Of a DNA stretch of 64,000 nucleotides, positions 1-64,000 are shown one piece after another (position 1 is the stretch's first letter; every line of letters starts with the position of its first letter). The position numbers and the translations under genes are program-made. The notes beneath the pieces were generated by a model. The model was not told where the DNA came from. It saw only the letters and a program-made list of their open reading frames with translations, and ran no database searches. This DNA comes from Platerodrilus igneus (Eukaryota > Arthropoda > Insecta > Coleoptera > Lycidae), in NCBI GenBank assembly GCA_036346225.1, contig JARFIW010001104.1, positions 11,930,001 through 11,994,000 of the forward strand, written 5' to 3'.

Positions 1-565
1 TCGCCTCTACCTCTTTCTCACTGTAGCTAGAGGTGGGCATGTATACTTGCATTATTACTGTATTTACTGGTTTAGATTCAAATCCAATCATGAGTACTCT
101 TTCGTTCTTTTGTAAGTAGTTTTCTACACATCGCCCCATCTTTTTTCGCATAATCATCCCCACACCCGAATTTCCTTCCTCTGATCCTGTATGAATTACC
201 CTGAAGTCTCCATTCCAAAAATTCCCCGCCTCTGGCCATCGGTCTTCGCTGATTCATTCTACGTCTAGTGCTAACCTATTCATTTCGAGTTTCAGGTTCT
301 CTAGCTTACCTACTTGTTTCATACTTCTGACATACCACGCTCCGACTAGCAGAATGTTCACGGATCTTTTTCTATACTTTCGGATCACATCCGCCGAAGT
401 AGCCTCCTCCCGGAAATCCGAATGGGGGACCATTTTACCTCAGGAATTTTTACCCCAGAGGATGCCATCATCATTAATAACAATTTGAGTACGCTGTGTA
501 CTTGGGAGATAATGTGGTGGTTTCCCGTTGCCTTCCACATCGTAGTAGTGTTCCTAGAATTAAAC
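1..565 (-). mobile_element. RTE-like LINE fragment (5' region and endonuclease N-terminus)
   Basis: Bases 1-420 closely match 26910-27330 and 420-560 match 27330-27470, the 5' part of the longer minus-strand LINE described at 24250-27710. The match covers the start of the apurinic-type endonuclease domain and the upstream untranslated segment. No intact reading frame remains. The fragment runs off the left edge of the window, so its true length is unknown. The stretch 565-669 that follows shows no further recognisable content. Confidence 0.7.
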
Positions 566-669
566 AATTTAAACAGAATTAATCAGCAAGTAATCTATAC
601 AAAAACTTCTCTATACGGAAAATCTTAAAGCTATTATATACATAAAACTTAACCTGTAACAACTTAAAA

Positions 670-3600
670 CTAGGTGAAATAGAAATCGTCTATTTCTCGA
701 TGTCTCCAGGCGAACGTATGGACAGTTCCGGGGATAACAAAACGTTTATCGTCTTCCTCAAATAAGCTAATCTCATTTATGAGTTTTGTGAATAGCTCAT
801 GCTTAGAGCTCCTAATAAATGTCATTGTAAGCCTGAGAGCACTTGTATTATTTTGATCAATATCCGTAAAACTATTCACAGTTATGTTTTTCACTACACT
901 ACGGCTAACGCCTTTAATTTTTCTAATGTCCTTTTCACTTGTAATACAATTTGACTCTACTTCCGACAAACTCTAGAACCAAATCACCGTTTATTTCGTC
1001 CTTAAGCTTACCCACCACCTTCTTATTAACTAAGGGGATATTATACTTATTGTCTGGAGGATAATCACTGGTGTCAAAATTGTTTGTGTTATTGCTAATA
1101 TCTAAGTATGTCTTCTGTTTGTACACTATAAACTAACGAATCGGTGTCTGTATAGAGTAGTTAAATTTGATCATCATACATACGCCGCATAACATTGTAA
1201 TGGAAGACGTACATTAAACTTTTAGATAAATCTAAAATAGAAAATCCTGCGTATATCGGTTTATTGTACGTCACTTTCACTCGGTCCATTTGTATGATGA
1301 CCAAATTCTCGTTAAGCACAGTAGAACTATTAAAGTTCGGGCGGGCTATTAAAGTACTCGCGCACAATTTTTTGCCTCCCGGTTCCCACCGAGTCACAAT
1401 CTTCACATCGATACGTTTGTCTACATTCTCCATGGTTTTGCCGAATATTGCGTTGTTCATTAACTTAAAAAAGTCCTTTTCAAACGTACTTCTTACTAGT
1501 GTTCGTAGCCCGATGTTTAAGTCTATGTAAGGGGGACCGCTGTGAGCCGGAGACCATTCTTTAAGCACTGCCGGATCACATAGTTCTTCATATTTTCTAA
1601 CGTGGCGAGAAGTTTCGGGTTCTTAAAACCTGCATATGGCGGAGTCTTCGTTTCGGGACAGAAGGGTAAATCGTTATCTAAACCGTGCAGTTCCTCAACG
1701 TACTCAAGATCCACTTCTAATATATACCAGGTATATTGAGAATCTCCCGTTTGATGCCATCAATCTCGGTATCGCTGAACCACCTAAATCCGTCAATGGG
1801 CAGATATTGGCTCATAGCCCACCCGTATAAATTGTTGGCGTCGAGGTACGTCAAGTAGCGTAACGGTTTACTGTTATCGTAATCGTCCATGTATTTATTG
1901 TTGGCTTTTGCGTACCTTCCGCTGCATTGCGTAAGAACTCCCCTTATGCCAGACCTTACGAAGTTGTGCATACCAATGTCAGTTAAGAATTCCAATTTCA
2001 CATTGGTATACTTAAACATTGCGTTTCAACTCAGGCTGGGGGCGGTCAGGTACTGGCACGTGTCGACGTTGTAGGTTTTTATGCAAACGTTTCAGAAATC
2101 TTCGAACACGTCGGCCAACAACAGGACATCCGTCTTTAAATAAATATCGCTGTATTCCACAAGGGCATCCTTCTGGAAAGTTTTCCACACTTTCTGCGAG
2201 CGCCCGTACTCTGTGAAAGAGATGTCGGTGGATGACAGCTTGTTGTAAAAAGTTTCCTTAGGCGGCAAAGATCTCTCATCCAACACGGATTAACCAGTTT
2301 GAATTTTTTTTCCTCGAGGAAATACTTACGCAGTTCCACAAACTGATCAGAATCCAAATTTTTTGCTAGCTTGTCCAAGGACGACGCCATGAACATCAGC
2401 GAGTCAATAAATCGGAGTTAAATGGAGCCTGCATCATTCTCCTCCTCATCACCGTCCATATGATTATCGCCATCCAGTTTAACATTTTTTGTGAACGAGA
2501 TGTACCTCTCCTTATTATTTGGTATGACGTTATCACTTTCTTGATCGCATCCCAGCTCCTTAACTATGAAGTGAGCATCGTACCCACTTAAATTGTGGAA
2601 AATCACTGGGATCAAGTTGGGTATTTTATAATGCAAATTGCAATGGCTATGAGCCGCGAAGCGGAATCTACCCGTCAGGTGGCAGTGGTCTCGCACCCTC
2701 TCTTCCCCCAACGGTTTTTTTGCAAATTTCGCAGTCTACTACCATATAAAAAAGAAGCTCGTCTAACGGTTCAAGCGGTACCATGGGAACCGGCGTCGCC
2801 GTAGATCAATGTAGTAAGCGTAAGACTACGGATCTCAAGGTCCTGGGTTCAAATCCCGACACGGCCGACTGCTTGAAAAATGACAGGTGAGCATTTTTCA
2901 CAAAAATTACGCCCTCGTTCGGACGAGAGGTTACATGGAGGTCCCGTGTGTGAGTGTTGTCACGCACGATAAAGATCCCAACCTTGCCTGGAACGGCAAG
3001 AATTCGGCAAAATTCTAAATTTCCAGGCAACAAAAAACTCGCCTCCTGGCCAATGTAGTACCTTCTGGTAGAGCATTGGAAATATAAATGCACGGTACCA
3101 TAGGAACATTAGTTTTCAATATAGCTCCTATCCGGCGAGCCTCCACCTTCATTTTTTCCATAAAAAACTTTGCAGCATCAGGCCCTCTGTACATCTCAAA
3201 CTTTGATAACATATCGTCGTAACTACATTTGACATAATATGCAAAGCTGTAAGGTGTATGCTTCTGCACGTTGTTTGTAAACAAAGTAAAAGCATCAGGC
3301 GTAGTTAAACTTTTTGGTTTAAGCACTGACTCGAAATCTGCATAAATTAAAAATGGAGTTCGTATCTGTTTATGCATGTTCTTAAATTCCACAATGTTGT
3401 TAAAAGCATTCGACATTTTTGTAATAACATGGTTACACTCATGCTCGGAATGTTTCTGAAGTTCCTCTTCGGTACGGAAGTAAATCAAACACCCGTCGCA
3501 CAACCGTTTATGTTTTTGTTCATTTGACATTTGTCTACCAATCAATCTCCCCAGGTTTTTAATGTAGCAATAGTGGCTGTCTCCATCATCTTGTATATAT

Positions 3601-4772
3601 AACAAATTGATGTGCCGGGCTCTTCTGTTCTTTGTGAAATGCAGCGGCCTCACGATTGACTTGTTTTCCGCACCAAAACCTTTAATGCTGACATTATTCA
3701 ACCGCTCGAAAATCGGAATATCAGACATTTTAACAGAAAATTGAATTCCCTCAAAGTTTAGAGTGGTACTGTAGTGCGGGTATTTAGTTACCCTTTGAGG
3801 ATTTTGGCCAGCAGAATACAGCGCTGCCATTACGGACCATGCAAAGCATGCCAATTAATGGTTCAAAACTCCATTTTCTTTTAATCCATTCAGGTAGATC
3901 GATGTAGGAGGATCCACGGAGCGGTGTGTACTTATTAATGTTAAGTTCTAAGTACAGCACCTTCTTCAAACTCCATCCAGATCCACGTCCTTGAAACTCC
4001 TCAGACTTTACACCCATCTCCCGTGCCATTGACTTGTATACCTCCTTCAGGTATGATGATTGAGTGATGACCAGGCTTTTGTGTTGAACGACTTGATGTC
4101 GTCAACATTTCGTCTTTCGCACATTTTAGTGTACAGCCCAAAAAGTTCTACATTGACCTTCAGCGCGTCCTGGGACTCCAGTTTCTCCTCTACTAACCGC
4201 GCGAAACAATCTTCTTGCTGGCTTAGAAACTCGGTAAACCCAGCAACGTCTGTTACATTTTTGATACAATACGATGCAATTCTAGTCTTAAATGCGGTGG
4301 CAATAATTTCCACCGCATCTTCTCCAGCGTGTGCACGACTTATAGCCAACTTATGCGCGCTGCTGAGTAAATGTGAAGTGTACGTAGTTTTCAACACTTT
4401 TATGTCGCACACGTCACACTTGACCACAGCGATCCGCGATTTCTTGGATGTCGACGGTCCATTATCGCATGCAACTTGAAGTCTAACGCTGCCCGATGTC
4501 AAAGCGTCTTCTGCAAGAGTTGCTAAACGCTTAACCTCTATTGGTGATGCTACCCCATGCTGGGTACGCCGATGTCGAATAAAATTATCCTTTCGAGTAA
4601 ATTTGGAATGGCATATCTCGCAAGCGAACACTTCACCTTCACACTGCGGCCCAACTGCGGGTACTGTTACGGACCCTCCCATACTATGTACGCAGCGGCG
4701 CTGACGAAGCATATCGCTTCGTCTGCTGATGGTGGAATTATATAGGTCGCATGAATTTCTTTTGCATTCCAT
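670..4772 (-). pseudogene. Family-B DNA polymerase of an adintovirus/Maverick-like element, broken
   Basis: Read from 4772 down to 670, this is a protein-primed-type DNA polymerase (DNA_pol_B_2 group), the replication enzyme of Maverick/adintovirus-type elements. In order: a C2H2 zinc finger (CEIC...HRRTQH, about 4590-4630); a region with EEFQGRGSGW near 3980; an exonuclease start with FLIYADFES near 3330; a zinc-ribbon-like CEIC plus RVRDHCHLTGRF near 2680; HNLSGYDAHF near 2570; palm motif A with DANNLY (1825-1842); motif B with NNAIFGK (about 1437-1457); and motif C DTDS (1137-1148). The catalytic aspartates of motifs A and C survive. The frame is broken many times (for example near 4030, 3800, 2710, 2400, 2020, 1715, 1160, 930) and a SINE sits at 2791-3092. 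The family's usual length of 1,100-1,400 residues fits the span. The family is clear from motif order; exact virus group is inference. Confidence 0.82.
2776..3107 (+). mobile_element. tRNA-derived SINE inside the polymerase gene, with 15-bp target duplication
   Basis: A SINE of about 300 bp (2791-3092) begins with a tRNA-like head whose T-arm/B box GGTTCAAATCC lies at 2846-2856, followed by a tRNA-unrelated body and a short A-rich end. It is flanked by CGGTACCATGGGAAC (2776-2790) and CGGTACCATAGGAAC (3093-3107), a 15-bp target-site duplication with one mismatch. Polymerase coding sequence stops at one side and resumes on the other, so the insertion came after the virus-like element had integrated. 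Related copies lie at 11850-12134 (reverse), 24040-24187 and 31590-31842. Confidence 0.85.
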
Positions 4773-5305
4773 TATTTCTGTAATTTGAAAACGGTACTAG
4801 ACACTTGAATAACAACGTGTACGGGTTCTTAAACTTGACTTCTTTTGCTAAAGCAAAAACAAAACGAACAATTGCGCGTAGGGTGCCGATTTATAAACCT
4901 GCGGATGAGTCCATTTAATTAGAGGGGAGCACGCACTTACTTTAAATAAAAATATTCAAGTCCATACGTTTCACTAACATGGGATCTCAAGAATGGAAGT
5001 GACGCGCGTACTTAAATGCGACTTTGAACCAGGTAATTAGATTGCTATACCTTTAGGGTAAATGTTTTCATGGTGAGAGAAGTAGTAAAATATTTTAAAA
5101 CTTTCCAATACTTTGATTAATTATTGAAATTTGAAAAGATATGACTAATAGCCTTGACATATTAATTTTTTTTCCTGTCAGGACTTGCAAAGAGTTTTAT
5201 AAAATCTGCGCATGCGTTAGGTACTGTTATTTAATTTTCTGGTTTCGATGTGACGTCAGATGTGAGAGTGCCGCAAGTAGACGTTAACAGATTAGTGGAA
5301 ATAAT
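4773..5305. promoter_or_regulatory. Divergent intergenic region between polymerase and plus-strand genes
   Basis: A gene-free interval separates the minus-strand polymerase from the plus-strand genes. A TTTATAAA-type box near 4889-4896 reads toward the polymerase, and TTTTATAAAA near 5195-5204 reads toward the plus-strand ORF about 100 bp away. A bidirectional viral promoter would suit the layout, but this is inferred from position and TATA-like words alone. Confidence 0.3.
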
Positions 5306-5978
5306 GTGGAAATTGGTTTTGACTTGTATGTAGATTTACGACCAATACTTCAAATTGTGTGTTGCAATAGAAGCTGCAACAGTTATTCTATCAAATTGCG
5401 AGCCGAAGATTGGAATAACTTTTGCGATCTCCGAGTAGAATTTATGGAGAACCGATTTGCTCAAGATGTTAAACGAATGCGATTATGATTTAGAAGTAGA
5501 AATAGACGACATGCATTTTCAACTTGGTAACAAGTTTGATTTGAGATTGGAAGCAAATAAATGGTGTGTAAAGACTGCTATGGTCAGAAGTGGGTTTCAA
5601 GAAAAAGAAGAAAAGGCGTTTATACTACGACTTACAAAGAGCGTTAGTGTTATCTCTTTGAGTGAACACGAGTTACAGAGATTATTTTTCATGTGGGAGT
5701 TACTAACATATAAATTAAACCAAATAAATAATCGGGAATTTCAACCGTTTTACGATGGATTAGTGTGCTTTATTGCCGACTCTAATTTGAACGATAAATT
5801 AAAGTTAACACAAGAAGAAGAACGAACAAAAATTTTGCTGGAAAGCGATATTCGAGTACGTAATTATCTATTTAGCGATGGAAATAGTCAGAGTTATTTA
5901 GAAATAATCATGTGCAGCCCTGATAGATATGTTAGGGACGTGCTGCAAGCACGATCGCGTTTGAAAATGTGTAAGTAA
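5306..5978 (+). pseudogene. Uncharacterised gene of the virus-like element, one frameshift
   Basis: Two overlapping frames (5306-5488 and 5457-5978) appear to form one protein of about 220 residues broken by a single frameshift near 5465-5480. The N-terminal frame has MEIGFDLYVDLRPIL followed by cysteines; the C-terminal frame is acidic and charged, with no signal peptide or membrane segment. I do not recognise the family. Its place between the polymerase and the PLA2-like gene, on the strand of the structural genes, suggests it belongs to the same element. A host or unrelated transposon gene cannot be excluded. Confidence 0.45.
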
Positions 5979-6329
5979 TGGAAAATTTCAGATAATTCTA
6001 GCTCGGTCATATATAAACATTTTAAATAAAGCGTAAAAGCGTTTATCGAATCGCCTCAGAACTAGAATTCTTTAAATAAAAAGAATGGCGAAGAAAGAGA
6101 CGGTGGTTATCATTCCCAGTAAATTAAGAAGATTTTGTGCAATGAGAACTTTGTTTAAATTATTGTATCGTACAAATTTTGTCAAATCGATATACAGCTG
6201 TAAAAAGTATAAATAGAGATGTTTTACATTTTTATTGTTCATTTTGTTATTGTTTGTTGAAGGGTGCACATCCATGATTGTGCATTCCGATGGGTGATTA
6301 GTTAACAAAACTATAAATAATTTACAATT

Positions 6330-6525
6330 CGAGCTCCACATTCCAAGTTATTCGTATTGTGGTCCTGGAACCCGATTAGAAAAGCGGCTAGCCCGAGGCG
6401 ATCCTGGAATAAGCGAGTTGGATCGCTTGTGCAGGGACCCCGACATTGCATACACTAAGTACCCCGACGGTCTCCCAGCTAGATATCGAGCAGATAAACT
6501 TTTAGAAGAAGAAGCCTGGGGAAGA
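6330..6525 (+). pseudogene. Phospholipase A2-like domain, 5' half of a PLA2/pX-type gene
   Basis: The frame shows the calcium-loop signature YCGPGTRLEKRLARGDPG (from 6355), then LDRLC and the helix with the active-site pair, ending in KLLEEEAWGR at 6525. This is the parvovirus-type PLA2-like domain also found in adintovirus-type elements, where it is fused to a basic pX-like region. In viruses of this kind it acts from the particle on host membranes. Here the codon at 6439-6441 reads Pro where the family has the catalytic His before Asp, so the domain should be inactive. No in-frame ATG is visible upstream (a stop lies near 6297). The gene is cut at 6525 by the LTR-type insertion and resumes at 11071. 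Confidence 0.75.
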
Positions 6526-8073
6526 TGTAACGTTCGGTTTAATTCAACGTTTAGTATTGTATAGTTTACTTTAGCGAGCATATTAAACATGACAATTTGT
6601 GATAAAGGACAGTCAAGTAAACTGTACACTTTTTCAAAATTGCGAAGAAGGCTAGAAAGTGACAGGAGGGGATTGTCAAATTAATTAAAAAGTGTCGAGC
6701 CGCGTTTTACGTATGGGGTGTGTTTAATTAATCTTTTGTAGGTCCACTCTAACATCCGATGTTATATACCGTCATTGTTATGCCTATAAGATGCCAATTC
6801 ATAGTGGGAGTTTATTTGGATGAAAGAAAAGTGACCTCAGATTACATTTGCCGTACGCTGTAATCAACCGATTTAGTCGGGAACCTGATGAATTAACACA
6901 CACCTATGATAAAGTTAGTTGGGCTGTTGCATTATACCGACACCCACTCTCCTCGCTGTGTCTATAGTGACCTGATTCACCCCACAAACCCTTCAAGGTA
7001 AGCGTTGCACTGTAGTAGTTACTAAGTGACCAAACTGGTTCGCACGCTGGTATTGGGATATTTTACCCCGAACTATAGAATGTTCTTTTGCATCTACCGC
7101 CAGTGAAGCTAAAAGTAGATAGTGTGTTTCGCTCCGTATTTACCCTACTTTCACTGTAGTCAACAGTGTAAAACAGAAAGCCGCTTGTGTGCGCATTGTA
7201 TATCTATTAGTCAGTAAAATTTTAAAGCCGCGATACTTTTCCAAATTGTACCACTTGTTTCGTAACGTAAGACTGTACCAGTTGTAGCGCCTAGATAGTT
7301 CAAGTAGACTTACGTCTACCGTCCACATTGTTACCGGAGGTTTGCATGCACCCGGTGTAACACGCGTGATATTTCGGGCTGTAGTCTACACTCTTTTGGT
7401 CGTCAAACCTAAGAACCCGTACTGCCGTGAGGCCCAGGTGCATTCAATCCTACCCCCCATCTTAGAAATAATTGTACTCATAAGTATATCTTTGGTAGCC
7501 CTGGCCAGTGCGAACTTACACCTAGTTGTTACTTTTGGTTAGTTATCATAATTAATTTGATCGTAGTTGTGGCGTACTCAATATACGCCGTACCTACATT
7601 TGCTTATATACACCTTTGTTTATGTTACTTACTGTACTTAATTAATGTGTTCTTTTCAGCCATGTGTTTGTAAATAGAGTTAAGAGTATAATCCAGGTGC
7701 ATTATTCTGTTGTAGTAATTTGCGTGAGTAGGGTGACTCAGTACATTCTACACCGTGAGTTTTCTTTACCTTCATATTTTCTTATTATAACAAGTGCAGG
7801 GGCGTTTGCTCGACCAGTAACGAGACCCCGATTATATCTAACACAGTGACATTACTGGTGGTGCCCACCTAATTTTGCCGTCATACCCGATTTTTGGCAT
7901 ACTACCAAGTTTACGACCCATTATAATTGTCATCTTAGGGCATTTAGCAATCCCGACCTACGACTTTTATCATACCCACCCCTCACCGGCTAGAGCTAGG
8001 CCGCGCACGGATTCCGATCCGTCCCTTGGTGTCGTAGTGCTGAATTGGCCCGTAACAAAGAGTTGTTACATGC

Positions 8074-8718
8074 CGAAAATCGGCTATGTATCATATTTGG
8101 TTTAAGTTTAAATTTGTGAGTAAATTCCCGCCATTATTTCAAATAACTTGTGCATTTCCGTCATTTCTGACAGTTGCGTTTGCGCAAAGGAATGCGCAGA
8201 CGCGGAGTGATGTCGCAAGTGCGGGGTGTGTGACACGACGGATTAGCCAACGAGACGTCGAACAGTGACGTTTACCTGTGTCGTTCCTTTGTCTTTTCTC
8301 TTTCAGAATGTAGGTTTCCCTTTATCTCTACCTGATATCGTTGCCTTCACCTTATTCCTCCGTCCTGCCTACAAACAGAAGAAGAGGGAAGACAGTAAAT
8401 CTGGATTCAACGATGGTATAATGAAACCCAACCCCAAACAACGTCCAAACGAGATACATGGAAATCAACATGGCTCCTGCGCAAGGATGACCGCAAAATC
8501 GTGAAGAGTTCCACATTTTTGAGTGAGTACATTTTATCTCTTTAAGGAGCATCTTGTATCACTGTAAACATATTTGGTACGTAAAACAATTTGGCAAATT
8601 ATGTCGTATTATTTTTATTGTGCAATATTGTAAACGTGGAGCGTTCCAGTGTCGCCAACTGTGGAAGTGGCTCTGAACACGCGCGCACGGGATTATAACA
8701 GTTGCCGGGAGTATAACA
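8074..8718 (+). repeat. Direct repeat copy 1 (LTR 3' part)
   Basis: This 645-bp stretch matches 10431-11070 at high identity, with scattered substitutions and small indels, from CGAAAAT(C/T)GGCTATG to GAGTATAACA. It is probably the 3' part of a 5' LTR that starts at 6526. Short ORFs in it on both strands are mirrored in copy 2 and look non-coding. Confidence 0.7.
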
Positions 8719-10430
8719 ATAGCGCCTAAACTTTTGTTGAAAAATTTTGTCTTCACCTCTGATTTATCTTATAAGCGTTAGTTTTAAATATATTTGTAGA
8801 AATTGGGTTTTTGTTCACTCAAATATAATAAAAAATAATTTTAAAAAATTTTTAATGGCTTTTGAATAGAAGAAATATAATCTGGCAACATTGCATTTGG
8901 CAACATCTATTTTATGTTGGAATGGCATGCAATGCAGCTGAAATGTCAATCTGAGCATTTAGTCAGCCATGTTTGAACAGTGATTGTTTACTTCATATAT
9001 GTTATTTCTAAGTTAATTGGCTTTTTCTCTTATAAAAACAGTGTATTTATATTTTAAATTCTCTTAAATAATTACTTAACCTAATTTAGGATGAAACTAA
9101 AGCATATACTTTTCAAATGTGTTTAGCAAATTACACTACCTCACTTTAAACATGTGTTTGGATTAAATAATTCTTTATGTAAGTATTTTAGTCATAGATA
9201 AAAAGCTATAGAATTAAAAAATTTCCTTAAAAATACACTAAATTTAGTTAAATAGCTATTCTAAACCTCAAATTTCTTTAGTTTTTTAGGTTAACTTATT
9301 AAAACCGTTGTTTAGATAACTCATATATTATCTTACTTTACCATAATTCTAAAGTGTTTCCTTACAATCTAAATAATTAACTATAGGTTACGAATTTTTC
9401 TTAAAGAAAATTTTGTCCCTAAATACAGATTACGCAACTAACTGAAATTTTTAGCTTGATATACCTATACCTTCTAAAACACTATAGTAAACTTGTTTTC
9501 GTTATATCTGCTTTCTTAAACACTACAATAATGAGCTTAATGATAATGTTTTGCATTGAAGTTCATTTAAGAGTTATCTAGTTGTTTGATAAATTCCTCG
9601 ATATAAAAGCAATATTTTAATAATTTGGAATACTGTTTTTTCTATACTTTTATCGTTAAAATATTGTTTTGTGTAGCGAGCATAATTTTGTTTTGATAGC
9701 ATATTTTTTAGATATATCGATATTGCAACGCAGCATTTTAAAATCTATTTGGTCTAGGCGAGACTGGTCATCGTAGTTGGTTGCTCAGTAGTATGTTAGT
9801 CTAGACGAGATTCATGAAGGGTTGGTCGCTCAGCATTACGTAAGTCTAGACGAAACTCGTGGTAAGTTTGTCGATCTAGTAATTTTTGAATCATTTTTTT
9901 CAGGATGATATTGAAGTTTTTCTTTATTAGTCTAGGTGAAGCTCAAAGGAGGGTTTGTCACACTAGCAATTATATGCGTTGTAAGATATATTTTTTTCGT
10001 GTTCTTCAACAATTTTGTTATGAGTGAATCGAGCCTTAATTACCGCTATCTCTTCATATATCGATGTAGACCATACTAGGTTGGATAAAAATATCTTTAA
10101 AATTGCTTAAACTTTGCGTACATTTAAAATTTTTCACGTTTTATTTCTTTAACGATTTAGCTAATGTTTTGTCCCTACTATGAATTAGTTAACTTTATTT
10201 AGCCATTTCTTTTTTTTATACAGCACTTACCTTCTACACTTTTGCCTCATTTACCTTAAATTAGCTATCTTTTGCTGCCGCTTAACTTTTTCTTGAATAT
10301 ATTGTTAGTCACAGGTCTGTTTATTATCTAGGTCCCCCAGTATAACTTTGTCGCTTCATTTAATTAATCCTCGCACCTTTCCTATAACAGATTATTTTGT
10401 TTTCAGTATTTATCTTACGTTGTTTTATTT
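8719..10430. other. AT-rich interior of the LTR-type insertion, no genes
   Basis: No reading frame of interest is visible in this 1.7 kb. It begins ATAGCGCC just after the presumed LTR, a weak primer-binding-site candidate. It is very AT-rich, and its only clear structure is the tandem array at about 9752-9985. Confidence 0.4.
9752..9985 (+). repeat. Short tandem array of about 46-bp units
   Basis: Four degenerate units start GTCTAGGCGAGACT (near 9752), GTCTAGACGAGATT (near 9800), GTCTAGACGAAACT (near 9843) and GTCTAGGTGAAGCT (near 9931). Each continues with a TTGGTCG/TTTGTC-like core. A related unit, GTCTAAGCGAGACTCG, lies at about 58226-58270 inside the deleted gypsy element. Confidence 0.55.
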
Positions 10431-11070
10431 CGAAAATTGGCTATGTATCATATTTGGTTTAAGTTTAAATTTGTGAGTAAATTCCCGCCATTATTTTAAA
10501 TATACTTGTGCATTTCCGTCATTTCGGACAGTTGCGTTTGCGCAAAAGGAATTCACAGATGCGGAATGATGGCGCAAGTGCGCGGTGTGTGACACGACGG
10601 ATTAGCCAACGAGACGTCGAACAGTGACGTTTACCTGTGTCGTTCCTTTGACTTTTCTCTTTCAGAGTGTAGGTTTCCCTTTATCTCTACCTGATATCGT
10701 TGACTTCACCTTATTCCTCCTACAAACAGAAGAAGAGGGAAGACAGTAAATCTGGATTCAACGATGGCATAACGATACCCAACCCAAAACAACGCCCAAA
10801 CGATATACATGGAAATCAACATGGCTCCTGCGCAAGGATGGCCGCAAAATCTTGAAGAGTTCCACATTTTTGAGTGAGTACATTTTTTCTCTTTAAGGTG
10901 CATCTTGTATTACTGTAAACATATATGGTACGTGATACAATTTGGCAAATTATATCGTAATATCTTTATTGTGTAAAATTGTAAACGTGGAGCGTTCCAG
11001 TGTCGCCAACTGTGGAAGTGTCTCTGAACGCGCGCGCGCGGGGTTATAACAGTTGCGCGGGAGTATAACA
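10431..11070 (+). repeat. Direct repeat copy 2 (truncated 3' LTR)
   Basis: Second copy of the repeat at 8074-8718. It ends GAGTATAACA directly against the resumed PLA2/pX reading frame, which fixes the right edge of the insertion. Confidence 0.7.
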
Positions 11071-11617
11071 GAGTTAAGTCCAAGTACGCAAAGTTTGATG
11101 AAAAGGCTGCAGCTTGGTTTGTGACAAACGCTATGAAAGCAAAGAGAAAAATGGGTATGGGCTTAAAGAAGAGAATAAGTTTCAAAGGAAGATTCCTGTG
11201 AAAATACGATCTGCAATAGACCGAGTTGATTCCAACAACTTGAAAAAGCTACTTGACGTCGGGCTTCTAATTGGCAAAAAAATCATAAAAGGAGCTGGTG
11301 GGAGAAGCAAAATTAAAGTCCCACGTATTATACCCGTTCCACAGAAAGGAGGTTTTCTACCATTGATTCCGATATTCGCAGGACTAAGTGTTCTTGGAGC
11401 CTTAACTGGTGGCGCTGCGGGGATAGCTAAACCAGTAAATGATGTCAAAACAGCCAACGAGCAGCTTAAGGAGAGAACGGCACAACAGACCTATGAAAAC
11501 CATTGCCCTTGGGAAAATGTAAATGGACTATTTTTAAAACCATACAAAAAAGGGGCCGTATTATTTTTGAAACCATACAAAGAACGCGAGTGGTCTAAAA
11601 AAGTATCAAAAAACTAA
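11071..11617 (+). pseudogene. pX-like basic core region, 3' half of the PLA2/pX gene
   Basis: The frame resumes with a Lys-rich stretch including KAAAWFVTNAMKAKRKMG, then shifts frame near 11180 into an open frame to 11617. That frame has a basic part, a glycine/hydrophobic segment (GGFLPLIPIFAG to GGAAGIAK, about 11350-11433) and two copies of FLKPYK near the C-terminus (from about 11527). The hydrophobic Gly-rich segment and the repeated LKPYK motif are hallmarks of pX-like (adenovirus core-protein-like) proteins of adintovirus/Maverick-type elements, thought to be minor virion components. The protein is split from its PLA2 domain by 6526-11070. Confidence 0.72.
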
Positions 11618-11854
11618 ATAAGTTACCTCGAAAAGCTCTCACCGATGTGGATATAAGGAACTGCGCATCTAACATTCCTCATTTTCGCGATGTGTTTTCA
11701 TGAGATAAGTTACAGAAGATTAGACCGCGTGTTAACGAGTCGGGTGTGATTAATTTGGATACCACAAAAGGATCAGTTAGTTACACATTGGGTGGGATAC
11801 CGAAAACGTGGAAATAGTTTGTTATACCACGATTCGTTTGGAGACTTGAGCCCG
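11610..11854 (+). pseudogene. Adenain-like cysteine protease remnant
   Basis: Just after the pX-like gene, three short frames show parts of an adenovirus-protease-type (ULP1-fold) cysteine protease. IPHFRDVF lies at 11673-11696, THWVGY with the candidate catalytic His at 11783-11800 in another frame, and DSFGDL at 11831-11848. Such proteases mature capsid proteins in adenoviruses and adintovirus/Maverick elements. The copy has at least one stop (TGA after DVFS, near 11700) and one frameshift, and its C-terminal third, where the nucleophilic Cys would lie, is missing beyond the SINE junction near 11850. Confidence 0.65.
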
Positions 11855-12134
11855 TGTATTTATATTTCCAATTCTCCACCCGAAGGTATTACATTGGTCA
11901 GGAAGCGAGTTTTTCTTACCTGGAAAATTTGGAATTTTGCCGAGCCCTTGCCGTTCCAAGCAAGGTAGGGATCTTTAACGCGCGTGACAACACTCACACA
12001 CGGGACCTCTATTTTACCTCTCATCCGAACGAGAGCGTAATTTTTGTGAAAAATGCTCACCTGTCATTTTTCAAGCAGTCGGCCGTGTCGGGATTCGAAC
12101 CCAGGACCTTGGGATCCGTAGTCTTACGCTTAAA
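11850..12134 (-). mobile_element. tRNA-SINE, antisense copy, between protease and capsid-like genes
   Basis: This is the reverse complement of the SINE at 2791-3092, with the B box as GGATTCGAACC near 12093-12103. About 25 bp of the tRNA-like 5' end is missing at 12134. It cuts off the protease reading frame and lies just upstream of the capsid-like gene. I see no clear target duplication. Confidence 0.75.
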
Positions 12135-12143
12135 AGGTATAAA

Positions 12144-12990
12144 TGATGGGTGGTAGTAATAATCGCAGCTTAAATCTTCACGGTGGTGAAAACGTCAAAC
12201 TTGGAAGGCTTAAATATGAGGACGTACCCAAATTGGATGTATTTGGAAGTTAGAAATTAGACGAAACCATAATAAAAGAAGATTATTATACATATCTTCC
12301 CTTTACATTGAATGCAAATAACAACGATCGAATTTCAATTGAAATCCAGAGCAGTGATAACATCACATACCCCCATGAAAGTTTCATATTTATAAGGGGT
12401 ACCTATAAGCCTACGGAAACATTAAGAGAAGCAACAACTGTAGATCCGATCAGAGCTGCAGAACTAGATCCTAAAGCTTACAAGTTTACTAGGAATGCGC
12501 CATATTTTCCGTTTGAAGAAATTCAATACAAATTGAGTAATAATCAAATAGTTGATGTCTGCAGAAATCCGAGGAATACTCGAACCATTAAGGATTTAGT
12601 ATCCATGGAAGAATCGGAAATAAAATCTATTGCACACACCGCTTGGAGATCTGAAACCATATTCCGAGATGGGCAGTTTAGTTGCGCCATACCGCTAAAA
12701 ACCATTTTTGGGTTTTTCGAAGATTACAAGAAAACTATCGTCAACATGCCTCAAGAACTGATTTTAATCAGATCCAAATCTGATGTAAACTGCTACAAGT
12801 CGATTGGAAATACAGTAACGTTCAAAATACAACGTATTTAATGGGAGGTCCCGCATATAACATTAAGCGACTATATCAAGGCGTCTCTGCTATTGGGAAA
12901 TGCAAAATCAATCATCTATAATGGCAGCATTCAGAAAGCGTGCTGGAGATTAATCCGGAAACTAGCGACCTCACCTTAAGCAATATTACC
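12144..12990 (+). pseudogene. Capsid-like protein of the virus-like element, broken by stops
   Basis: The frame begins at ATG codons at 12144-12149, meets a stop near 12247, and is open from 12308 to 12841. Features include NNNDRISIEIQSSD, FIRGTYK, a middle FPFEEIQYKLSNN, and the segment SCAIPLKTIFGFFEDYKKT with ELILIRS. After a stop at 12839 it continues with VPHITLSDYIK. This belongs to a family that recurs in arthropod genomes beside type-B polymerase, PLA2/pX and protease genes. By position and beta-rich character it is the likely jelly-roll capsid protein, but that role is inference; only family resemblance and context support it. Three or more disruptions make it non-functional. Confidence 0.6.
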
Positions 12991-13013
12991 CTGGTACTAG
13001 AAGACTATACAAT

Positions 13014-13448
13014 TTGTTGGTTTATAAAGACATTAGACCTGAAGATGGTGATTACAACTTGAATGAAGATTTACCAAATTACTTGGACATGATCAAGTCA
13101 ACATTGAGTTTTAAAAGAAAATTTAACCCATACACATTGCAAGATTTAAACGAGTTTCCGACAAATAACAAAAAGTTTGAAAATTATGTGCTGCAAAATC
13201 TAATGAAATTTCGGAGGAGTTCAAAACGAACATCCTCAAGGAAGAAAGAGGTATTAGGTCTACCCACTCAGATATATAAAAGTTTAAACTCCAATCGTAT
13301 GCAATATGTCTACTGGAACAATGTACATGAATTAATTGATCGGTTAAAATTACTGATTACATCCAACCGAGCTGGAAATACTAGCGAAGAGAACATTAAC
13401 GAGATGGTGTCCATAATAGAAGAGTTGAGAGAAGGTATAATACAATGA
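13014..13448 (+). CDS. Conserved-looking ORF of the virus-like element, 144 aa
   Basis: An open frame of 144 codons, basic in the middle (RRSSKRTSSRKK) and ending in helix-prone sequence VHELIDRLKLL and VSIIEELREGIIQ. Proteins with the C-terminal pattern HELxDRLRLL...IIEELRE recur next to the pX-like and capsid-like genes in insect virus-like elements, so I take it as part of the same set, possibly a minor virion or packaging component. That function is a guess. It overlaps no other gene and is the longest undisturbed frame of the element; a start upstream, in the degraded end of the capsid-like gene, is possible. Confidence 0.5.
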   Translation: MLVYKDIRPEDGDYNLNEDLPNYLDMIKSTLSFKRKFNPYTLQDLNEFPTNNKKFENYVLQNLMKFRRSSKRTSSRKKEVLGLPTQIYKSLNSNRMQYVYWNNVHELIDRLKLLITSNRAGNTSEENINEMVSIIEELREGIIQ

Positions 13449-13475
13449 GTCAGTAAATAATTACACGGTTTTAAA

Positions 13476-13985
13476 ATGCTCATCGACCGCTTCGGGCGTT
13501 CAGAAGCGTAAAGATGCTGATATTCGACATGGACCTCCAGGTCGAGAATTTCTGCTAACGTCGAATGGTGATGGATACGACATGCAGTAAAGAAGGATAG
13601 TGAATTCATCAGATCCGAAAGAAGATTATGATCTAGTTAATCAGAGAAGCACTATAGTATTCAAGCCTGGAGAAGAAACAATTAGTTTTCGTAAAAGAAT
13701 GCTAGTTGATGTAATGGAGCCTAAAGACGATAGGGATTATGTTTCTAAAAAGTTTGCTGTGAATCTCGTGAATCAAACCTTTTTATACTGTCTAAAAAGT
13801 TCTGATAGTTTTCAATGCAAGAAACCGGCGTATCACAATATTTGCTCACCCAGTTGAAGACGCTGATGCAGCTAATAAACAATATGTACATGAAAAAATC
13901 TGAATTTTAAAACGTTTATACAAGATTTTATCAATTTGACTGCGGCTTCTGACACAAACGAAAAAGAGCTCGGTCTCGCATTATC
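13476..13985 (+). pseudogene. Fibre-like repeat protein remnant of the virus-like element
   Basis: Starting MLIDRFGRSEA at 13476, the frame is soon broken and continues in others to about 13985. It contains GPPG and a threefold motif of the type Pro/Glu-x-Asp...(D)xVxxK: PKEDYDLVNQ (13606), PKDDRDYVSKK (13718) and PVEDADAANKQYV (13849). Repeats of the form DP.D..DAVNKKYVD mark fibre- or tail-like surface proteins in related virus-like elements, which suggests a host-attachment structure (inference). Frameshifts near 13510, 13600 and 13850 inactivate it. The right end abuts the minus-strand ORF at 13984. Confidence 0.5.
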
Positions 13986-14298
13986 ATCGAGTATGAGGCT
14001 GCGACCTCTTAGCTGCTAATTCTCGGTGCACAATTTTGATTGAATATTGAATTTCATCAAAACTGTCTTGGATCACCTGTTGTTGATCTAAATCAGCAAC
14101 CTCTACACAAGCAACCATTTCGTAATGAACTTGTTCAAATTTATCTACTATGTTTGATAAATCGATAAAACGAACATCAAAGGCAACAAAATTATTCTCA
14201 GGATCAATTTGAGCTGCTTGAGCACATTTTAATAAGGCTTGCGCCTTGCGCATTAACATGTTACGTTTATTTGACAATTTTTCAATTTCCATTGTCAC
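13984..14298 (-). CDS. Possible BEL/Pao-type Gag N-terminal fragment, 104 aa
   Basis: The protein starts MTMEIEKLSNKRNMLMRKAQ and is helix-rich, with the pattern of short basic helix, spacer, and FEQVHYEMVACVE...SFDEIQYSIK. This resembles the N-terminal coiled part of BEL/Pao Gag proteins that precedes the DUF1759-type region. No protease, reverse transcriptase or zinc knuckles are seen nearby, so if correct it is a fragment. A host protein is an alternative. It meets the end of the virus-like element at about 13985, which may be an insertion boundary. Confidence 0.35.
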   Translation of the reverse strand: MTMEIEKLSNKRNMLMRKAQALLKCAQAAQIDPENNFVAFDVRFIDLSNIVDKFEQVHYEMVACVEVADLDQQQVIQDSFDEIQYSIKIVHRELAAKRSQPHTR

Positions 14299-15685
14299 AA
14301 ATTATGGAAAACAATCGGAAAGTAAATCACAATTATGTAAACCCCAGTAGCAGTTATCTACTTGCAAAAAATGTTTATCTAACAAAAATTGCACAGCTAT
14401 CAAACATGCGAATCTCAGAATACAAAACTATCAACAAATACATTTAATAGATCCTCTAAATAAATTATCAAACACCATAATGACAATTCTACCTGCTTGC
14501 AGTGCTAAAATACGATCCGCTCACCGTAAAATAGTAATCTCTCAAATGTGGGTAGCCACATACAAGTTATTCACCTCTTAAATACCAAGAAGATTTTAAA
14601 GGCTGAACCCTAATTCCATGGAATGCAGTTAGATACATCTGGTGCCACCCTCAAGCAGGTTTCAAGATGTTTAAAGGGATAGCAACAGACAGGAATGTCA
14701 AACCCTCTATTCTGAAGACTAGTTAGTTCAACACACAGGGGTTGACCTTTATGTAATTGTACTAAAAATACCTTAAATATTTTTGAAGTCACTAAGCTAT
14801 ATATAATACTATTTTTACAGCCGTATTATTATGTGAGCGGTAATGTCAAATTTAATTGAACTTTTTCACTAATTTCTAACAAAATTCGCCGTCATTTACG
14901 CAAATATTTATGCAAATATCTTACGCTAATGATCGCCGTAAATTACGCGTCAACACAAGATACAAAAAACACGCAAAACCAAATTACGTGTTTTTATGGA
15001 CTATAAATCCACTAGATTAATTCAAATTCAGCTCGAAGAACCAAATGTACTTTGATTAAATTAATCAAGCCTAAATTTTTGAAGGACCAGTACATAAATA
15101 CATATGTACACACACGTGACCAAGTATTTCAATTTATATGTAAATTCAACACACTCACCTGAACAAAACACATCACGTTCCAACTGTACTCTCAACACAA
15201 CACATCACGTCCTTTCGTCTCTAAGGATGGCGGCAAACAGCCCGGAATGTCCGTTTTCCATGCACCAGGTAAACAAACCACAGCGGGTGGTCGAGAGTAG
15301 TGGTTTCACTAAATTAAAATACTAGTCTATCCGCGAACAAAGTTTACACCCACAAATTTACAATATAACCATATTAATTCTAAACAAATACATTAGCTAA
15401 AAATTTGGGTAAGGGTTTGTGTTAAGGTAGGAGTAGTCGGGAAATTCCGGGTTAAAGCGTATATCTCGGGTGACCAAAAAGGATTTAAAGATCGAATTAA
15501 AATTAAATAAACAAAAACGAGTTAAAATTAAATAAATAAAAAATTTAAAAGTACGAGGTAACGGGGTGTAACTTTGTAAGGGGTGGTTTGATTTAAACAA
15601 GTCCGAGGGTTTTAGATTGCCCGGGAGATTTTGTATCAGGTTATTATACCTAGTCCAAGAAAACTTTTATTTGGATTAGATATGG
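14299..15685. other. No recognisable genes
   Basis: AT-rich sequence with only short spurious frames. The stretch around 15420-15640 contains TTAGATTGCCCGGGAGATT, and TTAGATTATCCGGGAAATT occurs on the far side of the gypsy element near 23530. This suggests a common repeat on both flanks of that insertion. Confidence 0.4.
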
Positions 15686-17124
15686 TGTAATTTTAATATT
15701 TACCTACCGCATGAGGGTATCCAATTAACAATAAATAATAAATAACAGGACCTCTAACACCATCGTACCCTCACGTTTCGGGACGTTGCCTCGCAAGCTG
15801 CAGCAGTCGGTGAAGGGGGGGTTCATTAAACAAACACACTGAGACGAAAATTCGATTGTTTTATTGAACGAGCTACTAACTAAAACTTCAACTAATTACA
15901 TATGCATAACAAAATATAAAGTAAATAACCATATGTACAAAAGGGCGCCACCATGGGAATTAAACGGCCCATGGACCAATCGCGGTAATAGCTCTCGTCG
16001 CACTTTGTTCGTGGGCGATGAACCAAAATGGCAGAACAGAAAATAAGTCACTTATAGTCTCCGGCTAGCACAAACACAACTTAACTAAACTTAACTAACA
16101 AACATATTTTGAATAGATACAGTTCTAGGTGTACACACCCCAATACAAAAATTTATTAATGCTACCCTATTCTAATTAACTTGCATAGTGCGACGACCCT
16201 TTTTAACCACGGGGTCATCTACACCATGAAAAATACGACCTTCTCAAGGGTCAAATAGTACCGTAACTTGACTTCGGGCCTGAGCTTTGCATTCTCAGGT
16301 AGTCTCGTGGATTAGTGATTAACGACCTCTGACACCGTCGAAACACAATATAATAGAAGACCCTTCTAAAACGATGCGGTCTCCAAAGCAATAATAAAAC
16401 GGATCAATTTACTTGAACTGGGCATTCACCCGGAATTGTATTTTATGGAAGTCGACAAATACTGTTTTTAAACAAATAACTGACTTATGCTGCATAACAC
16501 AGCCTTGAGTTCATAGTAATATCACATATACTAATTACTTACTCAGAGAAATAAATAACTTAAAACATAACGGCCCGCACTTGACTGCAGAGAAATAAAC
16601 ACATCACTAGTAACCGTTAGCTTTAACCTCTAACGCGTCTGGAAATAAACAACCCGATTCCCACCGGCTGGCCTCCTTATATACATTTTGGTTAATTGAA
16701 AATAACCCCTTTCTTGACGCTCTTACTCGGCTTAGGATGCGCCGGTCGTAAATCTTTAATTTTAATTAAAACTGTCAATGCCTAAGATAACCACAACCGT
16801 AGCTCTCAGAATTGATTTTAGTTGAGTGCTCAGCTAATTGAAAAATTGCTTCAGACCACCCTGACATAAATAGGATCCTAAAGCATGATTGACATCTAAT
16901 CATAGATATGGACTAATTTGACATGTTTAGTGCCCTTAAAGTAAGTGCCTTTAGAAAATTGATTAACTCTTGGATTAGATCTTTCTGGGAACTTCGCTGA
17001 GAAGCTACTTGGGTGATCCTGCAGCCGCTACATTTCTAATAATTAGCATGCTAAAATTAAACTAGAAACTAACTATTTTTAGGAATACTAGAACTATTAG
17101 AGCTTATTAAAACAGTATGTTACA
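15686..17124 (-). repeat. 3' LTR of the gypsy element
   Basis: A 1,439-bp terminal repeat, near-identical to 21995-23434, with a handful of substitutions and single-base indels. Confidence 0.9.
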
Positions 17125-17466
17125 CAGCCCCCCTCGAAAAATTGAAATTGCTCTTAGGAATTTCAAGAAAATTGAAAAAAAAAAATAAAATAAATGTAGA
17201 AATTAACACATCCAACCGCAATTATGTTTAAGACAACTGAGTCTTTTCAGAAAATTGGCGGAAGGAAAAATAAAAATTGGAAAAATAAAATATTAGTGAG
17301 GTTTTAGGTCTTGGACGTGGAACACCCTAGCGGTTTTCCGTCCATGGAAGATAGTCTATAAGTGGTAGAACCTAAAACTTCCATCACCTTTGCTTCTAGG
17401 AACTTCGGGGCTAATTTTTATTGAAATGTTTAGAAGCATCTGATAATATAAAATTGCGCTTCCACA

Positions 17467-18690
17467 CTAAATCCCTACTTTGAAATTTAATGGTCTGCGC
17501 CTTAAATTGTACGAGTGCGTATTACGTTCATACGCCAAATGTATGTTCTTCTGAACTTCTTTAAAGATGGGCGATAATTCATTAAGGTCTTGAACCAATT
17601 GTTCTCGAGTATCAATTGCTAGATCCTCTGGATTTAAATCCTTTAATTTATTATAGAATTCCCCGGACAGAGGAACCGTGCGTCCAAAAGCTAAAAATGT
17701 TGGGGAATATTTTGTGGATTCATGAACAGCATTACGAAGCGCATGGGCAATTTTGTGAATATTATCGTCCCAATTCTTATGAGAATCTTGAATGTAACTG
17801 CGAATGGCAGCTCCAATTACCTTGTTAACGCGTTCTACATAATTAACTTGAGGATGGTAGCTGGCGTTAAACCAAACCGAAGGTATTTTATAATTTGTCA
17901 TGAGATTGGAAAATAAATTACTTTTAAATTGGGGCCATTATCTATCATACAAATTTGAGGTACCCCATATACCAAAAATACAAAATTTTCCAGGTAATTA
18001 CAAATTTGTTTTGTTGAAGCGCTGCGCATGGGATGCAATAAAGTGAATTTTGTAAACCAGTCAGTAACAACTAAAAGGTAAGTATTCCCCAATTTCGAGC
18101 GCGGAAAGGGCCCCATTAAATCAATCGACAAACATTGAAACGGAAATGAAACTTTTTTCTCTTTGCCCATAAAACCATAATGGTTGAACGTGCTGGATTT
18201 GCTTTGGCAGCACGTAACACATTTACTAATGTATTTAGAAATATATGACCGCATTTTAGGCCAGTAATAGAGCTCTTTGATTTTTGTATATGTTTTAAAT
18301 ACACCCAAATGGGCCGAAACTGGATCATCATGGCATTCTTTTAAAATTTGTGCACGGCATGATTTCGGCACTATTAACTTCCACTCAATTAAATTGGCTT
18401 TGATATTCAAATTATTCGGAATAAACTTATACATTTTATCATCTTCTACTCTCCAATCTGGATATAGATCTGGCTTTTCCTTAATATTATTTAACATGTT
18501 TTTGTACCAATCCTCGACCTCGTGTAAAGAAAAATTTAAAGAATTAATAGCATAGGCTCCACTAGGAGCTCGGGATAATGTATCTGGTACCACATTAAAT
18601 TTACCCTTCCTGTGGATAACTTCGAAATCAAATTGTTGGAGTTTCACACTCCATCTAGCTAAACGTCCCGCAGGATCTTTTAAGTTGTGG
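17467..18690 (-). pseudogene. Gypsy integrase domain
   Basis: Read from about 18600 down to 17467. It has the HHCC zinc-binding region (HDDPVSAHLGVFKTYTKI to CVTCC, near 18220-18320), the first catalytic Asp in SIDLMGPFPRSK (near 18110), the second in the IDNGPN block (near 17930), and a C-terminal part with FLAFGRTVPLSGEFYNKL. The enzyme would insert element cDNA into the host chromosome. A frameshift at about 17898-17901 separates the catalytic core from its end. Confidence 0.82.
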
Positions 18691-20330
18691 AGCCAAATTA
18701 AAGAATGATGGTCCGTAATGACCTTAAAATGAGTTCCTTCAATATATGGTCGGAATTTTGAATAGCAAAACACACCGCCAAAAGTTCCCGTTCTGTGACT
18801 GAATAATTTTTCTCTGCTGAATTTAAACTGCGAGAAGCATAAGCAATTACATGTTCTTCGTCTCCTTCTCCTGAGTTAAAACACAACCTACGCCGTAATT
18901 TGAGGCGTCACATTGTAAAGAAAAACTTTCGAAAAGTCAGGACTCCTTAAAATAGGAGCCTTTGTAAGAACATCTTTAATTTTTCAAACGAAATAAGAGC
19001 CTCGTCCGTCCATTTAATCGCTTGCGATTTTCTCTTTCCCTTTAGTAAATCATTAATAGGTGCTATAATTGTGGCAAAATCCAAAACAAAACGCCTATAC
19101 CAAGAACACATACCGGTGAAACGTTTTATTTCAGTGGCTGTCTTGGGTTGAGGAAAATTTACAATTGCGTCAATTTTTGCTGGGTCAGTTCGGAGACCAT
19201 CTTTATTCACAATATATCCCAGATATTGTAACTCTGGTTTACAAAACTCACATTTTGAACTGTTAATTGTTAAATTAGCGCCTTTCAACTTCTCATACAC
19301 TTCGTTCAAAATTCTAATATGCTCCTTAAATGTGCTTGAAATAATAATTATATCATCTAAATAAACAAATACTGATTGGGATAATGAAAATCAAAAATAG
19401 AGTCCATGAGCCTCTGTAATGTGCCTGGAGCATTGGCCAAACCCATCGGCATTACATTATATTGAAATAATCCGCGCCTTGGGACAGTAAAGGCTGTTTT
19501 TCCTTGCTTTCGTCACTCAAGGGCAATTGCCAGAAAGCTTTTTAAATCGATTGAACTGAGATATTTCGCATTGCGTAATCTATCAAGAATGTCATTTACA
19601 AACGGAATGGGATACGCGTCTTTTTTTGTAATTGAATTTAATCGTTTAGCGTCAAAACATACACGAAATTCACCTTTTGCTTTTTCTTTACTAATAGCAT
19701 GGGGAGTTCCACGGGCTATTGCTTGGGCTAATAATGCCTTGTTCAAGCATTGCATCAATTTCTTTATTAGCATGTTCCAGCATCGCCGGTGATAATGGAT
19801 AATACCTTTGTTTAATTGGTTCAACGTCTTCCGTTGTAATATGATGTGAAATTTTAGTGGTTCGGCCTAAGGTAGGACGATCCAGGGATTGAAATAAAGA
19901 AATAACCTTGTTTAATTCAAATTTCTGGTCTTCATTTAAATCGGCCATGACTTTAATGAAATTTAATTTATTCGTTTCCGCAGAATGAGCATAAAATTCA
20001 TTTTTTGAAAAATCTACTTTCAATTCAAATAATTGACAAAAATCAATCCCTAACGTTAGGATACACTCTATTGAGTCGGAAACTAAAACATTTAAAGACC
20101 GAGTAACCCGTTTATAGTCAAGGGCAAATTAATTGAACCTAAAATTGATTGTGCAGTGCCATCCGCGGTTGTTAATATAGACGTTTTACATTTTAATTAA
20201 TTCTAACTTATATTTATCCAATAAACACAAACCATGTCTGCCTAAAATAGAGGTATTCGCGCCGGAATCCAACAGTGCAGTATAAGTTTCCTTAAATATC
20301 TCGATATTAATATAAGGTCTTGTATCATCT
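18690..20330 (-). pseudogene. Gypsy protease, reverse transcriptase and RNase H region
   Basis: Read downward. The aspartic protease motif LLDSGANTS lies near 20255-20285. The reverse transcriptase follows with FRVCFDAKRLNSITKKDAYPIP near 19650, YLSSIDLKS near 19555 and the catalytic YLDD at 19352-19363. The thumb has YLGYIVNKDGLRTDPAKI near 19190 and the RNase H part has VIAYASRSLNSAEKNYS near 18820. Together these copy element RNA into DNA. Frames change near 20030, 19690, 19510, 19310 and 18890, so no single intact polyprotein exists. Confidence 0.85.
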
Positions 20331-20472
20331 TTTACTTTATAAAAATTTGAAAAAACCTTAGATGATTTACAAAAATTCTTAACTTTTACTAACCAATCCG
20401 ACCACGTCTTTTTGTCAGCAGCAATATTATTAAACGAAGAAAAGCAACGGCTGACTACGCGCTTTCCTGTCC

Positions 20473-21834
20473 TTAGTTTTTTGAATTATTTGAGCAGTTT
20501 GGACAATTTGTGGACGTAACTTCCAACTGCCCACAAGAATAACAAAATATTCCGCGTTTCTCCGGACAAGTATGAAACGAGTGACCTCGTCTTTTACAGT
20601 TGAAACAAATAGTCGAAAATTTTGCTGTGTTTTTAAAATAATTCGAAACGCCGGACCGTGGTAAATTATTATTAGAAAATGAACTCTGTCGAACTTGACG
20701 TTCTAAGATAACTGGTACGTTGGCAGAATCCGAATGTTCCTGTTTAATAAAATGTGTAGGCTTAATGTCTTCTAAAAGCTTACAACGAGAAATCAAATGG
20801 GAAATGTCAGTCACTTCAATTAACGCCAGTTGCGTGGCATAAAAGTCTGTAAATTTCTTTTAATAATTTTATTTGTTCCCTGATTGAAATGGACTCTTCT
20901 AATTGAGAAAATAAATTTACCATCTTTGAAATATAAATGGTAGGTGATTCATCGGCGCCTTGCCGTCTGGATTTAATTAACATTAAAAGATTCTCTGCAT
21001 AATCGGCTGAAAGAAAATCTTGTTTCAATTTAAAAATTAATTGTTCCCATGAATTTACTGTACACCGCGTTGCTCTATACCAATCCAGTGCTGAACTGGT
21101 GAAAAGATCAATAGCCCTTCGAAAAGGTCATCTGACGAAACTTTTCTTGCAACTTGCAGTTCTTTGACGCGTTGAATAAAATCTAAAACCGATATAGAAT
21201 CAGATTCACCCGAAAATTGTAATCCCCACTTGTGGATCGGGACTGATGTCGTTGTTTTATTCAAGGACTTAATTAGCGTACCTAAATCATTACTAGAAAT
21301 CGAGACCGATGGGGTATTAATGGAAGAAACCGCTGATGCTCTAGGGCATGAACCCTCTGCTGTTGGTGTTATTGTAGGATTTTTATTACCGCTAGCCGAA
21401 CAATAAAGAGGGTTATCGTTAATCTCATTTTCCCGTTTACCTGTTCTAAAATCTCAAAAGCTCTAATGCATTTGGAATGCAGTTCTTTGTGTACTTCTAA
21501 AAATTCAATATCGAAATTGACATAATTTAGTCTCTGTGTTACATGCATTAATCTCGTGTTAAGTTTAATATATTCTGTCCTTTTAGGAAGAATGGTAAAA
21601 GAATTTAAACAGTTTTCTAATTCAAAATCTTAAGTTTTAATAATTCAATTTCGTCCTTTTGAACGATTTCAATTTTCTCATACTTAGAAAAACATTACTG
21701 TCGACTTTCTCAACAATGAGTTTTCTACGCAATAATTTTCGCTTTTCTAACACACTTAACTTTGTTGGTTCAACGTTCCTAATTAAAAGTTCATAACTAA
21801 GCTCATCGCTTCTTAAAGCTTCTACCACATACAT
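20473..21834 (-). pseudogene. Gypsy Gag region
   Basis: Start MYVVEALRSDELSYELLIR at 21834; the same N-terminal pattern (ELxYELxIR) opens the gag of the gypsy copies at 39459 and 57961. The capsid part follows (GLQFSGESDSISVLDFIQRV near 21210; DFLSADYAENL near 21015). Then come two zinc knuckles, CFNCKRRGHSFHTC near 20590 and CYSCGQ...CPNC near 20520. Four frame breaks and a stop-rich gap (about 21265-21636) make it a pseudogene. Confidence 0.78.
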
Positions 21835-21994
21835 GACTAACTAAAAGGTAAAAGCCAACAATAACGAAACTTGTTCCTAAATCACTAATATTAAACTGTA
21901 ATTCTGCCTAACACTAAATAAAAACAAAACAATCTAAAAATTCGTCCGTGTGTTGTTTACCATAATTACAATTTTAACCACGTTAATGCGCCAG

Positions 21995-23434
21995 TGTAAT
22001 TTTAATATTTACCTACCGCATAAGGGTATCCAATTAACAATAAATAATAAATAACAGGACCTCTAACACCATCGTACCCTCAAGTTTCGGGACGTTGCCT
22101 CGCAAGCTGCAGCAGTCGGTGAAGGGGGGGTTCATTAAACAAACACACTGAGACGAAAATTCGATTGTTTTATTGAACGAGCTACTAACTAAAACTTCAA
22201 CTAATTACATATGCATAACAAAATATAAAGTAAATAACCATATGTACAAAGGGCGCCACCATGGGAATTAAACGGCCCATGGACCAATCGCGGTAATAGC
22301 TCTCGTCGCACTTTGTTCGTGGGCGATGAACCAAAATGGCAGAACAGAAAATAAGTCACTTATAGTCTCCGGCTAGCACAAACACAACTTAACTAAACTT
22401 AACTAACAAACATATTTTGAATAGATACAGTTCTAGGTGTACACACCCCAATACAAAAATTTATTAATGCTACCCTATTCTAATTAACTTGCATAGTGCG
22501 ACGACCCTTTTTAACCACGGGGTCATCTACACCATGAAAAATACGACCTTCTCAAGGGTCAAATAGTACCGTAACTAGACTTCGGGCCTGAGCTTTGCAT
22601 TCTCAGGTAGTCTCGTGGATTAGTGATTAACGATCTCTGACACCGTCGAAACACAATATAATAGAAGACCCTTCTAAAACGATGCGGTCTCCAAAGCAAT
22701 AATAAAACGGATCAATTTACTTGAACTGGGCATTCACCCGGAATTGTATTTTATGGAAGTCGACAAATACTGTTTTTAAACAAATAACTGACTTATGCTG
22801 CATAACACAGCCTTGAGTTTATAGTAATATCACATATACTAATTACTTACTCAGAGAAATAAATAACTTAAAACATAACGGCCCGCACTTGACTGCAGAG
22901 AAATAAACACATCACTAGTAACCGTTAGCTTTAACCTCTAACGCGTCTGGAAATAAACAACCCCGATTCCCACCGGCTGGCCTCCTTATATACATTTTGG
23001 TTAATTGAAAATAACCCCTTTCTTGACGCTCTTACTCGGCTTAGGATGCGCCGGTCGTAAATCTTTAATTTTAATTAAAACTGTCAATGCCTAAGATAAC
23101 CACAACCGTAGCTCTCAGAATTGATTTTAGTTGAGTGCTCAGCTAATTGAAAAATTGCTTCAGACCACCCTGACATAAATAGGATCCTAAAGCATGATTG
23201 ACATCTAATCATAGATATGGACTAATTTGACATGTTTAGTGCCCTTAAAGTAACTGCCTTTAGAAAAATTGATTAACTCTTGGATTAGATCTTTCTGGGA
23301 ACTTCGCTGAGAAGCTACTTGGGTGATCCTGCAGCCGCTACATTTCTAATAATTAGCATGCTAAAATTAAACTAGAAACTAACTATTTTTAGGAATACTA
23401 GAACTATTAGAGCTTATTAAAACAGTATGTTACA
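21995..23434 (-). repeat. 5' LTR of the gypsy element
   Basis: A 1,440-bp terminal repeat, paired with 15686-17124. In element orientation it starts at 23434 with TGTAACATACTG. Confidence 0.9.
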
Positions 23435-24039
23435 ATGAAATCAAAGAGCAAAAACTTGGGGTACGAGGCTTTAACGGACATCCAAAAATTTATAAGGGAT
23501 AGTCAGATTTTAAAAATTCAAACGGTATTAGATTATCCGGGAAATTAGGATTTAGGTCCAATTAACAGATCACCCAGTGTAAAAGTGATTAGGATGGCGC
23601 TTGACATATGTTGGACATATGGCGAACAAATTATAGTTGCTGATTAATTCTATGTTTAAATTGTTTAATAAATTTTTATTTATATATTGTCTTTTTATTT
23701 TATAGCCAAAATCCTAAGGTTAAAAAATATGTCTACAACCGGTTTAAGGAGTGAGTGTGCAATGAGTTGCAGACATTCAAGAGGTATTACGGCGTGAGGC
23801 GTTCAGGCGGCGTTGTCCATGCATTGTGGGTTTCCCTACCTAAGTTATATGTGTATTGTAGGTTGTTTAACATAGGTTAGATGTGTATTGTAAGTTGCAA
23901 ACATTTAGACGCTGAAAATCGTCGGGTGGCGCTGAGCAAGGAGGGAACAAAGAGGAAATTCCTCCCAGCAGATCCTCCTTATGGGAATCTATATGTAAAG
24001 CCTAAGTTAAATGCTAGATATGAGACGATGAGGCGTGAG
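23435..24039. other. No recognised gene; one candidate micro-exon
   Basis: Non-repetitive by eye. A pyrimidine-rich stretch ending TTTTATAG precedes 23706-23750, which reads QNPKVKKYVYNRFK in one frame and is followed by GTGAGTGTG, a donor-like sequence. This could be a 45-bp exon, but nothing else supports it. Confidence 0.2.
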
Positions 24040-24187
24040 CCGCTGTATTCGGATCGGTCAACTCCCCTACTACTCCTACCTTGCTTGCAACAGCAAGGGT
24101 TCTGGAAAATTCAAAATTTACAGGTAAAAAAAACTCGCTTCCTGGCCAATATAGTACCTTCGGGTAGAGCATTGGAAAATCAAATGT
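24040..24187 (+). mobile_element. tRNA-SINE 3' fragment
   Basis: Matches the 3' half of the SINE at 2791-3092, including AACTCGCTTCCTGGCCAATA and TAGAGCATTGGAAAATCAAATG. The tRNA-like head is missing. Confidence 0.65.
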
Positions 24188-24249
24188 AGGGGTGTGAAGG
24201 TGGGTAAGCAGCCAATGGCTTCCAAGTTCCCCCGGCACTTGAACATTTG

Positions 24250-27200
24250 CTGATTTAATATTTTTCCAATATTTCTTTTCGCACAGTCAACATTAGTTGC
24301 AGATATTTTACAACCTACACCACTAGTTGTTTATAATCATCATCAGCTTTATTTGCGCTTATTTTTTCGTCATTATGTTTTCCGTCTCAAAACTGGTTGG
24401 ACACGTACCTCTACTTATTTATATTCTGAGCTAGCCTACTCAGTTCCTCGAAATTCTCACACAGCCTATATACAGCTCTGTTCCCTTCTATTGCTTCCTA
24501 ATTATATTCCATATTTCACCGAGATTCAGTGGTATGTGAAGGGTCTACCTCTACTTCTCTTATTTCCTATCTCTGCTTCTAATATATTCCGCACTATTCC
24601 CTCATGTCTTGGTATGTGGCCTATCATCCTATCTCTCCTATTTTTAGTGTTTTCCACATACCTCTTTCTTCCCATACCATTTCTAGTACCTCTTTGTTCT
24701 TAACTTTGTCTGTCCATGATATCTTCATCATACGTCTGTAGCACCACATTTCAAAGGCTTCTGCCTTTTTCTTACCTGCTTCTCCTACTGTCCAGGCTTC
24801 AGAGCCATACAGTGCTGTGTTCCACACATATGTTTTAAGCAATCTTTTTCTTATTTCTATGTTTGTGGTCTTTGAGCACAGTAGTTGCTTTTTCTTGTTA
24901 AATGTAGCACGATCTTGTGCTAATCTTTGTTTTATATCTTTTGTGTTTTTCCCAACTTGCGTTATTTGACTTCCTAGGTAGCAGAAATCCTTAACCTCTT
25001 GTAAGTTCTCGTCACCGATTTGTATTCTTGTTTTCGATTTATTTTCCCCTATTTTGCATACTAGAACTTTAGTTTTATTTTTGTTAATTTTCATACCATA
25101 TCTCTCCGTAAGAACTGTTTCCATTTCATTAAGAGCAGCTTCTAACTCTTCTTTGAAAGATGCTAATACCGCTATATCATCTGCAAATCTAAGCATATAA
25201 TCTTTTGTCCCTGCATATTAATTCCAAATGTCTTCCAGCATTTCACAGTATTCATTGCTTCTTCAATGTACAAGTTAAAAATTAATGGGGATAAGGCACA
25301 TCCCTGTCTCCCCTCTTTCCTATTATTTATTTCTTTACTTTCTTGCTCTAATTCTATTACCGCCGTTTGCTCTTGTATAAGCTATGTACTATACGTCTGT
25401 CCTTAAAACTCATTCCAAACTTTTTGAGTATTTCGAACATTTTTTTACATCTTACATTGTCGAATGCTTTTTCCAGATCAACAAACCCTATATATACGCT
25501 TTCCCCCTTCTCTATTGTTTTCTGCATTATCACCCTCAGAGCTAAAATAGTCTCCCGTGTTCCCCTGTTACGCCTAAATCCAAATTGATCTTCCCCCAGT
25601 ATTTCTTCAGCTCGTTTTTCCATTCGTCTTTGTACAATTCTAGTTAATATTTTCGAAAACTATGCTGTCAAACTTATTGTTCGAAAATTTTCACATCTCT
25701 CAGCGCCTTTCTTTTTTGGTATAGTTACTATGATGTTACGTTCGAAATCTTTGGGTATCTCGCCTGTCTCGTACATATAGCCTACAAGTCGGAAGAGACA
25801 TTCTGTTACTGCTTGTCCAACGGCTTTTAGAGTTTCTGCTTGCACCTTATCTGTACCCGGTGCCTTACCATTTTTCAAACTCTTTAATGCTAATTCAAAC
25901 TCATCTCTAAGTAGTGGACATCCCAGGTCTTCATTTTCAATGTCTGATTCCTGTTCTATTGCTGTTAGTTCTTCTCCTGAATATAAATTCCATATACATT
26001 CCTGCCATCTAGCAACTTTCTCTACATTTTCCATAATGACGTTTCATTCTGCGTCTCTTATATTTTTGCTATATGGTTTTATATCCCTAAAATTTATTCT
26101 AATTAATTTGTATGCTTCGTCTGTCTTTCCTATTTCCATCTTAGTTTGTACCTCTTTGCACTTTTCATCAATCCATTGTTCTATTGCTTTCCTGCATTTG
26201 CGAATAATTTCCCATTTTATGGCTTTGTAACTTTTTTACTGTTTCGTCCGATCTATTTTTGTATTTTCGTCTTCTATTAAATTCAGGATATCTTTTGTAA
26301 TTCATGGTTTCTTATTTTCTTTTTGTGTATACCCCAGAATATCTTAGGCCGTCATCTCTAGGCTGGATTTAATGTTATTCCATTCTGTTTCTACTTCCTT
26401 AGTATCAGAAATTTTTCGATATCTTTCAGCAATTCATTTGACTATTTTTCAAATCTTTCATAGATATCTTTATCTTTTAGCTTCTCAAAGTCAAAGTGCT
26501 CTTTTCCGTTCCTCTTTTTCAGATTTTTAAATTTAAGTGCGGCCTTCGTAATTACTATGTTGTAGTCAGTGTCTATATCTGCTTGTAGGTAGCTTCTACA
26601 GTCTTTTGCTTGATTTCTAAACCGTTGTCTAACAATAATATAATCTATTTGATATCTTCCTATATCTCCTGGCTTCTTCCACGGGTATCGCCTTCTAGCT
26701 TGATGTTGAAACAATGTATTTGTGATGGTTAAGTTGTTCTTGTCGCAAAATTCTACCAGCCTATTTCCCCTGTAATTTCTTGTGCCTAAACCAAATAAAC
26801 CTACTACCGCTCCTTCCCTACCTTCACCTACCACTGCATTAAGATCCCCCGTAATTATTAAATTTTCATGTCCTTTTACCTATCTTAATATGTCTCCGAT
26901 ATCTTTGTAGATCGCCTCTACCTCTTCCTCACTGTAGCTAGAGGTGGGCGTGTATACTTGTATTATTACTGTATTTACTGGTTTAGATTCAGATCTAACC
27001 ATGAGTACTTTTTCGTTCTTTTGTAAGTAGTTTTCTACACGTCGTCCTATCTTTTTTCGCATAACTATCCCCACACCCAAATTTCCTTCCTCTAATCCTT
27101 TATGAATTACTCTAAAATCTCCACTCCAAAATCCCCCGCTTCTGGCTAGCGGACTTCGCTGATTCCTACTATCTCTAGTGCCAACCTATCCATTTCGAGT

Positions 27201-27710
27201 TACAGGTTCTCTAGCTTACCTACTTGTTTCATACTTCTGACATTCCACGCTCCAACTCGCAGAATGTTCACGGATTTTTTTCTTACTTTCGGATCACATC
27301 CCCCGAAGTAGTCCTCACCCGGAGATCCAAATGGGGGACTATTTTACCTCCGGAATTTTTTACACCAGAGGATGCCATCATGTTTACCAATAATTTCTGT
27401 ACGCAGTGTACTTGGGGAGGTAATGTGGTGGTTTCCCATTGCCTTCCACATCGCGGTAGTGTGTCCTAGAATTTCATACCGACCCCTATGGTCTCTGCCA
27501 CTCTAAGTCCCGAAAAAGCTGCTGCCCTCTTTCGGGGACCTGTCTTAGTCTGGTTCCTCACTAAAGACCCCACTAATTTGGTTAAACCTATAGTTCAGCT
27601 CTTTAGCTCATTGAAACGCGCAAGCCATTCTACCTGTTCAAGTATTTTAGAACGTCGTCAAAGTGCAGGTCCGTTCAGAATGGATTATAATCCATTGTGT
27701 CAACTACTCC
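24250..27710 (-). mobile_element. RTE-like LINE with endonuclease and reverse transcriptase, mutated
   Basis: On the minus strand a 5' untranslated segment (27710-27230) precedes an APE-type endonuclease. It is seen at 27080-26880 (VGIVMRKKIGRRVENYL) and 26834-26442 (FGLGTRNYRGNRLVEFCDKNN; RYQIDYIIVRQRF). The reverse transcriptase follows: GKAPGTDKVQAETLK near 25870, FGFRRNRGTRETI near 25580, IGFVDLEKAFDNV near 25480 and catalytic FADD at 25176-25187. A C-terminal part ends near 24624. The style is that of RTE-clade elements whose endonuclease is often annotated as craniofacial-development-protein-2-like. Several frameshifts and stops inactivate it. Related fragments lie at 1-565 and 62165-63488. 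The exact 3' end, about 24250, is uncertain. Confidence 0.8.
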
Positions 27711-27760
27711 TAAAATAATAAAAAATGAATAATATGCAGGTAAAAATTATGACAAACTTG

Positions 27761-30700
27761 CAGTGGCGTAACTACGATTTTTGGGCCCCCCCGCAAAAAT
27801 TTTAAAGTGGGCTCTCTTTAAAATGTATTACTTTTACTGGCTTATATTTAGCCATATTTTTAAATTATAGTACATGTAGAGAAGGAAGCAGTATAGAATT
27901 AAATACATATACTATATTAATCAAGTGCTTTATTAATTATAAAACCAAATTACATAAATTCAAACTTATAAGTTAATTAATATTAAATCTACATATTTAT
28001 ACGCCGCACAAAATTATTTACACCTAAAAATTTGATACAGTAAAAACCTATGAGCTAGCAGACATTCCAAATCAAATTCAAAATTTTGTTTTTCTTGCAT
28101 GTTTTGCTGCAAACGCGTTTATTGTATCCTCTATATTCATATTTTGGCAGTGTCATGTTCTACTGCTAAGAGGATAAATCGTCTAATCTATCTTGTGAAG
28201 TGCGGTTCCTAAGATAATTTTAATAATTTTAATTTTGAGAAAGATCTCTCCGCACTTGCAACGCTAACGGGTAAAGTTAGGTATAACATTAAGGCTGTTA
28301 TGGTGTTTGGAAAACTGCTAGAACCTGTAGATTTGGAAAGTACTAGATATTCTAAAATTGTAAGATACCGTTAACATTTTTAATTCATCACAAATAAGTC
28401 TATTATTTTGAGTGTAGTAAGTTCTATACCTATAGCATCATTTAAATCTTTGTAGTAAAATTTTGCAATTGTTTTGCCTTAGATAAAATATCGTCTGCAG
28501 TTAAATTCAAAAATACATTAGGTTCTAAGAAATTAAACTTTTCGTTTACATGAAAAGCGATTTAAAACGATTCGACAGCTGTGAAATTATAATATCCATT
28601 ACGCGATAAAATACATTTATTTTAAATTTAAATTCTTCATCATTAAATCGATAATCATTGGATAATTCATCGTAATGCTTTTTATTTTGGTTGCCTTTTT
28701 TTATAAATTCCGGTTTAATATTCCATTGCCCTGCAACTTTCGCTGCTTCCTCCTTGATGTTGGAATAGTTATTTCTTGTTTCCTTGAAAAATTTTAAAGT
28801 TTTTGAAATAAGAGAGTTATCTGATTAATATTCGCCTTTTCACTCTGAGCAGTTTGTGAGAGCTTGTTAAGCTCTTCTAGAATTTGACTTAAAAACACTT
28901 AAAAAATAAAATTAAAATTATCCATGCTAGTTAATATTTGCTTTGCGTCATTTCGTTCATCTGTTTTTTTGATATCATAATAATTTTATTAAGAGACATT
29001 ACTATATCTTTATACCGAATTCTTATGGCAGCTAAAGATTTTACTCGATCCGCCCAACGTGTCGGATTTAAGCGTTTCAATTGTGTGAAATTTTCTTTAA
29101 AACAGAAAGCCAATTCCATCTTACTATACTATTAGCAAAAATGTATATATGTTTTCTAAAAGTAGAAAAACGATTCTATTTCTTTTATACCTTTAACGGC
29201 ATCATTTATGACTAGATTTAAGTTATGGGCACTACAGTGCATATATAAGGCTGCAGGCTCTATGTTTAAAATTCTCTTTGCACGCCAGAATACGTACCGC
29301 TCATAACGTTAGCTCCATCGTAGCCCTGCCTCTACATTTATTTATATCTAATTGCATGTTGGTTAAATTGCTTAATATAGTATTACATAGTCCTTCAGCA
29401 GATTGGGACTCTACTTTTGTAAAACCCACAAAAGTTTCACAAATATCTATTTTGGTTACCTCTCCCAAGCTGTCTTTTTAAAATCAATATATCTTACAAT
29501 TTTACTTAATTGATCAATCTTAGTTATATCCTGTGTAGTGTCTATTATGATTGAGAAAAAGGAGCGGATCTAATTTTATTTAATAAAATATTTTTAAGTG
29601 TGCGCTTAAAGTATTAATAATATCGTTTTGAATTTTGGGAAAGATATTTAATTGAACCTTTGGGTCGTTCAAGCACTTTTGTAATATAGGATCATAGTTA
29701 CTAATTAAATGAACTAAACTTAAGAAATTACCGTTGTAACTGTCTTTTGAATCAGAAAAACTTTCTCTATGTCCTCGAAATGACAGCATGCGCTGGGATA
29801 GTGTTAAAGTAACATTGAAAAGTCTGTGTAAAACATTTTTCCAAAATTCAGTTTCTTGTTTTAATAGTAGAGTATCTTTCTTATCTATGGTATAATTTTT
29901 TTCCACATATCGTAAATAAAACAACAAGTTAAATGAGATTGAGCAAGCAAATGCTCTTTAATTTTTTGATAAACCCTGCCAATCATTAATTCCGGTCGTC
30001 CAACTTGACCTTACTGAAGCAAACAGCCAACATGGTTGACAATAAACACAATTTTTAATTTAGAATAACACAACCACCCATTTGAATTGTGTGATAAGTT
30101 TAACGTATTGCTTTTATTTTCGCTTGCAGTTATTAAGTAATAATAGTGAACTGAAAACTTCTATTTTATTATCTTTAGAAACGCACCATCTGGTCTACAC
30201 AATCCTTAATTAATTATTTCTTTTCTTAAATTGTCATGTTGTAAAACATTGATTTTAAAAATGTGCAAAATCGGTTGGATATTCTTTCGTCAGATCCATA
30301 GATAGTTCATTAAGTGAAAAGTACTACTCACATTTACCTCTGTAATTGTAGTGGTATCTAGTTCCAAATTTCTATCGCGGCCGTCATTATGTGATGTACT
30401 TGCGCCCTGGGTGAGAGTTTTAAAATTGTTGACGACTGCTGTTCGTCTGTAGCGGAACTAGTAGATGCTACTGTCGAAAGCCCAATTTCTTTCATAGATT
30501 GTTCTTGTTTTTCGGACTCTTTAGAAGTAAAAAAGGAACTTATTTTTGGAATCTTGCTCTTTGATTCTTCCAATAGTTTCCTTTTTCGTTTTTTGCAGCG
30601 CCGCTTGTAGTGCTCATTGTATATTATTTCCTGCAATTTTGAATGAAATTAATTATAATGTAATTAGATAAGTAATAATTATTTAAAAGCCTTTTGAAAT

Positions 30701-31529
30701 TACAAATAACACATACATACTTTGCTTTAAATGCTTTAATTAACAAAATATAAATGATTTTTATTGAATGCTTAAAGATTTATTTATATGTATTTCTCAG
30801 CGCGACTTCAACTATGATCAAATCAATAGTAGTTTAATAAAAATAGATATAAATACTTACGTTTAAATATGAAAGACCTCCTGTAATACGAACACAACAC
30901 TATTGAGTAAAACGTACTGGAATGCTTTTTACTTCCTTTCCGTTATATATAATGCAGCTAATGCAAATACGTTGCAACCAGCTGACTAGAAACCACAAAA
31001 TGAATTTCTTTCTAGTATTATATTTCTAGAAAGCGAAGGTTACTAAGCTACCTGCCATCCTGTGAATCTGTACTGTACAGACAATAGCCCTTTTATTCCT
31101 ATTTAAAATCCCACAAACCAAACTAACCCTACTATACGTCGTTTAATAATGCTTTACCACTTTATACAACTTATCACTTAAGAATAATATAGACATCTTT
31201 GTTATTAAAGTTTACAGTCTCTTTCATCTGTTTATTAACCCTTACAAAATAGGACAGAACGGATAGAAAGAAGAAAGGATGCAGGCTGCAGGTGGTGTTC
31301 AGTATTTATCTTAATTATTATTTCTTGTATTTCAGCAGTTCCTAGTAGTAACATCAAGAAAACGTTCGTTAACCTGCGGTTTCTGAATTATCTGCAATAT
31401 TTTCTTGACCGTTTCTTACCTGCCAAATACGTTGAAGATGAATAAGTTGAGTTTATTATCGTTTGGGCCTTCTTGCACTTGGGGCCCCCCCGCATAGCGG
31501 GGGCTGGCAGGGGTGTAGTTACGCCACTG
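27761..31529 (-). mobile_element. hAT DNA transposon with perfect 8-bp target duplication
   Basis: The element starts CAGTGGCGTAACTAC and ends with its exact complement, a 15-bp terminal inverted repeat. It is flanked by CAAACTTG on both sides (27753-27760 and 31530-31537). An 8-bp duplication and CAG...CTG ends are typical of hAT elements. Both ends also carry G/C runs (GGGCCCCCCC-like) just inside the inverted repeats. It encodes a decayed transposase on the minus strand. It inserted just beyond the 5' end of the neighbouring LINE. Confidence 0.93.
28200..30636 (-). pseudogene. hAT transposase remnant (ZMYM1-like/TTF zinc-finger type)
   Basis: The N-terminal piece, 30636-30358, is basic and serine-rich (KRRCKKRKRKLL; IPKISSFFTS), as in hAT proteins with a TTF-type zinc finger. 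The piece 29927-29580 has KQETEFWKNVLHRLFNV...LSFRGHRE and NGNFLSLVHLI, characteristic of the ZMYM1-like/DUF4371 hAT region. The piece 29119-28931 has RLNPTRWADRVKSL, the conserved TRW block. Stops and frameshifts separate these parts, and the C-terminal dimerisation region (below 28900) is strongly degraded. The protein cannot be functional. Confidence 0.75.
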
Positions 31530-31589
31530 CAAACTTGGATAACTTGAAAATTCATTTCTAATATATGCAGTAGTGTCAGGCCATGGGGC

Positions 31590-31842
31590 GACTTCGTGGC
31601 TTAGTTGGTTCTCGTGTGGCTACTAAGCCCAAGGTCCCAGGTTCGATTTCTAACATGGACCGCCTGAAAAATGGTAGGCAAGCATTTTTCACAAAAATAC
31701 GTCCTTGTTGGGATGAAAGGTAAAATGTAAGTCCCGTGTGTGAGTACTGTCACGCACGTTAAGGGTTTCGCAAATTTTAAAATTTCCACGTTAAAAAAAA
31801 ACTCGCTTCCTGACCAATGGTGGAGCATTGTAAAATCAAATG
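31590..31842 (+). mobile_element. tRNA-SINE with clear A and B boxes
   Basis: A box TGGCTTAGTTGG at 31597-31608 and B box GGTTCGATTTC at 31640-31650 form an internal RNA polymerase III promoter. The body matches the SINE at 2791-3092 (GCATTTTTCACAAAAAT; GTCCCGTGTGTGAGT; ACTCGCTTCCTG). It ends AAAATCAAATGTA and is joined directly to LINE 5' sequence. Confidence 0.8.
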
Positions 31843-32140
31843 TAACGTGTACTTGGGAGGTAATGTGGCGGTTTCCCATTGCCTTCCACATCGCAGTAGC
31901 GTGTCTTAGACTGCCATACCGGCCTATGGTCTCTGCCAATCTAAGTAGCGAAGGAGCCGCTGTTTTCTTTCGGGGACCTGTCTTAGTCTAGTTCCTCACT
32001 AACGATCCTACTACTTTAGTTGTACCTGTAGTTTGGCTCTTCAGTTTATTAGAACACGGAAGCCATTCCACCTGTTCTAGTAATCTAGAACTTCGGCAAG
32101 GTGCAGGTCCATTCGAAATGGCTTATTCTAGTATATATCC
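31843..32140 (-). repeat. LINE 5' untranslated segment, second copy
   Basis: Matches 27400-27710 over about 300 bp, from TGTACTTGGGAGGTAATGTGG onward, and part of 430-560. It sits directly after the SINE end. It may be a detached 5' piece of the RTE-like LINE, or part of a separate longer repeat that the LINE shares. Confidence 0.6.
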
Positions 32141-33309
32141 TAAAATATAAACATATAATGAACTAACCTCTATATTTGAAGAAGCCTAATCTCACCCCAC
32201 TTCTTAAAGGGATACCTAAAAAGGAAAGTTTATGCGAAGAAACGAGGACACCACAGCAAATTTAAAAACCAATAAGGTAAGAAACTACAAATATTTCCAG
32301 GTATTTTACAAAATGATGAAAGTTAATTTTACAATCAATCGACTGTCACTTTACAAACATGTAAGCAGTACACACTTTGAGACTTTTTTAAACTAAAACT
32401 TGCCTTTAAAAATTTAAAGCTTTTAAAGTTTTTCTTATTTTTCCTTTTGATAAATACGAAATCAGATACTGCGTTGTAATCTCCTCGAAAAACGCTTTTC
32501 AGCGAGGAAACAAGACATACCTTTTCAATTAAAGAAATGAGTATTAATTAGGACCCCTCCGACAGAAGGAAAAATATAAAACCACCCGGAACTGGGGTAA
32601 ACTTTAAACAAAATCGACGTGTTTCACGAATTTAAAAAAAAATTGTCGTCCAGTTTTATTGAATTTATTCAAGCTAAAGTCACCGAACTGTATGCAACTC
32701 GTGCATGAAAATCTTCTTCAATTCGATTCCCGTTTCAATTTAGTTTTATGACGCCGTTAAGCAAACTTTCTCAGTTGTTTATCGAAAATAATTTGAGCAT
32801 TTATGTTCAAAGCAATTTATGCTTGTTATTCATTTAATAAAGAACGTACGCCATAGACAAAGGGTACGATATCACTGCTGCAATACCCAATCAGTGCAAT
32901 ATTTACGAAATGCGAAGTGCGGAGATTTCAAAGAGTTTGAAGTGATTTAATGCCTGTGGAATACCAAGACATAATAGATTCATCAAAGTACTAATGAGAA
33001 GTATCCGTTTGCATAGACTACTCGTGATAATAACCCCAAGTACATTTTATATAGCTTTCCTGAGTAATTTTTTGCACCCTGTAGGTTCAAGGGTTGTTTG
33101 TTATTCTGTACAATACTAGGTTAAGCTGTAAATATTTATTTGTATAGTGAACAGGTTATAATTTAATTTTTCATCGATCGTATTTTGTTGCAACCCTTTC
33201 GTGACGCCTCTGAAATCGCGCCGTCGCAAGCTTTAGCAACGCCGCCGGGCCGCAGTCCATCGCGAACTTTTGAGATGACGTGCCGTATACGGGAACCCCG
33301 GGCACTTTG
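32141..33309. promoter_or_regulatory. No gene; GC-rich, CpG-containing segment upstream of channel exon copy 1
   Basis: 32141-33190 is AT-rich with nothing recognised. 33190-33309 is distinctly GC- and CpG-rich (GCGCCGTCGC; CGCCGCCGGGCCGC) and stands out from the window. It lies directly upstream of the exon at 33330 and could be a 5' untranslated exon or promoter. I see no TATA box at a convincing distance. Confidence 0.3.
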
Positions 33310-34835
33310 ACGCCGATATATAAAAAATAATGTCTAGCCCTCCACGTGTCACGGAACCGGCTCCGCCGGATCTTACTAGTTCCATTTTAAATTTTTCAGC
33401 ACCTTCTGAAAACATTTCAAAATCTGAAAACTTCTCGAAACAATCAAAACGGCCCGTTTCATATCCTTGCGGTTCGGATTATAACCCAGAACAAGTGTCA
33501 GAGTTGAATCTGAAAAAACGATATTCAGATCCTCCAAAACCTGAGCGTGTTGGAAGTTCTTTTAGGAACAAAGCTCAAGTGAAACCGTTTACAAAAGAAT
33601 CGTTAGAACGATTGGAACGGAAAACTGTGCAACTTGTACGCGAATATGGTTTTCAGCCTAAAAGAAAATTAAGTGTAGAAGATGGTTCTCGCCTTCCAGT
33701 GAAATATGAGCCCTTTCCATCGAAGTTATATGGAAGACCATTAGAAGAGATTGACAACTTCATTTATGATGAGGTGAGTTTTTAGGAGCTAGAAATATAT
33801 CGTAGTTAAACTACAATCAATAATAGTCTTTATTGAATTACTAAATCATGAGGTTATTTTTAATCACGTAACAAATTTGCATGATCACCTGAACAATTGT
33901 ACTAAGAATACATGCAACTAGTACACACCAAGAAATTATTTATGAGATATTGAACTAAATTCAGTATTGATACTATAACTGGAGATATGCGACTTTGATA
34001 CCGTAAAATGAAGCTTTTCTGTCAGTTCTCTAAGAAAAACACATGAACATACTATTTTTGAATACAAAAGATTAGGAAAAGGTGTATACCGTCTTAAACA
34101 CCGCGTTTTTAAAATATTTAAAGTTTTTCATAGCTTTTCTATCATGGAAAACTCATAACGTATATTTCAAAAGTTTGTCAAAAAGTTTGAGGGTCTAACA
34201 CGATAACTATCCAAGTTATCAAGATGCTCTTAGAAACAAAAGTTTATTTATTTAGGTTTAATTTGAAACATGATACTTAAAGTCACTTTACGCAAAATAT
34301 CACACAAAATTCGAAATTAGAAAAAATATTTATAGCCTAGTTGGGCGAGTGCCTACAAAGTTGAAATAGTGCGTGTTATTCAAAATAAACAGTTAGGTTT
34401 GTATATTGTACAATAGCGCAATGAAAACAAAATATTCCTTATTTAAACCTTTCGAAAAATGAACGATCAAGGTTCTTTGACTCATCATCTAGGAAGCGCG
34501 TAAATATTCGGTACTTAGGGGTGCTAAGCACCTTCAAAATCTGAATTAGAATCCCAAAACGTATTAACAAAAATAATGAAACTAAAATAAATAGTAATAC
34601 GTTCCAGGAAAAAATAAAACGCAACAGCAACAAAAGTTTAATTATATGGTTTAAAACAAAATTCTACCATGAGTGAATTATTAAAATCCTACTTAAGTAA
34701 GGTACATATATTATGTGTTTCTTCATATTATTTGCTTAATGATAACCTATTGTTGTTAGTCATAATTATATGCAGAAAGGCCCAATCTCTTTGTTAGAAA
34801 ATATATAAAAACAAGAATCGATGAATAACATTTAT
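33310..34835 (+). repeat. Segmental duplication copy 1: exon plus intron start
   Basis: Matches 59289-60765 at high identity through the exon and about 1 kb of following intron, with indels and rising divergence toward the right end. Because intron sequence is included, this is a DNA-level duplication and not a retrocopy. Left of 33310 and right of 34835 the two copies are unrelated. Confidence 0.85.
33330..33773 (+). CDS. First coding exon, copy 1, of a voltage-gated sodium-channel-like gene (DSC1/BSC1-type)
   Basis: A clean 148-codon frame from ATG at 33330 to the splice donor GAG|GTGAGT at 33773/33774; reading on meets a stop at 33783. The C-terminal half has KPFTKESLERLERKTVQL, then GSRLPVKYEPFPSKLYG and RPLEEIDNFIYDE. 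That is the pattern of the cytoplasmic N-terminus of insect voltage-gated sodium-channel-family proteins (PFTxESLxxLE, then PL-E-ID just before the first membrane domain). The Ser/Pro-rich first 80 residues suit the DSC1/BSC1 type, channels now regarded as calcium-permeable. The exon ends in phase 0, before the first transmembrane helix. No further channel exons occur in this window. Assignment is by motif; a search would settle it. Confidence 0.6.
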
Positions 34836-35222
34836 CAGTCGTTACTAAAAGTTATAACTGTACATTACTTAACAGTAAAAATAGTTGATAACGAATTGTA
34901 ATACTGGTCAGAAAATAAATAATTTTTTTATTAATCTTACATAAATAAGACATAATTGGCGCAGCGCTGTAGGATCCAAACGACATTAATTGGCAAAAAG
35001 GCCATAAACTGTTGGTTTCAACCTTTAACTTTGGAAGAGAACACAAAATCAAAGCCATTGTTGGGAAGAAGAACTCCGAAACTAATAAGCAAGTTTGAGA
35101 TCGCTTTATTCCCTTTCATTTTTCCTCTATGAATATTAAAACCTTGGTATTCACATTTTATATATTTTATGAAAATTAACATAATTGAAGACGTAGTCAA
35201 AGATTTAATTAAAAATTTTAAT
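34836..35222. other. No recognised content
   Basis: AT-rich, with no reading frame or repeat match that I can support. It lies between the channel-exon duplication and the R1/gypsy duplication. Confidence 0.4.
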
Positions 35223-35926
35223 ATTTCAATTGTTGAGATGATAACTGTTGAAGTGGCAAAAGAGATAGCTAGCACAATTGGGGTGCGAACGTGCTGAAGA
35301 TGCATTGCTGCTAAAGGTTTACGTCGCGGCGGTAGCGGTTTTTATAAATCCTATCGTTTTAAGTACGTATCCCCATACCGAAGACTCTAGCATCCATTCA
35401 TCCTCCTGGTTTACAGCGATGTTTATAGCGATGTCGAGGTCGAAAAAAATTGTATGTTTTTCATCCTGCAGAAAGCAAATCAGCGATGTAACTTTGCATG
35501 TGATTGGTCGCTCAAATCACGTGGTGCATCAACCAAACTGATTTCGCTTGTACAGTCATTTTGTTTAGTACTAGTTTGTTTTCCAGTCTGATTGAGTAAC
35601 GACTATGAAATACCGTTTAATTGAATTGGTTTTGAATACCTAAGCGGTGTGGGATAAACGACATAAGAACCAACATAATGTGTTGATGAAGGAATGGCGG
35701 AGAATAACAGAAAACCTGAGAACAACAGGTATTTATTATGTCTAATCAGTAATATGACGACGTACATAATATTTATGAAGCCAACTTTTAAATATCTATG
35801 CACGCTCCTACAAGCCAATTTTTTTCGTTTTAAGAACCACAATTTTCCAAATGTATTTGCTTTCGATGGCGTTAATTTACTTGCACGTTATTTTGTTTTT
35901 AAATAAAATAAATACCATAAGAGCAG

Positions 35927-37028
35927 ATGGGGAGTAAAAAAGGAACAAATTTAACAGAAATAACAGGAAAAATTGCACCACCGACAACATACTCGACTTT
36001 AACCAAACCCGACGGAACAGAAACCAAGGACTGGATTGAAACCGCGACATTACTACTACATACACTCCTCCCTGATGACAACTGGGAAGAGGACACACAA
36101 GAACAAATACGCAAACGACAAAGAGTTACCGAACAAAACGCAAATGGGAATACACCATGGAATAGAACACAGGACGACGTAACACCTTTCACTGAGGACG
36201 AGATTAGATACGCTATTCGATCAAGTAAAACAAAAAGCTCCTGGGCCAAACGGGATCCAGGTAGAAATCACAAAGGCACTAGACACCAAACTCACACCGA
36301 AATTTACTAAACTGTACAACGAATGTTTAAGACAAACAAAGTTTCCAAACTGCTGAAAGCAAGCAGACGTATTCATACTCTAAAAACCTAGAAAGAGACC
36401 CGAAAATCCGGGTTCGTACCGCCCTATCTGCCTTCTAGACTCGCTCGGAAAAACTTTCGAGCGACTACTATGTACGAGAATGCAAGAACATCGGAAGACG
36501 AAAGGCATGCACCCGGCGCAGTACGGATTTAGACAAGGACGATCAACCGAAGACGCCGTAAACAAAGCCATAAACTCTGCAACCACTTCAAATAAAAAAT
36601 ACGTGGCCCTAATCATGATAGACATAGAAGGAGCCTTCAATAACTTATGGTGGCCAACACTGTTCCATAGGCTAATCGAAATTCAATGTCCAAAACAACT
36701 ACATCATACCTTCAGAAGCTATTGCCAAGATAGATTTGTAACACTGTCTGGTACTAAAAACATCACAAAATCAATCACCAAAGGATGCCTATAGGGGGTC
36801 ATTCTGCAGTCCCATGTTTTGGGACATAGCGACTGAGGAGCTTTTAGAGCAGCTAGAAACCGCAAATGAGGTGAGGTCCGTAGTAGCTTATGCGGACGAC
36901 ATCTTATTGGTGGTAGAAGGAGGTTCTAGAAATGAACTACAGCACAATGCAAACACTGCATTGAACAAAGCCCTAGAATGGTGCAACGCAAATAAGATGA
37001 CAATAGCACATGACAATACAACTTATAT
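35927..37028 (+). pseudogene. R1-clade-like LINE reverse transcriptase, N-terminal part, copy 1
   Basis: The frame holds DVTPFTEDEIRYAIRSSK (about 36178), then the fingers/palm with YGFRQGRSTEDAVNKAIN (36522) and IMIDIEGAFNNLWWP (36615), and the catalytic YADD at 36889-36900. This is the motif set of R1-clade non-LTR retrotransposons. A stop replaces the usual GxPQG block at 36793 in both copies. Copy 1 also has a frameshift near 36225-36235 (short A-runs) that copy 2 lacks. The coding sequence is cut at 37028 by the gypsy LTR; the matching C-terminal part is found only after copy 2, at 47355. Confidence 0.75.
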
Positions 37029-39184
37029 TGTAACAAAATTTTTGTTACATTTCATCTCTATAAACCAAAAAACAGTTCTAACTGTTATTATTTTGCGAAT
37101 TCGTCATTTAGCGTGTAATCATTAATTAATTTAATGTACTATAAAGAAGAACAACTTTTTCCGTTTATGTTATTTTTACCTATAAGGAGTATTTAACAGA
37201 GACTTCTATACTTTCAATATCAAGGATACCTTGAGCGTAACTTGTGTTACATAAATTACAGGCGTTCTGGCGTCCACTAGAGTATTTGTTAAACATAACG
37301 CCTGCGCGAAAATGACGCGAAGGCTATGAGCATTGACAAATAAAGAATACGGCCATCTTGCAAGCAACCGCGGGTACGTAGACTTCACTGCCAAACATGG
37401 TGAATTTCGCTTGTAAGTGGGAGCTGAGGATAGCTCTAGAAGAAGGGTAGGGCTGCTTGGTTGTCGCGTGGAGGCTTGACGAAAGAGCTCTCGTGTAAGC
37501 CGCCCAGTCAACTCAAGCAACAGCTACAACACGTGGTGAGAAATCCATTGGTGGTAAGGACCGTGTAATTAATTAGCCGTGTTTAATACTAATACTTGAT
37601 TCAATCCCTTTAGCAAAAATTTGAGGAACACGCTAAACGATGGACTTAGATTGTGGTCGAGTATTATCAGATTAATTGTTTTAAAACGTCCGAGGAATTA
37701 TGGTTAATGCAGGCATGTTTTGGTATCTTTCGGAATTTCAAACAGATGGAAAGTAAAGTGTCCGAGCTCATCTATTACATTCGTCAACATCGCAGCTGTA
37801 ACAATTAAATGTACCAGGTACTTATAAACTTTTTTGCTGAAAATCAATTTCGTGTGCTAGTTAAGGTTAAAGCTTTAATTTACTATTTACAAAATCATGG
37901 TAAATCTTCGTTAAGTAACGTAAATTTCAAGTTTGTTTGCTAAATGTGTTTATGCCTAAATACCACGTAAAATTTAGTTTGAAGTATAACCTAAAATTTA
38001 ATAAGTCAAATATTTTTCATTTGGAACTAGATTGCTTTATAAGAGAAATTTTTTAATCTTTAGATGCTTTAAAAGTTGTTATTCAAAGTGCTTTTATGAT
38101 GCACATGTCAAGTGATAAAAATATGTATAAAGTCCACCTTTGGATGAAAGGTGTTTTCTAGCAATTTGTTGTAATTAGTAGAAGAACTAAGCTGTTTTTG
38201 ACATATGTTAATCTGAGTTTATTATTTTCATGCTTAAACCATATGAACTGTTTATGTAACAAGTTCCTTAGATAAAAATCTTGTAAGCCAGAACAGATCT
38301 GTTTATGGATGTTTACAAAACTAAACTGTATTAACTAACTTATAAATGCTAATACCTCTCTATGTATAGAAGTATATTCAGAAACTTATGTAACTTATTT
38401 AATGTTGATTATTTTGATTATAGAGGAACACTCTAAGAAAGTTTTAAAGTTTATATATTGATTAATGAAATTTATTTACAAGTAATTTTGCAACAAAAGA
38501 GAATCATATTTAGATTAAATTTTGAATCGATACCTTTGTCTTTTATTTCACTTATTGAACTTAACATTGATCAAATTAGATCAGCAAAATTTTGATTGTG
38601 GAAAAAGTTGATACAGCATCAGTTAATAGTAAGGAATAAGTATTTTCCAGTAGAGTATTTTCTCATAGGTAAGGTGTTATTAATGTTTTGAATTCAGGCT
38701 AATCGATCTATAAAGATCGAAATATTTTGTTGTTGTAAGGCACAAACGGTGTCTTATATTTTATTTTTCTGTGTGACATCTTCTTGCAGGTTCGACATCG
38801 CGGAAGCTAGAGCAGAGGTTTCCAGAGGTATTGTATATTGAGGTTTGTAAGTTTTTTGATAATCATAATATCCTATAGGTTTCTGCGTCTTCCTGTAGGA
38901 TACTTTAGTTTTGCTTGTTGCCTATATAGATGCAGTGGCGTCCATTTATTTTTTTTGTTCCCGTTTGTAGTCGAGCCCACCATATACCCACGCCCAAACT
39001 CATTGCTCACCCTTGGGGTAATTCCCAGACTAGACCGCGAATATTGTAAAGAAGGGCTTAACCCTAATTAACATCTCATAGGTGCCGGCAACGTGAGGCG
39101 TATCAATAAATTACGTTTCACTGGTGCCCATGCGTGAGGCTAGCCTTGTAACTAATCAATTAGACAATAAAAATTAACATTTCA
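37029..39184 (+). repeat. 5' LTR of a second gypsy element (2.16 kb)
   Basis: Starts TGTAACAAAATTTTTG and ends ATTAACATTTCA, followed at once by the primer-binding-site candidate CTGGCGCACAACGTG. Preceded by ATAT (37025-37028), the 4-bp target sequence also seen at the other LTR. Three PBS-like words occur at its right end (near 39082, 39121 and 39185). Confidence 0.88.
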
Positions 39185-39458
39185 CTGGCGCACAACGTGT
39201 GAGGCTCGATTTCGTTGATGTTTGATTTATAAAATAGTTATTTCATTATCCCTTAATGTGTTGGTTTAGTTGGTAAACTCAAAATTAATTTGGTTGTAAA
39301 TTTTCATAGGATTTATATCGTGTCTGGAACCTCAAGTCTTTTATGCATTAGTTATTTGAATGTCACAACAGGTTTGATTCGCATTAAAGAAATTTTTGTC
39401 ATATTGAGTTGGTCAAGAAATAAAATAACTTTAGGTTGTCATAATAAATTCTTAAAAA

Positions 39459-40800
39459 TGGCTGAAACATTTCAAATTGTTCATTTACTCAAAGAAGAGC
39501 TGGAATATGAATTAAAAATCCGTGGAATAGAAAGTGCTAGGCCGGTTATGGAAAAGAGAAAATTCTAGGTAGATTGTTAGCGAAAGAAGTAGGAAACCTG
39601 ATTGTTTAGTAGATCTGTCAGTATATAGGGTAGAATTTGAGGAAGAATGTAGAGATAAATGCTACCATCGATTCAATAAAACATTTGGTGTTAGAATTTG
39701 AAGGTGATTCGGAGATTCAATCTTTAAAAGGGTACTTTCTAGGCTTGCCCATGTATCATGTCGAGTTAAACGTATGAGACTCCCGTCTGACAAACTGAAA
39801 GAAGCTGAACTATCTAAAAGGAATTGTTAGCAACCATCCTTACTGTCGAAGCTGAATTGTACGAGAAGGTGAAGCCGAGCCCAGGGTCAAGCAGTGCAAG
39901 TGATGCAAATCACACAACTTCGTTAGCAGTAGCTGCACCTATGCATACGTTTCCATATTTTACACCACCGATCCCTGTTGGCTCTTGGTCAGTTAAATTT
40001 TCAGGAGACCCCAAGCAGCTGTATTTCTTTTTGGATAGGATAAAGGAGTTGGCACAATCACGTAAGGTATCATATAAAGACTTGTTTGAGTCGTCTGTCG
40101 AATTGTTCGTCGGAAATGCTTTAGTGTGGTTTAGAAGTATTAGAGATTCCGTAAAAGATTGGGAAGCCCTTGAGAGTAGGTTGAAAGAAGATTTTTTACC
40201 CGCTCATTCAGAGGAAGAGATCTGGGAGACAATAAAAAATCGTCGTCAAAAGAGGGATGAACCAATTGTTCTATTCGTTGCTCATGTGGAAAGTTTATTT
40301 AGTAGATTACCCCACACCCCAGCAGAAATTACAAAAGTGAGGATACTCAGGAAAATTTATTACCAGAATTCATATCGCAACTTGCTCTTTCAGATATTGA
40401 GGATACAGCTACGTTAATAAAATTATGCAAAAAATTGGAAGAGGCCATGATGTTGAAACAAAAATCAGTTTTCAGTCAGTCGACTAACTCAGCTAAATTT
40501 CGTAATAGTGCTAATTCGTCAGTAAAGAGTAAATACCCTATTTATTTGAAAGATTCTTCTACATCAGAAGCTCGTGTTGATAATCAAAAAACGTGTGCTC
40601 CACAAGTTCAGACTATAAGTAATAATAAAACTTTTCCAGTACCTACCCATGCTAGTTCTTCAGGTCCAACGAAAATTATTTCAGGGTGTTGGAATTGTTC
40701 GCGACATGGTCATTCATTTCGGTATTGTAGATTCCCAAAAGAATTTTTGCTACGGTTGCGGTCATAAAGGAGTTACGCGTGATAAGTGTCCAGCATGTTC
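39459..40800 (+). pseudogene. Gypsy Gag, frameshifted
   Basis: Starts MAETFQIVHLLKEELEYELKIRGIE at 39459, homologous to the gag starts at 21834 and 57961. It breaks near 39567 and resumes in 39824-40417 with the capsid part (WSVKFSGDPKQLYFFLDRI; EEEIWETIKNRRQKRDE). 40435-40767 carries the first zinc knuckle CWNCSRHGHSFRYC (from 40687), and a second (CYGCGHKGVTRDKCPAC) lies in another frame, 40746-40800. Confidence 0.78.
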
Positions 40801-42640
40801 AAAAAACGAGTGAGGAGATGGATGTTGCGCGGCCGGCATTCCATTCCTTCTCATAAGGCGGCAGTTATGACTTGTGAACAGAAGAATTATTTTTGTAGAA
40901 AAGAGTGGTCTGAATGGTTAAAAGTAGTAGAAAATTTTTGTCGTAATAACCCTCAGCCCAAAACTGATTCGTTATTTGTTGAAAAATCTGGTGATAATCG
41001 GCCATATGTGATGGTTAAATTATTTGATATAGATGTCACTGGTCTTTTGGATTCAGGATGTACTACATCGGTAGTTGGGTCTCTTGCTATTCCTTTAATC
41101 AATAGGTTAGAGTTAAAAATTTTCAGGTCACAGAAACAAGGTATTTTCACAGCAGATGGAGCCTTGAAACCAGTCGAAGGAATCGTAGATTTGCCCATTT
41201 CAGTAGGAAAACAATGTCGTGTTCTTAATGCTCTCGTAGTGTCCATCTTTACCACACGCATTTATATTTGGTAGTGATTTTGCTAAGCTATTTGGATTGA
41301 TAGCAAATTTTAAGGATAATTCCTGGCATGTGCAAGGTGATGCGGAAAGTAGTGTTCCGTATGTGGGTCCATCATCAGTTCCCTAAAATATAGTGACTGT
41401 TTACTCAATTTGGATGATTTGTCGATTAATCAGAGGTCACAGGCGCAAACTGCCATAGATTCATTTCGAGAAATTTCTAGTGCTGATAAATTAGGGCGTA
41501 CTAATATGATTGAGATGGATATCGATACAGGAGATGCAAAACCCTTCAGGAAAAGACCCTATGTTATGTCTCCCTATATTAGTAAAGAGTTGGATAAGGA
41601 GTTAGATGAAATGATTCGATTAAAAGTAGTAGAACCGTGTCAGAGTCCATGGAATTCGCCCGTGTTATTAGTCAAGAAAAAAGATAGTAAAGAATATAGA
41701 TTTTGCTTCGACGGAAGAGCATTGAACGATGTTACGGTCCATGACAGTTACCCTCTTCCTAATATAGACAGAATTCTAGGGATGTTACGTAATGCTAATT
41801 ATATTTCTAGTCTTGATTTGCGAAAGTCATTTTGGCAGGTCCTCTTAGTGAATCATCGAAGGATAAAACAGCGTTTAGCGTTATTTCGCGGGGACAGTAT
41901 AGATTTGTGACGATGCCGTTTGGTTTAAAAAATGCTGCACAGACTCAACAGCGTTTAGTCGATGCAATTTTCGGTCCGAAATTCGAACCATACGTTTTCT
42001 GCTATTTGGATGATATAATTCTGTGCTCATCGACGTTTGAAGAACATCTAAAGTTATTGTACGAAGTCAAGGAACGCATTCGAGAGGCAAATTTAACATT
42101 GAATTTAGAAAAGTGCGAGTTTTTAAGAAGTCACTCAAGTTTCTCGGTTATATAGTAGGGTCAAATTCTTTAAGGACGGATCCAGATAAGGTGTCAGCTA
42201 TGGTCAATTTTCCACGCCCAAAGACCACCACTGAAGTTAAGAGATTCCTTGGTATGTGTAGTTGGTACCGTCGTTTCATTAAAGACTTTTCATCGTTAGT
42301 TTCACCAATCAATGATCTAGTCAAGAAAAGAAAAAGGTCAAGTCGTTACGTGGACTTCAGAAGCAGAGGCTTCCTTTGTGTCGATTAAAGAGGCTTTAGT
42401 GTCTGCACCACTTCTGGCGCAGCCGGATTATTCTGCTCCTTTATTATTGAGTGTGATGCAAGTAATACGGGTCTAGGTGCCGTATTAATTCAGAATGTTA
42501 GTGGAGAAGAACGTGTTATATCGTATGCCAGCAAAACCCTTAATCGAGCTGAACGAAATTATTCAACGACGGAGAAGGAGTGCCTTGCGGTAATCTTTGC
42601 CATTAAAATTCCGTCCATGGGTTGAAGGAGTTCGTTTCAC
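40786..42640 (+). pseudogene. Gypsy protease, reverse transcriptase and RNase H region
   Basis: The protease active site is LLDSGCTTSVVG (DSG at 41050-41058). The reverse transcriptase has CQSPWNSPVLLVKKKDSKEY (41638), YRFCFDGRALNDVTVHDSYP (41697) and YISSLDLRKSFWQ (41800), with catalytic YLDD at 42003-42014. The thumb has FLGYIVGSNSLRTDP (from 42141). The RNase H block has [19 protein letters not shown] near 42510. Frames shift near 41270, 41860, 42130, 42380, 42440 and 42610. Confidence 0.83.
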
Positions 42641-43392
42641 GGTCGTAACAGACCATTTTCGTTGCTTTGGTTGAGTAATTTGCAGAACCCTACAGGAAAG
42701 TTAGCTAGATGGGCTGTAAGGTTAAGACAACATTCGTTTGATTTAGTACACAGGAAAGGAAAGTTTAACGTAGTCCCTGACTGTCTAAGTCGTGCAACTC
42801 CGGAAGAAAAACATGTTGTAAATTTAATAGAGGTCAAGCTTGATAATTTAGAAAATTGGTATGTGTCGTTACGTAGAAAATTTTGGCGTCGCCTGAGGAT
42901 TACCCTCAATGGAAAGTTGAGAACGATTTTGATTTTAAGTTTATCCCATCAAATTTGCCTATGTTGTCGAATGTAGTAGAGTGGAAATATTTAGTGCCGA
43001 AGGTTCAAAGAGAAGAAGTCATCAGATCGTGTCATGACCCCTCAGTTGCAGGACATTTTGGGTTCTCGAAGACAAATGCTAGAGTCCAAGAACATTATTA
43101 TTGGCCCAAGATGAATTTAGATGTGTTGAAATTTTGTCGTGCATGTTTAGTGTGGTGCAAAAATCTTCTAATGCAGGTCCTTTAGGCTTAATGGGAAAGG
43201 AGAAAGAGGCCAAGTTTCCATTTCAAATTATCGCGTTAGATCTTATGGGTCCATTCCCTCGCTCAAAATTAGGATTTAAATGGTTGTTGGTAGTAGGAGA
43301 TTGGTTCTCAAAATATACAATTCTACATCCTCTACGCAGTGCAAAGTCACATGTCATAGAACAGTTTATAGAACAGAAAGTGTTTTTAATGT
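42640..43392 (+). pseudogene. Gypsy integrase, N-terminal part only
   Basis: The end of RNase H, WLSNLQNPTGKLARWAVRL (42665), leads into the zinc-binding HHCC region: CHDPSVAGHFGFSKTNARV (from 43033) and FCRACLVWC (43132). The core follows with the first catalytic Asp in IALDLMGPFPRSKLG (near 43230). It ends in VFLMF at 43392, before the second catalytic Asp, at the junction with duplicated sequence. Confidence 0.8.
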
Positions 43393-44099
43393 TTCAATTG
43401 TTGAGATGATAACTGTTGAAGTGGCAAAAGAGATAGCTAGCACAATTGGGGTGCGAACGTGCTGAAGATGCATTGCTGCTAAAGGTTTACGTCGCGGCGG
43501 TAGCGGTTTTATAAATCCTATCGTTTTAAGTACGTATCCCCATACCGAAGACTCTAGCATCCATTCATCCTCCTGGTTTACAGCGATGTTTATAGCGATG
43601 TCGAGGTCGAAAAAATTGTATGTTTTCATCCTGCAGAAAGCAAATCAGCGATGTAACTTTGCATGTGATTGGTCGCTCAAATCACGTGGTGCATCAACCA
43701 AACTGATTTCGCTTGTACAGTCATTTTGTTTAGTACTAGTTTGTTTTCCAGTCTGATTGAGTAACGACTATGAAATACCGTTTAATTGAATTGGTTTTGA
43801 ATACCTAAGCGGTGTGGGATAAACGACATAAGAACCAACATAATGTGTTGATGAAGGAATGGCGGAGAATAACAGAAAACCTGAGAACAACAGGTATTTA
43901 TTATGTCTAATCAGTAATATGACGACGTACATAATATTTATGAAGCCAACTTTTAAATATCTATGCACGCTCCTACAAGCCAATTTTTTCGTTTTAAGAA
44001 CCACAATTTTCCAAATGTATTTGCTTTCGATGGCGTTAATTTACTTGCACGTTATTTTGTTTTTAAATAAAATAAATACCATAAGAGCAGATGGGAAGT

Positions 44100-45195
44100 A
44101 AAAAAGGAACAAATTTAACAGAAATAACAGGAAAAATTGCACCACCGACAACATACTCGACTTTAACCAAACCCGACGGAACAGAAACCAAGGACTGGAT
44201 TGAAACCGCGACATTACTACAATACACTCCTCCCTGATGACAACTGGGAAGAGGACACACAAGAACAAATACGCAAACGACAAAGAGTTACCGAACAAAA
44301 CGCGAATGGGAATACACCATGGAATAGAACACAGGACGACGTAACACCTTTCACTGAGGACGAGATTAGATACGCTATTCGATCAAGTAAAAACAAAAAA
44401 GCTCCTGGGCCAAACGGGATCCAGGTAGAAATCACAAAGGCACTAGACACCAAACTCACACCGAAATTTACTAAACTGTACAACGAATGTTTAAGACAAA
44501 CAAAGTTTCCAAACTGCTGAAAGCAAGCAGACGTATTCATACTCTCTAAAAACCTAGAAAGAGACCCGAAAAATCCGGGTTCGTACCGCCCTATCTGCCT
44601 TCTAGACTCGCTCGGAAAAACTTTCGAGCGACTACTATGTACGAGAATGCAAGAACATCGGAAGACGAAAGGCATGCACCCGGCGCAGTACGGATTTAGA
44701 CAAGGACGATCAACCGAAGACGCCGTAAACAAAGCCATAAACTCTGCAACCACTTCAAATAAAAAATACGTGGCCCTAATCATGATAGACATAGAAGGAG
44801 CCTTCAATAACTTATGGTGGCCAACACTGTTCCATAGGCTAATCGAAATTCAATGTCCAAAACAACTACATCATACCTTCAGAAGCTATTGCCAAGATAG
44901 ATTTGTAACACTGTCTGGTACTAAAAACATCACAAAATCAATCACCAAAGGATGCCTATAGGGGGTCATTCTGCAGTCCCATGTTTTGGGACATAGCGAC
45001 TGAGGAGCTTTTAGAGCAGCTAGAAACCGCAAATGAGGTGAGGTCCGTAGTAGCTTATGCGGACGACATCTTATTGGTGGTAGAAGGAGGTTCTAGAAAT
45101 GAACTACAGCACAATGCAAACACTGCATTGAACAAAGCCCTAGAATGGTGCAACGCAAATAAGATGACAATAGCACATGACAATACAACTTATAT
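44100..45195 (+). pseudogene. R1-clade-like LINE reverse transcriptase, N-terminal part, copy 2
   Basis: Better preserved than copy 1. NKKAPGPNGIQVEITKALD is in frame near 44392-44448, YGFRQGRSTEDAVNKAIN at 44689, and YADD at 45056-45067. It shares with copy 1 the stop at the GxPQG block (near 44959) and the stop after KFPNC (44518), so both stops predate the duplication. The coding sequence is cut at 45195 by the LTR and continues at 47355. Confidence 0.78.
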
Positions 45196-47354
45196 TGTAA
45201 CAAAATTTTTGTTACATTTCATATCTATAAAAAAAAACAGTTCTAACTGTTATTATTTTGCGAATTCGTCATTTAGCGTGTAATCATTAATTAATTTAAT
45301 GTACTATAAAGAAGAACAACTTTTCCGTTTATGTTATTTTTACCTATAAGGAGTATTTAACAGAGACTTCTATACTTTCAATATCAAGGATACCTTGAGC
45401 GTAACTTGTGTTACATAAATTACAGGCGTTCTGGCGTCCACTAGAGTATTTGTTAAACATAACGCCTGCGCGAAAATGACGCGAAGGCTATGAGCATTGA
45501 CAAATAAAGAATACGGCCATCTTGCAAGCAACCGCGGGTACGTAGACTTCACTGCCAAACATGGTGAATTTCGCTTGTAAGTGGGAGCTGAGGATAGCTC
45601 TAGAAGAAGGGTAGGGCTGCTTGGTTGTCGCGTGGAGGCTTGACGAAAGAGCTCTCGTGTAAGCCGCCCAGTCAACTCAAGCAACAGCTACAACACGTGG
45701 TGAGAAATCCATTGGTGGTAAGGACCGTGTAATTAATTAGCCGTGTTTAATACTAATACTTGATTCAATCCCTTTAGCAAAAATTTGAGGAACACGCTAA
45801 ACGATGGACTTAGATTGTGGTCGAGTATTATCAGATTAATTGTTTTAAAACGTCCGAGGAATTATGGTTAATGCAGGCATGTTTTGGTATCTTTCGGAAT
45901 TTCAAACAGATGGAAAGTAAAGTGTCCGAGCTCATCTATTACATTCGTCAACATCGCAGCTGTAACAATTAAATGTACCAGGTACTTATAAACTTTTTTG
46001 CTGAAAATCAATTTCGTGTGCTAGTTAAGGTTAAAGCTTTAATTTACTATTTACAAAATCATGGTAAATCTTCGTTAAGTAACGTAAATTTCAAGTTTGT
46101 TTGCTAAATGTGTTTATGCCTAAATACCACGTAAAAATTTAGTTTGGAAGTATAACCTAAAATTTAATAAGTCAAATATTTTTCATTTGGAACTAGATTG
46201 CTTTATAAGAGAAATTTTTTTAATCTTTAGATGCTTTAAAAGTTGTTATTCAAAGTGCTTTTATGATGCACATGTCAAGTGATAAAAAATATGTATAAAG
46301 TCCACCTTTGGATGAAAGGTGTTTTCTAGCAATTTGTTGTAATTAGTAGAAGAACTAAGCTGTTTTTGACATATGTTAATCTGAGTTTATTATTTTCATG
46401 CTTAAACCATATGAACTGTTTATGTAACAAGTTCCTTAGATAAAAATCTTGTAAGCCAGAACAGATCTGTTTATGAATGTTTACAAAACTAAACTGTATT
46501 AACTAACTTATAAATGCTAATACCTCTCTATGTAGAGAAGTATATTCAGAAACTTCTGTAACTTATTTAATGTTGATTATTTTGATTATAGAGGAACACT
46601 CTAAGAAAGTTTTAAAGTTTATATATTGATTAATGAAATTTATTTACAAGTAATTTTGCAACAAAAGAGAATCATATTTAGATTAAATTTTGAATCGATA
46701 CCTTTGTCTTTTATTTCACTTATTGAACTTAACATTGATCAAATTAGATCAGCAAAATTTTGATTGTGGAAAAGTTGATACAGCATCAGTTAATAGTAAG
46801 GAATAAGTAATTTCCAGTAGAGTATTTTCTCATAGGTAAGGTGTTATTAAGGTTTTGAATCCAGGCTAATCGATCTATAAAGATCGAAATATTTTGTTGT
46901 TGTAAGGCACAAACGGTGTCTTATATTTTATTTTTCTGTGTGACATCTTCTTGCAGGTTCGACATCGCGGAAGCTAGAGCAGAGGTTTCCAGAGGTATTG
47001 TATATTGAGGTTTGTAAGTTTTTTTTTGATAATCATAATATCCTATAGGTTTCTGCGTCTTCCTGTAGGATACTTTAGTTTTGCTTGTTGCCTATATAGA
47101 TGCAGTGGCGTCCATTTATTTTTTTTGTTCCCGTTTGTAGTCGAGCCCACCATATACCCACGCCCAAACTCATTGCTCACCCTTGGGGTAATTTCCAGAC
47201 TAGACCGCGAATATTGTAAAGAAGGGCTTAACCCTAATTAACATCTCATAGGTGCCGGCAACGTGAGGCGTATCAATAAATTACGTTTCACTGGTGCCCA
47301 TGCGTGAGGCTAGCCTTGTAACTAATCAATTAGACAATAAAAATTAACATTTCA
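45196..47354 (+). repeat. Gypsy solo LTR inside the R1-like LINE, with ATAT target duplication
   Basis: This 2,159-bp copy of the LTR at 37029-39184 is flanked by ATAT on both sides (45192-45195 and 47355-47358), and LINE coding sequence continues across it. It therefore has the exact structure of a solo LTR left by LTR-LTR recombination, rather than the 3' LTR of the interior at 39185-43392. Confidence 0.85.
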
Positions 47355-48770
47355 ATATGATAGTTAAAGGCTCTCTGGAAAGAGACCCTATCAATAAACT
47401 GAACAGAAGCAGAATACGAAGAACACGGGAGGCCAAATACCTAGGGCTAACCCTTGATGAAAAACTCAACTACGAATAACACATTGCCACAGTGACTGCA
47501 GGTGCCAGTAAAGCTATGCAATGCATAGCAACTCTTGCACAACGTACGTACAATATCCCCCTAAACTGTGTATACTTATCCAGCGTACTTGCAGCAATAA
47601 TAAGCCATGCAGCGAGCACCTGGGCAACCAGATTACATCTAGTAAAACCCAAACAAAAAGTCAACAGTGCACAAAGGGGGGCACTAATAAGACTTACTGG
47701 AGCATACCGGACCGTATCACACGACGCTCTCTATGTGATTTTAGGAGTCCTCCCTCTTGATTTGTATATCAGGAAGAGAGCGACGACATACTGGTTAATA
47801 AACAACAAACCAGAAAAAGTCCGGGGAAATCCTAAAACTAACATCAGAAATTCGGATAAAAAAGGACATTCAGGACACAATACTAACCAAGTGGCAGGAT
47901 AGATGGAACCAGAGCACAAATGGAAGGAGGGTATACGCACTAGTCCCAAACATCCGAGACAGGCTAAACTGTCACCACTTGGTCCCCTCACAAGGGCTCA
48001 TTCATTTTCTCACGGGGCATGGTCCTTATCCAACCTACAGGAACCGCTTCGACTTCCAAGACAACAACAACTGCACATGTGGTGAGGTGGGGACACCGGA
48101 ACATCTGGTGTTTCACTGCACCGAACTGCAACAGGACCTAGGAATGGACAGGAGAATCCTACGGGACATACCCCTCTCGGACATGCTGTGGAACGAAAAC
48201 ATATTTCCTTACCTAAACAGAATTACTCACCAAACTACTGCTATACTACACCAAAGGTACACAAACGGACTCTGACAGGACACACACAAACACCATACAA
48301 ACCCCACATATCACAAATACCACAAACACAGATCACACGAAACATAGAAGTAAGGCATCGAACGTGCAATATAAAAGCACAATCCACCCAACACACATGG
48401 GAACCGACAACAAACAAGCGGCATTCTCCCAAGGACATACCAGGAACCACGTGTCTCTTGAAGATCTACCAGAAGGCTCGTGAATCCTGACGACCGGGAG
48501 TGATACCAGTGAAAACAAAGTGAAAATAGTGAAAACGGCAAAAGTGCGGCAAACGTACCTCAAACACAAGTTTCCCCCAGAACACTTATTAGCATTAGAA
48601 TACTAACATTAGTCAGGATAAGGACTCAATACTAACTATCTAACCAAAAAATACAACTAAAATAAACAAGAGAAAATACTAACTATATTTGTAATTGCTT
48701 TAAGAAATCTAACCCTAGCTTCAGTAACGTAATGTTTATATTTCCAATGTTGTAGCGCAACTAAAAATTA
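47355..48770 (+). pseudogene. R1-clade-like LINE reverse transcriptase C-terminal part and 3' end
   Basis: It continues the LINE across the LTR with REAKYLGLTLDEKLNYE (47430) and then, after a stop, AQRTYNIPLNCVYLSSVLAAI and AQRGALIRLTGAYRTVSHDALYVI (47675). The C-terminal zinc-knuckle-like CTCGEVGTPEHLVFHC lies at about 48072-48119, as usual for R1-clade elements. Frames break near 47470, 47900 and 47980. Coding ends about 48275; the rest to about 48770 is presumed 3' untranslated sequence without recognised content. Confidence 0.75.
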
Positions 48771-48840
48771 CTACAGGGGAAATATTCTGACAACATAATT
48801 ACAACACATCAGCACGACAAAATACACACAACTACGCACA

Positions 48841-48962
<122 letters not shown>

Positions 48963-49364
48963 AGAGACTGTACGTGGCCTTCCGGGTTTCCGGCTGCCGA
49001 CGGCCAGGACACGTACAGGAATGCAAATGGGTGTTTTTAAAACAAAAAAAAACTCAGCTGGGGCTTCGAACAGTCAACCTTGGTATTTAATTTCAGTAGG
49101 CGGCGACTTTTGTTTTGATTTTACTAATTCAGTGTGGAGTAAATTGTTTTTAGAGAAGGGCTGCTGCCAATCGTGTAGATTTTCAATACAAAACCGATCG
49201 TTTTGCTTGAACTGAATATGTAGTCAACGCATAATTTTTAGTTTATATGAATTACAGGTAACCTTAAATAAAAATAGATAGACAGTTTCTGTAACTACTA
49301 ATGATTATCAAGAAAAAAATCAATAGATGTTTTTCGAATTATTTTTGCTGTATGTGTAGACGCA
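48963..49364. other. No recognised gene
   Basis: A short GC-richer stretch after the CA tract reads GCRRPGHVQECK in one frame (about 48991-49026). This faintly resembles half a Gag-type zinc knuckle but is too short to call. The remainder is AT-rich without content. Confidence 0.25.
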
Positions 49365-50105
49365 TTACTTGTCCTCGTTCTTCGTAAGATACGCGTGGGT
49401 GGTGTAGAAAGAAATGTCTAAAACATTTAATAAATGTTCTACTTCGTCCATAATTATATTGTGCAATATGTAAATTGTTATAATCAAGCTGTTGGCAGTT
49501 CTTTCATTTTGTTCGATTGTTCCAGTCAAAATTCTCCATTTAGAAAACAATATATCAAACGCACATTATAAAATCTTCCTTAGCGTGGTAATCGTTTGTT
49601 AAAAACCTCCGGTTCCAAATTAAATGGTTTTCCTGAATATGGTTTTATTAAATTCTCTTTCAAGGGATATGCTTCGTCAACAACAAAAACATGAGGGCCT
49701 TCATGTTTGAAATTCGGTAAATGCTTATGCTCTGGAATACTCAGCTTATTTGTTTCTAATAATTTTGAAAGAGTGGACGCTCGAAAAGTCCCACCATCAC
49801 TATATTCGCCATATCCGCCAACATCTATCGAGGTTAATCTATAGTGATCATCTACAATCCCTTGTGAAACTATGGAAAACAATTTATTGTAGTTGAAGTA
49901 CATGGAAACTGAGTGCGATGGACATTTTATTTTAATGTATTTCCCGGCCAATGCTCCGACGTAGTTAGGCAAATTCCATACCCTTTTATATTCTTCAGCA
50001 ATACGTATAAAATCTAATATGTTGGGCGGTTCCATATAAATAGGTTGGAACGTTTCCCAAAGACCACCGCACACTTCTTTAACGATTTTCTTAATAGTAG
50101 CAAGC
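49365..50105 (-). pseudogene. Harbinger (PIF/HARBI1-like) transposase remnant
   Basis: Read from 50074 downward: WNLPNYVGALAGKYIKIKCP, SMYFNYNKLFSIVSQGIVDD, IDVGGYGEYSDGGTF and VVDEAYPLKENLIKPY. This is the DDE-type catalytic region of Harbinger transposases (DDE_Tnp_4); the aspartates in IDVGGYG and VVDEAYPL are in place. After a frame break near 49560 the end continues with FSKWRILTGTIEQN and ILHNIIMDE. The N-terminal DNA-binding half is missing and I see no inverted repeats, so this is an immobile fragment. Confidence 0.85.
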
Positions 50106-50193
50106 TATCTGAAAAAAACAAGTTTATGATAGACGTGGGTGTAGCTAGAAAGGTTCAGTTTTTACTGTGGTGACAAAATCGAAAGTAAAGTTA

Positions 50194-50238
<45 letters not shown>
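50194..50238 (-). repeat. (TAA)n tail of a LINE
   Basis: About 15 TTA units on the plus strand. Read on the minus strand they follow AATAAAGGCACTA, i.e. a polyadenylation-like signal and a TAA-repeat tail, as in I/jockey-type LINEs. The tail belongs with the coding fragment at 53013-53336, from which it is separated by the mariner-type insertion. Confidence 0.6.
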
Positions 50239-50283
50239 GTGCCTTTATTTGCATCGTAATTTACAACACAATGTTAAGATGTA

Positions 50284-52828
50284 CAGTGTGTCCCAAATTG
50301 GATGTATTAAATGGGTAACTTAGTTGTTATTAAAGATACAATAAAACTGTGTGCGCAGTCATGTGCCAACTTTTTGAGATCAATTCAATGGTGAAATCAC
50401 AAATGATCGATCTTCTTTTGTTTTCGAGTTATAGCCAAAAATTGATATTTTTAACAATTCTATTAATTCGTATAACTCGTTTGGTTGCAAAATATCCAAA
50501 AATACTGTAATAGTTTTTATACGGTTTTTACGTAGAATACAGTGGCGTACGCAAATATTTAATATTTATAATACTTTTGAGGTTATAATATAAACTTGCA
50601 TTTTTTAATGGAAACCGCAGTTGGTTGTCTCTTTATTTAAAAAATTTTTTCGCGAGCTTTTCAAAAATATATAGTGCAATATATTTATTTTTCAAATGGC
50701 CGAATTATTCCATGTTTTTGGTATAATAAAATAATTTATTATATTGGTAATAAATAGTTGGCCGCGAAACAAAAGGTAAACAAAAAACGACAATTGTTTG
50801 TATAACAAACGTCAACGAGCTTCAATCATATCTATTGCACATGTATTACATTGTATTGTTAGTTTGTAAGTGAAGCATCAGTCTGTTACTAAACGGCAAA
50901 ATTTGAAAATAACGAAAAGTACGATATGCTACTTCATTTATTGAGTCTGCGAGAATTCCTCTATCAGTAGAAACTTTATATTTTAACAGGTAATTGTGCA
51001 ACTAATAGCAAATAATATTACTATGTCGTTTGTAAATAATACAGATACCCTGAAAGACAACAACCTAATATTAACATGTTTAAAAGGATAGATAGTAATT
51101 TACAACAGTTTGGCTGCTTTGAAAACCAGAACGAAACAGTATGCAGTTTTTAATTAAGAGCAAACTACTGTTTCAACCATAGCATGTGTGAAACAAACCC
51201 AAGAACATCATGTAGGAAAATTGAAAGGAAATGGGTGTTTCTAAATCAGCAGCTTCTAGAATATTGAAGCGTAATAAATATCGACCCTATAAAATAAAAT
51301 TATACATAGTTTGTTTCCGACGATTTTCAAAAAGAAGACGATTTTGTCAATGGTATCCCCGTAAATGTTCTGCTACTCACAATTTTGGAAATAACATTAT
51401 ATGGTCTGATGAAGCACTTGCTGGTCGAATGAAAACCTATTAAACATACGAGGTGTCAACAAGGTCGTTATGGTATGAATATTTGTTGCTACATTGTTGG
51501 TGGCAAATTTCAATACCATATTTTTGAAAACAATCATTCAGCTTGTCGCTATATTGAAATTTTGTATACCAACTTGCACGAATTACTGGAGGACATGCCT
51601 CTCGAAAAAGACAAAAAATGTGGTTCCAACAAGATGGTGCACCCTCGCATAACGCTATAATTACTCGTGATTATTTAAATAGAGAATATCTCAATAAATG
51701 GATGGGTACGTTTGGACCTGTTCAGTGGCCGCCTAGATCTCCTGACTTGTCGATATTGGACTATTTCTTGTGGAATTTTTTGAAAAAGGAAATCTATAAA
51801 ACCCAGAACCATAGTATTAAAGAGTTGCGGAATTCAATTGAAGCAGCATTTCGTAAAGTTAAGGCAGTTTATTTATTAAATTTATTAAAGTTTTTAATAA
51901 AACGATGCGAACTTTGTTTAAGAGAGAATGGAGGCCTGTTTGAACAATATCTCTGAATTATCAGTAAATAAAACTATTGTAGTATTCCCATCTGTGTTCT
52001 AGTGTTTTATATATATATTATGTGTGAGAGTGTTTTTGTGTGAGGGTGTGTGTGGTTGTGTGCGCATGCGTGCGTGCATGCGTGGGCGCGTGCTTGTGTG
52101 TGTGTGTGTGTGTGTTTGTGAGGGTATGAGGTGTGTGAGTATGTGTGTATTTGTGTATCCATATATGGATTATAGACTGTTTAAATGTGGACAGGTAAGT
52201 ATAATTTTCAATTTAAGATGCAGTTGTATTAATTTTTGTAATATATGTAGTTATGATATTGTATTCTTCTAGCTTTTAAGCTTTGTTGTTTAGAGTGGTG
52301 TGGTACAATAATAAACTCTTGTTTTGTGTTTACCTTTTGTTTCACGGCCAACTATAAATTACCAATACAATAAATTATTTTATTATACCAAAACATGGAA
52401 TAAATCGGCCATTTGAAAAATAATTATACTAAACTATACATTTTGAAAAGCTGTCAAAAAGAGCTTTTAAATAAAGTGACAACCGATTGTGGTTTCCATT
52501 TAAAAAAATGCAAGTTTATATTATAACCTCAAAAGTATTATAAATATTAAATATTTGCGTACGCCACTATATTCTACGTAAAAAACCGTATAAGAGACTT
52601 CTACAGTATTTTTGGACGTTTTTACAAATAAACGAGTTATGCGAATTAATAGAATTGTTAAAAATATCAATTTTTGGCCATAACTCGAAAACAAAAGAAG
52701 ATCGCTCATTTGTGATTTCACCATTGAATTGATCTCAAAAAGTTGGCACATGACTGCGCACACAGTTTTATTGTATCTTTAATAACAACTAAGTTACCCA
52801 TTTAATACATCCAATTTGGGACACACTG
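50284..52828 (+). mobile_element. Tc1/mariner-superfamily transposon with about 500-bp inverted repeats
   Basis: Begins CAGTGTGTCCCAAATTGG and ends with its complement, flanked by TA on both sides (50282-50283 and 52829-52830). The inverted repeats extend about 500 bp inward (50284-50790 against 52320-52828), far longer than the 20-30 bp of classical mariner. A disrupted transposase lies between them. A TG-rich microsatellite (about 52020-52150) lies inside the right part. Confidence 0.92.
51231..51956 (+). pseudogene. Mariner-type transposase, frameshifted, DD41D-like spacing
   Basis: Three frames together give a helix-turn-helix-like start (VSKSAASRILKRNK), the first catalytic Asp in IIWSDEA (about 51400-51414), the second in WFQQDGAPSHN (from 51621), and WPPRSPDLSILDYFLW. 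Counting in the last frame, 41 residues lie between the second Asp (QQDGAP) and the Asp of DYFLW, which would place it with DD41D (rosa-like) mariner relatives. Frames break near 51440 and 51610. The N-terminal DNA-binding domain upstream of 51231 is degraded. The protein would have cut and joined the element at TA sites. Confidence 0.8.
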
Positions 52829-53012
52829 TACATGAGGCGAAGTCTAGCTAACGCTACTCAAACTTAACCTCAACTAATTACAATTTTTACAAATTTTAAA
52901 TAATTATTTGCAATAAAGAAATTGTGGATAAGTAAACACAACAAGTGACTTGTAGTTAGTCTACAACAATTACATTATGACTATTCAAGAAATAGTTAAC
53001 TGTATGGTAAAG

Positions 53013-53336
53013 CTAGTGACCAAGTTGTGTACGTTTAATTTGTTCTTGCACTAGTTTGGCTTTATAGTGCTTTTTAAAATATTTTAGCGTATGTACTTTT
53101 AGATCTGCCGGTATATCATTATATATATTCACAGCATTATACGAAAAACATCTTTCAAACACAGCACGACGAAATTTAGGCATTGTTAACGTATGGACAT
53201 GTCGAATACTTCGTTCATGCATGTCACCTCTGTGTACTAACTTTTCTTTAAGATAAACTGGCGAAGAAGTAGACAAAGTTCGAAAGACTAAAGCACTTAT
53301 GTAATATTTAAACAAGTTATATTGAATTCTTTTCAC
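53013..53336 (-). pseudogene. Non-LTR retrotransposon reverse transcriptase C-terminal fragment
   Basis: The frame has VFRTLSTSSPVYLKEKLVH, then FRRAVFERCFSYNAVNIYNDIPADLK and a basic end. This is the C-terminal tail seen after the reverse transcriptase in jockey/CR1/I-type elements, where the block F...A...YN.LP..L is conserved. Its 3' untranslated region runs leftward, is split by the mariner-type element, and ends in the TAA tail at 50194-50238. Everything upstream of this tail domain has been lost (5' truncation near 53340). Confidence 0.6.
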
Positions 53337-53345
53337 AATTCTCTC

Positions 53346-54900
53346 TTATCAAAAATTCAAGGGCATCACTTTTTGTTTCAGACAAGCAGGTGCGAAGCTG
53401 TTCGAAGAATCTTAGACAATAGTTCAGTAAACAATTAAAAAACGGGATGGTCGTCCGGGAAATGCTGCTTCTGATGATACTGTTAATCAACGGGTTTATT
53501 TTGTTAAAATGCTATTTTTTAAAGATAGATTTGAACCCCGTGAAACATCGAGTAGTTTGAAAGATTTAAAATTAAGCCTAATTCGTAACCAAATTAATGA
53601 CAGCAATAGCGGTAACTCAATTGATAGTGACGATGTCACTCTTTCGACAAATGTTGCTATAATTTCTGATTACTTTAATCAAGATGACCGAGGATTATCC
53701 ACTGCGACTCAGCCATCCAGTTCAACTTGGCAATCTGTGTATATAACAACTTGTTACAGAAAACGCATAACCCTACAAACCTAGATAGGTAAACAATTGG
53801 CTGAACTGAAAAAAGAAAACTTGTCTTGACTGATTGTCCATCGTCTGGATGGTTTTTAAGATTTGCAAATAAATGATGTAATTTCTTCAGATCTTGTCTT
53901 TAACCATTTATTGGCTGAGCACTAAACCGGCGATTCGAATTGTTTGAAAGTAACCACCACTTTATGTTTAAAGACACGGAATCACTGGCTTCACTGTTAT
54001 TACCTGAATTATACATATTGTACTTCTTTGGACGCAGAAATATAACAAAATGCGTGTCCTCACTGACGCGAGATAGAACACTAAAATGCAGAAACTAGAA
54101 ACCACTTTGCTATATCTACCTAACATCAACATCGACCGCGATAGCGACGTAAACCTCTTGCAGCGACACATCTTGGCATGTTAGCACCCTTAGACAATTC
54201 TCAGACCCTAGCGAACACTTAAAATCGTTCATGAACGCGGTAGACAAATTTTATAATAGATACGTTAGAACAACAGACAATACCCTGAGTGAATGTCTTC
54301 GCTTCGATATGTTCAAAAATTATCGACGAAGCACGGAATTTTATATTATGCCGACCAGATTTGACAACCTGACCGGAGATAAAAAACTGCCGAGATACAA
54401 GTTCGATGATAGCATTTCAGCAGCAAATCCCGCGGAATCAACAGTTACCTAGCTTCGCCTCGGGGGGGGGGGGCAAAGTGAGCAGCGGAACGGTGACAAT
54501 TCGAATGAGGTTTCCAGCTACACGGGGTGCCAAGAAATGGTGATGTAAGCGAAATCGTTGAGAACGCACATCCGTCAGTCCTGTTCGACGAGATACCTGA
54601 CGATGGAACGGCTTGTAGCGAATAGCCACTTTATCGGTCAAAAACCGCAGGCTAGGGGACCCAAGATTTGGATATCGTATAGTTGGAGAGCATCCAAAAA
54701 GAAGATTCGGGAAGCTACGCACCCTATCAACCACCCGCAAAAACATAATAAGGAAATGTCAAAAGCTGAAACAATAGATACCAACGAGACAGCCAAAATC
54801 GCCAAGATTAATGCTGTATAAGGAAGATGAATTTCTCACGAGAGGTCCAGACTCGATCAACCGCAGTCAAGTTCGGTGAGAGGTTAGGCAGATATGTGTG

Positions 54901-54907
<7 letters not shown>
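53346..54907. other. Unassigned sequence with short open frames
   Basis: Three plus-strand frames stand out: 53509-53784 (91 aa; MLFFKDRFEPRETSSSLKDL, Ser/Asp-rich), 54231-54452 (73 aa; MNAVDKFYNRYVRTTDN) and 54558-54821 (87 aa, basic). I recognise none, see no domain or signal peptide, and no splice sites link them. 54460-54472 is a G run. They could be degraded transposon genes. Confidence 0.3.

Positions 54908-54908
<1 letters not shown>

Positions 54909-54955
<47 letters not shown>
54909..54955. repeat. (AT)n microsatellite
   Basis: About 23 uninterrupted AT units. Confidence 0.97.
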
Positions 54956-54958
<3 letters not shown>

Positions 54959-56822
54959 GCTAGTGGTTTTAAAGGGTTAAATTTAGGTATGAACAAGGCA
55001 ATTTCAAACACCCTGTATAGAGGAAACAACTATAAGATACGTGCGAAATTTACTTCATTTAGTTAATTTAAAGTAACAAGTATTACCATAATTTTACAAT
55101 TAGTGATTAAAATTTAGTTAGGTTCGTAAAGAAAATAAATTGTATAAGCCAATGCAAATTATTAATTAATTTAATTGAGTTTAATTTAAAGGGATATAAC
55201 GTCTAATACGCATAAGAGCATGAAAAATCGATAATACCAAGGCGAAACGCTTTACTAACAAACAAACACGTCGAATATAGGAAATACCTTGAAACGCAAA
55301 CTCCGAGAAATGTTATTTTAAAACGTTCGTTACTTGAACACCTGCATGTTTTGAAAGGTCATGTTCCCCTTATTTGTGTAGATAAAAGACAAAATTCGAG
55401 GTATATTGTGCAAACGGTCGGACGGTTCGCATAAATGCTAACCAAAAGTTTCCTTAAAGCGCAGAAGGGATGGACAATCAATGATATGCTTCGGAATGAG
55501 ACCGGCATAATAGCCTTTCACTTCGAAACGCACGTATTTAGTCCACGTGGGTTAGATAGCACGCAAACAGTAATATCGATTTTCTACCACTCAAGCGAGG
55601 GTAGAAGGAAACATCTAATATGCATAAGAGAGGAATAGAGAGAATATAGGCGGGGTTTTTAAGACGCTATTAAAAGCATCATTGGTCTAGATAGTTAGTT
55701 GTAAAACAGACAAGCACGGGAAAATTGAATGCTGGTTTTTCGGAAAATATCGTATCAACGAGCTAAATTTCAAAGATTTCAAAAACGGTTAAACCAAAAT
55801 TTGAAGAAGTATTATTTTAAGTGAAGTATTTCGCGTGAAGAGTGGTTGAAAGGTGGCATTTTAAATTGTATAAATACTCTAAGAAAATTAATAGGGCTCT
55901 CTTGGTATTTTCATCGCTTTAGACTACGTACTGAAATCTACCACGAGCTTGTGAGTATATAAAATTTAAATTAAATAGTACAGTGTTGGTCTCATAGTTT
56001 GAAACGCGGATAGTGTCGAGTTTAATTTTAATTGAGGTGCAGCAGATATTTTAACAAGCTCGTGAAGTAAAGTAACGTAAATTAAATTAGGCAATTATAA
56101 AAAAGGTGTAATATACTTGGATTTGGATTTGGATGGATCTTGAATGAATAGCATGCAGCACAACTTAGATGGTGTTCATCTATAAATAGCTGGAGGCAGC
56201 AAGCAGAGCAGGACCACGAGACCGAGGGTGCAGGAATTTAACTTTATCGTCAACGGAGTAGGGATCTTTAAGAAACTCCAGGTAACGCATTAGAATTTGT
56301 TGTTTTTTTATAAACTATGAAAATTATTGTGATGTGTGAGAGTGAACTTTAATGGTATTTTGCATTATTTTACATATTGAAAATAATACGTATGACTAAC
56401 TTTTATTATGGTATTTAAATATAAATTTAAAGGTGTATATAAAGCTTATTAACGTTCCTCATGAATTTAAATTTTAATTGTTAAGAGTACATGGATTTTT
56501 TTTTGTGTTTGTAGTAAGAGTATGCAAAGTAAAAAACATACATTAATCATAATAAACTGGGTTATCATGAGCTCACCATACTCCAGAGTGTACTAATTAA
56601 AAATAATTATAAATAAAAAAAAAAGGTATTATTCAGGGCCCATTTACTCATGGTACATTCTATGTGTTTGATATTTCAAGTTAAAATCCTGGACTTTACA
56701 AAGATAGAATTTATTGAGGTGTAACTTGAGCACCGAAATGTAAATAATCTTGAATTTTTATTTGTAAATAGTGGTAAATAAATATTGTATGATTGTTGTA
56801 TTATTTTGTGGTTTTATTGAGA
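54956..56822. other. No recognised content
   Basis: Almost 1.9 kb of AT-rich sequence without a supported gene. A 67-codon frame at 55435-55638 (MLTKSFLKAQKGWTIND) has no recognisable domain. Confidence 0.4.
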
Positions 56823-56940
56823 GTGTGCGTGAACGATAAAGAGTATGATAGTAAATCTAGGTATCCAAGAGGATGCCCAACTGAGCTAGCAGTGGAGCTG
56901 TTGAAGAAATCAATTAAAGTGATGGAAGCAGAATCTGGGT
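56823..56940 (+). other. Candidate host exon, unassigned
   Basis: A frame of about 38 codons (VCVNDKEYDSKSRYPRGCP, then TELAVELLKKSIKVMEAES) is bounded on the left by a T-rich acceptor-like stretch ending TTATTGAG and on the right by a donor-like GGGTAAGAAATT. Composition and splice-like edges set it apart from the surroundings. I do not recognise the protein, and a decayed element is equally possible. Confidence 0.25.
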
Positions 56941-57041
56941 AAGAAATTATTTTTTTGAAATTTTCTATTGTGTGAAGTTTTCGATTTTTTTTTTAAATTG
57001 ATAATTTGAGAAAGTACTATTGACCAGAGGGGTTACACGGT

Positions 57042-57043
<2 letters not shown>

Positions 57044-57100
<57 letters not shown>
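57044..57100. repeat. (AT)n microsatellite
   Basis: An AT tract with a single G interruption near 57091. The stretch 56941-57043 before it shows nothing. Confidence 0.95.
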
Positions 57101-57159
57101 TTATATAAAAACAAAGGTGAGAATATTATTGATTTCTTAGATAGAATTAAGTAACAGAA

Positions 57160-57780
57160 ATGAGACTATGACGATATCCTAACAGAACACGCAAATGAAG
57201 CATTGACTTCACAAAATGTTGCAATGGCTGTAACAGGATTAGTATCTAATACAAATGAGGAATTAAGTACGTTATTAATACTACAAAAATCGTGAAACAT
57301 TGACGAAGCCACTTCACTGGTAATAAATCATATTTCGATGGAACAATAAACGAACAGTTGACACCAATTTCAAAATACCAATGCAATAAAGATCAAAGAT
57401 ATAATGGACGACCATTTCACAGTGATCTTAGAAATTAACTATTGTTTGACAACTACAAAACGTAACTGCAACAACGAACGAACAATTATAATTTCCCGAA
57501 TAATTGACAACCTCAACAATATCCACAACGGATATATAATTATAATCGTTCTAACACAAATAACAAATCTTATTTCCAGTCAACTCATAAACGTGTAAAG
57601 CACGTCCAGTTCCACAAAGATTCCCTATAAACAACCAAGTACTTGGAAAACCTATAACTGTATTTTCTCCGCAGAACTGGGTAGTAGCCAAGTTAACCGA
57701 AGACATACAGTTTTATAGACTTTTCATCTTCTAAGTATAAAACTGTAGCAAGCGTCTCTCCAACGTGGTGCCTGTTTCGT
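57160..57780 (+). pseudogene. Possible degraded gypsy Gag C-terminal region
   Basis: Across several frames this reads as Asn/Gln/Tyr-rich sequence of the kind found in Gag tails of insect gypsy elements (for example NNERTNYNFPNN and YNYNRSNTNNKSYF around 57470-57580). Weak periodic similarity only; no zinc knuckle or protease motif is visible. Confidence 0.25.
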
Positions 57781-57899
57781 TGCTGTCTCCCCAATGTGGG
57801 GCCCAAAAATTTTTTTTGTTGCTTTGCACTCCATTAAGTTGGGCGAAATTTAATTGCAGTAAATAGCGCGTGCGACTGTGACCCCGATTTTTTTAACGG

Positions 57900-58884
57900 A
57901 AAGGATTCATTGTAAATTTAATTCTTGGATAGGTTAGTTATAATATCCTTTTGCGTCAAAATGTCTGGTAAAATTAAGATAGCTCATCTTATAATAGAAG
58001 AGATTGACTACGAATTAAAAATTCGAGGAGTTGTTAGTAATGGACCTTTGCAAGAGGAAAGAAAAATATTGGTCCGTTTTGTAATACTGGTACAATTTCT
58101 TACACTGATACGTTTTGTTTTATTGCCGTTATAACGTGTGAGGCCTGGTTTTGTCAAACAGGCATGGTATTGTTCAACTGGCCCAATTTAGTTTCACCGA
58201 CATCACACGCGGCGCGTGAGTGCTAGTCTAAGCGAGACTCGTAGTCACTTGGTCGTCCTAGCAGTTTACATCGTTCTCAAGGTCGAGAATGCTGTAGAAT
58301 TTTAGTGAATTGTCTAATTGAGGTTCCCAAGTGTTGCAGGGCATTCTAATTTGTATCGGCAGTTTAGTTATACCAGAAAATTAAGTTGTGGTTAACCATT
58401 ATAGTTATCAGCTGATATGGAGAACTCGCTTATAAGATAATAGTTTTTTTAAAATTTTGATCGTTACACTCTTTTTTTAGGAAAATTTTATGGAGAAATA
58501 CCTTCTAGCGCTGATCTGGAGATTACTTCAGGGGATAATCAATCCTGCATTTCAAACTTAAAGCAATTGCTTCCTATTTTTTTTGAAATCCAAAAAAAGC
58601 TTCGTACTTCATATACTCGTAGTTTTTCCCAAAACCATTTCCGAAAGAGAGCTATTTCATTTCAGGTTGAAAAGAAGGTTTGGCGTAAAAATAAGGTTCT
58701 TTCTGACGCCGCTAATCAGTTACCTGCCACACAAGAACCGAAATATGTATTATGTACTGTTATAAGGAAAATTTCTCGTTTAGTTTTCCATTTGAGAAAT
58801 ATAAATGGTACTGTTGTTGGAAAATGGCATGTTAAGGACCTGAAATCTTTATTTGAATCTAATTCCGATGTTTATCTGCGATAA
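57900..58884 (+). mobile_element. Internally deleted gypsy element: Gag start joined to integrase end
   Basis: A gag start MSGKIKIAHLIIEEIDYELKI at 57961 matches the gag starts at 39459 and 21834. After about 400 bp without coding, including one 46-bp-type repeat unit (58226-58270), the end of an integrase follows. Protease, reverse transcriptase and RNase H are missing, so about 3.5 kb has been lost compared with the other copies. Confidence 0.7.
58482..58884 (+). pseudogene. Gypsy integrase C-terminal domain
   Basis: The open frame starts before the ATG at 58567. GKFYGEIPSSADLEI and LLPIFFEIQKKL align in style with the integrase end of the element at 17467-17901. The C-terminal part is FQVEKKVWRKNKVLSDAANQ, LVFHLRNINGTVVGKWHVKD and a stop at 58884. 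The sequence FxVGDxVWR...GxWHVKDLK is typical of the non-catalytic C-terminal domain that binds DNA or chromatin. No catalytic core is present. Confidence 0.72.
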
Positions 58885-59288
58885 AGTTTACAATAAAATT
58901 TTTTAAGTTAATCACAGTTAGGAATTACAAGTTTTGTGATTTTTTTTGTTTGGTAAGAATCTTACCGTTTTGTATAGTATATTAATTTTTTGGTCAATAT
59001 CCAAATTGTCGCATCAACTACGAAACTCACTTTATATGGGAAATGGGAGTTACTAGTTTAGTAATTCATCAGCTGTTGTTTCTTAGTTAAGGTTTAAAAT
59101 TTTTTTAAAGTTTCTAGAATTGTGAAAAAGAAACGAATTTATGTAGTATTGTTATAAAATTTAAGAAATTTTCAGTTAAAAATGCTCGGAGATTCACTGC
59201 TAAAAGGAAACTTCTTTATTTTTAAGGTGAAAATTTTTGAGTAGTGCGAAGAATTGCTGTTGAGCAATTTTTATTTAGGTAGTACTCT
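58885..59288. other. Retroelement 3' flank reaching the channel exon
   Basis: AT-rich, no genes. It presumably holds part of the deleted gypsy's 3' LTR, but no matching LTR is available for comparison. At its right end, CAATTTTTATTTAG|GTAGT (about 59266-59282) is a good splice-acceptor sequence just before channel exon copy 2. Confidence 0.3.
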
Positions 59289-60765
59289 TTGATGCCAATA
59301 TATAGAAAAATAATGTCTAGTCCTCCACGTGTCACGGAACCAGCTCCGCCGGATCTTACTAGTTCCATTTTAAATTTTCCAGCACCTTCTGAAAATATTT
59401 CAAAATCTGAAAACTTCTCGAAACAATCAAAACGGCCCGTTTCTTATCCTTGCGGTTCGGATTATAACCCAGAACAAGTGTCAGAGTTGAATCTGAAAAA
59501 ACGATATTCAGATCTCCCAAAACCTGAGCGTGTTGGAAGTTCTTTTAGGAACAAAGCTCAAGTGAAACCGTTTACAAAAGAATCGTTAGAACGATTGGAA
59601 CGGAAAACTGTGCAACTTGTGCGCGAATATGGTTTTCAGCCTAAAAGAAAATTAAGTGTAGAAGATGGTTCTCGCCTTCCAGTGAAATATGAGCCCTTTC
59701 CATCGAAGTTATATGGAAGACCATTAGAAGAGATTGACAACTTCATTTATGATGAGGTGAGTTTTTAGGAGCTAGAAATATATCGTACTTAAACTACAAT
59801 CAATAAGAGTCTTTATTGAATTACTAAATCATGAGGTTATTTTTAATCACGTAACAAATTTGCATGATCACCTGAACAATTGTACTAAGAATACATGCAA
59901 CTAGTACACACCAAGAAATTATTTATGAGATATTGAATTAAATTCAGTATTGATACTATAACTGGAGATATGCTACTTTGAAACCGTAAAATAAAGCTTT
60001 TCTGTCAGTTCTCTAAGAAAAACACATGAACATACTATTTTTGAATACAAAAGATCAGGAAAAAGTGTAATACAGTCTTAAACACCGCGTTTTTAAAATA
60101 TTTGAAGTTTTTCATAGCTTTTCTATCATGGAAAACTCATAACGTATATTTCAAAAGTTTTGTCAAAAAGTTTGAGGGTCTAACGCGATAACTATCCAAG
60201 TTATCAAGATGCTCTTAGAAACAAAAGTTTATTTATTTATTAAGGTTTAATTTGAAACATGATACTTAAAGTCACTTTACGCAAAATATCACACAAAATT
60301 CGAAATTAGAAAGAATATTTATAGCCTACAAAGTTGAAATAGTGCGTGTTATTCAAAATAAACAGTTAGGTTTGTATATTGTACAATAGCGCAATGAAAA
60401 CAAAATATTCCTTATTTAAACCTTTCGAAAAATGTACGACCTAGGTTCTTTGACTCACCATCCAGCAAGAGCTTGAATAAGCGGTACTTAGAGGTGCTAA
60501 GCACCCTCAAAATCTAAATTAGAATCCCAAAACGTATTAACAAAAATAGTCAAACTAATATAAATAGTAATACGTTCTAGGAAAAAATAAAACTCAACAG
60601 CAACATAAGCTTAATTATAGGGCTTAAAAAAATTCTACCAAGAGTGAATTATCAAAACTATCTGCTTAATGATAGCCTATTGCTGTTAATCATAATTATA
60701 TGGAGAAAAGCCCATTCTCTTTGTCAAATTAAATATATAAAAACAAGAATCGTTGAATAACATGT
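59289..60765 (+). repeat. Segmental duplication copy 2: exon plus intron start
   Basis: Partner of 33310-34835, 26 kb away in the same orientation. The intron part has more indels than the exon, consistent with selection on, or gene conversion of, the coding part. Confidence 0.85.
59313..59756 (+). CDS. First coding exon, copy 2, of the sodium-channel-like gene
   Basis: The same 148-codon frame as 33330-33773, ending at the donor GAG|GTGAGT (59756/59757). The protein differs from copy 1 at only two positions by my reading (Ser to Pro in NF(S/P)APSEN, Pro to Leu in SD(P/L)PKPER), and most other differences are silent or intronic. An in-frame ATG at 59292 could add seven residues; the same position in copy 1 is out of frame, so 59313 is the likely start. 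A splice acceptor directly upstream suggests that here the start codon lies in an internal exon fed by an upstream untranslated exon. Both copies seem intact and point in the same direction. Confidence 0.6.
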
Positions 60766-60859
60766 TAAGTAAATAAATTAGTGGAATTTGAGTAATATAT
60801 TTTATTAGAATACCAGAAAATAGAAAATTTATATTTTACATTTCAATGACATTACGCGA

Positions 60860-62160
60860 TCTTTTTTTTTACAACTACTGCATCTGTCTACCACACCACA
60901 TCGGTTACCTTTTTCAACAGCCTGGTAGGATTACCAATTGTATTAATATTAACCATTGAACTATATATTGGCATAACTGGAAGGGGCTCGAAGTTTGCAT
61001 ATACTGAGGCAAATGGTCAGGTTATGCAACCGGTCAATCTGGGGGGTTGTTGTCTTTCTTACACATTGCATTTACAGGAGCTGTAAAGTAATTTTGAACA
61101 TTTTATTGATTATTAATTTCTCCTTTATGATTTAAGCAATTTTCTTATTTATTATCAATACAATAAAATAAAATACTTAAAAAAATATATTTTGACTTTA
61201 AATATCCATATTAACAATTCTTAAATAAGATAAGTTTGGAAAATTTTTGTCTTATACTAGCATCTTTCCGTGTAACTTAGATGTTAATAACTGCTTTATG
61301 GTGCATTCTACATTTGTTATAAACATTGGCAATACTTCTAATTATTTGAAGCTCATGCAAATCCTCTGTCACGCGTTCTTTGCAAATTGGATGTTTTGGC
61401 ATAAGTAAATGTAAACTAGCAGAAAATTAACATATGGCCATATTTTGCAATTTCTTTTTAAGATTAATAGTTTTGCGTAATTCTTCTTCGGAAAACAATC
61501 TAACGGATTTTTCTAAGAAATTTACAATTTTGTATACAGTTTCAGAAGCATTGTATAATTTCCCTCGGTTATGATTTGAATAAACTTTTTGTAATTTCTA
61601 TTTTCGGCAGCATAATTATGTTCATTAAAAATGTTGGGCTGAGAAATTAAAATTTCGACGCAGTCACTGCAGTTGTTAGTTTTATTTAATTTGCGAACGA
61701 TGTAACCCGAAATGTAGTATACGACATTTTATTCATAGTCTGTAAGTTCGTTTCTATTAATTAATGATAAAATGTCATCATCGAAATCGTCATCTGTATC
61801 ATATCTATCGTTAATGGTTAGTTTTTCAACCTAAATTCAAATGCTGGAGTACATGTGCCATAATCTCCACAATTTGTATTTGCACTTGGTTTTATTGAAT
61901 TTTTAAATAATAATTGCCTTAGTGCCCATTTCAATTGGTTTGTGTTGGGATTATTGTTCCAGTCATCTCTGGATCTTATGCAAGAAAAAAACAATTCAAG
62001 ATGATCCTGTTAACATTTGTATGTAAGTAAATACTCAAGAGGATGTTTTTCTAAGGCAAACAGTTCTTTTGTCAAGTTGAGCGTGCTATTCATATTGATC
62101 AAAAAACCAAGTGCAAAAGTTTTCCTTCCATGATTTATAATTGGAATTGAGTCCGCATAC
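60860..62160 (-). pseudogene. P-element-like (THAP9-type) transposase remnant
   Basis: Read from 62160 downward: ADSIPIINHGRKTFALGFLINM, LFALEKHPLEYLLTYKC, DHLELFFSCIRSRDDWNNNPN and LKWALRQLLFKNSI. Then comes VVYYISGYIVRKLNK...CSDCVEIL (near 61670-61720) and further C-terminal sequence to about 61250. These are the conserved C-terminal blocks of P-element/THAP9-type transposases, which use an RNase-H-like core to move DNA. The N-terminal THAP finger and most of the catalytic core are absent, and stops occur (for example in YE*NVVYY). The Cys-rich stretch near 60870-60900 may be its far end. The upstream edge is fused to a LINE. Confidence 0.72.
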
Positions 62161-62164
62161 AATG

Positions 62165-63488
62165 ACCTAAGATATATGCACAAGTTAAAAATTAACGGGG
62201 ATAAGGCACATCCCTGTCTCACCCCTTTCTTAATGTTTACTTCTCTACGTCTCTGCTCTAATTCTATTACTCCTGTTTGCTCTTTGTATAAGCTATGGAC
62301 TATTCGTCTATCCATATAATTCGTTCCAAACTTTTTTAGTATTTCAAACATTTCTTTCCATTTTACATCGTCAAATGTTTTTTCCAGATCTACAAACCCT
62401 ATATACACGCTTTCCCCTTTTTCTATTGTTTTCTCCATTATCACTGTCAGAGCTAAAGTAGCCTCTCGTGGTCTCCTGTTTCGCCTAAACCTAAATTGAT
62501 CTTCTCCTAGAATTTCTTCAGCTCGTTTTTCCTTTCATCTTTGTGCAATTCTTGTTAATATTTTTGACACGTGTGCTGTCAAGCTTATTGTTCGTAAATT
62601 TTTACATCTATCCGCGCCTTTCTTTTTTGGTATAGCTACTATTATGTTACGTTTGAAATCTTTGGGTATCTCGCCTGTCTCATACATATAGCTTACAAGT
62701 TGGAAGAGACGTTCTGTTACTGATTGTCCAGAGCTTTTTAGAGTTTCTGCTTGCACTTTATCTGTACCCGGCGCCTTACCATTTTCAGACCCTTTAATGC
62801 AAACTCAAACTCATCTCTAAGTATAGGATATCCCAAGTCATCATTTTCAATGTCTTATTCCTGTTCTAATGCTGTTAGTTCCTCACCTGCATATAAATTC
62901 CCTATATATTTTTCTGTACATTTTCTATAATGACGTTTCCTCTCGCGTCCTTTATATTTTTGCTATATGGTTTTATACTCCTAAAATTCCTTCTAATTAA
63001 TTTGTATGTTTCGTCTGTCTTTCCTACTTCCATCTTAGTTTGTACCTCTTTGCACTTTTCATCAATCCATTTTTCTTTAGCTTTCCTGGATTTGCGAATA
63101 ATTTCACATTTTATGGCATTGTATCTCTGTTTTCTTGTTTCGTCTGATTTATTTTTATATTTTCGTCTTTCATCTATTAAATTCAGGATATCCTTTGTTA
63201 TGCATGGTTTCTTATTTTTTTTTTGTGTATATCCCAGAATATCTCTGGCCGCCATATCTAAGCTGGATTTAATGTTACTCCATTCTGTTTCTACTTCCTT
63301 AGTATAAGATATTTTCCCGATATCTTTCAGCAATTCATTTGACTTTTTTCGAATCTTTCTTGAATATCTTTATCTTTTAGTTTCTCAAAGTCAATGTGCA
63401 TTTTTTCCGTTTCTTTTTTTCAAATTTTTAAATTTAAATGCTGCCTTCATAATTACCATGTTGTAGTCAGTGTCTATATCAGCTTCTG
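62165..63488 (-). mobile_element. RTE-like LINE fragment (endonuclease end and reverse transcriptase)
   Basis: Matches 25265-26590 of the longer LINE. It has ETLKSSGQSVTERLFQLVSYM (62745), IGFVDLEKTFDDVKW (62395) and VRQGCALSPLIFNLCI (62210), then ends abruptly inside the reverse transcriptase before the catalytic FADD block. The upstream part is 63333-62902. Stops and frameshifts are frequent. At 62165 the LINE is joined directly to the P-element-like sequence; at 63488 the match to the other copy ends. Confidence 0.8.
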
Positions 63489-63766
63489 GGTTAATAACGA
63501 AAAACGTGCCAGAAAACCGACAACACTACCCTAGTGCCGTCTAGGGTATAGACCATATTTTATATTTACTGTGACAAAAATACAAAGATGATATAGTTTT
63601 CTACATGGGATTGTTCATTTTGTATGTTGCTAAAAAGAGTTATTTATTAATACACCGAAAAGAAATTTATCTAATGCGATACGCCTTGGTGTCAGAACGC
63701 GATCGTAGACCATTTCACTAAAGCTTTTAAAATAATTTCAGAATGCAAATAAACAAATAGAGAGTG
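63489..63766. other. No recognised content
   Basis: About 280 bp between the LINE fragment and the terminal microsatellite, with no supported feature. Confidence 0.4.
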
Positions 63767-64000
63767 CGTGAGTGAGTGAGTGAGTGAGTGAGTGAGTGAG
63801 TGAGTGAGTGAGTGAGTGAGGAGTGAGTGAATGAGTGAATGAGTGAATGAGTAAATGAGTGAATGAGTAAATAAGTGCATGAGTGAATGAGTGAATGAGT
63901 GAATGAGTGAATGAGTGAATGAGTGAATGAATGAATGAGTGAATGAGTGAATGAGTGAATGAGTGAATGAGTGAATGAGTGAATGAGTGAATGAGTGAAA
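63767..64000. repeat. (GAGT)n changing to (GAATGAGT)n microsatellite, to the window end
   Basis: About 13 units of GAGT grade near 63822 into an 8-bp higher-order unit GAATGAGT, with single variants (GTAAATGAGT, AATGAATG). The tract runs off the right edge. A 62-residue frame on the other strand is a repeat artefact. Confidence 0.97.

Follow-up and report, generated by a model that had tools for sequence, protein, structure and literature searches.

Within a 64,000-nucleotide stretch of the genome of the lycid beetle Platerodrilus igneus (hereafter the window) lies what is very probably a decayed Maverick/Polinton insertion, ruined by deletions, point mutations and the insertion of other transposons, with relatives whose polymerase lineages appear to have been exchanged on a shared element. 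Positions 587-15597 form one broken element of Maverick/Polinton type, in which pieces of a polymerase B gene (PolB) on the minus strand are accompanied on the plus strand by ORFy, PLA2-like, pX-like, adenain-like, double-jelly-roll capsid, ORFx and fibre-like genes, in that order. The first-pass annotation, made from the letters of the window, had proposed a single viral genome integrated and decayed here, which is supported by the relatives found in the 2.71-Gb host assembly searched for paralogues, since these carry an integrase, an ATPase and inverted repeats, and by end-motif pairs with target duplications. All the features it named are present in the order it gave (PLA2 and capsid by profiles, the others via paralogues), but its list of plus-strand genes overlooked the one at 5288-6005. 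Its span of 670-13985 captured the element itself but not its boundaries, which lie at about 587 and 15597, nor is everything within it element, because later inserts occupy 2815-3095, 6526-11069, 11852-12132 and about 14000-15386. The features are as follows.

587..641, minus strand: leftmost recognised part of the element, just past the PolB 3' end (84% over 55 bp to the equivalent position in copy C439)
691..3957, minus strand: polymerase B gene, split into many frames (tblastn to paralogues, 46-80% amino acid identity in pieces)
2815..3095, minus strand: SINE-like insert inside PolB (91% identical to 11852-12132)
4047..4772, minus strand: zinc-finger region at the N terminus of PolB (E 3.7e-4 to zf-C2H2, short of the cut-off; 34% amino acid identity to paralogues)
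5288..6005, plus strand: ORFy, a frameshifted element gene (35-42% amino acid identity to its counterparts in L043, at 2334-3133, and in four other copies)
6202..6528, plus strand: PLA2-like gene, first part (PF08398; 73-75% amino acid identity to five copies)
6526..11069: insert of about 4.5 kb splitting the PLA2/pX gene (paralogues contiguous here)
11070..11617, plus strand: remainder of the PLA2/pX-like gene, Gly-rich, with LKPYK (86% nucleotide identity to L043 and L044)
11704..11851, plus strand: adenain-like protease gene, first part only, frameshifted (49% amino acid identity to L043:4198-4422)
11852..12132, plus strand: SINE-like insert at a deletion of about 980 bp (L043/L044 alignment)
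12143..12938, plus strand: major capsid protein gene, first 60% or so, frameshifted after 12841 (PF21738; 87-92% nucleotide identity to relatives)
12935..12938: junction of a deletion of about 2.0-2.3 kb, with the capsid end, ATPase and ORFx start lost (L029 alignment)
12935..13448, plus strand: ORFx, the 'further ORF' of the first-pass annotation, 3' part (53-68% amino acid identity to four relatives)
13441..13990, plus strand: fibre-like gene, broken (with ORFx, 77-82% nucleotide identity to L029-L036)
14000..15386: solo-LTR-like insert (TG...CA) in the expected position of the integrase arm (at least 39 other matches at 92-97%, from the best 40 of 1124 candidates scored)
15450..15597: what is probably left of the right inverted terminal repeat (pieces 15450-15517 and 15566-15597)

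Two window genes are recognised by profiles of their own: the PLA2 piece at 6298-6561 matches PF08398 above the curated cut-off (E 2.6e-7), and the capsid piece at 12308-12841 matches the double-jelly-roll-like PF21738 (E 7.6e-18). The other gene calls rest on paralogues from the same genome, and the names pX, ORFy and ORFx on paralogues or resemblance. The profile searches suggested earlier thus bore out PLA2 and capsid but not the polymerase, since no polymerase profile was reached by the window pieces in Pfam or by the three pieces compared with PHROGs. The type B assignment comes through the paralogues only, in one of which an open frame of 1036 amino acids (L003:976-4083) has PF03175 as its sole Pfam match (2.1e-31) and also matches a PHROGs endonuclease VII profile (3.1e-4), in a region corresponding to window frames 2418-2796. 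The zinc-finger part is 60% identical in amino acids to that of C439 and 33-37% to those of four other copies, a shorter piece reaching 47-49% in three of these four.

Relatives also supply the intact counterparts of what is broken here. The whole capsid frame L010:874-2199 matches PF21738 at 2.9e-73 (no solved structure was matched by sequence at E 0.1), the protease frame L043:4198-4422 matches the adenain-type PF02902 marginally over the cut-off (3.1e-4), and the open fibre frame L030:2741-3412 matches PF03906 at 1.5e-6, a family that window piece 13796-13900 approaches below the cut-off (E 2.9e-4). The ATPase, of A32/FtsK type (PF04665, 5.6e-7), is deleted in the window; the open integrase frame L036:3538-4464 matches PF00665 (2.6e-10), and the relatives' integrase matches no chromodomain profile. 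The penton-like frame L010:2347-3084, at the position expected for a penton gene, and ORFy matched no Pfam family. Neither the capsid piece nor ORFy matched a protein in a large database, scans of viral_contigs gave no relative, and single-sequence structure predictions for capsid piece 12254-12838 and ORFy 5457-5975 were set aside (mean pLDDT 32).

The copy was broken by deletions and by four inserts, namely the 4.5-kb one, two SINE-like ones and one solo-LTR-like one. At the 4.5-kb insert, which contains a repeat pair (8062-8718 and 10419-11070, 92%), window 6525 corresponds to L043:3522 and window 11070 to L043:3520, L044 being likewise contiguous. The SINE-like insert at 11852..12132, of which a further copy lies upstream in L045, marks the deletion that removed the end of the adenain gene and the penton-like gene (window 11853 corresponds to L043:4301 and window 12130 to L043:5281; 982 bp against L044). 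At the larger deletion, window 12937 corresponds to L029:131 and window 12935 to L029:2309, and a similar deletion is seen against six of seven other right stretches, while L034 picks up only at window 13402. The ends of the solo-LTR-like insert that were examined show no 5-bp target duplication. Lost from the window, and seen in paralogues, are the penton-like gene, the A32-type ATPase, the rve integrase and the inverted terminal repeats, and decay on this scale makes it very likely that the copy produces nothing now.

The missing integrase is a loss in this copy, since its relatives possess an integrase arm, which explains the integrase-less look of the element. The order capsid-ATPase-ORFx-fibre-integrase is kept in all eight right-arm stretches, the first integrase piece being found in 8/8 and the second in 7/8; the window has no integrase piece besides one weak distant match at 43245-43337 (31 amino acids, 32%, E 7e-5). 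That neither integrase nor terminal inverted repeats are visible, as was first reported, therefore holds for the integrase and for the left repeat, of which neither the window nor the 10-kb flank on its left side yielded a copy, but probably not for the right end, where 15450-15517 matches the right repeat at 74-76% (best E 2.7e-8) and 15566-15597 at E 0.002, a reversed control giving nothing. Comparison of 1-2500 with 13000-22000 of the window yielded short matches only, none below E 0.066. Matches of L040 left of the window, considered as a left repeat, were rejected, as was the weak terminal-stretch match at 24367-24409, both corresponding to sequence beyond that copy's own end. Another weak match to terminal stretches lies at 52872-52909.

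Elsewhere in the genome the termini are clear. Each of the six left-end stretches has its inverted counterpart, 77-85% alike, in the outward end of right stretch L030, and a family end motif is attached to the left ends next to polymerase genes. Its 20-base version has 282 exact matches in the genome (backward control, 0), and among the 100 places listed, neighbours less than 30 kb apart form 37 pairs that face inward and 0 that face outward, besides 4 same-direction ones counted by eye. Four of the 37 contain a capsid or polymerase place among the matches listed (again by eye). A perfect 6-bp target duplication flanks 5/5 pairs tested, which were defined by end motif and not gene content and drawn from 10 chosen terminus pairs, all 15.2-15.8 kb long; the window copy has lost both ends and with them its duplication. 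Both genome checks proposed by the first-pass annotation came out in its favour: the same copies carry polymerase and plus-strand genes, and there are relatives with both integrase and inverted ends.

The sequences of these relatives suggest that polymerases were exchanged recently on an otherwise common element. Synonymous differences between copies are 0.05-0.15 for the capsid and mostly 0.56-0.95 for the polymerase, which falls into several lineages. Exchange was measured on eight copies plus the window, chosen by eye from match lists (six, then two); the six for which both PolB pieces were at hand (all but C1420 and C767) were compared for both genes, and the palm piece was compared in C1420, C1010, C767, C131, C766 and C1452. 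The genome searches scored the best 150 of 6438 candidates for the capsid, 150 of 9976 for the polymerase piece, 87 of 6269 for the PolB profile and 150 of 4448 for the PLA2 profile (the last set playing no part in the comparisons), so that counts are lower bounds and the copies found are biased towards the window's type. C439 is the only copy in which both flanks of the polymerase gene were compared; there similarity resumes just outside the gene, over no more than 148 bp on the terminal-repeat side. It is an even call whether this is a Maverick family, mobile now or recently, that repeatedly swaps a polymerase cassette with the divergent intergenic region at one edge and the terminal repeat at the other, several lineages with mostly saturated synonymous divergence replicating the same termini and virion genes.

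Other readings were considered. Were the polymerase from one element and the virion genes from another, unrelated repeats brought together by chance, this would suit both the 4.5-kb insert that parts the window's gene pieces and the distances of the window from common copies (pS 0.8-0.9 for polymerase, 0.28-0.34 for capsid), but it is contradicted by the head-to-head polymerase/virion order in 4/4 copies with a whole middle (C1010, C131, C766 and C1452) and by C439 and C1236, in which the common capsid gene lies on the opposite strand some 5 kb away from a polymerase like that of the window, and is highly improbable. Even less credible is constraint without recombination (slow capsid, fast polymerase), because, although amino-acid conservation does differ between the two proteins, the contrast is at synonymous sites (0.06-0.14 for capsid, 0.56-0.95 for polymerase in 13/15 pairs of the same copies) and the intergenic DNA beside the polymerase is again 78-97% alike, depending on the pair.

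More serious, though still unlikely, is that nothing was exchanged and that gene conversion homogenises the virion arm genome-wide while polymerase genes retain old differences. Either process yields similar arms beside different polymerases, and a patch of higher identity inside PolB between C1452 and C1010 (90% in one 200-bp bin) fits conversion. However, the integrase region (92-97% in the four comparable copies) and, beyond the polymerase of C439, 148 bp of terminal-repeat sequence (91-93%) are also alike, so that conversion would have to cover nearly the whole element except one gene. As for a single capture of an exogenous adintovirus genome instead of a transposing family, the virion-like gene set and the capsid dN/dS of 0.05-0.32 among six copies speak for it, but the end motif common to many copies and the target duplications make it rather improbable. 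The life styles of exogenous virus and transposon can coexist.

As far as the excerpts of the cited papers go, PLA2-bearing Mavericks of insects are already known (PMC5803895). Sf Maverick 1 and 2 of Spodoptera frugiperda resemble this family in their PolB with a weak endonuclease VII match, rve integrase, A32-like ATPase, adenovirus-type protease and PLA2-bearing protein, their PLA2 sitting in the CAP protein; unlike them, the window copy has lost the integrase, the ATPase and almost all terminal sequence, and whereas their authors found no homologue of Maverick PY, a protein for which a double jelly roll has been suggested, the capsid gene here clearly matches PF21738. Of the Drosophila-associated adintoviruses, numbered 1-3 (PMC8363768), the likeness by gene set is with number 1 (14.6 kb; PolB, integrase, capsid, protease and FtsK homologues) and with number 2, which is 13.3 kb long and nearly identical in gene content. 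The strict definition of adintoviruses includes an N-terminal OTU-like domain in PolB and a hexon that is recognised in reciprocal BLASTp comparisons with reference adintoviruses (PMC11071296); Maverick/Polinton is the safe name. Vertebrate Mavericks are similar in their two-module layout, in inverted repeats whose ends are of AG or AGT type, in target duplications of 6 bp and in the decay of most copies, but have mostly low copy numbers, with hundreds of defective copies in two species (PMC8097293), to be set against the 282 end-motif matches here. Conflicting polymerase and capsid phylogenies have led to polymerase replacement being proposed in cryptophyte Polinton-like viruses too (PMC12220804, which also cites polymerase exchange among polintons of different phyla); those are deep phylogenetic conflicts, whereas the exchange proposed here would be recent and confined to a single animal genome, and its switch points have been placed.

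Judging from the protein families involved, working relatives would (i) copy themselves by protein-primed PolB, (ii) integrate by the rve integrase and (iii) perhaps be packaged with the help of the capsid and penton proteins, the protease and the ATPase, the PLA2 protein possibly helping entry. The polymerase gene may have passed between elements replicating together, through homologous recombination or template switching, the termini presumably accepting polymerases of several lineages. If so, terminus recognition would not be specific to the polymerase lineage. In the parts of the literature examined, such recombination is deduced from deep trees; in this family the many closely related copies make it possible to date recombination between the replication module and the virion module and to map where the switches lie.

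In the window, which comes from an assembly of 2.71 Gb, there is a single decayed Maverick/Polinton with bounds at ~587 and 15597, wider than the 670..13985 at which the first-pass annotation had rightly placed one element. The arrangement it had described, i.e. polymerase on one strand and PLA2, pX, adenain, capsid, a further ORF (our ORFx) and fibre in this order on the other, is present, together with a gene that it had missed (ORFy). The profile searches that it proposed recovered capsid and PLA2 in the window itself; polymerase pieces matched none of the polymerase profiles and fibre stayed below the cut-off, and the calls other than capsid and PLA2 rest on paralogues.

Genes of the element in the window and their support
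691-3957, minus, polymerase B (PolB) in many frames; paralogues
4047-4772, minus, N-terminal zinc-finger part of PolB; paralogues
5288-6005, plus, ORFy; paralogues
6202-6528, plus, PLA2-like; PF08398, 2.6e-7
11070-11617, plus, pX-like; paralogues
11704-11851, plus, adenain-like; paralogues
12143-12938, plus, capsid; PF21738, 7.6e-18
12935-13448, plus, ORFx; paralogues
13441-13990, plus, fibre-like; weak profile match, 2.9e-4

Since the PLA2/pX gene is unbroken in paralogue stretch L043 where the window has 6526-11069, it is split here by an insert of ~4.5 kb, within which lies a 0.65-kb repeat pair (8062-8718 and 10419-11070, 92%, 2.36 kb apart). Against L043, a 281-bp SINE-like repeat, a second copy of which sits inside PolB (2815-3095), stands in place of ~980 bp (protease end and a penton-like gene), while against seven of the eight paralogue right arms (capsid side) a deletion of ~2.0-2.3 kb at 12935-12938 has removed the capsid end, the ATPase and the ORFx start. 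Paralogue similarity ends at 13990-13999, directly ahead of the integrase, and is followed by a 1.39-kb TG...CA repeat with 39 other matches at 92-97% (among the best 40 of 1124 candidates scored), at the ends of which a 5-bp duplication was sought and not found. Neither the window nor the 10 kb upstream of it yielded a left terminal repeat, and a separate repeat, 89% identical to 26912-27473, occupies 1-561, left of 587. Integrase and terminal inverted repeats had been reported as not visible, which holds for the integrase and the left repeat but probably not on the right, where short terminal-repeat matches lie beyond the TG...CA repeat (15450-15517 and 15566-15597). Integrase and inverted repeats have thus been lost from this copy. 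At 15685-23434 there is an LTR retrotransposon-like element whose 1.44-kb direct repeats (15685-17124 and 21994-23434) are 99.4% identical, which marks it as a young insert, located either next to the terminal-repeat remnant or inside it. Further on, 35216-39184 and 43384-47354 are direct copies of ~4 kb each (99.1% identical), and 38 bp at 52872-52909 match (87%) left terminal stretches of four relatives.

Less damaged relatives, which the annotation had advised searching for, do exist, with terminal repeats and an open integrase frame (PF00665, 2.6e-10; integrase structure 2x78, 6.3e-4). The capsid piece has at least 150 places, namely the window itself plus 149 more at 87-90% identity (best 150 of 6438 first-look candidates), many of those listed lying within a 442-aa open frame. 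The window polymerase piece has at least 150 matches, 149 of them non-self at 60-76% (best 150 of 9976 candidates), the PolB profile at least 115 (best 87 of 6269 candidates scored) and the PLA2 profile at least 150 (best 150 of 4448). The family layout, a composite of stretches from different copies each read apart, is terminal repeat, PolB and zinc finger (minus), ORFy, PLA2/pX, protease, penton-like gene, capsid, ATPase with a psq-type helix-turn-helix in front, ORFx, fibre, integrase, small ORF and terminal repeat. In the packaging ATPase at L031:1011-1880, the psq-type domain (PF05225, 3.7e-9) precedes an A32 domain (PF04665, 5.6e-7); the small ORF 3' of the integrase (L063:1518-1913) has no match in Pfam.

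In six paralogue terminal regions on the polymerase side, similarity is lost near one shared point, with the same eight end bases in five (L040 is a variant), and the exact 15-base end adjoins PolB in L037, L038 and L039. A 20-base version has 282 exact genome matches (140 forward, 142 reverse; none for the motif written backwards). Among 100 of these places listed, 37 neighbouring pairs <30 kb apart face inward and none outward, with four same-direction pairs counted by eye; inward spacing is 5.7-25.6 kb (14.3-16.6 kb in 19 of the 37), and at least four enclose, by eye against best-150 lists, a capsid or polymerase place (C90:6783687, C170:5447278, C427:3110608 and C646:2246367; C-numbers are contigs). 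All five pairs tested, known from their ends alone, are flanked, beyond AGT...ACT termini, by a perfect 6-bp repeat. These ends and duplications are Maverick marks, of the same kind as in vertebrates according to the available part of PMC8097293.

Polymerase and plus-strand genes do occur together in the genome: in six copies compared on palm and capsid pieces (C1420, C1010, C767, C131, C766 and C1452), then in C439 and C1236. The first four share one palm type (94-98% nt), from which the palms of C766 and C1452 differ, as they do mutually (66-73% nt, synonymous difference 0.78-0.88), and the capsid pieces of all six are 95-98% identical (dS 0.05-0.15). When a second polymerase piece was added, for the 15 pairs of C1010, C131, C766, C1452, C439 and C1236, capsid synonymous difference was 0.06-0.14, and that of the polymerase 0.56-0.95 in 13 pairs, with 0.43 and 0.15 for the other two. 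C439 and C1236 have the window's polymerase type. So do C90:5235091 and C99:4777717, whose open frames of 1354-1361 aa exceed those of many common-type copies (~1031-1039 aa). From its synonymous differences to the copies, the window copy is an older relative: capsid 0.28-0.34, pX 0.37-0.49, PLA2 0.55-0.59, ORFy 0.77-0.88, ORFx 0.53-0.63, fibre 0.25-0.44 (larger piece; 0.03-0.13 in a 30-codon piece) and polymerase 0.82-0.92 (0.62-0.63 to C439 and C1236; palm pieces at least 0.76).

Outside the polymerase identity recovers, in C439 on both sides. It climbs above 90% within the intergenic DNA that separates PolB/zinc finger from ORFy, or else where ORFy starts; in C439, the rise comes at most ~240 bp past the point at which the zinc-finger match stops (L066:3201 to ~3440), beyond which BLAST pieces are at 78-91% and, once L079 begins, most bins at 91-97%. 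C1010 apparently lacks some of this intergenic DNA, and in comparison with it the rise is visible only further on. On the far side of its polymerase, C439 again resembles six other copies, at 91-93% over 148 bp of the terminal repeat; four of these also match it over another 48 bp (83%), and the 260 bp between the 148-bp piece and the polymerase end match none of the six. Four copies could be compared over the integrase region, with 92-97% identity; C766, whose stretch has no match there, is uninformative on this point. C131 and C1010 palms are 98% alike, yet identity is 86% from the PolB N-terminus to the intergenic DNA, and C1452 has a 90% identity patch inside PolB, an unevenness consistent with repeated recombination.

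The main rival to polymerase exchange is gene conversion of the virion arm, which would have homogenised the capsid side, but almost the entire element bar one gene would then need converting. As for exchange of the polymerase, several lineages of it occur with a single type of ends and virion genes, and the ends therefore seem to accept them all. Judging from the families involved, a protein-primed PolB would start at the ends of the linear element to copy it, the integrase would insert the copies and the virion genes may package them. Going by the portions available of these papers, mixed pairings of hexon and PolB classes have been described in adintoviruses (PMC11071296), and for protist polinton-like viruses it is replacement of the polymerase that is on record (PMC12220804); in the literature searched, as far as its accessible text goes, no report was found that maps the switch points of a recent exchange within an animal genome. 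The PLA2-bearing element type is itself known, insect Mavericks of this kind being already published (PMC5803895, in the part available), and it is the exchange pattern that is worth following.
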